DNA of 64,000 nt from Rhodospirillaceae bacterium. GTDB lineage: Bacteria > Pseudomonadota > Alphaproteobacteria > Rhodospirillales > JABHCV01. How positions within the stretch are numbered: the stretch's first letter is position 1; the number at the start of each line of letters is the position of its first letter. This document shows positions 1 to 64,000 of this stretch, one piece after another. Location: assembly GCA_018662005.1 (NCBI GenBank), contig JABJHA010000032.1:1-64000 (forward strand). The letters run 5' to 3'. The notes under the pieces were generated by a model, which made no database searches, was not told where the DNA came from, and worked only from the letters and a program-made list of their open reading frames with translations. Both the position numbers and the translations under genes were made by a program.

Positions 1-2
1 AA

Positions 3-77
3 GGGCGCGTAGCTCAGCGGGAGAGCACTGCATTGACATTGCAGGGGTCACTGGTTCAATCCCAGTCGTGCCCACCA
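3..77 (+). tRNA. tRNA-Val (anticodon GAC)
   Basis: A full cloverleaf can be folded. The acceptor stem pairs gggcgcg (3-9) with cgtgccc (67-73), followed by discriminator A and an encoded CCA (75-77). The anticodon stem is ctgca/tgcag and the loop carries GAC at 35-37, which reads valine codons GUC/GUU. The T arm contains ggttcaatccc. A strong rho-independent terminator follows 6 bases after the CCA, so the gene is probably transcribed as the last or only tRNA of its unit. Confidence 0.95.
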
Positions 78-83
78 TAAAAA

Positions 84-109
84 CCCCAGGCCTAAAGCCT
101 GGGGTTTTT
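84..109 (+). terminator. Rho-independent terminator of the tRNA-Val gene
   Basis: There is a perfect 8-bp stem, ccccaggc (84-91) pairing with gcctgggg (97-104), with a 5-base loop and a T run at 105-109. Confidence 0.9.
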
Positions 110-180
110 ATGTTGGATCAGCACGACGTTATCAAAAAATGCCAACCGCAAAGCGGCTTGGTGCGTGCCCACCATAAAAA

Positions 181-208
181 CCCCAGGCCTAAAGCCTGGG
201 GTTTTTTT
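181..208 (+). terminator. Duplicated rho-independent terminator
   Basis: This is a second copy of the tRNA-Val terminator: stem ccccaggc (181-188) with gcctgggg (194-201) followed by seven T residues. It lies in the tandem repeat and provides a back-up stop before the downstream sensor kinase gene. Confidence 0.8.
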
Positions 209-422
209 GGTGGATCAGCTTGGGCGTTATCAAATGAATGCCTGCCGCAAAGCGGCTTGGTGCGTGCCCACCATCGAAACCCCTAGGGAAACCTGGGGAT
301 TTCGTCATTTCTGGTTTTGTTATTTGGGGTCCATTTTAGGGCCAAGTGCCAAACTTCATCTCACTTTGCTCTCTGTTTTTGGCAGACGGAGAAGCGATAA
401 GCGTGCTAAATTTACTTTGATC

Positions 423-497
423 ATGTCTGCTTTACGCCCTGAAATTGGGCATAATCTGAGGGTGGCTGGAACTTCTGCTTTTAGCCAATAAGAGACA
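423..497. repeat. Dispersed intergenic repeat, copy A (partial)
   Basis: It contains atgtctgctttacgccct, an aattgggcataatctgagggtgg segment (423-470 as a whole) and acttctgcttttagccaata followed by gagacat. The same modules recur at 2911, 4784, 37675, 38414 and 55770. It occupies most of the 301-578 gap upstream of the sensor kinase. I see no gene in the rest of that gap. Confidence 0.6.
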
Positions 498-578
498 TCA
501 AGAAAATCTTGAAATAAACTCAACCATAACCATGTGTTCCAAAGGGTCTTATATTTTATTTAAATTTGGTTTTTAAAA

Positions 579-2891
579 ATGAACATGTCTGGGGGCAACA
601 TAGCTCGGAGGACTTTTGGCAAACTGGCAATCATCGTTGCCGTTTTAACATTGGTCGTTGTGTTCTCGCCTGCTCCGGCGGCTGCATTGGAAAAAGTCAC
701 CTTGCAACTGCGCTGGGATCACCAGTTTGGGTTCGCCGGTTACTACGCGGCCAAGTGGCAGGGTTATTATAAAAAGGCCGGTCTGGACGTTAATATTGTG
801 TCCGCATTCGAGCCCGATGGAAAGTTTCATAAAGCCACGCGGGAGGTCGCCCAAGGTCGTGCCGATTTTAGCGTCGGCGGCGTTGATATCTTACAAGCCT
901 GGGACAATGGAGCTCCACTCGTCGTGGTGTCATCCATATATCAGCAGAGCCCAGTTGCCTTTTACGCCAAAGCAGGGACAAAACTTAATAGCCCCGCTGA
1001 CCTAACTAAGCTCCGTATTGGAACTCTTGGCCCCGATGGGATTGCAAACGTTGAATTACGAGCAATGTTGCGGGCAGAAAACATCGATCCTACCTTGGTC
1101 AAAACAACCCGTTTTAAAGAAAAGTATGGGCTTCTTGATCTTGCAAAGGGAAATATCGATGTCGCCTCGGGTTATACTATTTCGGCGGGCTGGTTGGCAA
1201 AAGAACTGGGACTGGAATTAATTCGCCTACGTGCTTCAACCTATGGGGTCGATTTTTACGGCAGCGCGATTTTTTCAAATCAAAATTTTGTCGAGAATAA
1301 TCCTCAAGTGGTAGAAAAATTTGTCTCCGCCAGTCTAAATGGTTGGTCATATGCCCTAACGCATGGGGAAGAGATCGCCGACCGTATTTCACAAGAGTTC
1401 AAGCGCAAAATACTGCTAAAAGACAAGAAGGGATTCAACCGTTTCCAGATTGAGCCTGTAACGGAGTTGACACTTTTCCCAATTGTAGAACTTGGTCACA
1501 CCAATCCGGAACGCTGGCGTCGCATGCATGCCGCTCTAAAAGACAGTGGCTTAATAAAGGGAAATTTCGACGCCAAAAAATTAATTTTTGACCCTGAAAT
1601 GCGCGAACGTGAAAGTCGTGTGCAGTTTAATAAAAATTTTATTTTGATCCTCATCGTCGGCGTTGTTGTCGGTATATTTGTTTGGATTTGGACTTTACAG
1701 AGAAGTCTTGCCCAGCGTCGTTATGCAGAGAACGAACTGAAAATTATGCATGACGGACTAGAACTACTGGTTAAGGAACGCACCGCAGACTTATCCGAAA
1801 GTGAGGCAAATCTAACTGAAGCCCAAAGGATTGCCAACTTTGGAAGTTGGAAAATAAATATTAATACGGGGGAAGCTTTCTGGTCCGACCAACGCTATCG
1901 CATATTCGGTTTCGAGCCCGGTGAGATTGAACCGTCCCTTGAAAATTTTAAGAAATCCCTTCATCCGGATGATCGCGTCAGGGTGATTTCGGAAATGATG
2001 GATGCCTTTAAAACAGAAGAAACCCTCGATACAGAATGTCGCATTATTCGACCAAATGGCGAAGAACGCATCATTCATATAATCGGTGAAACCAGCAGTG
2101 GGGGTGATCCGGACAACCAATTGATGTCGGGAACCGTTCTCGATATTACCGAGCGTAAGATTGTCGATAATGAACTCCTCAGTGCCAAGGAAGAGGCTGA
2201 AGCCGCCAACCGGGCCAAGTCCGAATTCCTCGCCAACATGAGCCACGAGTTGCGTACGCCCCTGAACGCGGTTATTGGTTTTTCAGACACGATGAAGGAG
2301 GGAATATTCGGCCCCCTCAACGAAAAGTATATGGAATACGCTAAAGATATTAATAGTTCCGGCGTACACTTACTCCAACTCGTCAATGATATCCTCGACC
2401 TTGCAAAGCTGGAAAACCAAACGACAGAATTGCATAATGAAGAAGTCACACCGAAAGAAATTATTGGTGAGATAATCCCGTTTCTCAGCGGAATGATGAG
2501 CGCCCGGCGTATTGAATTCGTTGACCTGTGCGATGGTCACGAAAATGTCGTGTTATTGGCCGACAGGACCAGATTGAAGCAGGTTCTGCTAAATCTTTTC
2601 ACCAATGCGATCAAATATAATAACGAAGGTGGCAAGGTTTTTCTAAGCTGCGAAGGGTTAGCCAATGGAATGAACAGGATTATGATCGAAGACACCGGTT
2701 TGGGTATCCCTTTGTCTTCACAGTCACATCTGTTTGAAGCGTTCAATCGTTTGGGTTATGACGACTCCAATATCAAGGGAACTGGCATCGGCCTGACTAT
2801 CTCAAAGCACTTAATGGAGCTTATGGGTGGGCAGATCGGTTTTGAAAGTAAAGAAGGCAAGGGAAGCAAATTCTGGATTGAGATTCCATGA
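579..2891 (+). CDS. Sensor histidine kinase with NMT1/THI5-like periplasmic binding domain and PAS domain
   Basis: The 770-residue protein has a signal-anchor helix at about 14-37. An NMT1/SsuA-type solute-binding domain follows (about 38-340; opens VTLQLRWDHQFGFAGYYAAK), then a second membrane helix at about 350-372. Cytoplasmic parts are a short coiled coil, a PAS/PAC domain (about 405-520), a HisKA box with His in MSHELRTPLN near residue 556, and a HATPase_c domain with N box (LFTNAIKYN), DTGLGIP and GTGIGL. The NMT1 family binds pyrimidine- or aromatic-type ligands in transporters, so here it presumably senses a small periplasmic ligand. No receiver domain or partner regulator lies next to it. 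The ATG at 585 is an alternative start and neither start has a clear ribosome site. The ligand is unknown. Confidence 0.85.
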   Translation: MNMSGGNIARRTFGKLAIIVAVLTLVVVFSPAPAAALEKVTLQLRWDHQFGFAGYYAAKWQGYYKKAGLDVNIVSAFEPDGKFHKATREVAQGRADFSVGGVDILQAWDNGAPLVVVSSIYQQSPVAFYAKAGTKLNSPADLTKLRIGTLGPDGIANVELRAMLRAENIDPTLVKTTRFKEKYGLLDLAKGNIDVASGYTISAGWLAKELGLELIRLRASTYGVDFYGSAIFSNQNFVENNPQVVEKFVSASLNGWSYALTHGEEIADRISQEFKRKILLKDKKGFNRFQIEPVTELTLFPIVELGHTNPERWRRMHAALKDSGLIKGNFDAKKLIFDPEMRERESRVQFNKNFILILIVGVVVGIFVWIWTLQRSLAQRRYAENELKIMHDGLELLVKERTADLSESEANLTEAQRIANFGSWKININTGEAFWSDQRYRIFGFEPGEIEPSLENFKKSLHPDDRVRVISEMMDAFKTEETLDTECRIIRPNGEERIIHIIGETSSGGDPDNQLMSGTVLDITERKIVDNELLSAKEEAEAANRAKSEFLANMSHELRTPLNAVIGFSDTMKEGIFGPLNEKYMEYAKDINSSGVHLLQLVNDILDLAKLENQTTELHNEEVTPKEIIGEIIPFLSGMMSARRIEFVDLCDGHENVVLLADRTRLKQVLLNLFTNAIKYNNEGGKVFLSCEGLANGMNRIMIEDTGLGIPLSSQSHLFEAFNRLGYDDSNIKGTGIGLTISKHLMELMGGQIGFESKEGKGSKFWIEIP

Positions 2892-2910
2892 GATGCTTTT
2901 GATGAACTCT

Positions 2911-3066
2911 GATGCCCGCTATGGGTCAAAAACAGAAATTAATAACACCCCACAATAATGTCTGCTCTACCCCCTCAAAGCGACATTAAATTCCGGAAAC
3001 TGGATTTTCCGATTTTACTTCTGCTTACCGTAGAAAAGCGGACATAATCAGGTGGTGGAAATTGAG
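2911..3066. repeat. Dispersed intergenic repeat, copy B
   Basis: It has the order gcccgctatgggtcaaaaac, aatgtctgctctacccc, ccggaaactggattt, acttctgcttaccgtag, aaaagcggacataatcaggt, ggtggaaatt. It is close to copies at 4784 and 37675. It fills the gap between the sensor kinase and the FHA protease gene. No gene is visible here. Confidence 0.7.
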
Positions 3067-3110
3067 ATCATATCAGAGCGAGAAAAGGCATCGAAATGAA
3101 TAGCCCCGTA

Positions 3111-4697
3111 CTAATTGCCCGGGCTGTCTGGAAGAAGTTTTAATTCTCTCAGTAACTTCCGAACTTTTGAGGCCGGCACACCCATGTTTGCTCCCCCGTA
3201 TTCAGGTATGATGGCGGCATTAACGGCAACCACCGCTCCATCGGTGTCAAGCACCGGTCCCCCGCTGCCGCCGCTTGTGGTTTCGGCATCATAGACGATT
3301 GCCGTTTCCGACGCCTTGCCAACAATTCCCCGACTGACAAGGGGTACAATTAGGCTTTTCTCGGCAAGCTTTGCGGCCACGCTCCAGAATCCCATATCAC
3401 CTGATTTTTGAAGCTCCTCGATAAAGGATTCGCCTGATTGGGCCAACATCAGTCGTAGGCCGGTGGGATATCCCATAACCAATATTTCGTCACCGGGTAT
3501 AGGTGGGTCGGTAGCCAGTGGCAGGAATTTTTCCGGTCCGTCCCCATTTATGAAGCGCAGGACCGCCAGGTCCGCGTTCTCACTGGCCTGAACAAGTTCA
3601 ACATTTCCCGCAACAGGAGATCCGGACACGTAAAAGATAAATTTCATCATCTCTGGCTTCAGCCCCTGATTTGCAAGTGTCTCGGTACCGGCATCGTTCT
3701 CCCATGGCAAAGCCACGTGCCGGTTCGTAATAAGCACCCCCTTTTTACTGACGACGAAGCCGGTTCCAGTAAACTTTCGTTCTATGACAGGCCCATTACC
3801 TTCAAGCCTTACCAGCGGTTTCCCCTGAGGTGAGACTAAAAGCTGGCCTTCCTCATTGACGACATGGCGGAGTATTCGTCCACTGGATGTCTCCCGAAAG
3901 CCATAAGCGCCTTGCAGAAAAACAATTGCAGATAGTGATTCCGTGACCACGCGGGCGCTGGACTCCGAACGACGTTCCAAGGTTTTTAAGCGATCGGCAT
4001 GGGAGCTTATGCGATTTTTGATGTCTTTTCGGAGGTCATTCAAATCGTTGGGCGTTAACGCTTCGCTGCGGGCCCGGGCCAAGGCACGAGAGACGTTATC
4101 AAGCCGGGATGCACTCTGTTCCAAACGTTGTTGCAGCAGAACGTTCAGGCGGCTTTGTTGGTAAGTGACAATAACAAGCCCGGAAATTGCGACAATGACG
4201 CCCAGGCGAAAAAGCAGGGTGGTCTCACTCATCAGACGCCTCACCAAGCCGCCAAATGCAATCAAGAGCCGTTGAATTAGGGGTCGGCGACTTGTGCGCA
4301 GATAGGCTAATCCGTCGCTTAGTATGTCGCTGATCGATTTCTTGGGCGGCTTGTCTCTTTGATAGAGCCGAAAGCGGGACAGCGGCCCAGCGTCACCGAA
4401 TTCGATCATGTCCCCATGCTTGAGCATTTGGCTGGTGACGGGCTTCTTGTTTACCCGAACGATCCCCTCCTCAAGTGCTTCAATTTCATAACTGCCTTCG
4501 ATACCGTGCAGGCGCGCGATGGTACCGTCTCGCGTTTCACCTTGAGGTGGTTCACCCACACGGACGATTCTGCCTGGACTTAGGGAAACATCCAAGGTGG
4601 AACCTTTTAGCCAACTGACCGTACTTTTGGATGGGCCTGTCTGATGCACCAGGGAGGCCACGCTATCTTGCTCACGTTTGCTCGGCAATTTGTTCAT
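3111..4697 (-). CDS. FHA-domain membrane-anchored trypsin-like serine protease
   Basis: The product is about 528 residues. The N-terminal half carries an FHA-like fold (GRIVRVG, then VNKKPVTSQMLKHGDMIEFG), suggesting binding to phosphothreonine partners in the cytoplasm. A membrane helix follows (LGVIVAISGLVIVTY, near 185), then a coiled coil. The periplasmic chymotrypsin/DegP-like protease domain has His in TNRHVALPW, Asp in ENADLAVLRF and Ser in TTSGGSGGPVLD, so the catalytic triad is complete. There is no PDZ domain, unlike DegP. I chose the ATG at 4697; a GTG at 4736 would add 13 residues. The gene stands alone between two copies of the intergenic repeat. The substrate is unknown. Confidence 0.82.
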   Translation of the reverse strand: MNKLPSKREQDSVASLVHQTGPSKSTVSWLKGSTLDVSLSPGRIVRVGEPPQGETRDGTIARLHGIEGSYEIEALEEGIVRVNKKPVTSQMLKHGDMIEFGDAGPLSRFRLYQRDKPPKKSISDILSDGLAYLRTSRRPLIQRLLIAFGGLVRRLMSETTLLFRLGVIVAISGLVIVTYQQSRLNVLLQQRLEQSASRLDNVSRALARARSEALTPNDLNDLRKDIKNRISSHADRLKTLERRSESSARVVTESLSAIVFLQGAYGFRETSSGRILRHVVNEEGQLLVSPQGKPLVRLEGNGPVIERKFTGTGFVVSKKGVLITNRHVALPWENDAGTETLANQGLKPEMMKFIFYVSGSPVAGNVELVQASENADLAVLRFINGDGPEKFLPLATDPPIPGDEILVMGYPTGLRLMLAQSGESFIEELQKSGDMGFWSVAAKLAEKSLIVPLVSRGIVGKASETAIVYDAETTSGGSGGPVLDTDGAVVAVNAAIIPEYGGANMGVPASKVRKLLRELKLLPDSPGN

Positions 4698-4783
4698 TGT
4701 ACTGCCATCTAACCGAAGGGCGGTTTTATTGAGCACTATTCTAGAACAAGTTAAAAGGATGGCAATCGTTCAGGAAAGATTCT

Positions 4784-4970
4784 TGATGTCGACTTTTGGT
4801 CAGAAGCAGAAGTAATCAGCACACCAAATTTACGTCTGCTATACCCCCTCAAAGTGGACATTAATCTCGAGAAATCTGATTTTGCTTTTTTGACTTCTGC
4901 TTTCCGTAGAAAAACGGACATTATCGGGTGGTGGAAATTAAGTCCGTTATTAGCCAATAGGAGACATTGG
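4784..4970. repeat. Dispersed intergenic repeat, copy C
   Basis: This is one of the fullest copies. It has ttttggtcagaagcagaagt, acgtctgctataccccctca, aagtggacattaat, acttctgctttccgtag, aaaaacggacattatcgggt, ggtggaaatt, and at the end tagccaataggagacat. It occupies the 4698-5160 gap with no gene visible around it. Confidence 0.7.
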
Positions 4971-5160
4971 CGTTAGTTAAAATTGACGATGGAATGCTAA
5001 ATTGGAACGGGGCAAAATGTGATAATTCAAGTCACGGCTATCTCCAAATTCAATGGGCGACTTTCTGAGATTTCCGCTTATTCTATTCATTCCATCCCTA
5101 TCGAGCATCCTGACAAACAAGCGCATAGAGAAATGCGTTAACCAAGGCTATTCTTCCTAA

Positions 5161-5658
5161 ATGCTTGATGCCCTTACTCACAGGCCGTTGATGGCCATTA
5201 TTCTGGTCGCCTTTCTTCTCTGGATCGGGGTGCGGGCCGTAAGACCCAGAACCATTCGCTACCGGCAGCTCTATATTTTGCCGAGTGTCTTTCTGGCCAT
5301 CTCGGCGAACCAGATGTTCCTTACTTACGCCGTTGAAATATGGGGCTTTTTGGCATGGGTCGCGACGACAATACTGGCCTGCGGGGTTAGTTGGCGAATG
5401 TCTGAAAAAACATCAATCCACATTGACAGGAGTGCCGGGACCATTGAACTGCCCGGGACCTGGGTGACACTTTCCCTGATACTGCTTTTTATTGGCGCCC
5501 GCCTGTATTTCGGTCGGCAGCTTTATGTCTCCCCTGATTTACGGGTCGATCCGGACTTCATTGCCCAGATACTCGCCATGACAGGTCTGGTCAGCGGTTA
5601 CTACCTGGGCCGGTCAGGCTCCTTCCTGATCCGCTATTTTCGAGCGACACCGCGCTGA
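5161..5658 (+). CDS. Small integral membrane protein of unknown function
   Basis: The protein has 165 residues and about four to five predicted membrane helices (7-24, 38-55, 60-78, 101-117, 137-153). I see no catalytic motif. The arrangement, with charged RPRTIRYRQLY between helices 1 and 2, resembles small CcdC/DUF1453- or DUF6622-type membrane proteins, but I cannot assign it. It converges with the Sco1-like gene, with only 6 bp between them. Confidence 0.65.
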   Translation: MLDALTHRPLMAIILVAFLLWIGVRAVRPRTIRYRQLYILPSVFLAISANQMFLTYAVEIWGFLAWVATTILACGVSWRMSEKTSIHIDRSAGTIELPGTWVTLSLILLFIGARLYFGRQLYVSPDLRVDPDFIAQILAMTGLVSGYYLGRSGSFLIRYFRATPR

Positions 5659-5664
5659 GGGCGG

Positions 5665-6288
5665 TTATTTATCAAGTATTTTGTGAATTTTCCGGGCTAT
5701 GTCTTCGCTACCGACCCCAAACGGGAAATAGCTTATAAACCGGCCATCGGGCCCCATCAGATATGTTGCCGCGGAGTGATTGATCAGGTACTGGTTTTTT
5801 TCCGGCTCTTCAGCCTGGTCATCCGAGTTGCCAATGGAAGGGGGCAGGAATACTTTGAAAAAAGTCGCACCGTAATCGTCGGCAAGACTGATAATCTTAT
5901 CCTTTTCGCCCGTTAGTCCGACCATGCGGGGATGGAAGTTGCTGACATACCCAGCCAGTTCCTGAACCGTATCACGCTCCGGGTCGACGCTTATGAAGAC
6001 CGGTTGAATTGACCGGCCTTCCTCGCCCAATAAATCCAGCGCGTCGCCAATAACCTGCATGGTTGTCGGGCAAACGTCCGGGCAATAGGTGTAGCCGAAA
6101 AACAGCAACAGATACTTACCCAGAAAATCCCGGTCAGTGACAGTTCGACCCGTATGATCGACAAGGCTGAACGGGCCCCCGTACTGACCATAACGGGCAA
6201 GCTTGTCGTCATCATCAGCGCCATATGCCGCGTCAGACGTTGCTATAACCAACAGAAAGGAGAACAGGATAAGGTACGTTTTCTTCAT
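5665..6288 (-). CDS. SCO1/SenC-type copper chaperone (thioredoxin fold)
   Basis: The 207-residue protein has an N-terminal signal peptide (YLILFSFLLVIATSDAAYGA). The Sco copper site is complete: CPDVC in GYTYCPDVCPTTMQ, and the distal His in LINHSAATYLMGPDG. Sco proteins deliver copper to, or reduce thiols of, the Cu-A centre of cytochrome oxidases. No heme-copper oxidase is encoded nearby, so in this setting it may serve a copper protein of the adjoining cytochrome block, such as the cupredoxin-like protein at 23813. It is the last minus-strand gene of that block. The start ATG is unambiguous with respect to the signal peptide. Confidence 0.9.
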   Translation of the reverse strand: MKKTYLILFSFLLVIATSDAAYGADDDDKLARYGQYGGPFSLVDHTGRTVTDRDFLGKYLLLFFGYTYCPDVCPTTMQVIGDALDLLGEEGRSIQPVFISVDPERDTVQELAGYVSNFHPRMVGLTGEKDKIISLADDYGATFFKVFLPPSIGNSDDQAEEPEKNQYLINHSAATYLMGPDGRFISYFPFGVGSEDIARKIHKILDK

Positions 6289-6332
6289 TGTTCGGGATTA
6301 TGGGAACACGGCCACGTAATAAGCAAATGATT

Positions 6333-7742
6333 TCAGGATGCAATAGCTGCTTCGGCATCAGAAGACCCGTCAGTGTCTTCTGGATATTTCTTACCAGCCA
6401 AAAATCCATCGATTCTGGCACAGGTTTCAATGGACTGTTTTACACAGGTCGCGATAGCCGGTCCGGTGAAATAATTGCCCGTCACAAACAGGCCGGGATG
6501 GCGTTGTTCGGCTTCATGGATGCGTTTCAAGCGTCGCCCATGGCCGGTTGTCAATTGCGGCAGGCCCTGCGACCATTGGCGAACCCGCGACACGACAGGC
6601 TCGCCTGTTGCCCCCAGCAGATCGCCAAATTCTTCCCGGGCCAGCGCCGTTATATCCTGCGTACTCATTAAAGCCATATCGGGAGCCCGCGCCCCACCAA
6701 CATAACCAGAAAGCGCTACATGCCCGACGGGGGCGCGATTTGTGAACATGCTTGAAGGGAACAAGGCACCACTCAAGGGGCGTTTTTCACCTGCCGGGGC
6801 AAGAAAGCCCAGACCGTCAAGCGGGTGGTCGACCTGATTGCGCCTGTAGCCCAGGAAGGCAACGGCAATGGGCGGTGCAGCAATTTCAGAAATCGCCTGT
6901 GCCGCCGATGCATCCATTGCTTCCAACAATGACGCAGAGACATGTGGTTGCGTGGCGATAATGACGGCACGGGCCGACACGGCGCCGGATTTAGCCGTGG
7001 AAATTTTGAAACCTTTAGCGATGCGCGTCAAAGAAGTGACCACAACACCGGTCCGGATCGTACTTCCAAGCTGGTTTGCCAATGCTGTTGGCAATGTGCC
7101 GATGCCGTCTGTCCAGGAAAACAGCCTGCGACCTGGCATTCTTCCGTTTCTGAATCGCTTGCTAAGAACGGCCCTGGAAATTGAGCCATATTGACGCTCC
7201 ATTTCAACGATGGTTGGGAACACGGCGTTAACTGAAAGGTTTTCAGCCTTTCCCGCATAGAGCCCGGCAACCAACGGATCAATAACCTTGTCAGTGAATT
7301 CACGGCCAAAGCGGCGACCCCAGAATTCGGCAATCGTTTCCTCCCCGTCTGATTTGCGCCTGGGAATGATCATTTCAGACATCAGGCGTAACCGTGCAAG
7401 CGGTGACAGATATCCCGACATGAGGAACCCCAGGGGATGGGTCGAAATCCCCTGTAAGCGTCCGCCACCGACCAGGTATCGTGATTTAACTTGCGTATCC
7501 AGTTCTGTGCGCAAGCTTTCAAGGCCAAGATCGCGAGATAACCCGACCGCCTCCATGGCCTGGGCATTGACCGAACTGGGCCCGTGTTCCATCAGAAAAC
7601 CACCGAACTTTTCTGACTGTGCGTTGCCGCCGGGCCTGATCTGGCGTTCCAGCACAACGACTTTATAACCCTGAGCGGTCAACGCGTATGCGGCGCTCAG
7701 GCCGGAAACACCGCCGCCGATAATGGCAACATCGAAAGTCAT
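6333..7742 (-). CDS. hemY: Protoporphyrinogen oxidase, HemY type (FAD-dependent)
   Basis: The 469-residue protein begins with an FAD/NAD dinucleotide-binding motif (VAIIGGGVSGLSAAYAL) followed by a second conserved segment GGNAQSEKFGGFLMEHGPSS. The ending VTGNYFTGPAIATCV is the typical second FAD-contact motif of this amine oxidase/HemY family. The enzyme oxidises protoporphyrinogen IX to protoporphyrin IX, the penultimate step of heme synthesis. Its ATG overlaps the TGA of the radical SAM gene (7739-7741), so the two are probably co-translated. Its location next to many cytochrome genes points to a dedicated heme supply. Paralogous amine oxidases are possible, but the EHGPSS motif favours HemY. 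Confidence 0.82.
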   Translation of the reverse strand: MTFDVAIIGGGVSGLSAAYALTAQGYKVVVLERQIRPGGNAQSEKFGGFLMEHGPSSVNAQAMEAVGLSRDLGLESLRTELDTQVKSRYLVGGGRLQGISTHPLGFLMSGYLSPLARLRLMSEMIIPRRKSDGEETIAEFWGRRFGREFTDKVIDPLVAGLYAGKAENLSVNAVFPTIVEMERQYGSISRAVLSKRFRNGRMPGRRLFSWTDGIGTLPTALANQLGSTIRTGVVVTSLTRIAKGFKISTAKSGAVSARAVIIATQPHVSASLLEAMDASAAQAISEIAAPPIAVAFLGYRRNQVDHPLDGLGFLAPAGEKRPLSGALFPSSMFTNRAPVGHVALSGYVGGARAPDMALMSTQDITALAREEFGDLLGATGEPVVSRVRQWSQGLPQLTTGHGRRLKRIHEAEQRHPGLFVTGNYFTGPAIATCVKQSIETCARIDGFLAGKKYPEDTDGSSDAEAAIAS

Positions 7743-9052
7743 TGCTTGACCCCCAGTCGCTTTAAAAGTGACCCTGCGGGGCTGTCGGATGCAAAGGATG
7801 GCGGCTTTCCACGGCCTTTGAATTTTTTTCGGGCCAATGCACCCATGACCTCTGCCGTCACTTCATTTCCGCCCTGATCGCGCACGAAGCTTTCCGCCCT
7901 CACCCGCACGAAACGACGCACGAACGAAGGAATTCTCCCCAACCATTCTTCCGCGCCCGGCGTCCATGTCATGGTGCTTTCTTCTACCCCAAGAGGCTCG
8001 ATAATAGCGCCACCCTGAGGCTCGTACCCGCACAGGAAGTCCTCGCCCATCATGTTGCCGTCGCGGGCCAGAGGGCGGGCCCGGCAACCACCACACAATT
8101 TACTGTATTCGCAAGCCCCGCAACGTCCTTGTAGGGTGGGGCTGCGAAGCTGCTGAAATACCGGAGCATCTCGCCACAGCTCTGAGAATGAAGTTTCGCG
8201 TACATTACCGACAGAATTTTCCATGTAGGGACAGGGTGTCACCTCGCCCGTTGGGGTGACTCTGGCATAACGGGTACCGGCCAGGCAGCCGCCGGCTTCG
8301 TATCCGTGTGCCGTCGTTACTGGCCAGGATGGGTCAAGCTCAAGGGCCATGCGTTTGAAATGCGGTGCGCACTTGGCGCGTACGATCATACCGGTTTCAT
8401 CACGCGCCGCTTCGGTGACCTGGGCCAATACCCTTTCATAAGTCTCAAGCGATATGTTGGTGACCTTCTCGCCGCGCCCGGTGCAGACCAGGAAAAAAAC
8501 GTTGAAAACGAAGGCCCCGGATTCCCGTGCAAAGGCGATCATGTCATCCAGCTCATCGGCATTGTCGTTGGTTACTGAAAAATGAATTTGAAACCGCAGA
8601 TCATTGTTGCGACAGGCATCAATACCGGCCATGGCTTTTTCCCATGCTCCGGGCTGGCCGCGAAAGTCGTCATGATAAGCCGGATCAAGGGAATCGATGC
8701 TGATGCCAATACCCTGCACACCGGCTTCCTTCAGGGCCTTGGCCCGTGCGTCATTTAGCATGGTGCCATTGGAACCGACGACAACCATCAAACCATGATC
8801 GCTGGCATGAGTCGCCAATTCACCAAGGTCTCGACGCATCATCGGTTCGCCACCGGTCAGAACGATCATGGTTTCATCACTCATGGCGGCGATGTTATCG
8901 ATCACGAATTTTACTTCATCCGTGTTCAATTCTGAGCCATCGCCGTTTTGACGGGTCCCGGCATCAAGATAGCAATGGGCGCACTCAAGATTGCACCGCT
9001 GGGTCAGATTAAGGGCGACCAGAAAAGGTTCCTTGGGGTCGGAAACCACCAA
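7739..9052 (-). CDS. Radical SAM/SPASM tetrapyrrole-type enzyme (NirJ/AhbD-like) with C-terminal PCP_red domain
   Basis: The product is about 437 residues. The radical SAM cluster motif is CNLECAHC near the N terminus, followed by a GGEP motif. A SPASM-like Cys-rich C-terminal region carries CLAGT, CPYME, CGACEYSKLCGGCRARP and FLCGYEP. This layout is that of NirJ and AhbD, which modify heme precursors. A PCP_red-like helical domain follows (WTPGAEEWLGRIPSFVRRFV, near residue 370). The longer open frame overlaps the upstream gene. I place the start at TTG 9052, 8 bases after a GGAGGA at 9061-9066; GTG 9049 is an alternative. Translational coupling to hemY and to the UspA gene suggests one pathway. 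The substrate is inferred only to be a tetrapyrrole. Confidence 0.8.
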   Translation of the reverse strand: MVVSDPKEPFLVALNLTQRCNLECAHCYLDAGTRQNGDGSELNTDEVKFVIDNIAAMSDETMIVLTGGEPMMRRDLGELATHASDHGLMVVVGSNGTMLNDARAKALKEAGVQGIGISIDSLDPAYHDDFRGQPGAWEKAMAGIDACRNNDLRFQIHFSVTNDNADELDDMIAFARESGAFVFNVFFLVCTGRGEKVTNISLETYERVLAQVTEAARDETGMIVRAKCAPHFKRMALELDPSWPVTTAHGYEAGGCLAGTRYARVTPTGEVTPCPYMENSVGNVRETSFSELWRDAPVFQQLRSPTLQGRCGACEYSKLCGGCRARPLARDGNMMGEDFLCGYEPQGGAIIEPLGVEESTMTWTPGAEEWLGRIPSFVRRFVRVRAESFVRDQGGNEVTAEVMGALARKKFKGRGKPPSFASDSPAGSLLKRLGVKQ

Positions 9053-9056
9053 CGGG

Positions 9057-10736
9057 CTAGTCCTCCGCGTCCGCTGTTTTTGTGTGGCCGCCATCCAACA
9101 TTGCCTGGTGCATGGCCTTGCGGGCTTCCTCAAGCCCGGCCTCGACGATTTCAAGGGTAATGTCGCTCGCCCCACGCGCCCGTGCCACTTCCTCGATACG
9201 GGCCTTGGTCTTTTCACGCATACCGTCGGGAACCCGTGAAATACGCGCCAATGAAGCTGCCGCCCAGGTGAACTCGTCTGTTTTTGCGGCCGTCTTGTCC
9301 AGGAACGCCTGAACATGTTCGACACCGATTTCAGACGCACCTTCACGCCGGGCTTTCTTTTCTGCCCTAAGCATAATCCCGGCGGCAATATCGTTATCCC
9401 CGGTTGCATCGACCAGCGCCATGGCCTCAGGGGCCCATTTCAAGGCCTCCTCTCCGGTTTCCTTGGCCCGGTGTGCCGGACAACCTTTAGGCATCAACTG
9501 TTGGCTAACAACATCGACGATGTCCCGGGTAATAAAGGTGTGACCATGTTCCTGGGCGTGGCGGATGACCGCCTTGCGCGCCATTCCACGGGCGAATTCA
9601 GGGGCCCGGCCTAACAAGTCCTCGGCCTCGTTACTCCATGAAATCGTTTCCTCTGCAATGACCTCAAAGGGTGGCCGGTGCGAGGTCTGGCCAAGCCAGA
9701 CATGGCAAGGAGCGGTGCGAAGCAAATTTTCAGCATTGCCGCCAATATCCAGATCATCATCGACATGAACACCGGTCTTGCCGATAACCAAAAGGCTTGC
9801 GTTTACGTCGATCAAATAATCCAGGATCGCTTTGAAAACTTTGCCGTCAAGCAGCTTGGTCGTCAGTTCGACGCCTTCATCGGCGGCGGTTCGTTGAGCA
9901 ATTTCAAGGTGCGACTGATAGATCTTGGCGATACCGTCATCGATCAGTTCTTCATGCAGCTGTTCCTGTTCCTTGAAACGGAAGACCTTTCCGGCTTCGT
10001 CGCTAAGAACACCGGCAATCTTGTTAAAGGCGACATAGTGATAATAAGGGTCATAAGCGGCGACGGCGTGAACTTCGACCCCAAGACGCCGACCGATATC
10101 CAGTGCCGTCATCAAGGCACCATTGGAAAGTTCCGATCCATCAATACCGACGACAATCGGGCCATCGCCAATCGAACGGTTGGAATCCTTTATGACCAAT
10201 GTGTCGATGGGGCTGCGTCTTACCACCCTTTCACAAACAGTGCCGATCAGGCTGCCCGGTACAGCGCCCAGGCCAAGCGCCCCCAGAGTCAGCACATCGT
10301 AATTTCCACTGCTGGCGGCCTCGACAATACGAGCGTAGTTCTTGCCTTCGGGGCTTAGACGATGAAATGGCAATTCAGCTTTTTCGCAAGCCTCTGCCGC
10401 GACGTCATGGTAGCTGTCGGATATGATGTTCAGGCCGCGCGTGATCAGGCTGTCATGAACATCGCGCTGATACATCATTTCCTCTTCTTCCAGATAACGT
10501 TCCGGCAATCCGCCTTCCATCTGCTTGAAGCGCCGGTCGTGCAACATGGCGGCGTAAGCATGGATTCCGGTAATTTCACCATCGGCAGATTTGGCAAGAC
10601 GTACGGATTCTTCAAGCGCCCGGTCAGAGTATTCCGATGCATCCAGGGCGACCAGAACACGGCCCAGCTTGGCGGCACCACCTGTAACTTCAACTTCATC
10701 TGAAGCAACTTTTTGGGACTGGTTTTGTGGCGTCAT
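9057..10736 (-). CDS. Tandem UspA protein fused to a PCP_red domain array
   Basis: The 559-residue protein has a UspA domain at about 24-185 (VLVALDASEYSDRALEESV) and a second at about 192-355 (VVGIDGSELSNGALMTALD). The C-terminal third carries three PCP_red-like helical units: FEVIAEETISWSNEAEDLLG, LKWAPEAMALVDATGDNDIA and FTWAAASLARISRVPDGMRE. PCP_red is the small helical domain known from the end of the dark protochlorophyllide reductase BchB subunit. Fusion to UspA is unusual and repeats the domain found in the adjoining radical SAM enzyme. The ribosome site aaaggaaa precedes the ATG. A role in tetrapyrrole or cytochrome maturation under stress is an inference. Confidence 0.8.
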   Translation of the reverse strand: MTPQNQSQKVASDEVEVTGGAAKLGRVLVALDASEYSDRALEESVRLAKSADGEITGIHAYAAMLHDRRFKQMEGGLPERYLEEEEMMYQRDVHDSLITRGLNIISDSYHDVAAEACEKAELPFHRLSPEGKNYARIVEAASSGNYDVLTLGALGLGAVPGSLIGTVCERVVRRSPIDTLVIKDSNRSIGDGPIVVGIDGSELSNGALMTALDIGRRLGVEVHAVAAYDPYYHYVAFNKIAGVLSDEAGKVFRFKEQEQLHEELIDDGIAKIYQSHLEIAQRTAADEGVELTTKLLDGKVFKAILDYLIDVNASLLVIGKTGVHVDDDLDIGGNAENLLRTAPCHVWLGQTSHRPPFEVIAEETISWSNEAEDLLGRAPEFARGMARKAVIRHAQEHGHTFITRDIVDVVSQQLMPKGCPAHRAKETGEEALKWAPEAMALVDATGDNDIAAGIMLRAEKKARREGASEIGVEHVQAFLDKTAAKTDEFTWAAASLARISRVPDGMREKTKARIEEVARARGASDITLEIVEAGLEEARKAMHQAMLDGGHTKTADAED

Positions 10737-10754
10737 GTGGGTTTCCTTTTTTTA

Positions 10755-11273
10755 CTAGAACAGCGGGTGACTGTCGTCTTTGGCTTCTTTCAATGTCGCC
10801 CCCATGTGAGAGGCGCCACCAACCATCTTCCATTGTCCATCAATTCTCGTCAGCCAGTGGTTGAGCATGATCCAGCGATCAACAGCCAGAAAATCGCCAC
10901 CCTTTTTCTCAATCCCCATCAAAGCGCCTGTGCAATTGAGAATGGCGTCGCCACCGGTGACATGGATGTTTGAAAAGGCGTGAATGGAATAAAGATCATC
11001 GTAGGCATTAAAGATTTCAAGCCACATGAAGCGCAGCTGCCGCTTGGTGATGCCCTGGTGCAGGTAATCATCCGCGTAAAGCGCCATGATGCGGTCAATG
11101 TCTTCGGCCTTAAGCGCCGCTTCCACTTCATCATAAAAAGCCCGGAATTCCTGCATGGCTTCATAATTTGCGACAATCTGATCTTCTTCCGGCAACTGAA
11201 TGTCGGCCCGCGCCGGGGTTGCTGCGAGCACGAAGGCCGCCAGCAGAACCATCAAGAAATTTGATTTTCTCAT
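10755..11273 (-). CDS. Periplasmic SnoaL/DUF4440-like (NTF2-fold) protein
   Basis: The 172-residue protein has a clear signal peptide (FLMVLLAAFVLAATPARA). The body has the alternating helix and sheet pattern of NTF2/SnoaL folds, with FRAFYDEVEAALKAEDIDRI, MALYADDYLHQG and GGDAILNCTGALMGIE. No catalytic residues can be identified. Its ATG overlaps the stop of the 11270-11479 gene and has a GGAGG site, so it belongs to the cytochrome operon. The role is unknown; it may bind a small ligand in the periplasm. Confidence 0.7.
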   Translation of the reverse strand: MRKSNFLMVLLAAFVLAATPARADIQLPEEDQIVANYEAMQEFRAFYDEVEAALKAEDIDRIMALYADDYLHQGITKRQLRFMWLEIFNAYDDLYSIHAFSNIHVTGGDAILNCTGALMGIEKKGGDFLAVDRWIMLNHWLTRIDGQWKMVGGASHMGATLKEAKDDSHPLF

Positions 11274-11479
11274 ACTTTTTTTCCTCCATCAGATTGGCGG
11301 CGAGACGCACCCATGGCGGCGCCGAGCGCAAACAACACTATTCCAGTCATAAAAATTCCCGCATGAAACGGATTAACTTCCATTGATCCGCGCCACGACA
11401 ACATCATGTCGAGGGAACCGAGAATGATCAGGATAACTCCAAATATTTTTGTTACGACGCCTTTTGGGTTTGTTGCCAT
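11270..11479 (-). CDS. Small two-helix membrane protein
   Basis: This 69-residue protein has two predicted helices (IFGVILIILGSLDMML and AGIFMTGIVLFALGAAMGA) joined by a short loop, with basic ends. It starts just after the stop of the EB_dh cytochrome gene and overlaps the next gene by four bases, so it is part of the same operon. I do not recognise a family. An accessory subunit of the neighbouring cytochrome complex is plausible but unproven. Confidence 0.65.
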   Translation of the reverse strand: MATNPKGVVTKIFGVILIILGSLDMMLSWRGSMEVNPFHAGIFMTGIVLFALGAAMGASRRQSDGGKKV

Positions 11480-11482
11480 GGC

Positions 11483-13024
11483 TTAGACCTCTTGATCCTT
11501 TGCAGCACTTTTGGCCCACCAGACCAAGCCACCAAAAATTATACCGGCGACGATTAACGCCAATATGTATGGTTTGGCGCTATCCGCAGGTTTAAGCAGC
11601 AACCAATACCACGTGGTGCGCGTATGCTTGGTTCCGGTCTCAGAGTTGGAGCCATCCCAGTTTGCAAAGGCGATGGGAATGAAGCGCCCTTCAACAAGTT
11701 GCAAGTCGCTTTCGGCGTTGGAAGTGCTCAACGGTCGTTTCATAACCACCCGCCATGTTCCATCCTTGTAGGCGCTGCTGGCCACCAGGCCGATGTTGGC
11801 GGCATCTCTTTCTTCGATATTTTCAGAACCGGTAGCATTTGCGGCACTGACTGATTGGGGTGTTTCGGAAGTACCGCTGCGCCAGGTCAGTAAATTGACC
11901 GGGTTATTTGTGTCACCATTGATGAAGTACGGTTTCTGCGTGCCTTCCGGTATGGTCACCGGCAATTGCACGGAAATCATGTCTTCAAAGGGTACCTTAT
12001 CGGCGATCTTGTCGATGTCGGGATCGCCCGGAATACTTCTGGTGCGATCATCCCACTCCAGCATCATCGCCAGTTCCGTTTCGTTATAAAAAGCGCTGAG
12101 CGTGATGGTGTCATTGGAATAGGTGAACACCCGTTCTTTTTCAAAAATTTGCGGCACCATCATGAAAGTGGTCAGTTCCGCCGTGTCCCAGGCCGGATCG
12201 TTTGGATCGGACGGCACATCACCTTCGATACGGTTGGCCTTGACCACGGTGTTTTCAGCCGCCACGACCTTGTCGGTCTTGGCCAGCGACTGGACATAGT
12301 TGGCGACATTCCAGCGGTCCTCGACAGAAAGTTTAACCTTGCTCTTGGGGTTGGCGAAGGACGGCATCTGGGTGCCGGGAATCCCGGTCGAGACACGGGT
12401 GAAAATGTCCTTAGGATCGTTAGAACCCCGGAAAGTCCATGGCTTGGTCAGGTTGCGCGGCCACGTGCGCTCGCCGTTATCGCCTTTCAACTTCTTGATG
12501 CCATCGCCCTTACCGTCCTGGCCATGGCATTCTGAGCAGCGATCGCCTTCATGGAACAATTCCTTTCCCTTGGCGATGCTGGCTTCCGACGTCGCCACCT
12601 GGGTGCCGTAGTCGACGCTCACACCGGGCTCTTCTTCCAGTTCAGCGAAGGCCTTGATATAGGCGACCAAATCCCAGCGGTCCTGCTCATCCTTCAGGAT
12701 ATCCTTCCACCCCGGCATGTCGGTTCCCGGCATACCGTCGGAGATCATGCGGAAGAGATCGGCGTCGTTGGGGAAGTCCTCGTCGAAGGGGGTCGTGATG
12801 ATCTTGTAAAGACCACCGGTGAAGTCACGCGGTGGCGGCACCAGCAAATCCCCGGCAGGTCCGTCGCCCTCGCCTTCTTCGCCGTGGCACCAGACACAAC
12901 GCTTCATGTAAATCTTTTCGCCATTTTCAACATCGCCAGGGGCCGCCACTGACGGGCCACCGGTGATGGTTCCGGCAATCAAGGCTACAAAGGCAAGCCC
13001 TTTGAATAATTTAAAAGTCATCAT
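11483..13024 (-). CDS. Di-heme cytochrome c fused to ethylbenzene-dehydrogenase-gamma-type heme domain (module 1)
   Basis: The product is about 513 residues. It has a signal peptide to about residue 28, two cytochrome c domains (CVWCH at 43-47 and CSECH near 160), then an EB_dh-like domain. That domain shows DPNDPAWDTAE, LMMLEWDD-type and VNLLTWRSG motifs, then TWRVVMKRPL and FANWDGSNSETG. A C-terminal membrane helix follows (YILALIVAGIIFGGLVWW). EB_dh domains are the heme b gamma subunits of DMSO-reductase type II enzymes such as nitrite oxidoreductase; no type II catalytic subunit occurs here. It is paralogous to the protein at 17973. Its start overlaps the upstream stop (ATGATGA); I use ATG 13024. 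Confidence 0.83.
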   Translation of the reverse strand: MMTFKLFKGLAFVALIAGTITGGPSVAAPGDVENGEKIYMKRCVWCHGEEGEGDGPAGDLLVPPPRDFTGGLYKIITTPFDEDFPNDADLFRMISDGMPGTDMPGWKDILKDEQDRWDLVAYIKAFAELEEEPGVSVDYGTQVATSEASIAKGKELFHEGDRCSECHGQDGKGDGIKKLKGDNGERTWPRNLTKPWTFRGSNDPKDIFTRVSTGIPGTQMPSFANPKSKVKLSVEDRWNVANYVQSLAKTDKVVAAENTVVKANRIEGDVPSDPNDPAWDTAELTTFMMVPQIFEKERVFTYSNDTITLSAFYNETELAMMLEWDDRTRSIPGDPDIDKIADKVPFEDMISVQLPVTIPEGTQKPYFINGDTNNPVNLLTWRSGTSETPQSVSAANATGSENIEERDAANIGLVASSAYKDGTWRVVMKRPLSTSNAESDLQLVEGRFIPIAFANWDGSNSETGTKHTRTTWYWLLLKPADSAKPYILALIVAGIIFGGLVWWAKSAAKDQEV

Positions 13025-13788
13025 TCGTGCCCCCATGATCTGGGCTCGTAGCCGGTGTAGTCATAGAGGAACAAAATGACCTTCCAAATCTCTTCTTCTG
13101 TCAGGAAATCCTCCCAGACGGGCATGGCCGACAGCCAGGGCGTCGCTTCTTTTGGCAGGCCGGGACCACCTGTGGAAATACGCCAGAACAGATAAGCTTC
13201 CTGCAATTGGGCGATGGTGCCAATGTCCTGGAAATTAAGTGGCACAGGGTTCAACCCCTGCGCATAGGGCCCCTTACCATCGAGCTTGTCGCCATGACAG
13301 TATTGGCAGTTCTTGATGTAGACGGCGCCACCTTCCATGACCAACTCTGCGAACTTTTCCGGATCTTCCTTTTCAAACTTGCGATACGGGTTTTCCAGGG
13401 TCAGAAGGTTGTAGCGTTTGCCAAAGACCTTGACCGCCGCAGGCGGGGCCGGGTGAATAGTGCGCAATTCCAGTGGCGCTTCAAAACTGGGCTTCATTTG
13501 CTGATAGGTAAACCAGCCGAAGAACAGCGGCACCACCACGAATACGACATTACGAAGCATTTTTTTGGACGGGTCTTCAACCAGCGCCTTTATCGGGCCG
13601 ACGATTTCCTCGGTGCTTTCCTCATTGAAGGTAAACACCATGTAAGTGCCGGCGACGACGAAGAACATATACATGTTAAGCAGGCTGGACGGAATGACCT
13701 GTTCCAGAATGACATCAAAGACCAGAACGAATCCGCCGTAAACGCCGACAAGGACGAGAATGGCTTGCAGTAGTCGGGGTATTTTCAC
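13021..13788 (-). CDS. Membrane-anchored mono-heme cytochrome c (module 1)
   Basis: The 255-residue protein has two N-terminal membrane helices (about 8-27 and 38-53) and a third at about 80-97 (NVVFVVVPLFFGWFTY). A periplasmic cytochrome c domain carries one CQYCH site near residue 162. The later MPVWEDFLTEEEIWKVILFL is the typical distal-ligand region, with Met as probable sixth ligand. It is paralogous to the protein at 19653, which shares the RIQHP/RTIHP region, the CxxCHGD motif and GGPGLP-EATPW. It overlaps the downstream EB_dh cytochrome and probably docks it on the membrane. Confidence 0.82.
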   Translation of the reverse strand: MKIPRLLQAILVLVGVYGGFVLVFDVILEQVIPSSLLNMYMFFVVAGTYMVFTFNEESTEEIVGPIKALVEDPSKKMLRNVVFVVVPLFFGWFTYQQMKPSFEAPLELRTIHPAPPAAVKVFGKRYNLLTLENPYRKFEKEDPEKFAELVMEGGAVYIKNCQYCHGDKLDGKGPYAQGLNPVPLNFQDIGTIAQLQEAYLFWRISTGGPGLPKEATPWLSAMPVWEDFLTEEEIWKVILFLYDYTGYEPRSWGHE

Positions 13789-13800
13789 CGCATTCTCCTC

Positions 13801-14613
13801 CTATTTCAGTCCACTTAGGTATTCGGTCAGGCGTTCGATTTCGACGGCGAACATCACGTCCCCCAGATCATCAGGCATGATGTCTTCTTCAAAACCTTCG
13901 GCAATTTCAGCATTGGGATAAAGGATTGCCCGGCGCAGGTATTCCCGATCACGCGTCGCCCCTATCTTGCTCAAATCGGGGCCAAGATCGCCTTCATCCT
14001 CGCCGATGATGTGACACGTACCGCAGCCGAATTCGGCGGCAATTTCAATGGGGTCTTCCAAAGGCTCGCGCTCTTCAACTTCCGCCTCTTCTTCTTCCGC
14101 GTCGCCCGCGTCGGTTGGGATCTCGACGGTGACTTCGGCGCCGCCGGAATCCTGAAGGAAGGCGACAACAGCCAGAAGCTCGGCCTCTAACAAACCGATA
14201 GATCCCCCTGAAACATCAGGCATGGGGCTAATCGTGTCACCACTGCCGGCCTTGCCAAACCCGGCGACCACGTAAGCGGAAGGCTTGATCATGGATTCTA
14301 TTATGTATCCGGCCAGATCATTCGCCTCGCCCTCGTACCTGGCATCGGCCAGTCGTTCTTTAGTATTAGGAATGATTTGCTCAAGCATGGGAGCGCGTCC
14401 CAGTTCGTTATGGCACAGTTTGCATGTGCCCTTGCCGTTCAGAACCCTGTCCCCCAGTGCAATAAACTGATCCATGGTCATGGCACCGAGATCAATTTTT
14501 TCCTGCACGGGCGGAGGCGCCGGTTCAATGCGTGGAATGCCGAAGTTGGAAAACCCGGCGAAACCGGCAATGGTTAAAAGAGAAAACCCGATAACTGCAA
14601 GGAATTGTTTCAT
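13801..14613 (-). CDS. Di-heme cytochrome c (module 1)
   Basis: The product is about 270 residues, with an N-terminal signal-anchor (FLAVIGFSLLTIAGFAGFS). It has two heme c sites, CKLCH near 63 and CGTCH near 200, joined by a very acidic linker (AGDAEEEEAEVEEREPLEDP). The open frame extends upstream into the bd-like gene. The ATG at 14613, with GGAAGGAA ahead of it, is the sensible start. It is the counterpart of the protein at 20620 in module 2. By position it should link the bd-like protein to the other cytochromes of the module. Confidence 0.8.
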   Translation of the reverse strand: MKQFLAVIGFSLLTIAGFAGFSNFGIPRIEPAPPPVQEKIDLGAMTMDQFIALGDRVLNGKGTCKLCHNELGRAPMLEQIIPNTKERLADARYEGEANDLAGYIIESMIKPSAYVVAGFGKAGSGDTISPMPDVSGGSIGLLEAELLAVVAFLQDSGGAEVTVEIPTDAGDAEEEEAEVEEREPLEDPIEIAAEFGCGTCHIIGEDEGDLGPDLSKIGATRDREYLRRAILYPNAEIAEGFEEDIMPDDLGDVMFAVEIERLTEYLSGLK

Positions 14614-14617
14614 CTTT

Positions 14618-16447
14618 CTATTCCTTCCAGAACCCGGCAGCATCGGTCTTCTGACCGCTGATTTGGGCAAGCCAGAAGACGAAGATAACCATCGCCATGA
14701 ACATGATCGTTGCCACCGATATGACATTCGTCGCGTAACCGAGCGAAGGCGTGAAGGCGTCGGGTGAATTGTCACGGAAAACATCAACAACGTGCCAGTG
14801 CTGGCGAATGCCTGATCTGATGTAGCCCATCAGGCCCATTAGCCAGGTGAAGGATACGGCCAACAGGAACAAGGCGTACTGGGAGCGTGGTGGCACGCGG
14901 CCCCAGCGCTGCGGCGCCACCTCCCTGGCGTTCTTGTAAATCATTGAATCGATCACCGTCGAGATCACAATAACAGCCAGTGTCGTCAACACCTGCGGGA
15001 TTGACGCTGCCACCTTGTAGACGGTGTTGGTGAAATAGCCGTGATAGATGCCAAGAAAGAAGATGTTGGCGAATGCCATGGTAAACAAGGCGATTTGGGC
15101 GGCGTTGCCGGCCTTGATCCAATCGACCGTCGCGATCTTGTTGGCCCGTCTGTAATAAAGGAAGCTCAGATAGGTCAAAAGGATCATCAGGTTCACGGCG
15201 GTGTTCTTGGCCGGCATGATGCCAAGCGGCCCCAGGTATTTGTGATAAGGCCCGCCAAGAGCTTTCAGTTCCTCGTTGCTTAGCACCAGTGTGTGCGGTG
15301 TAAACCAGACCAGGAAGGCGGCGACGATGAAGAAACCCAGATACTTCATGTATTTGTAATAACGCACGCCACCTTCACTGCGCCCCAGACCACACCAGAG
15401 ATAGTAGTTGGCCGACAGGAACAAGGTGCCGATCAGCACCGCCTGAATGATAAACAACCAGGCGAAGATGCCACCCATCAGGGTGATGCCCATTTGCTGA
15501 CTGTAAGCGTAGATTTCCGCCACCAGATAGTATCCGGCGAAGGGCAGCGGCAGTAGGCCTGCGATGGCCACGAAGTTGGCGTTGTAGCCCATCCAGTCGT
15601 AATGGGCCTTTTCTTCAGGCGTGCGGGCGCTAAGAAACTTGTATGCCGCGTAAGCGCCAATGATCGAACCGCCGTAAGCGATGTTGGCGACAAAGCGGTG
15701 CAGGTTGATCGGGTTCCACAGGAAGTTATGCATGGCGTCCCAGACCTGTCCGTTGAAGACGCCGGCGGCATCTACCGCTTCGGGACTCATCATGAAGGTC
15801 AGCCACGAATTAGCCAGCAGCATCAAAACCGTACCGACAGCATTGAGCAGAAGCCCGATGGTCAGATGCACCCATTTCCTGAACGGGCCTTGCAACCAGT
15901 GCCAGCCATAATAATAAATATACAGGCACGCGCTTTCAGCGAAGAAAATCAGCGCGTAATAGATCATCGTCTCTTTAAAGATAGAGGTCATATAGGCCAT
16001 GACATGGGGGTAGAAGACCAGCAATCCCATGGTCAAAAGGCCGCCGACGATAGCGGTCAGGGAATAAGCCGTCAGGCTGACCTTGATAAATTCGTAAGCC
16101 ATATTGTCGTAGCGTTTGTCCCGGGTCTTCATGCCAATGGCTTCGATGATGAAAACAAATATGGGAACGGCCAAAACGAAAGCGGCAAACCAGAGGTGCA
16201 ACTGGGCCGCGATCCAGACAAAAATGCGGCCGTTAAACCCTAAGAAACTGGGATAATCCTTTTCAGTGGTTTGCGGGGCTGGCTGATAGGGTGAAACGTC
16301 AAGAGCGGCGTCTGCTGCTACTTCTTCAGCGGCAAAAGCCAAACCGGCATCCAGTCCGGATGAAACAATCGGAACAATGAACAAGCCCAGCAAAAGCGCC
16401 AGCAGCACTCCGGTTATTTTGCTTGGAATTCTCGGCTTCATTTTCAT
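14618..16447 (-). CDS. Cytochrome bd subunit I (CydA)-like membrane protein (module 1)
   Basis: The 609-residue protein has a cleavable-looking N-terminal segment followed by some 12-14 membrane helices. The CydA-like core shows QLHLWFAAFVLAVPIFVFII, where His corresponds to the N-terminal heme-ligand helix, and FFAESACLYIYYYGW, matching the ESTFVGLFFFGW region of CydA. Further motifs are ANSWLTFMMSP and HRFVANIAYGG. It is longer than a normal CydA and no CydB partner is encoded here. Members of this superfamily that sit with cytochromes c instead of CydB (OR-C/OR-N type families) are thought to take electrons from cytochrome c. It is paralogous to the protein at 21603. Whether it reduces oxygen or another acceptor is not known. 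Confidence 0.78.
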   Translation of the reverse strand: MKMKPRIPSKITGVLLALLLGLFIVPIVSSGLDAGLAFAAEEVAADAALDVSPYQPAPQTTEKDYPSFLGFNGRIFVWIAAQLHLWFAAFVLAVPIFVFIIEAIGMKTRDKRYDNMAYEFIKVSLTAYSLTAIVGGLLTMGLLVFYPHVMAYMTSIFKETMIYYALIFFAESACLYIYYYGWHWLQGPFRKWVHLTIGLLLNAVGTVLMLLANSWLTFMMSPEAVDAAGVFNGQVWDAMHNFLWNPINLHRFVANIAYGGSIIGAYAAYKFLSARTPEEKAHYDWMGYNANFVAIAGLLPLPFAGYYLVAEIYAYSQQMGITLMGGIFAWLFIIQAVLIGTLFLSANYYLWCGLGRSEGGVRYYKYMKYLGFFIVAAFLVWFTPHTLVLSNEELKALGGPYHKYLGPLGIMPAKNTAVNLMILLTYLSFLYYRRANKIATVDWIKAGNAAQIALFTMAFANIFFLGIYHGYFTNTVYKVAASIPQVLTTLAVIVISTVIDSMIYKNAREVAPQRWGRVPPRSQYALFLLAVSFTWLMGLMGYIRSGIRQHWHVVDVFRDNSPDAFTPSLGYATNVISVATIMFMAMVIFVFWLAQISGQKTDAAGFWKE

Positions 16448-16455
16448 GTTCCCGT

Positions 16456-16572
16456 TTAGCCGTGAAAGAACAGAGTGAGCCCTTGCGCGCTCATCAGAGC
16501 GTAATCAAGGGCGAAGAACAAAACGCCGAACGCGACGGCAGCAACGACAAAAGCTACGAAAGAGTTGGTCAC
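16456..16572 (-). CDS. Tiny single-helix membrane protein (38 aa), candidate bd-like accessory subunit
   Basis: A GTG-started frame with AGAGGAAG a few bases upstream encodes one long hydrophobic helix (FVAFVVAAVAFGVLFFALDY) and a short tail ending in HG. It ends 9 bases before the CydA-like gene at 16447. Single-helix subunits such as CydX, CydH and CcoQ are typical of oxidases, so an accessory role is a reasonable inference. No homologue could be checked. Confidence 0.55.
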   Translation of the reverse strand: MTNSFVAFVVAAVAFGVLFFALDYALMSAQGLTLFFHG

Positions 16573-16614
16573 GGTCTTCCTCTCTTATTCAAAGGCGTCG
16601 GTTAGACGGCCCTG

Positions 16615-16713
16615 TCACAGGAACCAGATAAAAAATGCCAGGCAACCACACGCAACAACGCTGAATAATGCCGGGCCTGCCCATGGGTATTTGTTTTCTG
16701 GCTCTTCGTTCAT
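16615..16713 (-). CDS. Tiny single-helix membrane protein (32 aa)
   Basis: The frame starts at ATG 16713 (an ATG at 16719 would add two residues). It encodes an acidic N terminus (MNEEPENKYPWAG) and one helix (ALFSVVACGCLAFFIWFL) that runs to the stop. It lies 42 bp upstream of the 38-residue gene and in the same orientation. Size, topology and position match small oxidase subunits. The ribosome site (GGAA) is weak. Confidence 0.45.
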   Translation of the reverse strand: MNEEPENKYPWAGPALFSVVACGCLAFFIWFL

Positions 16714-16792
16714 ATCCATTTCCGTTCAGCAATCCGCGACATTGTGTTTCTTGGTGTTGACCCGGCCTTCGTTCACCCGTAGTTTTTGTTTC

Positions 16793-16897
16793 ATGGACAC
16801 AGATAAAAAATCAAAATTCGCGAACGGCTTTATCTTCTTTGGTATGGCCATCAATGCCGTCTTTATCGTACTGATCCTGATTTATTACGTATTCTGA
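16793..16897 (+). CDS. Possible tiny membrane protein on the opposite strand (34 aa)
   Basis: The frame MDTDKKSKFANGF followed by a hydrophobic helix (FFGMAINAVFIVLILIYYVF) has a charged N terminus and a good single membrane span. It converges with the cytochrome at 16903 and lacks a clear ribosome site. The coding potential is suggestive only. A chance frame in the 455-bp gap between two cytochrome genes cannot be excluded. Confidence 0.35.
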   Translation: MDTDKKSKFANGFIFFGMAINAVFIVLILIYYVF

Positions 16898-16902
16898 TCC
16901 TG

Positions 16903-17274
16903 CTATCCCTGTTTTCCCTTGCACTGACACAGATCACGCAGCTTCTTGACCAAACCGTCAATGTCGGCGTCGCTCAGTGTCTTTCCCCAAGGCGGCATCA
17001 TTTCTGATTTAGAGGCGATAGGCCCGCCCTCGCGAATAACATTGCGAAGGTCGGCGTCAGTAAGTTTGTCCATTTCGGTAGCGTTGTTAAAAGCTCGTGG
17101 CGTGACCGGGAAATCCTCGGTCACGTTAATTCCTTTGCCGTCCCCCTCTGCGCCATGGCATTGGGCACAATAGAACTGGAAGACTTTTTCGGTGTCTTCT
17201 GCGAAGGCATTGCCCGTCCCAACCGTAGCGGTCATGACAAGAGCCAATGCGAAGATGATGCTTTTGGTTTTCAT
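16903..17274 (-). CDS. Periplasmic mono-heme cytochrome c
   Basis: The product is about 123 residues: a signal peptide (SIIFALALVMTATVGTGNAFA), one CAQCH site near residue 37, and a distal Met in the MMPPWGKTLSDADIDGLV region. It is a small class I, cytochrome c55x-like soluble carrier. I chose ATG 17274, because the longer frame starts inside the upstream gene. It sits between the two bd-like modules, next to the di-heme cytochrome at 17288. The likely role is a diffusible electron carrier. Confidence 0.83.
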   Translation of the reverse strand: MKTKSIIFALALVMTATVGTGNAFAEDTEKVFQFYCAQCHGAEGDGKGINVTEDFPVTPRAFNNATEMDKLTDADLRNVIREGGPIASKSEMMPPWGKTLSDADIDGLVKKLRDLCQCKGKQG

Positions 17275-17287
17275 CGGTCTGTTGTCC

Positions 17288-17959
17288 TTATTTCTTCGGC
17301 TTGAAACTGGCGATATGGCGAGAGACATTTTTCATGTCCTTGTCACTGAGGATGCCGACGAAATTCGGCATGTCTTTGACAGGTTTGAATACTGTCGGGT
17401 TTTTCAAATAGGCGAGTATCCAGTCCGGATTCAGGCGCACCCCGGCTTCAACCAGGGATGGGCCGCTCAGGCCGCCCTTAACCCCCTTTTTCTTGTCCGG
17501 ATACTGATGACAGCCCGAACACGGCATCTTCTTGGTGAAGATTAATTTCCCTTTGGGGTTTTTCTTAGGCTTGACTGATCCCGCCTCGATATCCGCCGAG
17601 GTAAGGCTCATCAGAAAATCCTTAACCGATGCAGCGTCCCCGCCTGCCAGCTTGGGGTGATCACCGGGGTTTTTGTCGGTTAGTGAATTATAAGCCATCA
17701 GGCGTATCGGTTGAGGATCGGCTAGCCAGCCACCGAGCCAATCAGCATTGAACTTTGATCCCGCGTACCACAATTCAGGCCCTTTCTTGGCAAGCACATC
17801 ATCGATGGTTTTTTCCTTGGCCGGACCATCGGTGTAATGGCAGTCAGTACACTTGTTGGCTTCAAATGTGGCCTTGCCAGCAGCGGCATCGGCAAAGGCA
17901 TCGCCTGCCGAAAGGCCCGCCAGGGCCAGTCCTGTCATTATTGAAATGACTGTTTTCAT
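17288..17959 (-). CDS. Periplasmic di-heme cytochrome c
   Basis: The product is about 223 residues. It has a signal peptide (ISIMTGLALAGLSAGDAFA) and two heme c sites, CTDCH near 37 and CSGCH near 147, each followed by a cytochrome c fold. The second half shows GLSGPSLVEAGVRLNPDWIL and MPNFVGILSDKDMKNV, with Met as probable ligand; NPDWILAYLKNP-type segments occur in cytochromes acting with membrane oxidoreductases. The start ATG 17959 has AGGAG upstream. It follows the module 2 EB_dh cytochrome by 13 bp, so it is co-transcribed. Confidence 0.83.
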   Translation of the reverse strand: MKTVISIMTGLALAGLSAGDAFADAAAGKATFEANKCTDCHYTDGPAKEKTIDDVLAKKGPELWYAGSKFNADWLGGWLADPQPIRLMAYNSLTDKNPGDHPKLAGGDAASVKDFLMSLTSADIEAGSVKPKKNPKGKLIFTKKMPCSGCHQYPDKKKGVKGGLSGPSLVEAGVRLNPDWILAYLKNPTVFKPVKDMPNFVGILSDKDMKNVSRHIASFKPKK

Positions 17960-17972
17960 GTTCCTATTCTCC

Positions 17973-19634
17973 TCATGTCGTCTCGGATTCTGGTTCCGCC
18001 TCAACTCTTCTCACCATCCACACCAGCAAGACGCCAGATATGATGAAACCAAGGGCGCTAAAGATGTAGACACTCATCGGAATACCGGCATCGATGAAAA
18101 CGTAGTGCCATGTTGAGAGGCTCATGATGATGCCGTGTTCGCCGTTGGATCCATCCCAGGCATTCAGGGACATGGGGATGAACTGTCCGGCTTCAAATTG
18201 AACATCGTTCTTGTCGCTTGTCTTGCGCGGGCGTTTCATGACCATGGTCCACTGTCCCTGATCCCAATTGGCTTTCGAGACAATTTGCTGCTGGTCTTCC
18301 TTTTGAATTTTCGGATTTTGACGCCAGCCCCGGGCATTGGCATCGACGGCGCCATTTCCACCCTGCTCTGCGCTGTCCGCATTCCACATCCACAAATTCA
18401 CCTGATTGGATGAATCCCCGCGGAAGAAATGGGGCTTTTTGGTTCCCGATGGCGGTTTTACAGGAAACTGCAGGGCAATTGAGTCCCGGAAAGTATTCAG
18501 GTCGCGAGCGATCATATTGTTGGCAGCAACATAAGAACTATAAGTGCCGACCTTTTGAATTTCGGCGACGTTCAACTCCTTCGCCGGATCATGTTTGATA
18601 TCCTTAAAAGGATCATCCCAAGTCAGCTTGAAGGCAATTTCAGTGTCATTGACCATGGCCTGAATCGTCGCCATTTCGATGCTGGGGTTCTGCCAGCGAG
18701 GCGGGGAAACGACCTGCCCGGCTAAGCGCATGTCCATTGGCTGGGCATTGTTCCAGGCCTGATCCGACGGATCGACTGGTAATTCACCAGTGGTTTGAAA
18801 TGCTTCTAGAACCTGATGCTTCGTCAAATCGTGTTGCATGGATTTGATGAAATTGGCCAGCGCCCAGCGATCTTCTTCCGGCAATGTCTTGACGAACGAC
18901 GGCATGGGCGTGCCGTTGATACCTGAAGTAAAGCGCATGAATATTTGTTCGACTTCGCTTCCCCCCTTGATCTTCCATGGATGGGTGACATTGCGAATAC
19001 GGATCGGGAAGCCCCAGTCATCCTTGCGGAATTCCTTGTTGCCATCGCCGCGGCCGGTTTTACCATGACAACTCCAGCACTTGGCCCGCTCAAAAATTTC
19101 CTTGCCCCTGGCAACAAGTTCAGGGCTGAAAGGCGGCATATTGGCCGGCAATGAAACAGTTTTACCGGTCTTAACAGGATCAAGATCGGGCTCATCAAAT
19201 TCCATGGCAAAAGTTTTAATATAAGATATGACCTCCCAGCGTTCTTCTTCGGACAATCCGTTCTTGATCAGATCGCCGTCAAATGCCTGCATGGCCGTGC
19301 CGGGAAGGCCGCGACTGACGGTGCGGAACAGATCATTATCGGTCGGCAATTCACCGGAAGTTGTCGTGCGGAATTTGTATGTACCGAGGGTAAAGTCGCG
19401 GGGCCGCGGATCCAGATAATCCGCTGCCGGTCCACCACCATCACCAAGCAATCCGTGACAGAAACTGCACCGCCTGATGTAGGTTTGGCGGCCTTTTTCG
19501 ACAAATTCTTCCGTTGCCTCCGGCATTGGTCCGCTGGGAACTGTGCCAGCCATCGCCTTAATGGGAGCCAGAAAGACAAGCAATGTCAGGGCTGCGCCGA
19601 AGATTCCGAAAGTCATGTTTGTTATCCTGTTCAT
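17973..19634 (-). CDS. Di-heme cytochrome c fused to ethylbenzene-dehydrogenase-gamma-type heme domain (module 2)
   Basis: The product is about 553 residues with a signal peptide. The cytochrome c sites are CSFCH at 56-60 and CWSCH near 186. A C-terminal EB_dh-type domain follows (DPSDQAWNNAQ, FKLTWDDP, VNLWMWNAD, WTMVMKRP, NAWDGSNGEHG) and then a membrane helix (MSVYIFSALGFIISGVLLVW). It has the same domain order as the protein at 11483, so the two are paralogues. I chose ATG 19634; a GTG at 19649 is possible. It is last in module 2 and would be the periplasmic redox partner of the bd-like complex. Confidence 0.83.
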   Translation of the reverse strand: MNRITNMTFGIFGAALTLLVFLAPIKAMAGTVPSGPMPEATEEFVEKGRQTYIRRCSFCHGLLGDGGGPAADYLDPRPRDFTLGTYKFRTTTSGELPTDNDLFRTVSRGLPGTAMQAFDGDLIKNGLSEEERWEVISYIKTFAMEFDEPDLDPVKTGKTVSLPANMPPFSPELVARGKEIFERAKCWSCHGKTGRGDGNKEFRKDDWGFPIRIRNVTHPWKIKGGSEVEQIFMRFTSGINGTPMPSFVKTLPEEDRWALANFIKSMQHDLTKHQVLEAFQTTGELPVDPSDQAWNNAQPMDMRLAGQVVSPPRWQNPSIEMATIQAMVNDTEIAFKLTWDDPFKDIKHDPAKELNVAEIQKVGTYSSYVAANNMIARDLNTFRDSIALQFPVKPPSGTKKPHFFRGDSSNQVNLWMWNADSAEQGGNGAVDANARGWRQNPKIQKEDQQQIVSKANWDQGQWTMVMKRPRKTSDKNDVQFEAGQFIPMSLNAWDGSNGEHGIIMSLSTWHYVFIDAGIPMSVYIFSALGFIISGVLLVWMVRRVEAEPESETT

Positions 19635-19652
19635 GTTATCGGTCCCCACGGC

Positions 19653-20615
19653 TCAATGTTTTTCAGGAATACGGGGCGTTTTTTCCGCCAAATCGTATTC
19701 CGCCATGATGATCAACCAACGCTCTTCTTCGGTTAAGCTGACTTTCCATACGGGCATCGCTGAATCCCAGGGGGTCGCTTCCAGCGGCAATCCGGGGCCG
19801 CCATTTTCCACACGCCAGAATGTATAACCTTCGACAATTGTTTCGATGGTTCCGTTGTCCGTAAAGTTAATCGGTCGCAATTTAAAACCATCGGCCATGG
19901 GGCCGTCACCGGCCACGCTGTCACCGTGACAGGGCCTGCAATTCATGGCGTACAGGGCGCGCCCTTCATATAACCGCACTTCAAGCAAAGCGGCATGTGC
20001 CGTTTCAGCATCAACGTTTCCGGATTCCAACGCCTCCCGGAACTTTTTGATTGCCGGGGTATTAATAGCGAGTAACGGATCTTCCTCACCGGTCTCATCC
20101 ATCCAGATTTCAAAATCGGGCAGGACCTGTTCGATAAACTGGATTTCACCGGTCTTGGCCTGTTCGATGAATGCCGCGACCTGATCTTCGGTCGGATTGG
20201 CCATGGGGTTTTGCAGATCTTCCATCTTCTTGGGAAAGTTGGAAGATGGATGCTGAATGCGCAGGGCAACGGGGGCTGCAATCTTGGGAACAACATTATC
20301 ATAGACGTACCAGCCAACCGCAGCGGAAACGAGAACAATACCGACAGCCCGAACCGGTTTTGTAAATTCACCCCGCAGGAAGCGTTTAATGGGGCGAAGA
20401 AAATCGTTCAAAGGCCCATCGTCAAATGTGACCAGCAAGAACATGGCGATCAACGTCAACACCATATAGATGAAGATCAGCGCACCCGGCACCGGCAGTG
20501 GGAAAGGTAATCCGGTGACTTCTCTGGCAACGGCAGGGATACCAAACTTAACGATCAGGTAAATGACGACGACTGAAAGAATGACCGTCCAGAAGCTGTT
20601 GAGTCTAGATTTCAT
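19653..20615 (-). CDS. Membrane-anchored mono-heme cytochrome c (module 2)
   Basis: The product is about 320 residues. It has three N-terminal membrane helices, then a periplasmic region with one CRPCH site near residue 225 and the MPVWKVSLTEEERWLII distal region. It resembles the module 1 protein at 13021 but carries an extra segment of about 65 residues before the heme site (ETGEEDPLLAINTPAIKKFR). The start could be ATG 20630, overlapping the upstream stop, or ATG 20615, which is spaced better from a GGGGA. I use 20615. Confidence 0.8.
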   Translation of the reverse strand: MKSRLNSFWTVILSVVVIYLIVKFGIPAVAREVTGLPFPLPVPGALIFIYMVLTLIAMFLLVTFDDGPLNDFLRPIKRFLRGEFTKPVRAVGIVLVSAAVGWYVYDNVVPKIAAPVALRIQHPSSNFPKKMEDLQNPMANPTEDQVAAFIEQAKTGEIQFIEQVLPDFEIWMDETGEEDPLLAINTPAIKKFREALESGNVDAETAHAALLEVRLYEGRALYAMNCRPCHGDSVAGDGPMADGFKLRPINFTDNGTIETIVEGYTFWRVENGGPGLPLEATPWDSAMPVWKVSLTEEERWLIIMAEYDLAEKTPRIPEKH

Positions 20616-20619
20616 CGTA

Positions 20620-21606
20620 TCATTCCCCATCCTTCTTTTTGGCTTTCTGCATAATCATGAAGGCTTGCAGGTCCTGGAAATCCTTGACTGTCATCGCTTC
20701 GTTCAAGTCCTCAGGCATAACTGATGCGTTCTCGTCAACGGCCATTGACTTGATGTCCGTCTTGGCGATTTCTTCTTCTTCACCATTTTTCTTTATGATG
20801 GTGACCAGTGAGGCATCCTCGGCGGATTTCACACCGATAATCTTCGTGCCGTCCTTGGTTTCAACAGTGTAAGTCTCGAAACCCGGTGTGATTTTTTTGG
20901 CGGGGCTCAAGATGCTCTCGGCAATAAACTTGATCCCCTTATCGCCAATAGTGGACAGGTCTGGCCCAACCATAGCTTCGCCCTCAAGGGAATGGCATTC
21001 TTCGCAATTGTCTTCCCAGACAACGGCCCCGTTGCCGGGATCGCCACCACCCGCAGCCTGAGCGGCCTGAATCTTGGAATAGAATTTCGTGGAAATTTCA
21101 GATGGCGCACTGTTGATCGCTTCCATATCCAGATCACCGCCCTGAACCATCAGGTAAGCGACAATGGCTTTGATCTCGTTCAGGTTGAGGGAAATGGGCG
21201 GTGCGTAAACGACAGCCATTTCATTCTTGTATCCGCTAACGACGTAAGCACCCGGCTCAGCCATACTCTCGATCACATAATCAATGGCGGTAAAAGCATT
21301 TCCGGTTTTCTCAGAGCGCTCCTTGGCCCGTTCGGCGGCTCGTGCGCCCATCGGCAACGGGAACTTTTCACCAAATTGCCCGTGATTTGGGCCACGTACA
21401 GCACTACCTTGCCCGCCCAGGCTATGACATGTGTAACAACGGCCCTTACCCCAATAAAGCGCCTCGCCACCTTCCGGGCTCATATCTACAGCCCCTGTTG
21501 GTTCCTTGGCGCCCCCGGAAAGATCAGTAATCGCGTATCCGATCCAGTTGTAGAGAAGAATAGTAATCACCAGAAAGCCGAATACTTTGTAGATTGGTTT
21601 GTTCAT
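20620..21606 (-). CDS. Di-heme cytochrome c (module 2)
   Basis: The 328-residue protein has an N-terminal membrane anchor (VFGFLVITILLYNWIGYAI) and heme sites CYTCH near 58 and CEECH near 201. Between the hemes is PGAYVVSGYKNEMAVVYAPP, a stretch shared in form with the module 1 protein (SAYVVAGFGKAG, ISPMPD). The C-terminal part (TYTVETKDGTKIIGVKSAED) resembles heme-binding domains of PVC-type cytochromes. The ATG overlaps the TGA of the bd-like gene. Confidence 0.82.
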   Translation of the reverse strand: MNKPIYKVFGFLVITILLYNWIGYAITDLSGGAKEPTGAVDMSPEGGEALYWGKGRCYTCHSLGGQGSAVRGPNHGQFGEKFPLPMGARAAERAKERSEKTGNAFTAIDYVIESMAEPGAYVVSGYKNEMAVVYAPPISLNLNEIKAIVAYLMVQGGDLDMEAINSAPSEISTKFYSKIQAAQAAGGGDPGNGAVVWEDNCEECHSLEGEAMVGPDLSTIGDKGIKFIAESILSPAKKITPGFETYTVETKDGTKIIGVKSAEDASLVTIIKKNGEEEEIAKTDIKSMAVDENASVMPEDLNEAMTVKDFQDLQAFMIMQKAKKKDGE

Positions 21607-23759
21607 TCTGCTTCCCCCTCGTTTTCACTGGAGGATGGCTCGCTGTTCACCTTGTTGACCAAATTGCCAAGCCAGAACATAAAGGCACAACCGACAAGGA
21701 ATAACAGCACAGCGCCGCCGACCTGCTGGGTCATCACGAAATTGGTCGGTGTACCTGCCCAGTCGGAGGTATCACGCATAATTCCGAAAATGTGCCAGTC
21801 ACCACGCAGACCGGATCGTATAAAGCCCATCAGCCCCATGTTCATGGTGATGACAATGGTCAGCAACAAAAGGGCATACTGGGAACGGGTGGTCATCTTG
21901 CCCCACTTCAGGGTTCCCACTTCTTTTGAACCTTTCCACAAGAACATGTCGATGGCGGTCACCAGGATCAAACAACTGATCAATTGCAGGAATTGCGATA
22001 CCGCGACGTTGCGCAATACAGGAGACGCTTTCTCCATAACGACAAAGCCCCAGACGCCTAGGAAAATGGCAACATTGAAAGCGGTTACCGAAAGGTAGAT
22101 GCCCTGCGCCAATTTGCCGTGATCGTTTAACGCCAGCACCACACACACGGCCGCCGTTGCACATTCAAAGATCAGCAACCAGCCCATGACGCGCATGTAA
22201 TAGGCACGGTCGGCAGGCAGGTCTAGTGCCGCCGGGTCCATCGTCATCATCGTTAGCGCATATTGACCGACCAGCAAAATGGCAGCGATACCCGCTCCGA
22301 TAATCACCAGCTTGGCGGTCTTTCCCTGTTCGCGGATTGATACGGGATCAACCTTGTTGCCACGCCTGTAGAGCAGGAAACTGAAGAAGGTCGACAGAAT
22401 AATCAGGTTGACGACGGCGTTCTTCGCAGGCATCAGGCCCAGGAATTTCAGCATCGGGTGGTACTGGCTTCCGCCCATTTCCCCAACTTCCAGCGCGGAC
22501 AGCGGAAGGTTATGGGGGGTTAACCAGATCGCAAAGGACAGGATCAACGCAAACAGGATGAACTTGATAAATTTATAATAACGCTCGGCTCCCGGAATGC
22601 GGGTCATGCCGCTCCACAGATAATAATTGGAAATCAGGAACAATGATCCGACGAGCATCGCCTGAATAATGAATGTCCACGAAAAGTCACCGCCCATCAT
22701 ATTGTTACCCATGACGGCGCTGGTCGAATAGACCTCGCGGCCAAGATAATAGCCGGCAAACGGGAGCGGAATCAGGGCCGCCACAGCAACCATGTTGGAC
22801 ACATATCCCATCCAGTCGTAATGGGCTTTGTCTTCAATGGTTTTGGAACCGATAAATTTGACGGCGGCATATGAGCCTGCGACCAAACCGCCGAAGGCCA
22901 GATTGCCAAGCATACGATGGATGGCAATGGGGGTGGCCAGAATATTTTCAAACGCCTGCCAGGTGGTGCCGGTAATTTCGAGTGCCGCGTTTACACCGAC
23001 CGGGCTCATCATGAATCCGGCCATTGAGTTGGCGAGCATCATGATCATGGTGCCTGCAACATTCAGCATGATGCCGATGGAAATGTGCGTCGTCTTCAGA
23101 TTTTTTGTCATGAAGAAACAGGCGGCGACAGGTACAAGGTAGAATACGATGATAAAGACACGCGTATCCGTGCGCATACCGCCTTCGGGATCAAAGACGC
23201 CAAAAGTGAAAGCGATGGTAAGCAGGATGGATACAGCGCCCAGCGCTTTCAAAATCAACTGCAACGGGCGGCCGAATTCCCGGCCCCCTTTCATTGCCTT
23301 CCATCCGTAGTAGTAGAGATAGAGGAAGAACGTTTCAAAGAAGAACAACAAGGCATACATGAACATGATGTCTTTGAAGACACCCGCCATGAAACCCCAG
23401 AAAGTTGGATAAAGGGTGACCATCGCAAAGGCCATTAATCCCCCAAGGGCCGCAGTCGTAGCGTAAGCAACGCTTAAAAGAGACGTAAATTCATAAGCAA
23501 GTTTGTCATATTTATCGTCTTTTGAACGCCAACCGACGATTTCGATAACCAGGGCGAACATGGGCACGCCGAGCACAAAAGCACCGAAGTAAAGATGCAT
23601 TTGCGCCAGGAACCAGACAAGACGCCTTGAATCTAGCCCCAAGAATTGCCTGTAAACATTTCCTTCCTGGGCAAAAGCCTGAGAGGCAAAAAGAACAAGG
23701 GCCAAAAGGGCTAAAACAGCAACACCCGGCTTTGTAAGGCGATTAAACACCTGTTTCAT
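21603..23759 (-). CDS. Cytochrome bd subunit I (CydA)-like membrane protein (module 2)
   Basis: The product is about 718 residues, larger than its paralogue at 14618 by roughly 110. It has a signal sequence, then the CydA-like core with QMHLYFGAFVLGVPMFALVI and FFFETFFLYLYYYGW. Later motifs are ANSMAGFMMSP, HRMLGNLAFGG, DKAHYDWMGY and IWLTPHNLP, all shared with module 1. The extra length is a C-terminal set of helices. No CydB is encoded. It starts module 2, whose genes overlap or nearly touch. I chose ATG 23759, which places a signal peptide at the N terminus. The acceptor is unknown; oxygen is possible. Confidence 0.78.
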   Translation of the reverse strand: MKQVFNRLTKPGVAVLALLALVLFASQAFAQEGNVYRQFLGLDSRRLVWFLAQMHLYFGAFVLGVPMFALVIEIVGWRSKDDKYDKLAYEFTSLLSVAYATTAALGGLMAFAMVTLYPTFWGFMAGVFKDIMFMYALLFFFETFFLYLYYYGWKAMKGGREFGRPLQLILKALGAVSILLTIAFTFGVFDPEGGMRTDTRVFIIVFYLVPVAACFFMTKNLKTTHISIGIMLNVAGTMIMMLANSMAGFMMSPVGVNAALEITGTTWQAFENILATPIAIHRMLGNLAFGGLVAGSYAAVKFIGSKTIEDKAHYDWMGYVSNMVAVAALIPLPFAGYYLGREVYSTSAVMGNNMMGGDFSWTFIIQAMLVGSLFLISNYYLWSGMTRIPGAERYYKFIKFILFALILSFAIWLTPHNLPLSALEVGEMGGSQYHPMLKFLGLMPAKNAVVNLIILSTFFSFLLYRRGNKVDPVSIREQGKTAKLVIIGAGIAAILLVGQYALTMMTMDPAALDLPADRAYYMRVMGWLLIFECATAAVCVVLALNDHGKLAQGIYLSVTAFNVAIFLGVWGFVVMEKASPVLRNVAVSQFLQLISCLILVTAIDMFLWKGSKEVGTLKWGKMTTRSQYALLLLTIVITMNMGLMGFIRSGLRGDWHIFGIMRDTSDWAGTPTNFVMTQQVGGAVLLFLVGCAFMFWLGNLVNKVNSEPSSSENEGEAE

Positions 23760-23812
23760 ATCCTGTTTTTCCCTTGCTCTATTCGCTTCGCACAATTCTT
23801 GCCATGACGTTT

Positions 23813-24595
23813 TCAGCCGTCATCTTTGAAGGTAAAGCTTTGTTCAAGCGAACCACCCGCCTCAACCGTGATTTTGGCTTTTTGCACGCCATATCGCGGA
23901 TGCCATGCCTTCAGGGTGTATTTGCCGGCAGGAATGCCGTCCAGAGAGTACGAACCATCTTCGCCGACAACGACTGCGTAGGGATGGGAAGGTGCCATCA
24001 TGAAGCCGAACATGAAGTTATGGGCTTCGCAGTTAATGCCGATGTAGGGTCCACGCCTGGTTTTCAGATCCTGCACCAGGTCACCCGGATCAGGCTGGCC
24101 GAAGTTGAAGATGCCCTTCTTGACGACGCGGCCTTTTTCGACGCCGATCATCTCGCGGGTATTGATGTTGTGCAGCACGCCAGGGTCGCTGTTACGAATG
24201 GTAATCGGGCCGGGTTTGATGACCTGGGCCCAGGGATGGAATCGGCATCCCTTCTGATTAATCAGATAAACCCCATCGGTCGGGGTTCCCCAATCCTTGC
24301 CTTCCTTGATTTTGTCCAGGAACACGAATGAGCCGCGCAATGCCCCGTCCTTGACATCAACCCAGATGACTTCGCGATCTCCATCACCACAAACTGTCTG
24401 ATCCTTGGTGATAAGGATTTGTTCGGTAGCATCAGCCGGCAAAGCGCCTTCAAACATCACCTTGCCGGTAACCGTTGCACCACCAGTGACGGCGATGACC
24501 TTGTATTTATTCTTGGCGGCTTCTGCGGCCAGTGGGGCCAACATCATCAAGGCGATGGCAGCGGCGAAGCCCTTGCGTATTACGTTTGTTTTCAT
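23813..24595 (-). CDS. Periplasmic cupredoxin-like protein with carboxypeptidase-regulatory-like domain
   Basis: The product is about 260 residues with a signal peptide (FAAAIALMMLAPLAAEA). The middle has a cupredoxin-like ligand set: His in DPGVLHNINTREM and the cluster C-E-A-H-N-F-M in INCEAHNFMFGF. The C-terminal part (GEDGSYSLDGIPAGKYTLKA) is a carboxypeptidase-regulatory-like or prealbumin-like fold. Such proteins are often labelled methylamine-utilisation-like. It lies between the HEAT-repeat gene and bd-like module 2. A copper-containing electron carrier is inferred. It has a paralogue at 36736. Confidence 0.72.
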   Translation of the reverse strand: MKTNVIRKGFAAAIALMMLAPLAAEAAKNKYKVIAVTGGATVTGKVMFEGALPADATEQILITKDQTVCGDGDREVIWVDVKDGALRGSFVFLDKIKEGKDWGTPTDGVYLINQKGCRFHPWAQVIKPGPITIRNSDPGVLHNINTREMIGVEKGRVVKKGIFNFGQPDPGDLVQDLKTRRGPYIGINCEAHNFMFGFMMAPSHPYAVVVGEDGSYSLDGIPAGKYTLKAWHPRYGVQKAKITVEAGGSLEQSFTFKDDG

Positions 24596-24631
24596 GGGAG
24601 ATAAATCCTTTCTTCCTTCAATCCTTGTCAT

Positions 24632-26884
24632 TTACGCGACAACCGGCGCCGCGCTGGAATTTTGACTTCCATTCAGTTCCTCAAGCGCTTCGATCGCCAC
24701 TTTCCAGAACCGTTTGCTCTGTTCATCATGAAGCGTCTCGATAAACAAGGCGCTGGCGGCTTGCCGGTCGATGCCCTTAAGCATCCGTGCGGCATGGCGA
24801 CCGTGATAGCCCTCGTGGGCATATGAAAATTCCACCAGGGTTTCGATAACCCCGGGGGCCGCTGTATCGGCTAAGGCCTGCGCGGCGGCAAGCCGGACAG
24901 AGGAATCCGGATCCGCCAACAGTCTGCCAACGCCAGCCCCGGCCTCGCCCAGACGCCCGAGAGAGCGAATGGCTTCGCTACGCACGAAGCTATCCTCATC
25001 ATCAAGACAGTTAATCAGGACCATCACCACAGAGGCCGTGTTGGTTCCTCCCAAGGCACGTACGGCCTGGTGGCGGATGTCCCGGTTATCGGATTTCGCC
25101 TCGGCTTGCAGGGCATCAAGGACTTCAAGCGGCATCTCAGATACATCACCGGCAATATGGGCCAGGGAATCGATGCTCGTTTGCCGAAGGTCTTTGTCGC
25201 CGTTTAACAATGGATCAAGCAGGGCGAGGGTTACGTCGGGTTGCGAAAAATTGCCAAGCAATCGCGCCGCGAACAGGCGCACATCTTCGTGCAAAACAAC
25301 ATCAGGAACGACCGGGATCGTCCGTCGACCCTTTTTACCAGCCCCTGTCAGACTCAAAAATTCAATGTCTTCTGGCGTCAACTCGACATCATCGGGGGGA
25401 GAAACGACCTCTTGGGATTTGAACCCGCCAAGGATTGAATCAAGAGTCGAAGTTGGAATTTCTTCTTCCGGTTCCCCGGCAACGTCTTCATCGACTTCCT
25501 CTGCATTTTCCTCTGGCTTGCTGCTGACAGCCTCTTCTGCATCATCTGTTTCAGGTTCCACTTCAGGCACGGGAACAAGCTCGCCGGAAACGGCCGCAAG
25601 AAGAGTCTCGCCCGCTGCATTGGGCCAATCGTCCTGGGCGGCCAATTCTGCAATTGCCGACATCGCCTCGAGACGAACCTGCCTGTCCGTGCATGTCAGG
25701 ATTCCTGCTAGGCCTTGCAGGGCTTCATCCCCGCCGACCATCTGCAGGCCGCGAATGGCGCCGCGCTGGACTTCTGATGAAATTTCTTCATCAGCCAACA
25801 TGCTGGCCAGTTCCGATGTCGCTTTCTTGGGATTGACGGCTGCAAAAGCAGTCGCGGCGGCAGACGCGATGACAGTGGATGGGGAACTCATCAGTTCGCA
25901 CAACCGATCATCGAGCATCGGGGTATTGGTCAATTCAGGATGTTCGGTCAGCAATTCGAGCACCGCCAACCGGACTTCCGGGTTCTTGTCATCAAGCAAC
26001 AGATCCAGTCGGCTTTCGTGGTGGGCTCCGCACAGACGCACCGTTTCAGCACGGACCTGTGGTTCCTCATCAAGAAGCAAGGCGACAAGACGTTCGTCCG
26101 CTGGATTTTTTTCGGCCAGGCCCCTGGCCGCAGCGAGACGCACTTCACTTGATGGATCTATGATTGCCAATTGCACGGCGTCCATGACCCCCGGTCCCTC
26201 ACACCCGGATATCACCGAAGCCGCGTGGCGGCGCAGCCGCGTGTCACTATTTTCAAGGTACGTGGCAAGGGCGCTTACGCCCGAGGAGCCGATCCGGGCC
26301 AGGGCTTTCATAGCGGTATCTGTAATGTCGAGCGCTTCATCGTCGTTTATCGCCGCAACGATACCCGGAATCGCGTCATCTACTCCAAGGTTGGCTAGTC
26401 CCTCCATAGCCTTTAGCTGCATGTCAAGCCAATCGTCCCATCCGGTTGCGAAGAATTCCTCTTCATCCCAGACGATGTCTTCGTCACGACCGGCCAGAAT
26501 GCGCAGCAGCCACGGTATGACTTCGTCGTTTCGGGAAGCAGCAAGCGCCGTCATGGCCGCCAGTTTTACTTCCGGGCAGGGATCTCCGATCAAGTTTTCA
26601 AGAAGTTGTTTATTCGCTTTCGGGTCGGCAAATCCGGCCAATGCGGTTGCGGCATCCGTGCGGACATCCTCGTCCTCGTCCAAAAGCGCCTTTATCAAGG
26701 CATCTACGGCTTTTTCACCACCGATTTTTCCTAACGCCTGGGCGGCGACAGTACGATGGATATCGATACCCCCAAGCAGCACTTCGCAAAGAATATTGCA
26801 AACATTGCCATCATCAGTTGCATTGGAGTTTGGCATTGGTGGTATTTCAGTATTTTTTGTTTCTATTTTCACCCCAGCTTCCAT
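24632..26884 (-). CDS. HEAT-repeat scaffold protein
   Basis: The 750-residue protein has no signal peptide, so it is cytoplasmic. It is built almost entirely of about 30-residue HEAT/PBS-lyase-type repeats (for example IHRTVAAQALGKIGGEKAVD and EDVRTDAATALAGFADPKAN). A highly acidic linker near 445-520 (rich in E, P, V, D) splits it into two solenoids. HEAT proteins of this kind bind partners or chaperone cofactor insertion. A GAAGG site 5 bases before ATG 26884 supports that start. It follows the idrA terminator directly. An assembly role for the molybdoenzyme or cytochromes is a guess from position. Confidence 0.8.
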   Translation of the reverse strand: MEAGVKIETKNTEIPPMPNSNATDDGNVCNILCEVLLGGIDIHRTVAAQALGKIGGEKAVDALIKALLDEDEDVRTDAATALAGFADPKANKQLLENLIGDPCPEVKLAAMTALAASRNDEVIPWLLRILAGRDEDIVWDEEEFFATGWDDWLDMQLKAMEGLANLGVDDAIPGIVAAINDDEALDITDTAMKALARIGSSGVSALATYLENSDTRLRRHAASVISGCEGPGVMDAVQLAIIDPSSEVRLAAARGLAEKNPADERLVALLLDEEPQVRAETVRLCGAHHESRLDLLLDDKNPEVRLAVLELLTEHPELTNTPMLDDRLCELMSSPSTVIASAAATAFAAVNPKKATSELASMLADEEISSEVQRGAIRGLQMVGGDEALQGLAGILTCTDRQVRLEAMSAIAELAAQDDWPNAAGETLLAAVSGELVPVPEVEPETDDAEEAVSSKPEENAEEVDEDVAGEPEEEIPTSTLDSILGGFKSQEVVSPPDDVELTPEDIEFLSLTGAGKKGRRTIPVVPDVVLHEDVRLFAARLLGNFSQPDVTLALLDPLLNGDKDLRQTSIDSLAHIAGDVSEMPLEVLDALQAEAKSDNRDIRHQAVRALGGTNTASVVMVLINCLDDEDSFVRSEAIRSLGRLGEAGAGVGRLLADPDSSVRLAAAQALADTAAPGVIETLVEFSYAHEGYHGRHAARMLKGIDRQAASALFIETLHDEQSKRFWKVAIEALEELNGSQNSSAAPVVA

Positions 26885-26914
26885 TATCGCCTTCTATTCG
26901 ATGTTTACATTTGT

Positions 26915-26964
26915 ATCGAAAAAAAATCCGAAAACGTGGCCCGGGAAATTAATCCCGGACCACG
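26915..26964 (-). terminator. Rho-independent terminator of the idr-like operon
   Basis: On the minus strand a stem of cgtgg + ccggga pairs with tcccgg + ccacg, with one mismatch (bases 26935-26964). It is followed by tttt and then an eight-T run. It lies 15 bp after the stop of the molybdoenzyme gene. Between it and the HEAT gene is an inverted repeat, ttcgat-N12-atcgaa (26897-26920), that could be a regulator site. Confidence 0.75.
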
Positions 26965-26979
26965 CCCACGCAGGAGAGA

Positions 26980-29649
26980 TCAGATAATGTCGCGCGGTGC
27001 GAAGGACATTGTTCGGAAGGTCCGTTTGTATTTGGACTCTCCGATCTTCTTCACTTTCGCCACACCCATCTTGTAGTTGTAGTTACCGCTGATCCAGTCG
27101 ACGATACGACCTTCAAGGGCGTTCGCAGGCTGTGACTTATGCAGGAAGTCCATGAACATGACACCCGGCTTGATATGGCGGGTGACAATCGCGACACCTG
27201 TTACGGCTGCTTTTGTCAGGACGACATTATCGTTCTTCATTTGACCGGAGAACGAATAGTCACTGCCTTCGATACCAAGGGTGGATTCTTTCAATCCCGG
27301 TACCCGGTTCGAGTAGACCATCAGAAGGTCGCCACTTTCGATGCCGCGAGCTTTGGCATCGGCAGGACTGATTTCGACATAGTTGTCGGGCCAGCGTTGA
27401 TGGATATACGGACGCCGGTCGTCATCGAAGCCAGACTGCCAACGTTCGTTTGTCCGTCCAGAGGTGCACCACAATTCGTCACCTTTGGGGCTTAGCCATT
27501 CCCAATAGTCCGAGAACAGCGACCATGGCGACTTCTGAATGTTGCAACGTCCGGTCTGACTGTTGAAATGCGTCAGTTTCTTGTTGAAGACGTTGCCAGC
27601 CTGGGCACCTGTCGCCGACAGCTTCCGGGTCGTGTCATGAAGCCTGACGGAACCGACGAGAGTGCCATCCTCTTCCATGGTGACCGGACCCTGAATGCCA
27701 TCGGTTCCAAGTTCCCGCATTTTTTCATGCAGGGTCTTGCCCTCACGATGGGCTGCCACCTTGACCATGTTGAAGTCCTTGCGGCTGCCGCGCGAGAAGC
27801 GGGCGGACTCTTCGGCAACTTCGTTGGAATTCTTCCAGTCGAAGCCGTCATAACCCATGCGTTGGGCAAGTTGGGCAATGATCCACCAGTCGGGTTTTGC
27901 ATCACCCGGTGCATCATAAAACTTGCTGTACAGCCGCAGGCGTCTTTCGCCGTTGGCGCGCATGAAGTCTTCTTCACCCCAGGTAGCGGCAGGGAAGACG
28001 ATGTCGGCGAATTGGGCACCGATCGGGTCAACCAGATAAATGTCCTGATTGATCACCACCATGCCACCGGAATCGGCCCGTTTTTTCAGGGTATCGACGA
28101 TATCCTTCTTGTCATACGAGCGAACCTGATGCGGATTGGCCGAGACCAGTTCCCTGAAACGCTTGGCCAGTTGCTGCGATCCACACATTGACTGGATCCA
28201 GGTGGTGCCAATGACGTGGGCAAAACGGGTGTGTCCCGAAATTGTCCAGGTATCGGTATCCAGGGCGCGTTTACGACGACCCGGCACCTTCAAGGGTGAT
28301 TTGGCACGCGGATACTTACCGCCGCGCTGACCACCGCGTTGATGGCCACCGGCCCGTCCGATCATCTGACCCGGACGACCGCCAGCACCACAGATGATGC
28401 CGAGGGCGGAAATAGCCTGGGTGTTGCCAACGTTATTGGACCAATAGAAGCCTTTCTCAATCATGATCGAGGTTTTAGGCCGTTTGCCGTTGACCGGCTT
28501 GGCAAGCCATTCGGCTGCCGTGCGGATCTTGTCGGCGTCAACGCCCGAGACCTTGGATGCATTTTCGACCGTGAATTCTTTCTGGGAAAGAAGCCACTTC
28601 TTCCAATCCTCGTAGCCACCGGTCTGGAACTTGCCCCAGGTGGTGCGCCACTGCCAGGGGGTATTACGCGTTCCCTGGCCAAAGCCTGAACTGGATCCCC
28701 ACTTGTCGTTGACCCAGTTCTTGATCCAGTCAGCGTCTTGCCAGTTATTTTCTGCGATAATACGCGCCATCGCATTGACAACCAGCAAGTCAGTTCCGGG
28801 AAGAACGTCTAGCCACAAGCCGCCATTTTTCTCGGCGTAAGCAACACCGGCAGTGCGGCGCGGTCCCATCATGATGGCCTTCTGGCCGCCCTGGATGGCT
28901 GGCATGATCCATTGAGTCCACAAAATGGTTTTGGTCTCGTAAGGATCCGTACCACACATCAATAGCGTGTCGGCATCGTGCCAATCCTGATAGGCCGGGC
29001 CAAAGTTGTCGAAGCCGGCGTCTCGGAAGCCGGGCGTCGATGACACGTCCGAGGGCGTGTCGTGGAACGTGAAATTGGCCGTGTTGATGTGACGCAACGC
29101 ATACTTGGTAATGGCGTACGTATTCTCGATATATTGATACGAGTATGTTTTAACACCGTAAGCGTTGTCGCCGTGTTTGGCGATCACGTGGCGACCCACC
29201 TGGGCGGCGACGTCAAGGGCGAAGTCCCAACTCACCGGTTGCAAAATACCATAAATTCTCATCAAGGGAGATTTCAGGCGATCACGGGTTGGTGTTTGCG
29301 GATTGTAGCATTTTTCCGCAATACAACCGCCACGGATCGACGAATCGCCATTGACGTTGACGGCATTGGTATCCTTGTCAGGCAGGATCACAACGTTGTG
29401 CGGTTTTTCATCGTGCATGACGACATTGTGTTGAGTGGGGGCGACCCATGATCCTAGCGGCGATACGGGGAAATCTTCCCCGAAGGCGTTCTGATCAGCT
29501 GTCGGTCCACCATCTTCAACGGTGGTGGGCCAGCGGTAAACCTTGTAGCCGCAGGCAACAATGCAATAGTCACATGCCGTGGTCAGGACTTCCGCATTTT
29601 TTGGCGGAAGCGGGACGTCGGTCTTGGGGATGTAATATGGTGTTGACAA
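26980..29649 (-). CDS. idrA: Arsenite-oxidase-family molybdoenzyme, probable iodate reductase catalytic subunit IdrA
   Basis: The 889-residue protein matches the arsenite oxidase AioA layout. It has a 3Fe-4S motif C26-x2-C29-x3-C33, the segment GGHQRGGQRGGKYPRAKSP, and an ending YKRTFRTMSF. It lacks a Tat signal, as AioA does, and should be exported together with the Rieske subunit encoded upstream. It is longer than AioA (about 825) and keeps company with two di-heme peroxidases, which is the signature of dissimilatory iodate reductase. The start is TTG 29649, 8 bases after GGAGG; no ATG is available. Alternative: true arsenite oxidase, which is less likely on context. The enzyme would reduce iodate in the periplasm using cytochrome c electrons. 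Confidence 0.82.
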   Translation of the reverse strand: MSTPYYIPKTDVPLPPKNAEVLTTACDYCIVACGYKVYRWPTTVEDGGPTADQNAFGEDFPVSPLGSWVAPTQHNVVMHDEKPHNVVILPDKDTNAVNVNGDSSIRGGCIAEKCYNPQTPTRDRLKSPLMRIYGILQPVSWDFALDVAAQVGRHVIAKHGDNAYGVKTYSYQYIENTYAITKYALRHINTANFTFHDTPSDVSSTPGFRDAGFDNFGPAYQDWHDADTLLMCGTDPYETKTILWTQWIMPAIQGGQKAIMMGPRRTAGVAYAEKNGGLWLDVLPGTDLLVVNAMARIIAENNWQDADWIKNWVNDKWGSSSGFGQGTRNTPWQWRTTWGKFQTGGYEDWKKWLLSQKEFTVENASKVSGVDADKIRTAAEWLAKPVNGKRPKTSIMIEKGFYWSNNVGNTQAISALGIICGAGGRPGQMIGRAGGHQRGGQRGGKYPRAKSPLKVPGRRKRALDTDTWTISGHTRFAHVIGTTWIQSMCGSQQLAKRFRELVSANPHQVRSYDKKDIVDTLKKRADSGGMVVINQDIYLVDPIGAQFADIVFPAATWGEEDFMRANGERRLRLYSKFYDAPGDAKPDWWIIAQLAQRMGYDGFDWKNSNEVAEESARFSRGSRKDFNMVKVAAHREGKTLHEKMRELGTDGIQGPVTMEEDGTLVGSVRLHDTTRKLSATGAQAGNVFNKKLTHFNSQTGRCNIQKSPWSLFSDYWEWLSPKGDELWCTSGRTNERWQSGFDDDRRPYIHQRWPDNYVEISPADAKARGIESGDLLMVYSNRVPGLKESTLGIEGSDYSFSGQMKNDNVVLTKAAVTGVAIVTRHIKPGVMFMDFLHKSQPANALEGRIVDWISGNYNYKMGVAKVKKIGESKYKRTFRTMSFAPRDII

Positions 29650-29662
29650 TTTATGTTCCTCC

Positions 29663-30286
29663 CTAACCCTGCAAGTTGTCGTGACGGCCGAAGATCAGGC
29701 CGAAAACGCCAACCGCGTAAATGTTGTCACCATCAAGCTCCAACAGGACCTGCGGCAAACTTTGATAAGCCTGACCCGAAATCAGAATCCCGTGACGGGT
29801 CAGATCGTAGGTCGACAGATGCAACGGACAGGCACCAAGGGATTTGGTATCGCCCTTGTAAGAGCCTGAGAGAGGCCCACCCTGATGAGTGCAAGTGTTG
29901 TTGAAAGCGACGACGTCACGATCGGCGCCGATGCCGCCACCGGCCTCTACGCCAAGCTTGACGATGACCGATTCGGAATAAGCGCCTTCGTCAGGATATG
30001 AAAAGTCGAGAGGTTCATCCTGTTTCAGGTCGCTCATCTTGGCGATCAGCTTGCGTGGATAGGTAGAGACCATCGCCGGTGTATTTGCGGCGACGCCAGC
30101 GCAACCGCTGAGCATGACGACCGAAACAGTGGCCCCCGATGTCAACAGGAACTCGCGCCGGTTTACCAGGCACTTGCCGCCCTTTTTATCGCTTTTGGCC
30201 ATTTCGCTGTTGGCCAAATCATGGCTTACCGGAACATCCGATCCGCTCATATGGGTTTCGATAGATTTTGTTTTAGTCATTTTCAT
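29663..30286 (-). CDS. idrB: Rieske iron-sulfur subunit, probable IdrB
   Basis: The product is about 207 residues. It has a twin-arginine signal (NRREFLLTSGATVSVVML) that begins unusually deep, near residue 42, after a charged N-terminal stretch. The Rieske 2Fe-2S ligands are present in CTHQGGPL and CPLHLSTYD. The family is the AioB/IdrB small subunit, which carries the Tat signal for both subunits and passes electrons between the molybdoenzyme and cytochrome c. I placed the start at ATG 30286, because the longer frame runs into the upstream peroxidase gene. It precedes idrA by 13 bp. Confidence 0.85.
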   Translation of the reverse strand: MKMTKTKSIETHMSGSDVPVSHDLANSEMAKSDKKGGKCLVNRREFLLTSGATVSVVMLSGCAGVAANTPAMVSTYPRKLIAKMSDLKQDEPLDFSYPDEGAYSESVIVKLGVEAGGGIGADRDVVAFNNTCTHQGGPLSGSYKGDTKSLGACPLHLSTYDLTRHGILISGQAYQSLPQVLLELDGDNIYAVGVFGLIFGRHDNLQG

Positions 30287-30293
30287 ATCCCCC

Positions 30294-31433
30294 TTATCTG
30301 ACCGGAGCAGGTAATGGTGCGTAGGGTGGAAGTTTCGGCGATGCGATCTTGATCTCGTCGCCGGAAAGAGATTCCAGGAAAGCAACCAGATCTGTGATCT
30401 CGTCCTCGGAAAGATTCAAGGGTTTGATCAAATCAGTCTTGTTGGCCGAAAACTCGTTCTTACCGCCACCCTCGTTATAGAACTCAACAACCTCTTGCAG
30501 ATCGAAGAAAGTTCCGTTGTGCATATATGGCGCCGTGTAGAGCGTATAACGCAGACTTGGCGTACGGAATTTGCCTTTGTCCTGCTCCAGCTTGGTGCGG
30601 AAGTAGAAGCCCGCATCGTCCTTGACTTCGCGATACATCTTCTGGGTTACACCCTTGGCATAGTTCTCGAACCGGAAGGTGATCTGAGCCAGGCCATTAT
30701 CAAGCCAGGTTTCGGCACGTGGAACGCCCAGGTTGTAGTACTTCTGATCGCTGAACAAGGCACCGTTGTGGCATTCGATGCAGTTGGCTTTGCCTTCAAA
30801 CAGGCCCTTGCCACGAACCGCTTCTTCAGACAACGCTGACTTATCGCCGTTCATATATTTGTCGAAGGGCGTATCGCGTTGCACCAGGGTGCGTTCAAAT
30901 GATGCCATTGCCCGCCAGGCATTTTTCATCTTCGGATATTCGTCGCCGAACACATCCTTGAACCGTTTGCGGTATTCGGGGATGAAGGCCAGACGCGCGG
31001 TGCCGATATCCGTTTCCAGATTGCCGGCAACACCACCTTTGGCGGCTGATGGCGCCTGAGCTTCCAGCGACTTGGCCGAGCCGGCCCAGAACAACTTGCC
31101 ATAGTAGGCAGAGTTAACGACCGTCTGGCTGTTACGCCAATGTATGGTGCCGGGATAACCGCGGGAAATATCGCCCGAGAATCCCCAGCCTTGTTTAGGC
31201 TCATGGCAGGTTGAACACGCCACCGACGCATCGCCGCTGAGGCGTGTGTCGAAGAACAGCAGCTTGCCAAGTTCAATTTTTTCCGGCGTCTGCTTGTTAT
31301 CGGATGGAATTGGTGGCGGCCCGAGGGCAGCCAGAGGCGCATTCACATCCGCCTGCACTGGACCGACAAGGGCGGCAACAGCAACCCCGATGGCCAGCCC
31401 GAAGGTGGTGGTTTTTGTCATAAACGTTGTCAT
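30294..31433 (-). CDS. idrP1: Di-heme cytochrome c peroxidase (IdrP-like, first of two)
   Basis: The product is about 379 residues with a signal peptide (TTFGLAIGVAVAALVGPVQA). It has two heme c sites, CSTCH near 80 and CIECH near 220. The region TAPYMHNGTFFDLQEVVEFY is the characteristic ending of the CcpA/MauG family. Iodate-reducing bacteria carry two such peroxidases beside idrAB, proposed to remove peroxide made in iodate reduction. I chose ATG 31433 (ATG 31436 is equally possible), after an AGGAG that overlaps the end of the upstream gene. The P1/P2 naming relative to reference strains is arbitrary. Confidence 0.85.
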   Translation of the reverse strand: MTTFMTKTTTFGLAIGVAVAALVGPVQADVNAPLAALGPPPIPSDNKQTPEKIELGKLLFFDTRLSGDASVACSTCHEPKQGWGFSGDISRGYPGTIHWRNSQTVVNSAYYGKLFWAGSAKSLEAQAPSAAKGGVAGNLETDIGTARLAFIPEYRKRFKDVFGDEYPKMKNAWRAMASFERTLVQRDTPFDKYMNGDKSALSEEAVRGKGLFEGKANCIECHNGALFSDQKYYNLGVPRAETWLDNGLAQITFRFENYAKGVTQKMYREVKDDAGFYFRTKLEQDKGKFRTPSLRYTLYTAPYMHNGTFFDLQEVVEFYNEGGGKNEFSANKTDLIKPLNLSEDEITDLVAFLESLSGDEIKIASPKLPPYAPLPAPVR

Positions 31434-31443
31434 CATCCTGCTC

Positions 31444-32574
31444 CTAGTTCGGGGTGTTGACCCAATCCGCGATAGCCGTGTAGTTGGCCGGGATTTTGTC
31501 TTTCCACACATGTTCTGCACTGGTCAGTGGATCACCACTAAGGGACTCCAGATAGGCAACCAGATCGGATTGTTCGCCTGCTGACATGCCAAGAGGCTTA
31601 AGAGCCTTGTCCTTGTTGGCATCCGAGCCACCGCCCTTGTTGTAGAAAGCGACAACATCCGACAGGGTTTTGATCATGCCATTGTGCATGTAAGGCGCTG
31701 TGTACTTCAGTTCGCGAAGTGTTGGCGTCATGAATTTGCCAATATCGGAACCGTCAGTTTTGTGTGAACGCACATGTGCACCGACGTCACGGCGAATGTT
31801 GAAGATGTTCTCAATACCCATAAACAGGCCGAAGGCGACATACGTATGATGACGCATGGGATCAAACCAGATGTCCGGGTTGTTGGGAACGGCCGTATTA
31901 TGAGGCTTGTCATCCGTAAAGCGGGTGCCGGTATGGCAGGTATCGCACTTTTTAGCATGGAAAACGTTTGCGCCACGCTTGGCGGCGGCAGACAACGTAC
32001 CTTTATCGAACGGAGCACCGCGCGAGGTAAGGGTCTTCAGATATTCGGGAATGGCTTTACGAACCGAACCGTTGGACGGTTCGCCGTAACCGGCATCCTT
32101 GAACATTTTCAGATAGACAGGATCCTGCTTGACGCGTTCCTGCATGATCCGCATATCCATATTCATTTTATAATCTTCAGTGATCGATTCACGGGTCACA
32201 TCATTAAGGTTGGTACCCAGACGTCCGTCATGGAACCACGCCGCTTTATGAGCCGTATTGATCAGGGTCGGGGTGTTGCGGAACCCTTCCGAACCCGGGT
32301 ATGCCTTGGAAAGTGCCAGGCCGTCCGCGAAACCTTTTTCGGGTATGTGGCAGGTAGCACAGCTCTGTGAACTGTCTCCGGAAAGACGCTTGTCGAAAAA
32401 CAGTCGTTTTCCTAAAGCCGCCTTTTTGGCATCGACCTCGATCGCCTTAACCGGCCCGGTTTCATGAGCGGTGGTGTTATTCGATACTAAAGTGAAAGAA
32501 ACTAAAACAGCCAAGGCCAGCCCGATATTTTGGGCCCAACCAAGACGCATCAATTTTGGAAAGCATGGTGACAT
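31444..32574 (-). CDS. idrP2: Di-heme cytochrome c peroxidase (IdrP-like, second of two)
   Basis: The product is about 376 residues with a signal peptide (IGLALAVLVSFTLVSNNTTA). Its heme sites are CATCH near 70 and CDTCH near 215, with TAPYMHNGMIKTLSDVVAFY near the end. It is homologous to, but clearly diverged from, the peroxidase at 30294. It is the first gene of the operon. The chosen ATG 32574 has a GGAGGGAAAA site and a leader of about 70 bases from the -24/-12 promoter. An ORF extension to 32682 would lie across that promoter region, so I reject it. Confidence 0.85.
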   Translation of the reverse strand: MSPCFPKLMRLGWAQNIGLALAVLVSFTLVSNNTTAHETGPVKAIEVDAKKAALGKRLFFDKRLSGDSSQSCATCHIPEKGFADGLALSKAYPGSEGFRNTPTLINTAHKAAWFHDGRLGTNLNDVTRESITEDYKMNMDMRIMQERVKQDPVYLKMFKDAGYGEPSNGSVRKAIPEYLKTLTSRGAPFDKGTLSAAAKRGANVFHAKKCDTCHTGTRFTDDKPHNTAVPNNPDIWFDPMRHHTYVAFGLFMGIENIFNIRRDVGAHVRSHKTDGSDIGKFMTPTLRELKYTAPYMHNGMIKTLSDVVAFYNKGGGSDANKDKALKPLGMSAGEQSDLVAYLESLSGDPLTSAEHVWKDKIPANYTAIADWVNTPN

Positions 32575-32658
32575 TAGCTTTTCCCTCCCGTTCAAGGCGC
32601 TCTTGCTAGCTATAAGATGACGCCTCATTATTCGTGGGCCCCTTAGATAATCTTCGTC

Positions 32659-32673
32659 GCAAAGATGGTCCCA
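32659..32673 (-). promoter_or_regulatory. Candidate sigma-54 (-24/-12) promoter of the idr-like operon
   Basis: Read on the minus strand the bases are TGGGACCATCTTTGC. They have the GG and GC dinucleotides at the correct 10-base spacing and a TTTGC -12 box, close to the consensus TGGCACG-N4-TTGC. The predicted transcript start is near 32647, about 73 bases before the first peroxidase ATG. An NtrC-type regulator gene lies just upstream, but see its GAFTGA defect. Confidence 0.6.
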
Positions 32674-32841
32674 CATCCTCAAATCAGGGGGGGAGTTTGA
32701 GCGTGATTTTTTCCCAGATCAATTCGCTAAATTGTTCATTTTATTGACTTTAGACTGCGTATAATGTGCGCAGCCTGCCAACATGAAAAACAACGGTTTA
32801 ATGGGCTAATTCAAATTGTTTTAATATGCGAAAAGGAAAAA

Positions 32842-32858
32842 TTGAACGTTTCGTTCAA
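32842..32858. promoter_or_regulatory. Inverted repeat ttgaacg-ttt-cgttcaa: regulator terminator or upstream activator site
   Basis: There are perfect 7-bp arms with a 3-base spacer. On the minus strand it is followed by TTTTTCC, so it could end the response regulator transcript (stop at 32930). It also lies about 180 bp upstream of the -24/-12 promoter, the usual place for an enhancer of an NtrC-type protein. The sequence alone does not decide between the two. Confidence 0.5.
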
Positions 32859-32929
32859 CACCGCCGGGATGTTTGAATGATTCGGGGACGTGGTTTTTGG
32901 AAAAAACGGAGAAGAAAATTTACAGTTGA

Positions 32930-34276
32930 TCACTCTTCACGAACGAAACCGAATTCACCGATCCGGCGTTCCAGCCGGGGCCGGCTTATACCGAGAATTT
33001 TACAGGCTTTTCCCTTGTGCCAACCCGTTGCGACGAGCACCGAACGGATATGATCGCGTTCCAGTTCCTTGAGCGACATACCTGAAGTCTTTCCTTCCGA
33101 GGGAGGTGTGAGTTTCTTTCCGCTAACGATTTCCTCTGGCAGGAACTTAATGTTCAGGGAATCCCCCTGAGCGATGACAACAGCCTTCATCAGTATGTTT
33201 TCAAGTTGGCGCACGTTGCCGGGCCAGTCATATGCGACAAGGACATCCATGCAATCGGATGCAACACGCTTGATGACCTTGCCTGCTTCCTTGTTGATCT
33301 TGTTAACCAACCGCTCGACAATCAGGGGAATATCTTCTCGGCGCTCACTGAGCGGCGGAATGGCAATGCTGAATACGCCAAGCCGGTAGTACAGGTCTTC
33401 ACGAAATTTCCCGCTTGCCACCTGCTGGGCCAAATCATCACTGGAAGCCATTATCAACCGGCATTCGGCTTTCACCGGCATGACGACACCGGTCGGGGTG
33501 TATTCGTTGTCTTCAAGAAACTTCAACAATTTTCCCTGAAGATGGAGAGACAGCGAAGTAATCTCATCTAGAAACAATGTGCCCGTACCGGCCAGATTGA
33601 TCTTACCCGGTTTGTTTCCATCGGCATTCCCATTCACGATTCCGAAAAGCTCATTTTCCAGGAGTGTGTCGTCCGAAGAAGAACAATTGACTACGACAAA
33701 CGGTTTTTCAGCATCAGCCGCCGCTCCGGCATTATGGATGGCTCTTGCCACGGCTTCCTTGCCGGTACCCGGCGCACCATGAATATGAACATTTACGCGG
33801 TTTTGTGAGGCAATTCCGATCAGCTTGAAAACATATTGTATGCCCGGTGATCGCCCAACGATGATCCCGTGCCGATCATCCTGGGCAAGGATGATGTCGT
33901 CTCCTGAATGACTGGTAACCTTGGTGATGGCCTTATCGACGGCGGCCTCCAGCTGTTCAAGGTCGATCGGCTTGGGCACGTAATCGACGGCTCCGCCACG
34001 CATTGCGGCCACCGTACTGTCAAGATCCTGAAAAGCCGTGATCATGATAAAGGGCAGTTCCGGCACCATTTCGTGAACTTCTTTCAGGAGCGACAGACCG
34101 TCCCGTCCGGGCATACGGATGTCGCTGATCACCAGGTCAAAGGATTCAGATTTGATAAAAGCCAGGCCTTCCTCGGCGGCGCTTGCGGTTTCGACATCGA
34201 AGCCATGGTCTTCAAAGTGCAGCTTCAGCGTTCTGCAACTCGCTTGCTCGTCGTCGATTACCAGTATTCTCGTCAT
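32930..34276 (-). CDS. NtrC-family response regulator lacking the GAFTGA motif
   Basis: The product is about 448 residues. The receiver domain (1-120) has the acidic pocket DDE, the phospho-Asp in LVISDIRMPG and Lys in YVPKPID. The AAA+ domain has Walker A (GAPGTGKEAVARAI) and Walker B (GTLFLDEI). A Fis-type helix-turn-helix is at the end (GKACKILGISRPRLERRI). Where GAFTGA should follow ELFG, the sequence reads IVNGNADGNKPGK, so the sigma-54-contact loop is missing. Some NtrC and HupR proteins of alphaproteobacteria share this lack and work with sigma-70. It is 14 bp after the kinase gene and upstream of the idr-like operon. GTG 34279 is an alternative start. Confidence 0.85.
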   Translation of the reverse strand: MTRILVIDDEQASCRTLKLHFEDHGFDVETASAAEEGLAFIKSESFDLVISDIRMPGRDGLSLLKEVHEMVPELPFIMITAFQDLDSTVAAMRGGAVDYVPKPIDLEQLEAAVDKAITKVTSHSGDDIILAQDDRHGIIVGRSPGIQYVFKLIGIASQNRVNVHIHGAPGTGKEAVARAIHNAGAAADAEKPFVVVNCSSSDDTLLENELFGIVNGNADGNKPGKINLAGTGTLFLDEITSLSLHLQGKLLKFLEDNEYTPTGVVMPVKAECRLIMASSDDLAQQVASGKFREDLYYRLGVFSIAIPPLSERREDIPLIVERLVNKINKEAGKVIKRVASDCMDVLVAYDWPGNVRQLENILMKAVVIAQGDSLNIKFLPEEIVSGKKLTPPSEGKTSGMSLKELERDHIRSVLVATGWHKGKACKILGISRPRLERRIGEFGFVREE

Positions 34277-34290
34277 CACCGTCAGCCTTA

Positions 34291-36612
34291 TTAATCTCTT
34301 TTCGCCGTTGGCAGGGTGAACGAAACCTGCGTTCCAATGCCGACACGCGAGACCAGGGATATTTCACCGCCATGGCGCTCAATGATACCTTTAACGATAG
34401 CTAAACCCAAGCCTGTGCCTTTGGTGCGTGTCGTAAAAAATGGTTCCATGACGTCACCAATGACGTCTTCTTCTATACCGCAACCGGCATCTGAAACTTC
34501 TATGGTAATCCACGGATTTGCAGATTGCTCCTGTAATTGGCCTGAAATTGTCATAACTCCGCCATCGGACATCGCGTGAATGGCATTTTCGATCAGATTT
34601 CTCAAGGCCGCGATAACCTTGAAGCGGTCACAATAAATGCGCGGCAGGCCCTTATCCAGATTACATACGACTTCAATGGCGTATTTCTCGACGATGTGCG
34701 ACACCGCCGTCAAGGCGTCTTCGATAATCGTGTCGAGTTGATGCCAGTCGGATTGCAGTTTTTCCGGGCGAGCATAACTCAACATATCGCTCAGGAACTG
34801 TTCCATATATCGGACCTGATCGAGTCCGATTTGTGTATGTTCCTGCTCCGGGTCACCTGGATTGGAATGCTTTCTGTTGAGAATTTGCAAATTCATCTTG
34901 ATCGTTGAGAGAGCATTCCTCAGGTCATGGGCGATCATGCTGGCCATGCGGCCAAGGACAGTCAATGAGCGCGTCTCGGTAATTTCCCGAGACCTTTCTT
35001 CAACTTCTTTTTCCAGTTGCTCCTGATAAGCCCGAGCCAGGGTAATGTCACGCTGAATACCCAAAAACGAGACAATATGACCGCTCTCGTCGAGAATCGG
35101 GCTGATGGTCAGATCGGCTGGATAAATTTCACCATTTTTTTTCTTGTTCCAGACCTCGCCCCGCCATGGTTTCCCAAGCGAAATTGCCTTCCACATTTTG
35201 CGGTGGGTTTCCGGGCGTGTCCTGGGCGATTTGACGATTGCAGGCCTTTGCCCGATGGCCTCGTTTGTCGAATAACCGGTAATCCTCTCGAAGGAAGGGT
35301 TGGCGTAATAGATTATACTTTCCGGATTGGTCAAAATAATGGCATCGGTGGCGCCTTCAACAGCTTGGGCGAAGGCCGCGAGTTCATTTTCCGACTGACT
35401 GACCCGTCGGGCCATACGGTTAAATTCTTCGGCCAGTTCGCCAATTTCATCCGAGCTTGAGATTTTTACCGGATGATCCCTGTCGCCTCGGGCGAACTGG
35501 CGAACACCTTTGCGTAAATCATGCAAGGGCTGGGTCATTGTCCAGGCCAACAAACCACCGGCGAACCCAACCAGAATAACACCAAAAAAACCGGTGACAG
35601 CAAACGATCCCAGGGATTTCTTTAGCCCTGCGTAGCTTTCATCTGGCGATTGCGTGACAACCACCGACCACCCTGGCAAGGAGAAAACATCTCTCAGGGC
35701 GTTAATTGAAGCAATGGGAGCGACGCAGACAAGGCGATCCCACAAACCGCCATCGCTGGTGGGTAGGGAAATCCAGTAAGGTTCGGAACCGGGCTTCAAA
35801 CCCTTGGCGGGAACAGCATTTGATGGCTTTTTTTTCGATAGGGCGGCGATCAGGAATGGCCGCGCTTCTCCGTGTAATGGCACGCCCGCGTAATCGACAG
35901 CAATGGCTTCACCGGTCTGGCCGAAACGCAGCGACATCACATCCTGGGTAAAAATCTTGAAATCCAGTTCAGCGTAGACAAACCCGGCAATGTTGACGCC
36001 GCCCCATACCGGCATCACCACTTTCAACAGATTGCTGGAAATGTCGATGTCCAGATAAGTAAAGTGTTCTTCTCTGGATTTGACCTTTAGGTACCAGGCA
36101 TGGTCCCTGACAACCCTGTCTCCCGTCGTGACCGTCGAACCAATAAGCACACCGCGGTGATCATAAACCGAAAAATCCTTGACCAGGGCGCCTTCAAGGC
36201 CGGCCAGAATGGACAGACGCTGGGAAAGTTGTGGGTGAAAGTATTCCTTGCGCAGTTTGCTGTTCGCCGAATTCTGCCATTCCCGATCCAGACGCTTGAG
36301 CCGTACTTCGATCCAATCATCGGAACGGTTGCGATAAAGGTGGTTGCCTTCCATCACCGCTTCCGCCGTCAGCACGTCAATGGCGATATTGCGTATCAGG
36401 GAAGTTTTCTGCGTTAAATGGTTTTCAAACTGGTCGGAGACCCGGCTTGCGATTTGGCAATAGGTCTGGCCGAGAGTGCCCTGAATCGAAACAAGACCCG
36501 TCACATAAACGACAGCCGCAGATATAAGAAGCACACCGACTGCGCCAAGACCAAACCAGGTCGCCAGGCGACCGCGAATACCGAGTGATTTTCTTCCGGT
36601 GTCTGATGTCAT
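34291..36612 (-). CDS. Sensor histidine kinase (dCache, HAMP, PAS)
   Basis: The product is about 773 residues. A membrane helix (LGAVGVLLISAAVVYVTG) is followed by a long periplasmic dCache-type domain (about 45-330). A second helix follows (AVTGFFGVILVGFAGGLLAW), then a HAMP domain, a PAS/PAC domain (about 415-535), a HisKA box with His in MIAHDLRNALSTIK, and a HATPase_c domain with LIENAIHAM, DAGCGI and GTGLGLAIV. It pairs with the regulator just downstream and probably senses a periplasmic signal such as iodate or a related oxidant. The ATG at 36612 with AAGGT is preferred over an upstream in-frame start at 36714. Confidence 0.87.
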   Translation of the reverse strand: MTSDTGRKSLGIRGRLATWFGLGAVGVLLISAAVVYVTGLVSIQGTLGQTYCQIASRVSDQFENHLTQKTSLIRNIAIDVLTAEAVMEGNHLYRNRSDDWIEVRLKRLDREWQNSANSKLRKEYFHPQLSQRLSILAGLEGALVKDFSVYDHRGVLIGSTVTTGDRVVRDHAWYLKVKSREEHFTYLDIDISSNLLKVVMPVWGGVNIAGFVYAELDFKIFTQDVMSLRFGQTGEAIAVDYAGVPLHGEARPFLIAALSKKKPSNAVPAKGLKPGSEPYWISLPTSDGGLWDRLVCVAPIASINALRDVFSLPGWSVVVTQSPDESYAGLKKSLGSFAVTGFFGVILVGFAGGLLAWTMTQPLHDLRKGVRQFARGDRDHPVKISSSDEIGELAEEFNRMARRVSQSENELAAFAQAVEGATDAIILTNPESIIYYANPSFERITGYSTNEAIGQRPAIVKSPRTRPETHRKMWKAISLGKPWRGEVWNKKKNGEIYPADLTISPILDESGHIVSFLGIQRDITLARAYQEQLEKEVEERSREITETRSLTVLGRMASMIAHDLRNALSTIKMNLQILNRKHSNPGDPEQEHTQIGLDQVRYMEQFLSDMLSYARPEKLQSDWHQLDTIIEDALTAVSHIVEKYAIEVVCNLDKGLPRIYCDRFKVIAALRNLIENAIHAMSDGGVMTISGQLQEQSANPWITIEVSDAGCGIEEDVIGDVMEPFFTTRTKGTGLGLAIVKGIIERHGGEISLVSRVGIGTQVSFTLPTAKRD

Positions 36613-36735
36613 GCAGCAACCTTCACAAATTTCCTGTTCGCGTGCTTCCCCATCTGGACGTTCGATGCCTCTAGCATGTAACCTCACCGTGCCATCGGCA
36701 CCCAAGAAACGCATTTACTCTAGACTGACAGTACA

Positions 36736-37548
36736 ATGAATATCAGCAATGACAATAGATCGGGCGCAAGCATACGCCGCGATTTAGGGACAGCCAAAGA
36801 GACAACATCCCCGAAGTTCACTGGTGTTTGTCTTTTGTTGTTGCTGGCTTTCGTCATGTCCTTTAGCGCAAGAATGGACGCCAGGGCCTACGAATTGAAG
36901 CAACCTGTTGACTCTGGCAGCATCCGGGGAAAAGTTCATATTGGCAATGCCATTCCATTGGTCAAGCGCATGCAAATCTTCAAGGACCAAAAGATATGCG
37001 GAACCAAGCACCGGGACATCCCGCTGGTACAGGCGAGTGGCGACGGATTGCTTAATACCGTTGTCTATCTTGAAGACATCTCATCAGGCAAACCGTTCCG
37101 GGCGGCTTCAAAGAAAATTACCGTCAACCAGCTTGGCTGCCGTTTTATTCCGCATTTGTCGGTGATGGCCAACGGCGGCGAGATCGAGATTATCAACTCC
37201 GATACGATCCTCCACAACATCCACACTTATGAAATGGTTGGGCCCGCCAATTTCTCGGCGTTCAGCGTTTCACAACCCCAAAGGGGGGATATCGTCACAA
37301 AGCGCATTGAACTAAAAAGAAGCGTTGGCATGAGAATAATGTGCGATGCCCATGATTTCATGCGTGGCTTTGTCTTCGTTGCCCGCAATCCTTATTACGC
37401 CATTGTCGATGGTGATGGCGAGTTCTTCATAGACAACGTGCCACCGGGTACCTATGCAATCAAAAGCTGGCATGGAACCCTGGGAGAAAAACAAGCCTCC
37501 GTATCCATCCAGCCAAATGGCGTTGTAAAAATTGAATTTTTTTATTGA
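36736..37548 (+). CDS. Cupredoxin-like periplasmic protein (paralogue of the 23813 protein)
   Basis: The 270-residue protein has a hydrophobic export segment near residues 30-52 (GVCLLLLLAFVMSFSARMDA). It shares with the 23813 protein the core GCRFIPH, SDTILHNIHTYEM and the putative copper cluster C-D-A-H-D-F-M, and ends in a carboxypeptidase-regulatory-like fold (GDGEFFIDNVPPGTYAIKSW). It is transcribed divergently from the sensor kinase, with about 120 bp between starts. Control by the same two-component system is plausible. The copper ligands are inferred from spacing only. Confidence 0.7.
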   Translation: MNISNDNRSGASIRRDLGTAKETTSPKFTGVCLLLLLAFVMSFSARMDARAYELKQPVDSGSIRGKVHIGNAIPLVKRMQIFKDQKICGTKHRDIPLVQASGDGLLNTVVYLEDISSGKPFRAASKKITVNQLGCRFIPHLSVMANGGEIEIINSDTILHNIHTYEMVGPANFSAFSVSQPQRGDIVTKRIELKRSVGMRIMCDAHDFMRGFVFVARNPYYAIVDGDGEFFIDNVPPGTYAIKSWHGTLGEKQASVSIQPNGVVKIEFFY

Positions 37549-37674
37549 AGAGCTTTGTCAGTGGGGGCTCTGTGGGATTAACCGAACTGAACAAACCTGT
37601 TGTTTTGGAAAATGTAATCACCGCATGAAAATTACTGGTTTTTGAAATATTTCTTATTAACTTCAACAAAAGAT

Positions 37675-37866
37675 TTTAGTCCGCTTTGGGTCAAAAACGG
37701 AAGTAAACAGCACCCTGAAATAACGTCCGCTTTACCTCTTGAAAACGGACATCAAATTCCGGAAACTGGATTTTGTGTTTTTTTTACTTCCGCTAACCGT
37801 AGAAAAACGGACATTATCGGGTGGCCACCAAAAAGTCAGCTTTTAGCCAAACTCGGACATTCATCA
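37675..37866. repeat. Dispersed intergenic repeat, copy D
   Basis: It shows the full module order: agtccgctttgggtcaaaaa, acgtccgctttacctc, tccggaaactggattttg, acttccgctaaccgtag, aaaaacggacattatcgggt, ggccacc, then cagcttttagccaaactcgg. It occupies the gap between the cupredoxin-like and STAS-like genes. I see no gene inside. Confidence 0.7.
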
Positions 37867-37966
37867 ACTCACCGGGTATATCCGAGAAAAATCGGTTTTT
37901 GGTTGGAAGTCACGCGTTTATTTTCTATCATTTGCAGGGTGTGACAAGTGCCATCAGAGGGCCGAG

Positions 37967-38365
37967 TTGATGACCGTAGAAAATCATTTCAACTGGGAAT
38001 GGAAGGAACTGGCAGATAAGTCCTGCCTGTATGTTACGGTCAGTGAAGTGGTTGACGACCAGCACTGGATCGCCTTTTTCGAAGAGGTAATGGAAACTTA
38101 CCAGGACGTCGAAGCCTTTATTATTATCGATATCCGGCATGTCGAAGATCGAATCAGCCTGGAGGGTCTCCAGGGAGTCATCGACATCCTCAAAAGACAG
38201 GGTGTCAAAAGCGCCGTTTTCGCCGCCCTCACGACCCACGAATATCACGATTTGACGGCCAGTATGTTCCAATGCTTGGCCGGAATGAGTGACTTCAAAC
38301 TACAGGTCGACGTCTTCTTCAATGAAGATTCGGCGAGAAGATGGATGATAGAGAGGATCGGATGA
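37967..38365 (+). CDS. STAS/SpoIIAA-like protein
   Basis: The 132-residue protein has the alternating strand and helix pattern of STAS/SpoIIAA-like proteins: LYVTVSEVVDDQHWIAFFEE, AFIIIDIRHVEDRIS, GVKSAVFAALTTHEYHDL. There is no signal peptide or membrane helix, so it is cytoplasmic. No phospho-Ser site of the anti-anti-sigma type stands out. It lies between two copies of the intergenic repeat without operon partners. The function is unknown. Confidence 0.6.
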   Translation: MMTVENHFNWEWKELADKSCLYVTVSEVVDDQHWIAFFEEVMETYQDVEAFIIIDIRHVEDRISLEGLQGVIDILKRQGVKSAVFAALTTHEYHDLTASMFQCLAGMSDFKLQVDVFFNEDSARRWMIERIG

Positions 38366-38413
38366 GACTAAAGCTGATTTATTGGAACCTTATCCGTGAG
38401 ATTATCCGAAGCG

Positions 38414-38498
38414 GCCAATAAATGTCGGCAATGGGTCAAAAACAGAAGTAAACAGCATCCTATAATGACGTCTGCTTAACCCCCTAAAAGTGAACCTG
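38414..38498. repeat. Dispersed intergenic repeat, copy E (partial)
   Basis: It contains aatgtcggcaatgggtcaaa, aacagaagtaaacagca and aatgacgtctgcttaacccc, and then breaks off. The rest of the gap to 38723 is AT-rich and has no recognisable gene or cobalamin-riboswitch-like core. Confidence 0.6.
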
Positions 38499-38705
38499 TA
38501 CTTGCAAATTTTAAAGATAAAATTATTACCCTGGGTTCATCATTATTTAATCAGCATTACTGAATGAGAAATACAGCCTGGTGTATTGTCATCCATTTAA
38601 TTCCAATAGATCATCCGCACCATTTTCACTTCTGATAATATTTTCACGTAGGTGTGTTATGGATGTTTTGAGTTGACGAAGGCTGGCACGATAGCCGAAC
38701 CTGAA

Positions 38706-38724
38706 CCCGCTATTAAATAACGGG
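38706..38724. promoter_or_regulatory. Imperfect palindrome just upstream of the diol dehydratase start
   Basis: The arms cccgctatt and aataacggg pair with one mismatch around a single base. The site lies 11 bp before the ATG at 38736, so binding or folding here could affect transcription or translation of the operon. A candidate operator only. Confidence 0.35.
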
Positions 38725-38735
38725 TGCGCAACAGG

Positions 38736-41018
38736 ATGACTGACTCCCCTTCGTACAACGCAAACCGCTGGCAGCGTTTCTCCGACTGGGACAAGCGTCC
38801 GTTGAGGCTCGATCAGTTTGCTGTTGAAGATCCTGAAAACGGTTTCGCCGCTTTTGCCGGGGCCAAAGACCCCGAACCGGGTGTCGCCATCGTCGATGGA
38901 AAAATCACATCAATGGACGGTGTCGCTGTTGAAGACTTCGACATGATCGACGCCTTTATCGCTCAACATCACCTTGATCTTGAAATTGCAGAAGAAGCCA
39001 TGGCGATGGCGTCGGGCGACGTCGCCCGTATGCTGGTTGATATGAATGTGCCTCGTGTAGATTTAACACGACTGGCAAGAGGCATGACCCCGGCGAAGCT
39101 CGCCGAAGTGGTCGCCCAGCTTAACGCCATGGAAATCAGTTTTTCCTATTCAAAAATGCGGGCCCGGCAAACACCGGGCAATCAGGCCCATGTGACAAAT
39201 GCCAAGGACGACCCGTTGCAACTGGGCGCCGATGCCGCCATCGCCGTTGCCCTTGGGTTTGACGAAATCGAGACGACGATGCGTGTCTCCCGTAACGCCT
39301 GGTCAAATGCAATGGCCTGTTGTGTGGGTTCGTCCGTCGGCCGCGCCGGTACTTTGTTCCAGTGTTCAAGCGAGGAAGCCGAAGAACTTGAAATCGGTAT
39401 GGCCGGGTTCACCTCGTACGCCGAGACCGTGTCCGTCTATGGTACCGAAAGCGCTTTTATTGACGGCGACGACACGCCCTGGTCAAAAACCTGGCTGGCT
39501 GCGGCTTACGCCTCGCGCGGGATCAAGATGCGCTGTACATCAGGGGCGGCTGCAGAATTGTTGATGGGCTTCCACGAAGCCAAATCGTTGTTATATCTTG
39601 AAGCGCGTTGCCTGTGCGTGCAACGCGGTATGGGATCACAGGGAACGCAAAACGGTGGCATCGATGGTGCGCCACTGGCATCCACTGTTGTTGGCGGCGT
39701 CCGCGAATTGATGGCTGAAAACCTGCTCGCCGTGTGGCTCGACCTGGAATGCGCATCGGGTAACGACGCCCGCCATTCGGAATCGGAAATCCGGGTTGGC
39801 GCCAAAATCCTGCCGTTCCTGATTGCCGGATCAGACCTGATTTGTTCGGGTTTCGGCAGCATCCTGAAATACGACAATTCCTTTAACCCGTCTTCTTTCA
39901 ACGGTGAGGAACTGGAAGATTTTCTTGTCCTGCAACGTGATTTTGAAGCTGACGGAGGTTTAAAATCGGTCGAAGAAGCGACTGCCCTTTCTTTGCGCAC
40001 CCAGGCCATTGAGGCGCTGTCCTTTGTATTTGATGACCTTGGGCTTTCAACCCCTGATGAAAACATGAAGCGATCTGTCGCCGTCGCGTCCGGCTCCGAC
40101 GATACCGATAGTTACCTGCCACGGGCTGTCGCCGACATCAGCGACCAGATCAAAGACCGCGCCATCACTGTCGTCGATGTCATAAAGTCGCTGCACAAGG
40201 GAGGATTTATCGAGGAAGCCGAAAACCTGCTTTTTCTCGTCAAGCTGCGTGTCTCTGGTGATTATCTGCAAACATCAGCCGTTGTTCGGGATCGCAAGAT
40301 CATCAGCGCCATCAACGATCCCAACCTGTACCAGGGACCGGGAACCGGTTACCGGGTCAGTGCTGAGAGACGAGAAGAACTGGCGGCCATTCGTGATGTT
40401 CTGGATCGGGAAAGCGTACTGCGGGCCGAAGCCATTTACGAACCGGCCGAAAGCAAACGGGTTTCCTATCACACCATGGGACCGGCAGAGCCCGGAACGA
40501 ACTCAGCTGAAGTGGTCATCGCCTTAAGTCCCGGCTTCGGCAACGCTCTTTTTAGGACCTTGGCCGGGCACCCGCTAAGTCACGTTATTGGGGAATTGAA
40601 AGCAGGCATCGAAGGCGAAGGTGCGCAAATGCGCATTGTCCGCTGTCGTCATACGGCGGATACGTCATTTCTCGGCCTGACGGCGGCGGGATTGTCGGGC
40701 TCTGGCGTAGGCATCGGCTTACAAGCCAAGGGAACCGCGGTCATTCATCATAAAGAGCGTCTGCCCCATAACAATCTGGAACTGTTTTCCAATGCGCCGA
40801 TCACGACTTTGCAGCACTACCGTGGGATGGGCCGTAATGCCGCCATTTACGCCCGGGGCCATATGCCTGACCCGATCGTCGTTCCGACCCATGGGGAAGC
40901 GCTGGGTGCGCGTTTCCACGCCCGGGTCGCACTGACTTACGCCATTGAAACCGAAATGACGGAAGACGGGGCGAGCCCGGAATTGATAGACGTGCGTTTA
41001 GCTAAGGAAACATCATGA
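38736..41018 (+). CDS. B12-dependent diol dehydratase, fused large and medium subunits (PduC-PduD type)
   Basis: The protein is about 760 residues. The first roughly 560 align with the diol dehydratase large subunit: QAHVTNAKDDPLQL, QCSSEEAEELEIGM, LYLEARC, GSQGTQNGG, LDLECASGND and SDLICSGFGSI. These keep the His, two Glu, Gln, Asp and Ser active-site residues of the family. The last roughly 185 align with the medium subunit (GAQMRIVRCRHTADTSF, LSGSGVGIGLQAKGT, NLELFSNAP). In enterobacteria these are separate proteins. The helix that targets PduD into the compartment is absent at the junction. The enzyme would convert a 1,2-diol or related substrate to an aldehyde. GTG 38724 is an alternative start. 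No reactivase gene is in the window. Confidence 0.87.
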   Translation: MTDSPSYNANRWQRFSDWDKRPLRLDQFAVEDPENGFAAFAGAKDPEPGVAIVDGKITSMDGVAVEDFDMIDAFIAQHHLDLEIAEEAMAMASGDVARMLVDMNVPRVDLTRLARGMTPAKLAEVVAQLNAMEISFSYSKMRARQTPGNQAHVTNAKDDPLQLGADAAIAVALGFDEIETTMRVSRNAWSNAMACCVGSSVGRAGTLFQCSSEEAEELEIGMAGFTSYAETVSVYGTESAFIDGDDTPWSKTWLAAAYASRGIKMRCTSGAAAELLMGFHEAKSLLYLEARCLCVQRGMGSQGTQNGGIDGAPLASTVVGGVRELMAENLLAVWLDLECASGNDARHSESEIRVGAKILPFLIAGSDLICSGFGSILKYDNSFNPSSFNGEELEDFLVLQRDFEADGGLKSVEEATALSLRTQAIEALSFVFDDLGLSTPDENMKRSVAVASGSDDTDSYLPRAVADISDQIKDRAITVVDVIKSLHKGGFIEEAENLLFLVKLRVSGDYLQTSAVVRDRKIISAINDPNLYQGPGTGYRVSAERREELAAIRDVLDRESVLRAEAIYEPAESKRVSYHTMGPAEPGTNSAEVVIALSPGFGNALFRTLAGHPLSHVIGELKAGIEGEGAQMRIVRCRHTADTSFLGLTAAGLSGSGVGIGLQAKGTAVIHHKERLPHNNLELFSNAPITTLQHYRGMGRNAAIYARGHMPDPIVVPTHGEALGARFHARVALTYAIETEMTEDGASPELIDVRLAKETS

Positions 41019-41443
41019 CCGGCAAACCCCTTTCCGCCGCCGACTATCCCCTTGCCGAAAAACGTTCGGAATTGGTCAAGGGCGCGCGTGGCAAACACCT
41101 GGACGACTTAACCCTTGACGGGGTTGTCAGCGGTGATGTGACCATGGAAGATTTACGGATCACCCCTGAGGCCCTGCATCAACAGGCCGAAATTGCCCGC
41201 GCGGTAGGGCGGGGTGAGCTGGCCCAGAATTTTGAACGGGCATCGGAAATGGCGCGCATACCCCAACCGGTGATCATGGAAATGTACGAAATGCTGCGCC
41301 CCGGTCGGGCCTCTGACAAGCAAGCACTGATTAATGCAGCGCAGCGCCTTCGCGCCGAATTTCAGGCGGACATATTGGCTGCTTTCATTGAAGAAGCAGC
41401 CGATGTTTATGAAAATCGCGGCCTGTTCACGGCCCGCTATTAA
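41015..41443 (+). CDS. Diol dehydratase small subunit (PduE type)
   Basis: The 142-residue protein has family features YPLAEKRSELVKGARGKHLD, LRITPEALHQQAEIARA and LAQNFERASEM. It starts directly at the conserved core and lacks the N-terminal extension that acts as an encapsulation peptide in PduE. The ATG overlaps the stop of the fused subunit gene. Together they make a two-polypeptide dehydratase. Confidence 0.87.
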   Translation: MTGKPLSAADYPLAEKRSELVKGARGKHLDDLTLDGVVSGDVTMEDLRITPEALHQQAEIARAVGRGELAQNFERASEMARIPQPVIMEMYEMLRPGRASDKQALINAAQRLRAEFQADILAAFIEEAADVYENRGLFTARY

Positions 41444-41466
41444 CTGATATTGAAAGGATCGTTCCC

Positions 41467-42162
41467 GTGAATTGGAAAACCGATTACCGTTCTATTTATT
41501 ATGATGGCGCACCCGAACCTGACGATCTGGTGCTTAAGCCTGAAGAAACCGCGCTGCTTGTTATCGATGTTCAGAATACCTACCTGAAACGCCCGGACCG
41601 TGATGGCTTAAGTGCCGACGAACAAAGCAGCTACGACGCCTGGACTCCTTTTCATGATCGTATGCGCGATAGTGTCATTCCCCGCACCCGGGAGCTTCTC
41701 GATTTGTGCCGCGCCAGCGACATTGAGTGTTTGTTCGCCCGCATCGCCTGTCATACAACGGACGGTCGCGATCGGTCTTTAAGTCAGAAGATGCCCGGAT
41801 GGAATAACCTTCTTTTACCCAAAAACGATGAACCCTCGCAAATGGTCGATATATTGTCGCCGCAGGGCGATGAAATTTGTGTCACAAAAACCACAGATTC
41901 AGCGCTAACAGGAACCAATTTACGGCTGATCCTGAATAATGTCGGGATCAAGAATGTCATCTGTTGTGGCATCTTCACAGATCAGTGCGTATCATCAACG
42001 GTAAGAAGCCTGGCTGATGAAAGTTTCAACGTCATTGTTATTGAGGACTGTTGCGCAGCGGGATCAAACGATCTGCATGACAAGGAACTGGAAATCATCA
42101 ATATGATTTACTGCCATGTCATGTCTGCCGCAGAACTAAAACAAATGATGGGTCTTAAATGA
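41467..42162 (+). CDS. Isochorismatase-family cysteine hydrolase
   Basis: The 231-residue protein has the family triad: Asp in LLVIDVQNTYL, Lys in CVTKTTDSAL and Cys in CGIFTDQCVSSTVRSL. Relatives include ureidoacrylate, biuret and N-carbamoylsarcosine amidohydrolases, so an amide or carbamoyl substrate is likely. The start is GTG 41467, with AAAGGA upstream. It sits between the dehydratase and the ABC importer, so it may release an amine from an imported substrate. Confidence 0.85.
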   Translation: MNWKTDYRSIYYDGAPEPDDLVLKPEETALLVIDVQNTYLKRPDRDGLSADEQSSYDAWTPFHDRMRDSVIPRTRELLDLCRASDIECLFARIACHTTDGRDRSLSQKMPGWNNLLLPKNDEPSQMVDILSPQGDEICVTKTTDSALTGTNLRLILNNVGIKNVICCGIFTDQCVSSTVRSLADESFNVIVIEDCCAAGSNDLHDKELEIINMIYCHVMSAAELKQMMGLK

Positions 42163-42392
42163 CAGCAAACAGGCCGTTTTTTCGTGTCAAGAACCGCCTA
42201 CCAAGGGTCAAGACGGTTAGTTAGCGTGGGCATAGTGTATTCTTGATAATTGTATGTTGTTTGTTTTCTGGCACCGTCCATTTGGCAGCCTTCAAGGCCT
42301 TAAAAAACAAAAGAGGCAGGGGCGCAAACGGGGTTCTAAATTGAGCTCTAAACAGGCAACCACTCAGAAAAGAACAAAATAGGGAGACAACA

Positions 42393-43547
42393 ATGTTCAA
42401 AAATAAAATTAATCGTCGAAACTTTATGCAGCAGACGGGTGTCTGGGCGGCAGCAGCCGCTGCCGGAACGTTACCCAAGTTCGCCCACGCTGCCCGTGAC
42501 AAGGAACTCAACATCTACTGTTGGGAAGGTTACAACTCTGATGATGTACTTGACCCTTTCCGTCGTGAATTTGGCGCCAAGGTTCGTGCTGAAGGCCTGA
42601 CATCTGATCCCGACGCGGTCAACCGGTTGCGGGCAGGGGAAACCAAGGTCTGGGATCTGGTCAATCTGAACAATCCCTGGGCTCGTGAAATGATGTATCC
42701 GGAAGGCCTCATCAAACCGATCTCGCGTGAGCGTTTCGAGCCCATGTACAAGGATATGATGCCGGCATTTCATCCCCCCTACTCTTGGGCTATGGACAAA
42801 TCCGGCAAGGAATTGCTTGGCATGACCCAGCGTTTCGGCCCCTTCAACTTCGTCGTCAACACCAACAAAATCTCGCGTTCCATGGGCGAAGATCAGGGCT
42901 TTAATTTGTTTCTTGATCCCAAGATGAAGGGCAAGTACGGCATCCTCACGTATGATAACTGGAACATTTATCACATGTGCATCGCCGCCGGCGTCGATCC
43001 CTTCAAGAAGCATTCGAAGGCGGAAATCGCGGCCTATGCCAAGGTCTGTAAGCAAATATTCAATGGCGCCAAGCTGTTGACTGATGATCTGGTTGCCATG
43101 AACCTGGCGATGATCAACGGCGAAATTGATGCTTCCTTCACGGGCGGCACCTACACCGCTTCTCCGGCACGTTTCGACGGCGCCAAGCAAATCCGTGGCA
43201 TCACCCCGAAAAAGGGACCGATGAATGGAAAAGGCGGTATCGTCTGGATTGAATTAACCTCGGTCGTTAACAATCCTGATCCTTCCGGACTGTCAGAAGA
43301 CTTCCTGGCCTACGTGCAGCGCCCCGATGTCTCCAAGAAAGTGGCGTTTGCTGAAGGCACCTACAACCCAGTCACCCAAATGGGGTCGGATAAAGTAATG
43401 GCACAGTTCAACAAGGAAGAGCTCGATGCCATTCAGTGGGATACGCTGGAAGAGGAAATGTCCAATTCCACGGATTATGATATCAATCCGGATTATGCGG
43501 ATATGTATGATATTTATTCCGCTGCCAAGCGTGAACGTGAAAGCTGA
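42393..43547 (+). CDS. Periplasmic spermidine/putrescine-type solute-binding protein (PotD family)
   Basis: The 384-residue protein has a twin-arginine-type signal (NRRNFMQQTGVWAAAAAAGT). The mature start KELNIYCWEGYNSDDVLDPF is typical of PotD/PotF-like proteins. It leads the ABC operon and has an AGGGAGA ribosome site. The substrate is probably an amine-containing compound, in line with the amino-alcohol-type microcompartment downstream. The preceding 230-bp gap holds no gene. Confidence 0.85.
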   Translation: MFKNKINRRNFMQQTGVWAAAAAAGTLPKFAHAARDKELNIYCWEGYNSDDVLDPFRREFGAKVRAEGLTSDPDAVNRLRAGETKVWDLVNLNNPWAREMMYPEGLIKPISRERFEPMYKDMMPAFHPPYSWAMDKSGKELLGMTQRFGPFNFVVNTNKISRSMGEDQGFNLFLDPKMKGKYGILTYDNWNIYHMCIAAGVDPFKKHSKAEIAAYAKVCKQIFNGAKLLTDDLVAMNLAMINGEIDASFTGGTYTASPARFDGAKQIRGITPKKGPMNGKGGIVWIELTSVVNNPDPSGLSEDFLAYVQRPDVSKKVAFAEGTYNPVTQMGSDKVMAQFNKEELDAIQWDTLEEEMSNSTDYDINPDYADMYDIYSAAKRERES

Positions 43548-43596
43548 GACCAGAACGCAAACGCTTTGAAGATGTTTTACCGTTCCGGGAGGATTT

Positions 43597-44670
43597 ATGA
43601 CAGACAAGGCTGAGACGTTCCTGGAATTGAAAGGTATCACGAAGAAATTCGGTGAGTTTACCGCCGTCAGCAACGTGAACCTGCAGATAACCGAAGGGGA
43701 GTTTTTCACCCTTGTCGGTCCATCCGGATCGGGAAAGACAACAATGATTCGTTTGCTGGTGGGCATGGACCTGCCCACCAGCGGCGACATCAACCTGAAG
43801 GGGGCGCGGCTTAACGATGTCCCCGCAAACAAACGCCCCACCTGTATGGTGTTTCAAAGTCTGGCGCTGTTTCCGCATCGCAGTGTCGGCGAAAATATCG
43901 AATTTCCTTTAAAGATCGCCAAGGTCGCACCGGCACAAAGACGCGAGCGTGCCCATGCCTTGCTTGAGCAATTACACCTGCCTTTGGATTTTTACGACAA
44001 GGGTATTAACCAGTGTTCCGGTGGCGAGCGTCAGCGTGTTGCATTGGCCCGGGCACTGGCCTTTGACCCGGAACTTCTGTTCTTTGACGAGCCGCTTTCG
44101 GCCCTTGATTTCAGGTTGCGTAAAGCGCTGGAAAAGGAACTCAAGGACATCCACCGTGAAACCGGGAAGACCTTTGTCTACATTACCCATTCGCTGGAAG
44201 AAGCGATGGTGATGTCAGACCGCATCGGCATCATGAAGGACGGTGAACTTGTCCAGATTGGCACACCCCATGAAATTTATAACAAACCGATCAACAAGTT
44301 CGTCGCCCAGTTCATGGGTGAGGTCAACACCCTTGAGGTAGAGGCCACGGGCCCGACAACCGTGCGCGATATCCACGGCGAAGGGGATTTTGAGGTCAAT
44401 TCAATGCCGGACCAGTTTAGCCGGGGTTATTTGATTGTACGACCCGAAGTGATGAAGCTAGGGCCCGGGGCATCCGGACTTCCCAACATTTTAAAAGGAA
44501 AGTTTTTCAACGACTACGCCTTGGGTTCGCGCATGCAGTACCAAATTCGCTCGGATTCGGGCGATCAATGGCTTGTCGAACGATTGCAGGACGAAGTCTT
44601 TGAGGGCACTTTTGGAGACACGGTTTCCCTTGGCTGGCGACCGGAAGATTCAATTCTGGTAAGCGATTAA
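43597..44670 (+). CDS. ABC transporter ATP-binding protein (PotA family)
   Basis: The 357-residue protein has Walker A (GPSGSGKTT), a Q loop (MVFQSLALFPH), the signature SGGERQRVALARAL, Walker B (LLFFDEPLSALD) and a switch His in YITHSLEEA. A C-terminal TOBE domain follows (about 280-350). It energises the importer made with the two following permeases. GGGAGGA precedes the ATG. Confidence 0.93.
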   Translation: MTDKAETFLELKGITKKFGEFTAVSNVNLQITEGEFFTLVGPSGSGKTTMIRLLVGMDLPTSGDINLKGARLNDVPANKRPTCMVFQSLALFPHRSVGENIEFPLKIAKVAPAQRRERAHALLEQLHLPLDFYDKGINQCSGGERQRVALARALAFDPELLFFDEPLSALDFRLRKALEKELKDIHRETGKTFVYITHSLEEAMVMSDRIGIMKDGELVQIGTPHEIYNKPINKFVAQFMGEVNTLEVEATGPTTVRDIHGEGDFEVNSMPDQFSRGYLIVRPEVMKLGPGASGLPNILKGKFFNDYALGSRMQYQIRSDSGDQWLVERLQDEVFEGTFGDTVSLGWRPEDSILVSD

Positions 44671-44675
44671 ATCCA

Positions 44676-45545
44676 ATGGCTGAACAAAGCAGCAACAGCA
44701 AATGGCGATTTAACCCGGGCTCACTGGCAGCCATTCCGGTCTCTCTGTTTCTGCTGATCGGTTTTGCCGGTCCGCTGGCGATGGTCGTCGGGTACAGTTT
44801 CATGCCCGCCAAGACGTTCTCGCTGCTGCAAATTCCAACCCTGGAAAACTATGTTTCGGTTATTGCCGACAGCTACTACCTGTCTTTCCTGTGGTCGCTT
44901 TTACTGTCTTCCACGGCCGTCATCCTGTTGTTTGTGATTTGCTACCCGATGGCATACGGAATGGCCAAGTTGTTCGGCAAGTGGGCCAACCTGATTACCG
45001 CCCTAATTGTTTTGCCGCTGCTGATTTCTGAAAATATTCGCCTCTTTGGCTGGGTTCTGATCCTGCTCAAAAATGGTATTCTTGACGGTACGCTTAAATA
45101 TCTTTTCGATGTCTCGGCATCCGGCCTTTTGTTTACGGTTCCGGCGATTGTCCTGGGCATCGTTTATGTCTATCTGCCGTTTATGTTGTTTCCGCTGGTT
45201 ATCGGTATATCGATGGTGCCAGAAAGTTTGAAAGAGGCTGCCTCCGATCTTGGCGCTTCGCGCTGGCAAATATTCAAAGAGATCGAAATTCCCCTGTCCA
45301 TGCCGGGAATCATGATCGGCGGCATCCTGACCTTTATTCTGGCCCTTGGGTCTTTGGCTGAATCAAAAATTCTCGGCGGGCAGGCTGTCATCATGATCTC
45401 TGATGACATCGAAAGCTCCTTCACTTTTGCCCAGAACTGGCCCAAGGGCTCTGTCCTTTCGGTTTTGCTGATTGCCCTTTCCGGTATCATCGTTTTTATC
45501 CTGTTCAGGAAAATTGATCTTGACCAGATTATCGGGCGGCGGTGA
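44676..45545 (+). CDS. ABC transporter permease (PotB family)
   Basis: The 289-residue protein has about six membrane helices and the EAA loop (ESLKEAASDLGASRWQIFKE, then IPLSMPGIM) that docks the ATPase. It begins 5 bp after the ATPase gene stop. Confidence 0.92.
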   Translation: MAEQSSNSKWRFNPGSLAAIPVSLFLLIGFAGPLAMVVGYSFMPAKTFSLLQIPTLENYVSVIADSYYLSFLWSLLLSSTAVILLFVICYPMAYGMAKLFGKWANLITALIVLPLLISENIRLFGWVLILLKNGILDGTLKYLFDVSASGLLFTVPAIVLGIVYVYLPFMLFPLVIGISMVPESLKEAASDLGASRWQIFKEIEIPLSMPGIMIGGILTFILALGSLAESKILGGQAVIMISDDIESSFTFAQNWPKGSVLSVLLIALSGIIVFILFRKIDLDQIIGRR

Positions 45546-46378
45546 GCACGATGAATGAACAACAAAAACGCCGCCTGACAAAAAACCTGATCGCACTGTG
45601 GTCGATATGCGTTATCGGATTTTTGTACGTGCCGATGATCGCCGTGGTTCTGGCATCGTTTTCCAAGCAACGCTATTTCCAGTTCCCAATCGCTAGCTGG
45701 ACTTTGAAATGGTATGAAAAGGCCAGCAGCTCCCTTTCCATTCGTGATTTGTTATGGACTTCGGTAAGCGTCGCCTTGCTGGTGACGCTGTTTTCCATCA
45801 TCCTGGCTTTTTTCGGTTCACTGGCTTTTGCCCGTTACGAATGGAAGGGACGCAAACTCTATCAGCGCCTTATTTTGCTGCCGATCTTCTTTCCTCAGGC
45901 GGTCCTTGGTCTTGCCCTTTTGTTATGGTTTTCATCAATCGGCATCATCCCCAACTGGCAAACCGCCGTATTCGCCCACATGGTCTGGATCGTCCCCATT
46001 GTCACCCTGATCATGTCGATCCAGGTGTACAGTTTTGATCCGGCCCTTGAAGAGGCCGCCTTCGATCTTGGCGCAACCCGGTTGCAGGTGTTGCGGGAAA
46101 TCACCCTGCCTATTCTGTCCCCGGGCATTGTTTCGGGCGGCTTATTCGCCTTTCTTTTGTCTTGGGGAAATTTTCCACTTTCGATGTTTACCACCGGCGC
46201 CGACCAAACCGTACCTGAATGGCTGTATGCCAAAATGGTTTCCGGATACACACCAATGGTACCGACCCTTGGTTCCTTTACCATGGGAAGCGCCGCTTCG
46301 GTGTTGATCATTGTTTATCTGGTGTGGTTTGTCTTGCGCCATAAAAATGCAAAACTACAACAAAATCCAGACGAGTAG
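45542..46378 (+). CDS. ABC transporter permease (PotC family)
   Basis: The 278-residue protein has six predicted helices and an EAA loop (LEEAAFDLGATRLQVLREI, then TLPILSPGI). Its GTG start overlaps the stop of the previous permease; ATG 45551 is an alternative. It completes the PotABCD-like importer. Confidence 0.92.
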   Translation: MSTMNEQQKRRLTKNLIALWSICVIGFLYVPMIAVVLASFSKQRYFQFPIASWTLKWYEKASSSLSIRDLLWTSVSVALLVTLFSIILAFFGSLAFARYEWKGRKLYQRLILLPIFFPQAVLGLALLLWFSSIGIIPNWQTAVFAHMVWIVPIVTLIMSIQVYSFDPALEEAAFDLGATRLQVLREITLPILSPGIVSGGLFAFLLSWGNFPLSMFTTGADQTVPEWLYAKMVSGYTPMVPTLGSFTMGSAASVLIIVYLVWFVLRHKNAKLQQNPDE

Positions 46379-46388
46379 GGAGAGTGAC

Positions 46389-47153
46389 ATGTTGACATCA
46401 ATCAGTGGGCGTTCGGTTATTGTTACCGGTGGCAGCAAGGGTATTGGCAAGGGCATTGCCCGTGTTTTCGCCAATCAGGGCGCCAAGGTTTTAATAGTTT
46501 CGCGCACCCTTGCCGAAGGTGAGGCCTGTGCCGAGGAACTGGGTAACGGTGCCAGTGCGTTCGCCGCCGATGTGTCGGACTGGGATCAATCCCAGGCCAT
46601 GGCCGCCGAAGCTGTTGAGCGCCATGGTGGTCTGGATATTCTGTGCGCCAACGCCGGTTGTTTCCCGCAAACCAACATTGAAGACATGGACCCGTCCGAA
46701 TGGGACATGGTCATGGGCACCAACCTCAAGGGTAATTTCCTGAGCGTCAAAGCCTGTCTGCCAGCCTTGATAAAATCCGATCAGGGCCGCGTCGTCCTGA
46801 CCTCGTCAATCACCGGCCCCGTAACCGGCTTTCCCGGTTGGTCCCACTACGGGGCGTCAAAATCAGGACAGCTTGGCTTTATGCGCACGGCCTGTATCGA
46901 GCTTGCAAAATACAACATCACCATGAACGCCGTCATGCCGGGCAATATCGCCACCGAAGGACTTGCCGATCTGGGCGAGGATTACATCAAGACCATGGAA
47001 GCCTCAATCCCCCTTAAAAAGATCGGCGTCGTTGAAGATATCGGCAATGCGGCCCTGTTCCTGGCGTCAAAAGAAGCCAATTACATTACCGGCCAGACAA
47101 TTATTGTTGATGGTGGACAAATTCTGCCGGAATCTCTCGAAGCGCTCGAATAG
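46389..47153 (+). CDS. Short-chain dehydrogenase/reductase, probable amino-alcohol dehydrogenase
   Basis: The product is about 254 residues. It has the SDR cofactor motif (TGGSKGIGKG), the NAG motif (CANAGCF), the catalytic Ser in LTSSITGPV and YxxxK in SHYGASKSGQ, and the ending ITGQTIIVDGGQILPES. In RMM/AAUM-type microcompartment loci an SDR interconverts aminoacetone and 1-amino-2-propanol, and that role fits here. The GAGTG-spaced ATG at 46389 is preferred over the long upstream extension. It closes the plus-strand dehydratase/transporter operon. Confidence 0.83.
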   Translation: MLTSISGRSVIVTGGSKGIGKGIARVFANQGAKVLIVSRTLAEGEACAEELGNGASAFAADVSDWDQSQAMAAEAVERHGGLDILCANAGCFPQTNIEDMDPSEWDMVMGTNLKGNFLSVKACLPALIKSDQGRVVLTSSITGPVTGFPGWSHYGASKSGQLGFMRTACIELAKYNITMNAVMPGNIATEGLADLGEDYIKTMEASIPLKKIGVVEDIGNAALFLASKEANYITGQTIIVDGGQILPESLEALE

Positions 47154-47156
47154 AGA

Positions 47157-48227
47157 TTAGCTCCCGATAAGACGCCTGCGCATCGCCCGCGGGCTTTCGC
47201 CAGTCCAGCGGCGGACCGCTCGTGAAAAGGCGGAAAGTTCCGAATAGCCAAGCAGGAAGGCGATTTCAGATAACGGCAGATGGCGTTGCTTCAAATAGGC
47301 ATGGGCCAGATCGTAGCGAGTCGCCTGTATCAGTTCTTTATAGGTTAATCCGGCAAGAGACAGCTCGCGCTGGATGCTGGCCGATGACAGTTGCAGGGCC
47401 TCACCAACGATCTCCAGCGAAGGGCAACCTTCGGGCAGTTTCATCCGGATGACGGATCTGACGCGATCGGTGACGGACTCAAAACCATCGCGCCCGGAAC
47501 CCAACTCGGCAAGACAAGTCTGCATCATTGTCATCAGGGCAAGATCACAGCTTGGCATTGGATGATCGAGAATTTCTGGTTTGAACACCAGTGCATTGAC
47601 CGGTTGAGAAAAATAGGCGGCGGCGCCGAAGGCATTTTCATGGGCTTTGGCGGCTTCCGGTTTTGGGTGCTCGAAATAAACTTCCTCTGGCGTCCAGTCC
47701 TGACCCAGGCATTCGCGGAATACATTCAGAAACATACCGAGTGACAGTTCGGCATCCTGCCGTCTTTCAACAATTTCCGGGGCTGTAATCTGATATTCAA
47801 ACATCATCATGCCGTCATTGCGCGAGCGCAGGTTGAGCATGGAATTTTCCTGATGATAGGGAAAATAGCTAACAAGGTTTTCCAGGGCTGCGCCCAAAGT
47901 TGGCGAGGTGACACCTACATAGCCCCATAATCCCAAATCCTGGGGCTTGAACTGGTTGCCGAACCATAAACCGAAATTCTGGTTTTCCGTTCGCCGCGCC
48001 GCTTCTTCAAACAGCCGGCAAAAAGATGAAAGCTTCAATTGCAGAGTGGTCTCGCCAGCCATGGAAGGGGCAAGCCCGGAATTTCCGAAAATGCTGTCAA
48101 TATCGCCACCCTGTTCACAAATATGATCGACGATTCCAGTGGCAGCGGAAGCCAATATCGCAGGCGTAGAGGGACCGACCGATGAATTCGGCGACGCAAA
48201 TTTCACAGCCTGCAATATATCTCCCAT
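47157..48227 (-). CDS. AraC-family transcriptional regulator
   Basis: The 356-residue protein has a C-terminal AraC double helix-turn-helix (about 260-350: LSSASIQRELSLAGLTYKEL, HLPLSEIAFLLGYSELSAFS, RAVRRWTGESPRAMR). The N-terminal sensor domain is of the OruR/ArgR-like type with LGLWGYVGVTSPTLGAALEN. It converges with the SDR gene, 3 bp between stops, and probably controls the amine-utilisation operons. Confidence 0.88.
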   Translation of the reverse strand: MGDILQAVKFASPNSSVGPSTPAILASAATGIVDHICEQGGDIDSIFGNSGLAPSMAGETTLQLKLSSFCRLFEEAARRTENQNFGLWFGNQFKPQDLGLWGYVGVTSPTLGAALENLVSYFPYHQENSMLNLRSRNDGMMMFEYQITAPEIVERRQDAELSLGMFLNVFRECLGQDWTPEEVYFEHPKPEAAKAHENAFGAAAYFSQPVNALVFKPEILDHPMPSCDLALMTMMQTCLAELGSGRDGFESVTDRVRSVIRMKLPEGCPSLEIVGEALQLSSASIQRELSLAGLTYKELIQATRYDLAHAYLKQRHLPLSEIAFLLGYSELSAFSRAVRRWTGESPRAMRRRLIGS

Positions 48228-48320
48228 TCACCATCCCCAGCCGTCACGGCATTGATTTTGCCGATCTGCCAAAGATCATTGCATGAGGAAGGCCATGGGA
48301 TCAAGCTAGGGTAGGTTAAG

Positions 48321-49334
48321 TTAACCGAAACGCAATAAATATGCTTCACACAAAGGGACGGTTCCACGGGTGTATTCTACGCCCATCGATTGCGCCAGAT
48401 CCGTCTCGTTATGGGAGCCGATCCAGGCAACAAGCAGTAAACGGCGCAGCATCACAAAGGTCGGGATTTCATCTTCATCTTCTTTGGGAAGGTCAATGAC
48501 TTTCCGGTAACCGCGAACCCAGGCTTCAAGTAACTCCGGAACTTCCGGCTTGTGTTCAAAAAACGAAACGGTGGTGGCGCAGTCATAAAGCAGCCAGCTA
48601 AAACCACTGTCGTCGAAATCAATAACCTTGGTGACGTCGCCATCAATCAGCAGATTGGCGAGGCGCATGTCGCAGTGAATTAAACCAAAGCGCTCATCCG
48701 ATTTGCCAAATTTTTCCAGGCGGCGGCCGATCAGATCGACGGTTTTGGCGAAAACAGTCTCAATTTCCGGGGTTAATCCCATACCGTTGCGCCAGAAACC
48801 CCAGTGCGGGGTATCGCCCAGGCTGGTGTCAAAATCCCATATCAGGCGTTCAAAAAAGGCGGGCTTTTGCCAGCCCCTGACATGTAGGTGCATACGCGCC
48901 GTCATCTCGCCCAACACTTCAAAAGGGGCCCTCAAATCATGCTGTTCTTCGTCCGGCTCCTCGCCATCCTCCCAGGCGAATAAAACCACATGGCGCTGGC
49001 CCGGTACTTGCGCGTGCGAGACAACCTGGATGATCTCGCCATCCTTTCCGGCAATGGGTGTTGGCGTCACAACCGCACCGTCTTCGCGCAGGGCCGACGC
49101 CCACGCCAGTTCAGAGGCAATGGCAGCCTTGCTGTGATAGCCTTCCCGGTGGACACGCAATGCCCAACACTGACCCGATGAAGGATCATCGACGCGGTAA
49201 GTCGCATTTTCAGACAAATTGATGAGTGTTGATTCAGAACCGGCGGGTAAATCAAAATGACCAAGGGATTGCATGGACAGGCCGTGCAATCGACGGAGCT
49301 GTTCTTCGTAAGGTAAATGTTCAAAATCTGACAT
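48321..49334 (-). CDS. APH/choline-kinase-family phosphotransferase, probable amino-alcohol kinase
   Basis: The 337-residue protein has the kinase catalytic loop (LIHCDMRLANLLI) and metal site (VIDFDDSGFSW). A kinase of this family in RMM/AAUM-type loci phosphorylates 1-amino-2-propanol, feeding a phospho-lyase. Homoserine or ethanolamine kinase are alternatives from the family alone. It stands alone on the minus strand between two regulators. Confidence 0.82.
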   Translation of the reverse strand: MSDFEHLPYEEQLRRLHGLSMQSLGHFDLPAGSESTLINLSENATYRVDDPSSGQCWALRVHREGYHSKAAIASELAWASALREDGAVVTPTPIAGKDGEIIQVVSHAQVPGQRHVVLFAWEDGEEPDEEQHDLRAPFEVLGEMTARMHLHVRGWQKPAFFERLIWDFDTSLGDTPHWGFWRNGMGLTPEIETVFAKTVDLIGRRLEKFGKSDERFGLIHCDMRLANLLIDGDVTKVIDFDDSGFSWLLYDCATTVSFFEHKPEVPELLEAWVRGYRKVIDLPKEDEDEIPTFVMLRRLLLVAWIGSHNETDLAQSMGVEYTRGTVPLCEAYLLRFG

Positions 49335-49472
49335 TTTATCTTCAGGCCCCGAAGTCGAAAGTTCTATGACTTTAAGTCTATCACCCTGGAATGGTCATCA
49401 CTAACCCTAGCGTTCAGGCAGTGGCATTACTTGACATCAAGACGCGAGGATTTGACTGACGTTGGGGTTAAT

Positions 49473-50249
49473 TCAGGCGCAATAAAAGGCGACGTTGTTG
49501 TCTAAAAAATGATTGTGCAGGTCTGTATCCGGATCATCATCGCTGATAACAATATCCAGTTCGCTTAGGGTGCATAACTGTTGTACGCCCTGCTGAGAGA
49601 ACCGGAAATGATCGATCAGCAGCATATTTTTTGATGATTGTTTAAGCATCGTCTTGACCATCCAGCTGGTTCTGGAATCGGATTCCGAAACGCCGTCCGC
49701 TGACAAACCGTCAGCAAAAAACACCGCCACATCAGCATTATACCTGGACAGAAATTCCGTCGTCTCCTGACCCCAGCAAAATCCTTCCAGACGGTCCACA
49801 TCCCCCGGCGCCAGTACGACCCGCAAATTATCATTATTAACCAGTGTCAGGGCTTCACGAATGCCGTTGGTGATAACGGTCAGGCGTTTTTCGGTTTCGG
49901 CCAGTTCAAGGGCCAGTAACAACGCCGTCGTTCCGGGACTCAACATGATAACCTGTTCATCCTGCAACAGGTCATGGGCCTTGCGGGCGATGGCCTTGCG
50001 TTCAGGCACATGCTTATCTTGGCGGGCCTCAAAACTAAGGACATTTCCGACCGGAATAACAACTGCGCCACCATAGCGCCGCTGTAACTGGCCACTGTCA
50101 CACAGGGCATCGAAATCACGGCGGATGGTTTCCCGGGACACGTTCAGCTTGGCCGCCAAATCACGGATCATGATGCCCGGATCAAGGTTAATTTCCTCGA
50201 GCAATTTCTTTTGCCGGTTTGCTTTCTTTTGTGCGCCAAGGCCGGTCAT
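49473..50249 (-). CDS. DeoR-family transcriptional regulator
   Basis: The 258-residue protein has an N-terminal winged helix-turn-helix (MIRDLAAKLNVSRETIRRDF, GQLQRRYGGAVV) and a C-terminal sugar-phosphate-isomerase-like effector domain (LSPGTTALLLALELAETEKR). DeoR regulators usually respond to phosphorylated intermediates, which would suit a phosphorylated amino alcohol. It is divergent from the microcompartment operon, with candidate operators between them. Confidence 0.88.
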   Translation of the reverse strand: MTGLGAQKKANRQKKLLEEINLDPGIMIRDLAAKLNVSRETIRRDFDALCDSGQLQRRYGGAVVIPVGNVLSFEARQDKHVPERKAIARKAHDLLQDEQVIMLSPGTTALLLALELAETEKRLTVITNGIREALTLVNNDNLRVVLAPGDVDRLEGFCWGQETTEFLSRYNADVAVFFADGLSADGVSESDSRTSWMVKTMLKQSSKNMLLIDHFRFSQQGVQQLCTLSELDIVISDDDPDTDLHNHFLDNNVAFYCA

Positions 50250-50328
50250 TAAATTACGCTTACCCTTATCCTGAATATCAAAGTCTTGAACGTTCGGCCG
50301 TGAAAAGTCCAGAGATTTTGAGTAAATG

Positions 50329-50340
50329 TGGCATTTGCCA
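50329..50340. promoter_or_regulatory. Candidate DeoR operator 1
   Basis: A perfect palindrome, tggcatttgcca, lies in the divergent promoter region between the DeoR-type regulator and the microcompartment operon. A related site is at 50404. Confidence 0.45.
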
Positions 50341-50403
50341 GTGAATACTATGCATAAAATCTGGCTAAAAATGGTGATTTATTGATAAACGCTATAAAAA
50401 ATG

Positions 50404-50415
50404 TTGCAAATGGCA
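50404..50415. promoter_or_regulatory. Candidate DeoR operator 2
   Basis: The bases ttgcaaatggca read on the other strand as tgccatttgcaa, which matches operator 1 at 10 of 12 positions. The site lies 75 bp from the first, a spacing compatible with DNA looping. Confidence 0.4.
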
Positions 50416-50468
50416 CAAAAAATGATAACGTTCACACAGCTCCTATCAAGCTTAAGGCGAGGCACCCC

Positions 50469-51740
50469 GTGAGTCAGGCAAAACTCGATTTTCTTGAGGC
50501 ATCAAAGACATACTGGAACCCCAACAAGACGGAGTTCTGGCAGGATGCCGGTATTGATCTGGTCATTGATAAACGCGAAGGCTATTGCTTCCACGATATG
50601 GATGGCAAGCGTCTTATTGATGTCCATCTTAACGGCGGCACATACAACCTTGGACACCGCAATCCTGAACTGGTTGAGGTCCTGAACGCCGGGGCCAAGC
50701 GCTTCGACATGGGCAACCATCATTTCCCGGCCCTCGCCCGCACGGCATTGGCGGAGGCCCTGGCAGAATGTACGCCAGAGGGCCTGCAATACACGATCTA
50801 TGGCGCCGGTGGTGCGGAAGCCATTGAACTGGCCATAAAATCGGCACGCAACGCCACCCAGAAGCGCAAAATCGTCTCTATCATCAAGGCCTACCACGGT
50901 CATTCAGGGCTGGCCGTCAAAACCGGTGACGAGCGTTTCTCCAAGACGTTTCTGTCGGAAGACACGCTTGATGAATTTATTCAGGTTCCCTTCAACGATC
51001 CCGAAGCCATGGAAGAGGCGCTAAAGGGTCGTGATGTCGCCGCTGTGATTATGGAAACAATCCCCGCGACTTATGGTTTTCCCATGCCACACGAAGGCTA
51101 TTTGCCAAGCGTCAAGGGCTTGTGTGAAAAATACGATGCCCTGTACATCGCCGATGAGGTGCAAACCGGGCTGATGCGCACCGGCGAATTGTGGGCGATC
51201 ACCAAGTACGGGGTGACACCCGACATCATGGTCGTCGGCAAGGGCATTACCGGCGGCATGTATCCCATTTCGTGTTGTGTTGTTAACGAACGCGCCGGAG
51301 CATGGCTTAAACAGGACGGTTTTGCCCATATGTCAACAGCCGGCGGGGCCGAACTGGGTTGCGTTGTCGCCCTGAAAGTTCTTGAAATCACCCAACGACC
51401 CGAAGTCGCTTCCATGGTTCGTTATATCGGTGATTTTGCTCGCGCCGGGCTTGATGAAATTCAAGCCCTGTACCCGGATTTCTTCATCGGCATTCGCCAG
51501 AACGGGGTCATTCTGGGACTTGAATTCAATCATCCCGAAGGTGCCAAGCTGGTGATGCGGCGGATCTATGAAAACGGCGTTTGGGCCATTTTTTCGACCC
51601 TGGATCCCAGCGTCTTGCAATTCAAACTGGGCATTTTAATGACCCAGGGCCTTACCGAAGACCTGTTGCGCCGTATGGAAACGTCAATCGGTCAGGCCCG
51701 CCAGGACATGCTCGAAATGCGTGGACGGAAAGTATCTTAG
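50469..51740 (+). CDS. Class III PLP-dependent enzyme, probable amino-alcohol phosphate phospho-lyase
   Basis: The product is about 423 residues. It has the PLP site Lys in VVGKGITGGMYP, the Asp in YIADEVQTGLMRTGELW, and the N-terminal GTYNLGHRNPELVEVL segment. Class III aminotransferase relatives include ethanolamine- and 1-amino-2-propanol-phosphate phospho-lyases; with the kinase at 48321 this gives an aldehyde plus ammonia and phosphate. I place the start at GTG 50469, with AAGGCGAGG ahead; the frame extends to 50382 but runs over operator 2. It is the first gene of the shell operon. Confidence 0.82.
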   Translation: MSQAKLDFLEASKTYWNPNKTEFWQDAGIDLVIDKREGYCFHDMDGKRLIDVHLNGGTYNLGHRNPELVEVLNAGAKRFDMGNHHFPALARTALAEALAECTPEGLQYTIYGAGGAEAIELAIKSARNATQKRKIVSIIKAYHGHSGLAVKTGDERFSKTFLSEDTLDEFIQVPFNDPEAMEEALKGRDVAAVIMETIPATYGFPMPHEGYLPSVKGLCEKYDALYIADEVQTGLMRTGELWAITKYGVTPDIMVVGKGITGGMYPISCCVVNERAGAWLKQDGFAHMSTAGGAELGCVVALKVLEITQRPEVASMVRYIGDFARAGLDEIQALYPDFFIGIRQNGVILGLEFNHPEGAKLVMRRIYENGVWAIFSTLDPSVLQFKLGILMTQGLTEDLLRRMETSIGQARQDMLEMRGRKVS

Positions 51741-53318
51741 ATGGATCCGCAAATCGCCCAGTTGGTAGACATCAGCCAGTCACAAGTCGCCATGCAGGCG
51801 CGCGCCGAAATGGTCTTGGAGCGAGCCCGCTGGGCTTCCCAGGTCTTTCAACGCTACGACCGGCAAAAAACCATGGCCATCGCTGACGCCGTTGCCCATG
51901 CCGCCCATGCAAAGGCTGCAGAATATGGTGAATGGGCGGTGCGTGAAACGGGATTTGGCGTCGCCGAACACAAGACCCTCAAGAACGAACTGAGCAGCAT
52001 TCCCCTTGTTGACTACTACCGCGACTGGAATTTCATCGACCCGCGCACGGATGAACGCACCGGTGTTATTGAAATCCCCAAACCAGCGGGCGTGATTTTT
52101 GCCCTGGTGCCTTCGACAAATCCCATATCGACGCTTTATTTCAAAATTCTGTCGGCCCTGATGACACGCAACGCCATTGTCATCAGCCCCCATCCGGCGG
52201 CGCTGCAATGCTGTGTCGATGCGGCCAGAACCCTTTCCGAAGCGGCAACCGCCGCCGGTGCGCCGGAAGGCATCATCCAGTTTCTCGAAGAAATCAGCCT
52301 GCCGCTTGTTGATGAATTTATGAAGTCGGAAAAAACCGATGTCATTTTAGCCACCGGCGGCACCCCCATGGTCCGCGCCGCTTATTCATCATCCAACCCG
52401 GCCCTGGGGGTTGGTCCTGGAAACGCGCCGGTATTTGTCGACGCGACAGCCGACCTGAAAGCTGCGGCCGGGCACATCATTGACAGTAAATCCTTTGATA
52501 ATTCTGTCCTGTGCACCAATGAATCCGTACTGATTACCCTTGATGATGTGGCTTCAACACTTGAGCGTGAATTAACCCGCGCCGGCGCCCACGTTTGCAA
52601 GCCCGAACAAGCCGACGCCCTGCGTAGTTATCTGTTCCACGAACGCGGCTTTAACGTCGAAGCTTTGGGTCGTGACGCGACCTGGATTGCTGAACAGGCA
52701 GGCTTCAAGGTCAACCGTAACACCAAAATCCTTGTCGCTCCCATCAACATGATCGGGGTTGGCGAAATGTTGTCACACGAAAAACTGTGCCCGGTGCTGG
52801 GTTACTTCGTCGCCAGCAGCGTCAATCAGGCGTTGATGCAGGCACGGGCCCTGTTGAGGCTTTCGGGGGCCGGACATTCCGCCGCCATTCATTCAAACGA
52901 CACCCAGACCATCACCGACTACGCCGCCATGGTCGAGGTCTACCGAGTTGTCGTCAATGCCCCTTGCAGTCAGGGTGCGGCAGGTTTTGCCACCAATCTT
53001 GCACCAACATTTACTATCGGCACCGGTTTCTTTGGCCGCTCGTCAGTTGGCGAGAACGTCGGACCGCAGCATCTTGTCAACTGGACACGGATCGCCTGGC
53101 ACAAGGACGGCGGCCCCGTTGACAGCACCGTCATGGGGCAACTAAAGCATCCGGGGCCGCTGCCCAAAGCGCCCGCCGATGGCGTTCCCGGCCAAAGCCG
53201 CCCCGTTTCAATGGTTCCATCGGCCAGCAGCGCACAAAGTACGCCGCCCCGTGATGATCTGCGCGAACAAATTCGCCTGATCATCGCCGAAGAACTTCGC
53301 GATGTTTTGAAGGATTGA
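51741..53318 (+). CDS. CoA-acylating aldehyde dehydrogenase (PduP/EutE type) with C-terminal encapsulation-like helix
   Basis: The 525-residue protein has the catalytic Cys in SVLCTNESVLI near residue 257 and the ALDH glycine motif in GVGPGNAPVFV. After a Pro/Ser/Ala-rich linker of about 45 residues (from about 465) it ends in an amphipathic helix (LREQIRLIIAEELRDVLKD), which has the form of an encapsulation peptide. It would convert the aldehyde made in the compartment to acyl-CoA (propionyl-CoA if the substrate is amino-propanol). ATG 51741 follows directly on the previous stop. Confidence 0.9.
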   Translation: MDPQIAQLVDISQSQVAMQARAEMVLERARWASQVFQRYDRQKTMAIADAVAHAAHAKAAEYGEWAVRETGFGVAEHKTLKNELSSIPLVDYYRDWNFIDPRTDERTGVIEIPKPAGVIFALVPSTNPISTLYFKILSALMTRNAIVISPHPAALQCCVDAARTLSEAATAAGAPEGIIQFLEEISLPLVDEFMKSEKTDVILATGGTPMVRAAYSSSNPALGVGPGNAPVFVDATADLKAAAGHIIDSKSFDNSVLCTNESVLITLDDVASTLERELTRAGAHVCKPEQADALRSYLFHERGFNVEALGRDATWIAEQAGFKVNRNTKILVAPINMIGVGEMLSHEKLCPVLGYFVASSVNQALMQARALLRLSGAGHSAAIHSNDTQTITDYAAMVEVYRVVVNAPCSQGAAGFATNLAPTFTIGTGFFGRSSVGENVGPQHLVNWTRIAWHKDGGPVDSTVMGQLKHPGPLPKAPADGVPGQSRPVSMVPSASSAQSTPPRDDLREQIRLIIAEELRDVLKD

Positions 53319-53321
53319 CCG

Positions 53322-53941
<620 letters not shown>

Positions 53942-53945
<4 letters not shown>

Positions 53946-54382
53946 TGGCTGACCCGATGATGGCATCCCTGGTTCGTGAAGTGCTGGCAGAGGAACTGGC
54001 CCGTATTCGTGGCGACAAGGCGTCCGCCCCGCAACAATCGGCGGTCCGGGAGGAAAAAGTCAGCATTTCCAGCGATGCCGATTTGCAATTGCTGGTCAAA
54101 CAGGTTCTGACGATGGCCGATAATCCGGCTGATCGCAGCGCCCTTGAGGGTGGCAATATTGTCTTCCGGCTGGCAAACACCGCAGCGTCCGTACAGGGTC
54201 AACTTAATGCCGGCGGCGGTGGCAGCCACACCTTTGAACGTGGATTGCTTTCCGAACGCCTTGTCGATCAACTTCCGGCAGGCATCAAAATACTGCAACT
54301 GGGAAAACATGCACAAACGACGCCGTTGGCGCGAGACCGCTTAAGCCAACGCGGCATCTTGATTGAAAGGATGAAACAATGA
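53942..54382 (+). CDS. Microcompartment-associated protein, PduM-like
   Basis: The 146-residue protein begins with an amphipathic helix (MASLVREVLAEELARIRG) that resembles the C-terminal helix of the aldehyde dehydrogenase. The rest ends in TPLARDRLSQRGILIERMKQ, which recalls the end of PduM, an assembly protein of the Pdu compartment. Identity with PduM is by size, position and a weak sequence resemblance only. It overlaps the previous gene by 4 bases and the next by 4. Confidence 0.6.
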
Positions 54383-54621
54383 TTAGAGGACGGATTATCG
54401 GCCGCATCTGGTCGACAAAACGAATCGACTCTCTGCCCCAGGGCGCTTTGCTTGAGGTCGAGATTGATGGTGGCCCCCGGGTGGTTGCATTCGACCCCCT
54501 TGGCTGCGGCGAAGGCGAAGAGGTCCTGATTACGCAAGGATCGGTCGCCGCCGGATATTTTGAAGGATTCAAGGCCCCTGTGGACGCCTTGATTATCGGT
54601 TCCATCGACGACCATTCCTGA
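54379..54621 (+). CDS. Microcompartment vertex protein (BMC-P, EutN/CcmL family)
   Basis: The 80-residue protein has family features: IRGRIIGRIWSTKRIDSLPQ, VVAFDPLGCGEGEEVLITQG and APVDALIIGSID. Pentamers of this fold close the corners of the shell. Its ATG overlaps the previous stop. Confidence 0.9.
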   Translation: MIRGRIIGRIWSTKRIDSLPQGALLEVEIDGGPRVVAFDPLGCGEGEEVLITQGSVAAGYFEGFKAPVDALIIGSIDDHS

Positions 54622-54674
54622 TTCCAGGGTCGTCACCATAATTGTTTATTTTGAAGTAAGAAGAGGAGAAGAAA

Positions 54675-54953
54675 ATGGCTAATCAAGCACTGGGTATGAT
54701 CGAAACGAAAGGCTACGTCGCCGCGCTGGCGGCTGCCGACGCGATGGTAAAAGCCGCCAACGTCATCATTGTCAAACGTGAAGAAGTCGGTGATGGCCTT
54801 GTCGCTGTTGTCATCTCGGGTGATGTGGGGGCCGTCAAGGCGGCCACGGAAGCTGGTGCTGAAACCGCCGGTCAGGTCGGTGAGCTTGTTTCGGTTCACG
54901 TTATTCCGCGTCCCCATCAAGACCTCGACAAGCACTTCACGTCGAAAAAATAA
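54675..54953 (+). CDS. Microcompartment hexamer shell protein (BMC-H)
   Basis: The 92-residue protein is a canonical single BMC domain: [52 protein letters not shown]. It makes the hexagonal facets of the shell. A strong purine-rich ribosome site (aagaagaggagaa) precedes it, in keeping with the high copy number of this protein. Confidence 0.95.
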
Positions 54954-54974
54954 ACTTGGGCAAGCTCAAACGGC

Positions 54975-55007
54975 CCGCTTTCCTGCGAAGCCAGCGTGGG
55001 AAAGCGG
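54975..55007 (+). other. Intergenic hairpin between BMC-H and BMC-T genes
   Basis: A 9-bp perfect stem, ccgctttcc with ggaaagcgg, encloses a 15-base loop and has no T run. It may stabilise the 3' end of the BMC-H message or lower the expression of the following gene. Confidence 0.4.
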
Positions 55008-55041
55008 TCGCAGAGCCTTGCGCAAGAAAACGGGTTTCTAA

Positions 55042-55671
55042 ATGACCGAACTACGTGTCTATCTTCCTATTGAGGATCTTCAACCCCAATTCGCGGCGTA
55101 TATGTCAACGCCCGTGCGGGCCCGTGGCTACCCGCCCATGCAGGGTGATAACAGCCTGATTATCGAGGTTGCCCCGGCCCTGGCCATTCACAGGATTGTC
55201 GATCTGGCGTTAAAGGAAGCGCCTGATATGGAGCCCGGTATCTTGTTCACCGAGCGGCAATTCGGCCTCCTTGAGCTTCATTCCAAAAACAGCAAGGAGC
55301 TTGCCGGGGCGGGCCAGGCGATTCTTGAGGGGATCGGCGCCAAGGCAACCGATCAGTTGGCCCCGGCGACTCTTTATACGGACATCATCGAGAACATCGC
55401 CGACCAGCACGCCATTATTTTGAACCGTATGCGCAATGCATCGATGATCCTGCCAGGCCAGGCCCTGCTGCTATACGAGATGGCCCCGGCGCTATTTGCC
55501 GCCGTCGCCGCCAACGAAGCCGAAAAAGTAGCCCCTGAAACCACCATCGTCGATATCCAGATGATGGGAGCGACGGGCCGGGTCTTTATGGCCGGGACAC
55601 CGGATGACCTGAAAATTGCTCAAGCAGCTATCGACAACACCCTTCAAGGGATTAATGGCCGAGCAAAATAA
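55042..55671 (+). CDS. Microcompartment shell protein, tandem-domain trimer (BMC-T), second copy
   Basis: The 209-residue protein is a diverged paralogue of the 53322 product (TERQFGLLELHS, NIADQHAIILNRM, AANEAEKVAPETTIVDIQMM). Two different BMC-T proteins are common in RMM/AAUM-type compartments. It is the last gene of the shell operon. Confidence 0.9.
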   Translation: MTELRVYLPIEDLQPQFAAYMSTPVRARGYPPMQGDNSLIIEVAPALAIHRIVDLALKEAPDMEPGILFTERQFGLLELHSKNSKELAGAGQAILEGIGAKATDQLAPATLYTDIIENIADQHAIILNRMRNASMILPGQALLLYEMAPALFAAVAANEAEKVAPETTIVDIQMMGATGRVFMAGTPDDLKIAQAAIDNTLQGINGRAK

Positions 55672-55680
55672 TATTAGGCG

Positions 55681-55770
55681 ATACCCCCCATCAACAACGA
55701 GGGCGTGGCCGGTCATAAAGTCGAAGCGATCGGATGTTTCCTCATTCGTAGCCCACCGTCGCCATATCCG
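55681..55770 (-). pseudogene. Remnant of a short-chain dehydrogenase 3' end
   Basis: The minus-strand frame reads ATNEETSDRFDFMTGHALVV, then DGGY. This is the typical end of an SDR protein (last strand and VDGGY). It lacks the rest of the gene and has no stop in the expected place after DGGY, so it is a fragment. It differs from the intact SDR at 46389. It borders the repeat-rich junction after the microcompartment operon. Confidence 0.55.
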
Positions 55771-55888
55771 ATCATGGCTAAAAGCGGACTAACTTAAGAC
55801 CCGTCGATAATGTCTGCTTTAGGGGGGTAAAGCAGACATTATCCGACGGTTGTTTGCACGTCTGCTAATAGCCAAAAGCAGCCGTCTG
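55770..55888. repeat. Dispersed intergenic repeat, copy F, with long perfect inverted repeat
   Basis: It includes ggctaaaagcggactaactt, then the arms gataatgtctgcttta (55806-55821) and taaagcagacattatc (55828-55843) around a six-G loop. The stem extends outward to ccgtcg/cgacgg with one bulged base. It ends with cgtctgctaatagccaaaag. A further fragment, acttctgcttttagccagca, lies near 56009. The sequence modules are those of copies A-E. Confidence 0.7.
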
Positions 55889-56374
55889 AGAGAATGGTTC
55901 TTGCGGACTGAATTTACTCACACAAGCACCCATTACCTGCGCGTTTGGTTAGTTCATCAAAGAAAAACTCGAAAAAACCGGAGCAAATTTCTAGATACCC
56001 ATCAGGAACTTCTGCTTTTAGCCAGCAACGGACTCTAGAGGCTGCAAAATCTGCAGCGTCAAAAATTCTCTCTGCTTGCTTTTTAGTGATCCACTTCGTC
56101 TGTTTCATGGTGGATAGGCGCTGACGTCAAACATCGCACTGTGACGAAGGATGTTGTTCCGCATTTAGAAAATCGAAAGGCGCCATTTTTAAAACTTTAG
56201 TCGAAACACACGATTGACCAGAGCGAACAATCCCAAGCCCGAGACAGGTGTGACTTGTCGTGCCATTGGGTGAGGAATAGGCCGACTCAAGGTAATTTCC
56301 GTTATGACTAATAGGGGGTACTGTTCGAGTTGGGTCAACGGGCGCTGTCAAAGCCAGCATGTTTTTGAGTCCGC
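55889..56374. other. Junction without an identifiable gene
   Basis: A minus-strand frame starting at 56108 (MKQTKWITKKQAERIFDAAD) runs into repeat-derived sequence and looks like a truncated gene start. Nothing recognisable lies in 56110-56374. The base composition begins to rise here toward the next block. Confidence 0.5.
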
Positions 56375-57394
56375 TCATCCACCTGATATCTCGAAGTCGC
56401 GGGCAATCAGACCAACACAGTCACCGGCACTCACACCGCCCTGTGCGCGGCGACAAATCAGAACCCCGTCTACGCCAGATTCGATCGGTAATGGCTTGGT
56501 TTGCAATAAGTCAAAACCATGAATTCGGCCGAGAAGAGATCCGCGGCTGACGTCGCCCCCGAGCTCGATCACCGGCTCGTAGATGCCGTCGATGCCGGCC
56601 ATCACAAAAGATTCAGCCTCCTGCGTTTCCATCAAGCGCGTTTCCTTGGGTACCTCCTGCTCCGTCCCGATATCCATCTCCAGCACCTCGAAATGCGCTA
56701 GAATGCGGCGCACGCCGAGTTCTCCGATAGCGACAGCGCGTGGGGAGATACCGCCGCCTCCACCGAGCTCGGTGGTAATCACGAGCTTGCCTTTCGATTC
56801 GGCCGTGTAGTCAAGCAGTCCATAACTGTCAATATCGCTGGCAACAAGCCCGATAGGCGCGGCAAATGCCCGCAAAGCACTGAGCGCGCGCGTGTCTCTA
56901 TCGTGATCTCCGGTGCGGTGCGTTGCTGCAAGAGGTTGGTATAGAAGAGATTGCCCACCCGAATGGAGATCGACCACGATATCCGACTCGGAAAAGAGGA
57001 TCCGGGCGACGTAGTCGGCGATCATCTCGCTCGGTCCCCCATGGATATTTCCCGGGAATAATCGGTTCAGATTGAGGCCATCGAGGGGTGAGTTGCGATG
57101 GCCGGCTTTAAAGGCTGGAAAGTTCAATGCTGGAACAATGATGAGCCGACCATTCAGCAAGGTATGGTCAAGGTTTTGGGCGAGGCGCGTGAGCACAAGT
57201 GGGCCCTCGTATTCGTCTCCGTGAACGCCGGCAATGAGCAACACTGTCGGTCCTTCACCCTTGCGAGCCACAGCAATCGGCACACTTACGACTCCGTAGG
57301 CTGAATCGTTGGTTGAGATAGGTACGTGAAAGTGACCGCAACGAAGCCCCTCGGCGCCAAGGTCGATTGTCGCTCTTACCCGTTCTTCAGCCAT
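56375..57394 (-). CDS. Succinylglutamate desuccinylase/aspartoacylase-family deacylase
   Basis: The product is about 339 residues. Zinc ligands fit the family: His and Glu in IAGVHGDEYEGP and His in DIVVDLHSGGQS, with a catalytic Glu in ITTELGGGGGIS. Members remove acyl groups from amino acids, such as N-acetyl diaminobutyrate deacetylase DoeB. I chose ATG 57394; the frame extends to 57496. It is divergent from the racemase/ABC operon, suggesting a shared pathway for an N-acylated amino acid. Confidence 0.82.
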   Translation of the reverse strand: MAEERVRATIDLGAEGLRCGHFHVPISTNDSAYGVVSVPIAVARKGEGPTVLLIAGVHGDEYEGPLVLTRLAQNLDHTLLNGRLIIVPALNFPAFKAGHRNSPLDGLNLNRLFPGNIHGGPSEMIADYVARILFSESDIVVDLHSGGQSLLYQPLAATHRTGDHDRDTRALSALRAFAAPIGLVASDIDSYGLLDYTAESKGKLVITTELGGGGGISPRAVAIGELGVRRILAHFEVLEMDIGTEQEVPKETRLMETQEAESFVMAGIDGIYEPVIELGGDVSRGSLLGRIHGFDLLQTKPLPIESGVDGVLICRRAQGGVSAGDCVGLIARDFEISGG

Positions 57395-57621
57395 TGCTGT
57401 TCTTCGTCCTACCAGAGCATTTAAAGTTTGATTCGAATTGTTACGCTCGATATTTGCTATAGTGTCCAGGCCCGCGTCGATCTGCCGTGCGATCAAGGGG
57501 TCTTACCATAACCTTCAATGGCCATCAAGCTGACCGTGAGCGGTGTTTTGCCGCGTCGATGCCTGTGGGTGTTCGCGGCCCGGCAGGCGGATGATAATTA
57601 TTGACTCCAGAAACTGTTTTA

Positions 57622-57651
57622 TTTACCGTTAAATGATACTTTATCGTTAAA
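57622..57651. promoter_or_regulatory. Pair of LacI-type operator-like palindromes
   Basis: The bases tttaccgttaaa (57622-57633) and tttatcgttaaa (57640-57651) are near-palindromes centred on CG, 18 bp apart. The LacI family typically binds palindromes with a central CG. They lie 54-83 bp ahead of the racemase-family gene, in the divergent promoter region (57395-57704), which has no other gene. Confidence 0.5.
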
Positions 57652-57704
57652 TGTATGTCTTGAAGGTTTGACGAAAGCATCGGATCTGTTGGGGGCCAAG
57701 AACA

Positions 57705-58454
57705 ATGGACGGCAGCAAGACCAGTGTAGGCGTAATTCTTCCCGACGACGGTCCCTTCGATTACGAATGGCTGCGCTTGGAGCCGTGGCTGGCCGAGAGC
57801 CGCTATCACGACGTGACGTGCCTCGTCCAACGGTCTCCGGCTGATGGGATCATGGCCGAGGAAAACCTCAAGGCGATCGGTGCCGTGGACGCCCTGGGAC
57901 CCTGTGCGCGAAAGCTCCGGAAGGCGGATGCCGAGGTTCTGCTTTGGGCCTGCACCAGTGGCAGCTTCGTTAAGGGATACTCCGGTGCCCGGCGGCAATT
58001 GGAGGAATTGTCGGCGCTCGGAGGCTGTCCGGCGACAAGCACGTCGATAGCGATGGCAGAGGCGATGCACAGCATTGGGGCCGACAAGGTCGACCTCCTC
58101 AGTGCCTACTCCGACCCCGTCACGGCCTTGCTGGTGGACTTTCTGCGCGACAGCGGTATCGCCGTCGGCCTCGTCAGTAGCCTTGGCTGCGATGTGACCG
58201 AGGAGTCCTTCGCCATCGATATCGAGCGCGAGGTCAGCAGCTTCGCCGAAGAATATCCAAGCCCGCTGCCCATCCTCGTTCCAGACACGGCCATTAATAC
58301 CCTCGATCTTTTGGGTCGCCTTGAGGCGGCTGCGGGCCGGGTAGTTGTAACGGCGAACCAGGCCTCTCTTTGGCACGCGGTCTATCTGATTCGTGGCGGA
58401 GGCGAAGATATCGTGCGCGCATTTCAATGCACGGATTCGCGGGAACCGGCGTGA
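57705..58454 (+). CDS. Asp/Glu racemase-superfamily protein (maleate isomerase/arylmalonate decarboxylase type)
   Basis: The 249-residue protein has the N-terminal catalytic Cys region (LLWACTSGSF, Cys near 83). The second catalytic position, usually in a V-S-C-T motif, reads ILVPDTAINTLDLL, so the second Cys is missing. A two-Cys maleate isomerase or racemase mechanism is therefore unlikely; the chemistry may be that of a single-Cys member. It heads the ABC transporter operon. Confidence 0.75.
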   Translation: MDGSKTSVGVILPDDGPFDYEWLRLEPWLAESRYHDVTCLVQRSPADGIMAEENLKAIGAVDALGPCARKLRKADAEVLLWACTSGSFVKGYSGARRQLEELSALGGCPATSTSIAMAEAMHSIGADKVDLLSAYSDPVTALLVDFLRDSGIAVGLVSSLGCDVTEESFAIDIEREVSSFAEEYPSPLPILVPDTAINTLDLLGRLEAAAGRVVVTANQASLWHAVYLIRGGGEDIVRAFQCTDSREPA

Positions 58455-59134
58455 TGAATTGGGACTATGTCGCGAACCTCAACTGGGCACTTGCCTGGGA
58501 GTTCCGGCAGGCGCTGTACCAGGGACTCCTCATGACGCTCACCTTCTTTTTTCTGGGCGGCGCTCTCGGCACTACGCTGGCGCTGGTCCTCAGCGTTTGT
58601 CTACGGAGCACCTTGGTGCCGCTGCGCTGGGTCGTGGTCGCCTTTATCGAGACTTTCCGTAACATGCCGTTGCTGGTACAATTGGTCTGGATTCACTTCG
58701 CGTTGCCGGCGTTCAGCGGCATCAGGACCGACGTTTTTGAGAGCGGGCTAATCGCGCTCACATTCAACGTCGGTTCATACGTTGCCGAGATAATCCGGGC
58801 TGGCATCGAGGCAATACCAAAGGGCCAGTGGGAGGGCGCCCGCTCGCTCTCCCTTGGCGGCTATCCCACTTGGCGCTACGTCATCCTGCCCCAAGCGTTC
58901 CGCATGATGCTGCCGGCGCTTGCCAACATGACAATCAGCCTTCTCAAGGGCACCTCGATTCTCTCCATAATCTCGATCGCCGAGTTGATGAGGGCGACCA
59001 CGCGGATCAGCACCCACACCGCGCGCCCGGTAGAGATGTTCACCATCGCCGCTGTCATCTACTTCATTTTCGGCATTCTTTTCGTCCGCGCATTCGCGTG
59101 GTTGGAGCGCCGCTACGAACTGCGGACGTTCTAA
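58454..59134 (+). CDS. Amino-acid-type ABC transporter permease (HisM/GlnP family)
   Basis: The product is about 226 residues with five or so membrane helices and an EAA loop (PKGQWEGARSLSLGGYPTW, then QAFRMMLPALANM). ATG 58454 overlaps the previous TGA. Family members import polar amino acids. Confidence 0.9.
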   Translation: MNWDYVANLNWALAWEFRQALYQGLLMTLTFFFLGGALGTTLALVLSVCLRSTLVPLRWVVVAFIETFRNMPLLVQLVWIHFALPAFSGIRTDVFESGLIALTFNVGSYVAEIIRAGIEAIPKGQWEGARSLSLGGYPTWRYVILPQAFRMMLPALANMTISLLKGTSILSIISIAELMRATTRISTHTARPVEMFTIAAVIYFIFGILFVRAFAWLERRYELRTF

Positions 59135-59156
59135 TGGCAGAAGGACCGCGAGAATC

Positions 59157-59822
59157 ATGAACCTTGACTGGACCGTCGTAACCCAGAACTACAGCCTGTT
59201 GGCGGAGGGGCTTGGGGTCACCCTCCTCGTCACGGCAGTGACCCTGGTGTTCGGGGGGCTTCTCGGCCTCGTCGTCTGCGCGGCTCGATTATCGAGTCCC
59301 CGCGTCCTTGCTTCGGCGGCCCGCGGGTACATCTCCTTCTTCCGCGTCACGCCCGAGCTGGTGCTAATTTTCTGGATCTACTTTTGCCTACCACCACTCT
59401 TCGACTTGCGTCTCTCCGCCTGGACCTCGGGCACGCTGGCGCTGACCTGCGTCGCGGCCGCCTATATGGCCGAGATCTACCGGGCCGGTATCGAGGCGAT
59501 ACCGCAGGGCCAGATCGAGGCCTGCCGGGCTCTCGGCCTGCGTTGGCTGCCGATTTGGTTGAAGGTCCTACTGCCGCAGGCGGTCCGGCGTATGATGCCC
59601 GCGTTCCTCAACTACTTCACCGAAATCCTTAAGAATTCGACCCTGTTGGCTGGCATCGGAGTCACTGAGCTAGCCTATCAGGCCTACACAAAGGGAGCCC
59701 AGACATACCGCTATCTGGAGTTGCTGTCGGCTATTGCCATCATCTTCTTCTTGATCATCTTTCCTATCAGCATGATCGTTCGCGCTGGGGAGGCTAGACT
59801 GGCGAGGAAGACCGGAAACTAA
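59157..59822 (+). CDS. Amino-acid-type ABC transporter permease
   Basis: The 221-residue protein has the EAA loop IPQGQIEACRALGLRWLPIW, then PQAVRRMMPAFLNYF. It is the second membrane subunit of the same transporter; the 22-bp gap upstream has no gene. Confidence 0.9.
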   Translation: MNLDWTVVTQNYSLLAEGLGVTLLVTAVTLVFGGLLGLVVCAARLSSPRVLASAARGYISFFRVTPELVLIFWIYFCLPPLFDLRLSAWTSGTLALTCVAAAYMAEIYRAGIEAIPQGQIEACRALGLRWLPIWLKVLLPQAVRRMMPAFLNYFTEILKNSTLLAGIGVTELAYQAYTKGAQTYRYLELLSAIAIIFFLIIFPISMIVRAGEARLARKTGN

Positions 59823-59911
59823 TACCACCGCCGGCACCGCCGGTATCGAAGTGGGGCGTGGCTCCGAACCCCGGAGAGGCCCTTAAACCCGAAGAAAACA
59901 AGGAGGAAGTT

Positions 59912-60703
59912 ATGAGACATCTAATTCGAAACGGCCTGTTGGCACTTATCGGCTTTGCATTCGTTTCCGTGGCTTCGGCACAAACTTCGCCGACCATCGA
60001 CAGTATCAAGAAAGAGGGCGTGATCCGCATAGCCATGGCTGATTCGCCGCCGTCCCAGGCGAAGAACCCGGCAACGAACGAATGGGAGGGCTTCAACGTC
60101 GAAATGGCCAATGATTTAGCCAAGGTCCTGGGGGTCAAGCTCGAGATCGTGGACGCCACCTGGGCGACCCTGATTCCCGGGCTGCTAGCCAAGCAGTATG
60201 ACCTTTGTATGGTCGATATGTTTGCCACGCCTGAGAGGGCGCTGGCCGTGGTCTTCACAGACTCCTACAATACCCTCGGTTATTCGTTCCTGGTCCGGGC
60301 CGATTCCAAATTCAAGACCTGGCGCGACCTGAATGCCTCGGGAGTCACGATCGCGACGCTCTCGGGAACCTCGGGCGAACCTTTCGTGCAAACACGCATG
60401 CCGAAGGCAGAGATGAAGTCCATGGTCTCGGACAATAACTACGCGCCGCACATGGAGGTGATGAACGGCCGCGCTGACGCCCACATCACCGACCACATTA
60501 ACAACCTATTGTTCATCAAGAACAATGCGAGCGCGAACCTGCGCACAGTGCCGGAGGATAAGCCACTACTCAATGCCACGGGCCTTGCCTACGCCACCCG
60601 GCCCGGCGACCCGCACTTCCACGCATTCCTCAACACCTGGATCAGTTATTTGCGGGATTCCGGGCAGCTGGAAGAGTTGCGGCTCAAGTACTTCGAATAC
60701 TAA
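59912..60703 (+). CDS. Periplasmic amino-acid-binding protein of the ABC transporter
   Basis: The product is about 263 residues with a signal peptide (GLLALIGFAFVSVASA). It is a typical SBP_bac_3 protein (IDSIKKEGVIRIAMADSPPS, WEGFNVEMANDLAKVLGVKL, LLAKQYDLCMVDMFATPERA). ATG 59912 follows AGGAGG; the longer frame to 59858 is not needed. No ATPase gene accompanies the three transporter genes in the window. Confidence 0.9.
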   Translation: MRHLIRNGLLALIGFAFVSVASAQTSPTIDSIKKEGVIRIAMADSPPSQAKNPATNEWEGFNVEMANDLAKVLGVKLEIVDATWATLIPGLLAKQYDLCMVDMFATPERALAVVFTDSYNTLGYSFLVRADSKFKTWRDLNASGVTIATLSGTSGEPFVQTRMPKAEMKSMVSDNNYAPHMEVMNGRADAHITDHINNLLFIKNNASANLRTVPEDKPLLNATGLAYATRPGDPHFHAFLNTWISYLRDSGQLEELRLKYFEY

Positions 60704-60779
60704 ACACAAGGGCATGGACGGGGTAGCCGAGCTCCCCGTCCTTGTCGCCCTCGGCCACTTTATCTGGAGGAAACCCATC

Positions 60780-61277
60780 ATGCCGGAAAGACCCACCCTG
60801 ATCCGACTCGGTTTGCGCAAGCGGGTGTCGGAAATCGTTCTGCGACTGCGCTGGGACCGTTCGCCCCTCACCTGTGCGGCGGTGGTCCGCCAACTGCCGG
60901 TTGAGAACCAAGTCTGGCACGCCAAGTACGCGAACAACGAGATCTACACCCTGACGCCACCATTCGACGAACCGCCGCCAGCGGAATGGGGCTGCGTCTA
61001 TCCGGGCCCCGGCGATCTGCTCTACATTCCGATCCCTTCGGGTGCCTTCATTCCACCCGGCGCACCGCCGATGGACACCTCGAAAGGGCTCGTCGACTAC
61101 GGCTATTTCTACGAGCGGGGTAACACGCTCGCGGCTGGGCCAGCGGGGCCGGTTCCCGGGACTATTTTCGCGACGGCCAACGCCGTCGATGATGTCGAGG
61201 CCTTCGCGGAGAGCTGTTCTGACGTCTGGTTCGCCGGCGCGGTGGGCGAGCGAATGTTCCTAGAAGTCCTGGAGTGA
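60780..61277 (+). CDS. DUF3830 (cyclophilin-like) protein
   Basis: The 165-residue protein has the features of DUF3830: LTCAAVVRQLPVENQVWHAK, GCVYPGPGDLLYIPIP and VDYGYFYERGN. The family adopts a cyclophilin-like barrel and often lies in amide or amino-acid catabolic operons, with function unclear. GGAGG precedes ATG 60780. The long upstream frame overlaps the binding-protein gene and was discarded. Confidence 0.78.
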   Translation: MPERPTLIRLGLRKRVSEIVLRLRWDRSPLTCAAVVRQLPVENQVWHAKYANNEIYTLTPPFDEPPPAEWGCVYPGPGDLLYIPIPSGAFIPPGAPPMDTSKGLVDYGYFYERGNTLAAGPAGPVPGTIFATANAVDDVEAFAESCSDVWFAGAVGERMFLEVLE

Positions 61278-61285
61278 GGTTGGCG

Positions 61286-62161
61286 ATGATAGTCGACTGC
61301 CACGTCAACATCTGGAACGACGAGCAGGTACTACCCAGCTACCACGAGCAGTTGGGGCGTATCCGCGAGCTTTCGATTCCTGCCAAGGCCGACGCCGAGA
61401 CCCTGGTTAAGGCACTCGCCTGCGTCGACAGAGCCATCATCTTCACCGTCCGCTACGGCGACACCATCGGTGTCGAGGGCGACGACCAGGTGACCGCGGA
61501 CGCCGTCGCGCGCTATCCGAACAAGTTCGTGGGTTTCGCCTACGTAGACCCGCGGCGCCCGGATTACATGGGTGAGCTGCGCCACGCCGTCGAATCCCTC
61601 GGCCTCAAGGGGGTCAAATACGGGCCGATCTACAACGGCGTGGCCCTCGATGACCCGCGCATGGAACCGGTCTACGACCTCTGCGAGGCCAACAACTTGC
61701 CGCTTACCATGCACATGGGGACCACCTACACGCGCCTCTACAAGGCCGATCTGGGCCGTCCGCTACATGTGGAGGACGTGGCGCTTCGTCACCCCGAACT
61801 GAAGTTGGTCATGGCCCACATGGGACATCCCTGGTTCGAGGAGTGTGTGGCGATCATACGCAAGCAACCCAACGTTTACGCTGACATGTCGGCCCTCTAC
61901 TATCGCCGTTGGCAGTTCTACAACGTCATGATGGCGATTCAGGAATACCAGGTCCCCGACAAGGTTTTTTTTGGCAGCGACTACCCCTTCTCGACGCCGG
62001 AGGAGGCGATCGAGTTGACCCGCCAAGTGTTGGACGTGGGGGACGCCGCCGGCCTGCCGGCGGTTTCGCGCGAAGTGGTCGAGCAAATCATTCACGCCAA
62101 TCCCTTTGAGCACTGGTGGCACGGCGGCTTCGAGCCAACCCAGAGAGAGGGGGGGGAATGA
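61286..62161 (+). CDS. Amidohydrolase family 2 (metal-dependent hydrolase/decarboxylase)
   Basis: The product is about 291 residues. It has the opening metal motif IVDCHVN (normally D-x-H-x-H, here the last His is Asn), the His in PLTMHMGTTYTR, and later motifs LVMAHMGHPWFEE and VFFGSDYPFSTPEEAI. Members include decarboxylases such as ACMSD and hydrolases of lactones or amides. The Asn in the first motif is seen in some decarboxylase-type members. ATG 61286 is preferred over GTG 61274. Confidence 0.82.
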   Translation: MIVDCHVNIWNDEQVLPSYHEQLGRIRELSIPAKADAETLVKALACVDRAIIFTVRYGDTIGVEGDDQVTADAVARYPNKFVGFAYVDPRRPDYMGELRHAVESLGLKGVKYGPIYNGVALDDPRMEPVYDLCEANNLPLTMHMGTTYTRLYKADLGRPLHVEDVALRHPELKLVMAHMGHPWFEECVAIIRKQPNVYADMSALYYRRWQFYNVMMAIQEYQVPDKVFFGSDYPFSTPEEAIELTRQVLDVGDAAGLPAVSREVVEQIIHANPFEHWWHGGFEPTQREGGE

Positions 62162-63222
62162 GCAGACCGGAGAAGCGCAGGAGACAGGCCAAGCTGCGCG
62201 ACGTGGCGGCGCTGGCCAAGGTCTCGCAGATGACGGTCTCGAACGTCGTCAACGGTCGCTATGGCGCCATGTCCCAAGAGACCCGAGAGCGCATCGAACG
62301 GGCGATCGCCGAGCTCAACTACAGGCCGCGCTCTGCGGCGCGGGGCCTACGCTCCGACCGTTGCTTCTGCGTCGGCATGCTGATCGTCGATCGCGCGCCG
62401 ACCTACCTAGCCGACCCCTGGATCACCCAACTTGTCGCGGGCCTCAGCAACCAGCTGAGCAGCCACGGCTACAGCCTTCTCGTTCATGGCACTCCGGTGG
62501 CAAACCTCGCCAACTCCTCGATGCTGCGCCATGTGGCTACCGACGGGCTCTGCGTCCTGCTCTCGGGCCGACGGCGGGAGCGGAACTTGGCGATAGATAT
62601 GGTCCGTAACCTGGGACAGCCGGTTATCCTCTTCCAGGAAGTGCAGACTAGCAAAAGCCCGGACCTCTGCGTGCTGCGCCAGGACGATCGTGGCGGTGGT
62701 GAGATGCTCGGAAAGCTGCTGCTATCCCTTGGCGCACGGCGGCTGCTGATTCTCGAATCGTCTTGGGAATGGCCGGCGCTAAAGGAACGTTCGAAGGGTG
62801 TGCGGGCGGCGATCCGGCGGTTCGGCGACGGCGGCGAGTTCAAGGTTCTGGGCTGCGGCATGGCCGGTTTCAGCGAGACCGTGGAGCGATTCCGGCGGCA
62901 CCTGGCGAAGCACGATCGACCCGATGCCGTGCTCGGCGGTAACGATCAAATGGGCATCGCAGCGATGAAAGTATTGCAGGATGAGGGCGTAAACGTGCCG
63001 GGCGAGGTCATGGTAACGGGCTTCAACGCTTTCGATTTCTGGGCCTACTCTTCGCCGGTGCTGACCACGGTCCGATCACCCGCCTATGCGCTCGGGGCCA
63101 AGGGCGGCGAGATCATGATCGCGCGCCTGGCCGGCGGCCGCCTACCAGAGAGCGAGCTGGTGCTGCCGGTGGAATTGCAATTGGGCGAGACTACGCTCTC
63201 ACCCTTGAGTACGGACAAATAA
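62158..63222 (+). CDS. LacI-family transcriptional regulator
   Basis: The 354-residue protein has an N-terminal LacI helix-turn-helix (KLRDVAALAKVSQMTVSNVV, then ERIERAIAELNYRP) and a periplasmic-binding-like effector domain. ATG 62158 overlaps the stop of the previous gene. It probably controls this catabolic operon via the paired sites at 57622. Confidence 0.9.
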   Translation: MSRPEKRRRQAKLRDVAALAKVSQMTVSNVVNGRYGAMSQETRERIERAIAELNYRPRSAARGLRSDRCFCVGMLIVDRAPTYLADPWITQLVAGLSNQLSSHGYSLLVHGTPVANLANSSMLRHVATDGLCVLLSGRRRERNLAIDMVRNLGQPVILFQEVQTSKSPDLCVLRQDDRGGGEMLGKLLLSLGARRLLILESSWEWPALKERSKGVRAAIRRFGDGGEFKVLGCGMAGFSETVERFRRHLAKHDRPDAVLGGNDQMGIAAMKVLQDEGVNVPGEVMVTGFNAFDFWAYSSPVLTTVRSPAYALGAKGGEIMIARLAGGRLPESELVLPVELQLGETTLSPLSTDK

Positions 63223-63251
63223 TAGAAATGAATCCAACGAGGAGAAATGCG

Positions 63252-63920
63252 ATGGCCAAACTCGAACACACGATTGAAGACATAACGTCCAAGCTTTATA
63301 CTGCCGTGCTCAGCGACGTGCTCGATTCCTTTGGGCTATTCCACCAGGCCATGCGGCCCTTCGTCCGTCCTTTGGATGACTCGCTGGTGCTCTTCGGGCA
63401 GGCGCGTACCGGGATGTATATGAACGTCTGCGATGTTTCGGCGGGGGAGAACCCCTACGAGGTGGAGATTGCCTTGGTCGACGACCTCCGGCCCGGCGAC
63501 GTGGCTGTGTTCGGCTGCGACGGGCCGACAGAGCGCATCGCGCCCTGGGGCGAACTGCTGACGACTGCGGCGCTGGCTCGGGGGGCGAGCGGATTCGTGA
63601 CCGATGGCTTGGTGCGAGACGTCCGGTTGATCCGTAACCTTAAATTTCCGGTGTTTCACGGTGGAATCGGTCCATTGGATTCGGCTGGGCGCTGTCGCAT
63701 GATGACGATGGATCAGCCGATTGATTGCGGTGGCGTTGGAGTTAGATCGGGGGACTTCGTTTTCGGTGACGCGGATGGGGTTGTTGTCGTCCCACAAGAC
63801 TCGGCAAAAGCCGTGTTTGAGCTTGCTTTCGAGAAGATACAATCTGAAAACGTATCACGCGAGGAATTGCGTGCCGGCAGCTACTTGAGGGACGTTTATG
63901 AGAAATATGGCGTGCTGTAG
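63252..63920 (+). CDS. RraA/HMG-CHA aldolase-like protein
   Basis: The product is about 222 residues. It has the family signature GELLTTAALARGASGFVTDG, then LVRDV, with the Arg-Asp pair that binds metal and substrate in the class II pyruvate aldolases. Members are 4-hydroxy-4-methyl-2-oxoglutarate or oxaloacetate aldolases/decarboxylases and RNase E regulators. In this catabolic operon an aldolase or decarboxylase role is more likely. AGGAG precedes ATG 63252. I see nothing in the last 80 bp. Confidence 0.82.
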   Translation: MAKLEHTIEDITSKLYTAVLSDVLDSFGLFHQAMRPFVRPLDDSLVLFGQARTGMYMNVCDVSAGENPYEVEIALVDDLRPGDVAVFGCDGPTERIAPWGELLTTAALARGASGFVTDGLVRDVRLIRNLKFPVFHGGIGPLDSAGRCRMMTMDQPIDCGGVGVRSGDFVFGDADGVVVVPQDSAKAVFELAFEKIQSENVSREELRAGSYLRDVYEKYGVL

Positions 63921-64000
63921 TACTCGCAGTAGGACAAACGACTGATAAACTGGTCCAAATCGAGCCTCCAGCGGTCGTCTTTGACATGTAGTTTTTGGAC

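Follow-up and report, generated by a model that had tools for sequence, protein, structure and literature searches.

The window, by which we mean the whole 64,000-nucleotide stretch of contig JABJHA010000032.1, from a marine Rhodospirillaceae bacterium, that was analyzed, carries a cluster of idr-type genes on its minus strand, with a two-component regulatory pair upstream. In the direction of transcription, the features down to idrA are the following.

36736..37548, plus strand: second cupredoxin/CarboxypepD_reg-type protein, divergent from the kinase gene and 31% identical to the first such protein, listed further below
34291..36714, minus strand: atoS-like sensor histidine kinase with HAMP and PAS domains (dCache match under its cut-off)
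32930..34279, minus strand: atoC-like sigma-54 response regulator
32659..32673, minus strand: candidate sigma-54 promoter TGGGACCATCTTTGC (agrees with the consensus at 9 of 11 bases; 5 of 500 shuffles did as well)
31444..32682, minus strand: open reading frame of the first-transcribed di-heme peroxidase (CX2CH twice; CCP_MauG, E 5.2e-38)
30294..31520, minus strand: di-heme peroxidase adjoining idrB, idrP1 under the positional naming of DN11 (CX2CH twice; CCP_MauG, E 1.5e-42)
29663..30385, minus strand: idrB, Rieske subunit (Rieske family; Tat motif NRREFL; CXHX18CX2H)
26980..29649, minus strand: idrA, catalytic subunit of 889 residues with a TTG start (Molybdopterin and Rieske_3 families)

All four genes that the initial annotation had claimed at 26980-32574 are present there on the minus strand. 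They match the expected families (CCP_MauG twice, Rieske, and Molybdopterin plus Rieske_3) with E-values of 1.8e-7 to 1.5e-42, so these assignments are not due to chance. The first-transcribed peroxidase probably starts at an ATG at 32574, behind GGGAGG, and the [3Fe-4S] motif of IdrA, CX2CX3CX70S as printed for Azoarcus DN11, begins at C26. The order peroxidase, peroxidase, Rieske subunit, molybdoenzyme, with cytochrome genes following on the same strand, was also confirmed. The proposal that a peroxidase-first order is unusual had to be rejected, however: it was found in 63 of the 64 relatives with enough upstream sequence, as well as in Vibrio and Azonexus, and is the ordinary transcription order of idr.

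The same kind of sigma-54 regulator gene has been described upstream of idr in DN11 and is present in the Azonexus plasmid too. Among relatives of the window, the best sigma-54 promoter candidates had 9 matches in L019 (9 of 500 shuffles as good), 8 each in L023 and L040 (63 and 77 of 500) and 6 in L022 (293 of 500). Upstream regions with at least nine matches numbered 3 of 67, compared with 2.1% in shuffles. Since nothing comparable was seen in L022, the nearest relative, the window candidate is a weak one. IdrB carries a lipobox-like LSGC after its Tat motif, read by eye in the translation. A lipobox serving as membrane anchor of module-bearing clusters was considered and rejected; a script, which in some cases (the window's IdrB among them) settled on an RR further upstream, detected it in just one of 33 module-bearing rows, L022, and in 0 of 55 others, and it is thus at most a trait of the small window lineage.

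We assign the cluster, on sequence grounds, to the idr (iodate reductase) type and not to the arsenite oxidases, as the initial annotation had done. IdrA shares 72-91% identity (best segment) with 80 named loci, almost all of them from Alphaproteobacteria; among the matches listed (40 of 670 records), identity was 65.5% to Vibrio, 49.7% to Thiothrix and 49.6% to Azonexus, and at most 30.4% to plasmid AioA. Placement of the 889-residue protein in an AioA/IdrA phylogeny had been proposed as a check. In the resulting tree, made from 94 rows by a quick method, with long AioA branches flagged and no row recognized as a characterized IdrA, the Idr clade was separated from AioA with an SH-aLRT of 99, and the window protein lay within it, outside the true arsenite oxidases. 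At the position of AioA Glu203, in the numbering of A. faecalis AioA, Glu was found in 7 of 7 AioA references and in none of 103 Idr-like rows (Asn 94, Ile 4, Ser 4, gap 1), the window IdrA having Asn. Arg419 and His423 of AioA are kept in Idr-like rows, and the His195 position is less telling (His 4, Trp 2, Pro 1 among AioA references). The Idr motifs CX2CX3CX70S in IdrA and CXHX18CX2H with a Tat signal in IdrB are both present.

The window cluster shares with AioAB its sequence family, its [3Fe-4S] and Rieske subunits and matches to the NCBIfam arsenite oxidase models, whose cut-offs are passed by the large subunit (TIGR02693, 417.8 versus 359.05) and the small one (120.2 versus 95.65). However, in Azonexus an Idr-type gene bears this NCBIfam arsenite oxidase name too, so the model cannot tell Idr from AioA; a published IdrA profile uses a score threshold of at least 640. 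Residue 203 alone is not decisive either, because an AioA-like protein of G032, placed with AioA in the tree and 36-41% identical in two segments, likewise lacks Glu there and has Ala. The AioA-like L012, with Ala at residue 203, was set aside from both reference groups. Taken with the tree, the Idr motifs and the adjoining peroxidase genes, the replaced Glu203 leads us to reject a true arsenite oxidase as highly improbable.

After idrA, the same strand continues with genes for a HEAT protein, a cupredoxin and two paralogous bd-like/cytochrome sets, A and B, and then for heme-making enzymes.

24632..26884, minus strand: HEAT-repeat protein of 750 residues, with no transmembrane segment by hydropathy
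23813..24631, minus strand: predicted cupredoxin with a CarboxypepD_reg-like domain
21603..23795, minus strand: bd-like membrane protein A, 730 residues, 17 hydrophobic segments; N-terminal part matches CydA
20620..21606, minus strand: cytochrome c, two CX2CH, set A
19653..20630, minus strand: membrane-anchored cytochrome c, one CX2CH, set A
17973..19649, minus strand: cytochrome c, two CX2CH, with EB_dh (heme b) domain and C-terminal helix, set A; NxrC-like C terminus
17288..18004, minus strand: cytochrome c, two CX2CH, set A
16903..17274, minus strand: small cytochrome c, one CX2CH (listed reading frame starts at 17328; probable start 17274)
14618..16447, minus strand: bd-like membrane protein B, 609 residues, 39% identical to protein A over 467 residues
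13801..14790, minus strand: cytochrome c, two CX2CH, set B
13021..13788, minus strand: membrane-anchored cytochrome c, one CX2CH, set B
11483..13036, minus strand: cytochrome c, two CX2CH, with EB_dh domain, set B; 36% identical to its set A counterpart
9057..10736, minus strand: universal stress domains and PCP_red domain
7739..9409, minus strand: radical SAM/SPASM protein near the heme-modifying enzymes NirJ2 and AhbD, with PCP_red domain (326 bits, short of the 500 cut-off)
6333..7742, minus strand: protoporphyrinogen oxidase (262 bits, cut-off 97.85)

Where 2600 bases or more of a named locus are available downstream of idrA, a HEAT homologue follows in 65 of 66 cases; none was seen in G630. 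The predicted model of the cupredoxin (pLDDT 89) gave a cupredoxin match over 85 residues (Z 11.3, rmsd 2.1), with His141, Cys188, His191 and Met194, in the numbering of the first row of the alignment, as candidate copper ligands. EB_dh domains occur in both sets, and it is the set A protein that matches 6h5l_B (2.4e-52) and 7b04_C, subunit C of nitrite oxidoreductase (3.4e-9). In a comparison with functional residues of CydA, heme ligands included, the His21 equivalent was invariant in 28 rows of bd-like proteins; it and the Glu108 equivalent are invariant in bd-like A and B, the Glu101 equivalent is not conserved, and His286 probably corresponds to His186, as suggested by a sub-threshold alignment. 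For protein A, the predicted model reached no more than a moderate pLDDT of 73. This protein had no match among plasmids, and no step in base composition marked an island (GC 0.51-0.55 across 20-36 kb).

Set A lies downstream of idr in 16 of the 59 loci with enough sequence, and a set-B-like cassette upstream of it in 9 of 50. A bd-like gene was not seen in the sequence available for 51 of 80 idr loci, and of the 41 loci whose flanks are long on either side, 28 lack it. The Ruegeria loci show none. Set B also occurs without idr (G091, G117, G350, G448 and G657), and the heme-making enzymes follow it in either case. An A-type bd-like protein was present in 6 of 385 genomes of the class (one as a fragment), all six with idrA and the organism's own genome included. 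Exclusivity of set A to idr (6/6 in this sample) may not extend further: among 40 relatives, G003 and G021 carry set A with idrA not found, on contigs that stop short of the expected place of idrA. In G012, idr, a HEAT-like gene and set A stand in one row. The set A of G163 is nested among other set A sequences, yet its IdrA is only 55-56% identical; in G437 (IdrA 50% identical), a bd-like cassette and a cupredoxin gene stand ahead of both peroxidase genes. Because bd-like cassettes adjoin idr in several divergent lineages, and at different positions, their physical link to idr is probably functional.

The window shares its four gene types and their motifs with the idrABP1P2 clusters of Pseudomonas SCT, Denitromonas IR-12, Azoarcus DN11 and Roseovarius azorensis, and its atoS/atoC-type regulators with DN11, in agreement with the position of its IdrA in the Idr clade. 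In contrast to these clusters, it adds the HEAT protein, the cupredoxin and the two bd-like/cytochrome sets after idr, whereas DN11 has been reported to have no c-type cytochrome gene near idr. In its parts, the module resembles the genes described around nitrite oxidoreductase in Nitrospina, Nitrospira and Kuenenia, which likewise include a bd-like protein extended by extra helices, cytochromes c with one or two hemes, an NxrC-like subunit and cupredoxin-like proteins; this likeness is drawn from descriptions, NxrC being the one sequence compared. The window differs in that its catalytic enzyme is Idr rather than Nxr, and in that a di-heme cytochrome and the NxrC-like domain form a single fused protein. 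The OR-N CydAA' proteins of the cytochrome bd superfamily, likened to the window proteins by description, have a CydA-like N-terminal half and adjoining cytochromes c. Across the searched portions of the open-access literature we found no link of idr with bd-like, HEAT or cupredoxin genes, nor, in texts mentioning both, between cytochrome bd and iodate; the neighborhood figure of PMC8692401 may show such genes.

We propose that the locus comprises an iodate reductase operon, preceded by a two-component sigma-54 regulator and extended by an accessory electron-transfer module that feeds IdrAB, a reading to which we give about an even chance. IdrAB would be exported via the Tat signal of IdrB and would reduce periplasmic iodate, the di-heme peroxidases clearing H2O2 or other oxidants that arise in the process. 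The cupredoxin and c-type cytochromes would carry electrons through the periplasm, and the two bd-like/cytochrome/NxrC-like sets would join this carrier pool to the membrane. For the enzyme itself, Denitromonas no longer grows on iodate once idrA is knocked out, IdrA being needed for iodate respiration, and in R. azorensis IdrA was the top protein of an iodate-reducing gel band and the genes were induced by iodate. The identity and order of the idr genes, the parts of the module and its repeated physical link to idr can be read from the sequences compared; that the module feeds IdrAB we infer. The "different electron supply" put forward in the initial annotation is supported in part: a bd-like/cupredoxin/cytochrome module lies beside idr here and in several other lineages and may supply electrons, burn O2 or take electrons away, but most sampled loci show none in the sequence available. 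The module is not needed for electron supply as such, because the genome carries a bc1-type cytochrome b, the route drawn for Denitromonas. As a separate observation speaking against such a need, R. azorensis, presumably of the same family as Ruegeria, reduces iodate, and the Ruegeria loci show no module. Also weighing against the proposal, the bd-like proteins of nitrite oxidizers were reported to be devoid of quinol-binding residues.

Among the alternatives, it is possible, though doubtful, that iodate reduction takes the usual route via bc1 and cytochrome c, and that the bd-like sets are cytochrome c-oxidizing O2 reductases (OR-N CydAA', with bdA and bdB perhaps paired), made under the same conditions, which use or scavenge trace O2 and protect an O2-sensitive Idr. 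OR-N enzymes have been described as putative O2 reductases of this type, and the invariant His21 and Glu108 equivalents, the probable His186 equivalent and the heme-making enzymes after set B would suit them. Moreover, iodate reduction by washed R. azorensis cells required prior static growth and did not occur under air, and it was far weaker in shaken cultures. The nearest relatives come from metagenome-assembled genomes named NIOZ-UU42 and SI037, labels that we take to denote the Black Sea and Saanich Inlet. However, the genome is already equipped with three COX1 family members, namely a cbb3 oxidase, an aa3-like oxidase and one more, and the Glu101 equivalent is not conserved. The Nitrospina authors thought a canonical bd-like role unlikely for such proteins barring another quinol site.

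That the module is a mobile or ancestral respiratory cassette residing beside idr with no shared role is unlikely. Its lack from most sampled idr loci and the occurrence of set B without idr would fit such a passenger, as would the poor conservation of genes surrounding idrABP1P2 described in PMC8692401. Yet divergent idr cores show the link again, at positions that vary, and across the genomes searched the A-type protein occurred either together with idrA or on contigs ending early.

We consider it very improbable that the operon works in reverse, with IdrAB oxidizing iodide and the module handing electrons to O2 as in nitrite oxidizers. The resemblance to the nitrite oxidoreductase set, with its NxrC-like and bd-like proteins, and a RuBisCO in the genome (best match PRK13475; form II in our reading) would suit such an iodide-oxidizing autotroph, but idr genes are reported to be iodate-induced in SCT, DN11 and R. 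azorensis, IdrA is required for iodate respiration, the window has a kinase/regulator pair of the DN11 kind, and seawater iodine (0.4-0.5 μM) offers little to live on. Equally remote is a reversible, membrane-coupled iodine redox chain, a counterpart of the nitrite oxidoreductase chain, in which iodate would be respired in low-oxygen water and iodide oxidized with O2 near the oxic edge, helping to pay for CO2 fixation by RuBisCO. A periplasmic type II nitrite oxidoreductase was rejected as electron donor, the best TIGR03479 match in the genome scoring 102.5 bits against a cut-off of 984.75.

Returning to the accessory module as a feeder of IdrAB, the combination of idr with a bd-like/heme/copper set points to an undescribed wiring of iodine chemistry to respiration. 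The electron path to or from iodate reductase is open beyond the proposed bc1/cytochrome c551 route. In 2013 the bd-like protein encoded next to nitrite oxidoreductase was described as enigmatic, and in 2024 its family was called uncharacterized. These two questions meet in the recurrence of such parts next to idr in several lineages, which makes the idr-linked module a second system for testing the role of bd-like complexes. There is a bearing on iodine cycling in the sea as well: should the module link iodate reduction to energy conservation, the bacteria that carry it may be iodate respirers, in contrast to R. azorensis, which failed to grow anaerobically on iodate.

The cluster in the window is of the idr type, a known kind, and is not an arsenite oxidase (Aio) cluster. 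Its source contig (C32) belongs to an assembly of 3.5 Mb in 53 contigs. The genes are listed below in the order of transcription; the initial annotation had the coordinates of the idr cluster right, including the first peroxidase start.

Upstream of the idr peroxidase genes: sigma-54 response regulator and sensor kinase
31444-32682, minus strand: di-heme peroxidase ORF, transcribed first; start at 32574, with GGGAGG ahead of the ATG
30294-31520, minus strand: second di-heme peroxidase ORF
29663-30385, minus strand: Rieske gene (idrB), with Tat motif
26980-29649, minus strand: molybdoenzyme (idrA), 889 residues
24632-26884, minus strand: HEAT-repeat gene, next after idrA

In an AioA/IdrA phylogeny, the window molybdoenzyme was placed in the Idr clade, apart from AioA (SH-aLRT 99). 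This tree was built from 94 of the 114 rows collected, after prior removal of fragments, near-copies and most Ruegeria rows, and none of its rows was recognized as a biochemically characterized IdrA. The run flagged AioA rows for their long branches, and a Cytobacillus row brought the joint support of the seven AioA references down to 56. Among the 40 of 670 records listed, identity to the window IdrA was 65.5% for a Vibrio megaplasmid gene, 49.7% for Thiothrix and 49.6% for Azonexus, while the remaining records, AioA of Thermus, Pseudosulfitobacter, NT-26 and others, reached at most 30.4%. At the position that we take to be AioA active-site Glu203, all seven AioA references carry Glu, whereas the 103 Idr-like rows carry Asn (94), Ile (4), Ser (4) or a gap (1), and Arg419 and His423 are conserved in all 102 Idr-like rows long enough, with near-identical rows included in these counts. 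An AioA-like locus from a genome of the same order (L012 of G032) is intermediate between Idr and AioA records (41% and 36% identity in two segments); it groups with AioA in the tree, has Ala at the Glu203 site and was assigned to neither group. Both motifs published for Azoarcus DN11 (CX2CX3CX70S in IdrA, CXHX18CX2H in IdrB) occur in the window proteins, as does the Tat signal of IdrB. Clade placement, the replaced Glu203 and these motifs together bear out the initial assignment to the iodate reductase family. The window proteins also score above the cut-offs of the NCBIfam arsenite oxidase models, but the Idr-type gene on an Azonexus plasmid bears the same NCBIfam name, and such a match is therefore not decisive.

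We compared the locus with others from a GTDB genome scan (best 80 of 449 relatives, all but one alphaproteobacterial by title, a sample biased to near kin), in which the best named IdrA matches were the Rhodospirillaceae MAGs NIOZ-UU42 (91%) and SI037_bin24 (89%). The order peroxidase, peroxidase, idrB, idrA was found in 63 of the 64 loci with at least 3,400 bases upstream of idrA; the other 16 of the 80 were cut by a contig end and lie outside this count. The same order occurs in Vibrio, in Azonexus and in the loci of G012, G097, G163, G431, G630 and G727. It is thus the ordinary idr order, and not unusual as had been supposed. The exception, L062, showed two peroxidases but no recognized idrB; it is the second idr locus of MAG OFTM323, which also carries L041, and the HEAT gene was not recognized there. 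The accession numbers of DN11 run A, B, P1, P2 with regulators described upstream, which would fit peroxidase-first transcription as well. The regulator pair upstream of idr is common but not general, since a kinase match was present upstream in 17 of 50 loci with enough sequence. In the window and in one relative's locus (L022), a lipobox-like LSGC follows the IdrB Tat motif; no such motif was seen in the other rows properly read by the script. IdrB of this lineage is possibly a membrane-anchored lipoprotein.

Downstream of idrA, and on the same strand, the window encodes a HEAT-repeat protein, a CarboxypepD_reg protein, two bd-like proteins and eight cytochromes c. Of the 66 named loci that extend far enough, 65 have the HEAT-repeat gene after idrA; no such gene was found there in Vibrio, Azonexus, G431 and the alphaproteobacterial G630. 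We regard it as a candidate fifth idr gene in these Alphaproteobacteria, perhaps with a role in enzyme maturation. The product of the next gene is predicted to contain a cupredoxin domain (pLDDT 89), with amicyanin and pseudoazurin as top Foldseek matches; a VIA-align comparison of the model with a cupredoxin gave Z 11.3 over 85 residues at 2.1 Å, and His141, Cys188, His191 and Met194 are unchanged across 30 rows of two paralogous kinds. A second cupredoxin/CarboxypepD_reg-type gene lies at 36736-37548 (plus strand), divergent from the sensor kinase, as also in L022, L023 and L040.

The remaining genes form two sets, A and B, each with a bd-like membrane protein, a two-CX2CH cytochrome c, a membrane-anchored one-CX2CH cytochrome c and a two-CX2CH cytochrome-EB_dh fusion. 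The sets are paralogous (bd-like proteins, 39% over 467 residues; EB_dh proteins, 36% over 560), and the set A fusion matches nitrite oxidoreductase subunit C. Residues equivalent to CydA His21 and Glu108 are retained in the bd-like proteins, as probably is that of His186 (via a sub-threshold alignment), but not that of Glu101, the roles of these four CydA residues being presumed here. Set B is followed by a further group of genes:

6333-10736, minus strand: Usp/PCP_red protein, radical SAM protein and protoporphyrinogen oxidase

The radical SAM protein, which also contains a PCP_red domain, lies near NirJ2 and AhbD, below cut-off. The three genes adjoin set B in loci with idr (window, G318) as well as in loci lacking it (G091, G117). 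Their presence behind set B suggests a special haem, and they may serve the production or insertion of an unusual haem.

Among loci drawn from the best 80 of 449 relatives, a bd-like gene was present in 29 of 80 named idr loci and in 13 of 41 with long flanks on both sides; where enough sequence was available, set A followed idr in 16 of 59 loci, the region ahead of the peroxidases contained a set-B-like cassette in 9 of 50, and 33 of 64 had a cupredoxin-type gene downstream. The idr and HEAT genes are present in the Ruegeria, Pseudovibrio and Roseibium loci, but no module gene was seen in the available flanking DNA. Going by their titles, the loci found to carry the module come from MAGs. Across 385 genomes of the class, 12 had idrA, 11 a member of the bd-like family and 7 both; a set A-type bd-like protein was found in 6 (the G234 copy being a fragment), all 6 with idrA, the window's own genome counted. 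Of 40 relatives including the own genome, 6 had the A-type protein and 4 of these idrA, which was not found in G003 (67% complete) or G021 (94%), where both contigs end short of the expected idrA site. In 398 genomes of the phylum, the A-type protein was restricted to the own genome, with the bd-like family in 4 and idrA in 5. Set B was present and idrA not found in G091, G117, G350, G448 and G657; in G082, where idrA was not found either, the end of a contig carries a kinase, a regulator and, after them, a bd-like cassette. The surroundings of idr, described as poorly conserved in the accessible text of PMC8692401, are less poorly conserved in these Alphaproteobacteria than stated there.

The association recurs in divergent lineages. 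The G163 bd-like protein falls within clade A, next to L041 (SH-aLRT 97), whereas its IdrA belongs to a separate deep branch and shares just 55-56% identity with that of the window. In G012, which belongs to this branch too, a single row of genes runs regulator, cupredoxin, peroxidases, idrB, idrA, HEAT-like gene, set A; its set B lies on a different contig. In G437, from another class of the phylum (IdrA 50% identical, idrA on a separate short contig), a kinase, regulator, bd-like cassette, NirJ-like gene and cupredoxin gene precede two peroxidase genes at a contig end (L185 with L187), and a protoporphyrinogen-oxidase-like gene lies on the opposite strand between regulators and peroxidase genes. 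These arrangements indicate that idr and bd-like cassettes were joined in more than one way, although an exchange of the idr core within existing loci, rather than separate unions, would also fit. No bd-like gene was present in the stretches read of the idr loci in G097, G431, G630, G727, Vibrio and Azonexus, nor in a genome-wide search of G097, whose locus is cut within idrA.

Iodate reduction by IdrAB takes place in the periplasm; HIO and H2O2 have been proposed as products or by-products of the reaction, with a detoxifying role for the peroxidases, and Denitromonas requires idrA for iodate respiration (according to the accessible part of PMC8692401). In Roseovarius azorensis, iodate under low O2 induces the idr genes, and anaerobic growth on iodate is absent (PMC11445184, in part). 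In the kinds of its components, the module corresponds to a set described, in the available portion of PMC3578206, for Nitrospina gracilis, Nitrospira and Kuenenia, where nitrite oxidoreductase (NXR), an alternative NxrC, mono- and di-heme cytochromes c and cupredoxin-like and bd-like proteins are clustered. For that bd-like protein, with 14 predicted helices and a function called enigmatic, the same text considers a canonical bd oxidase-like role unlikely because quinol-binding residues are missing, and suggests an alternative-complex-III-like role provided that it contacts quinone. The own genome gave no match above cut-off to a periplasmic type II NXR.

The module would link periplasmic carriers and the membrane. 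Our first choice is that it forms a donor branch to IdrAB. A cytochrome c-oxidizing O2 reductase beside Idr is a close second and agrees with the OR-N descriptions in the accessible parts of PMC10839748 and PMC12342949. Operation of module and Idr in reverse, as iodide oxidation, is unlikely. The cytochrome modules initially reported are indeed present downstream, and the "different electron supply" proposed for them was a worthwhile pointer, the donor role being just one of these three readings.

The own genome further encodes a cbb3 oxidase, a third COX1 family member, a bc1-type cytochrome b and an aa3-like oxidase scoring below the model cut-off. One 764-aa frame of the window (38724-41018, plus strand) encodes both the large and the medium subunit of a B12-dependent diol/glycerol dehydratase. 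A RuBisCO gene (best match PRK13475) lies at 1075-2454 of L167 on contig C7 of the own genome, behind an ORF that is aldolase-like by eye, and CO2 fixation by this cell is possible. As far as the literature searched shows, an idr cluster joined to a putative NXR-like electron module would be a new combination.
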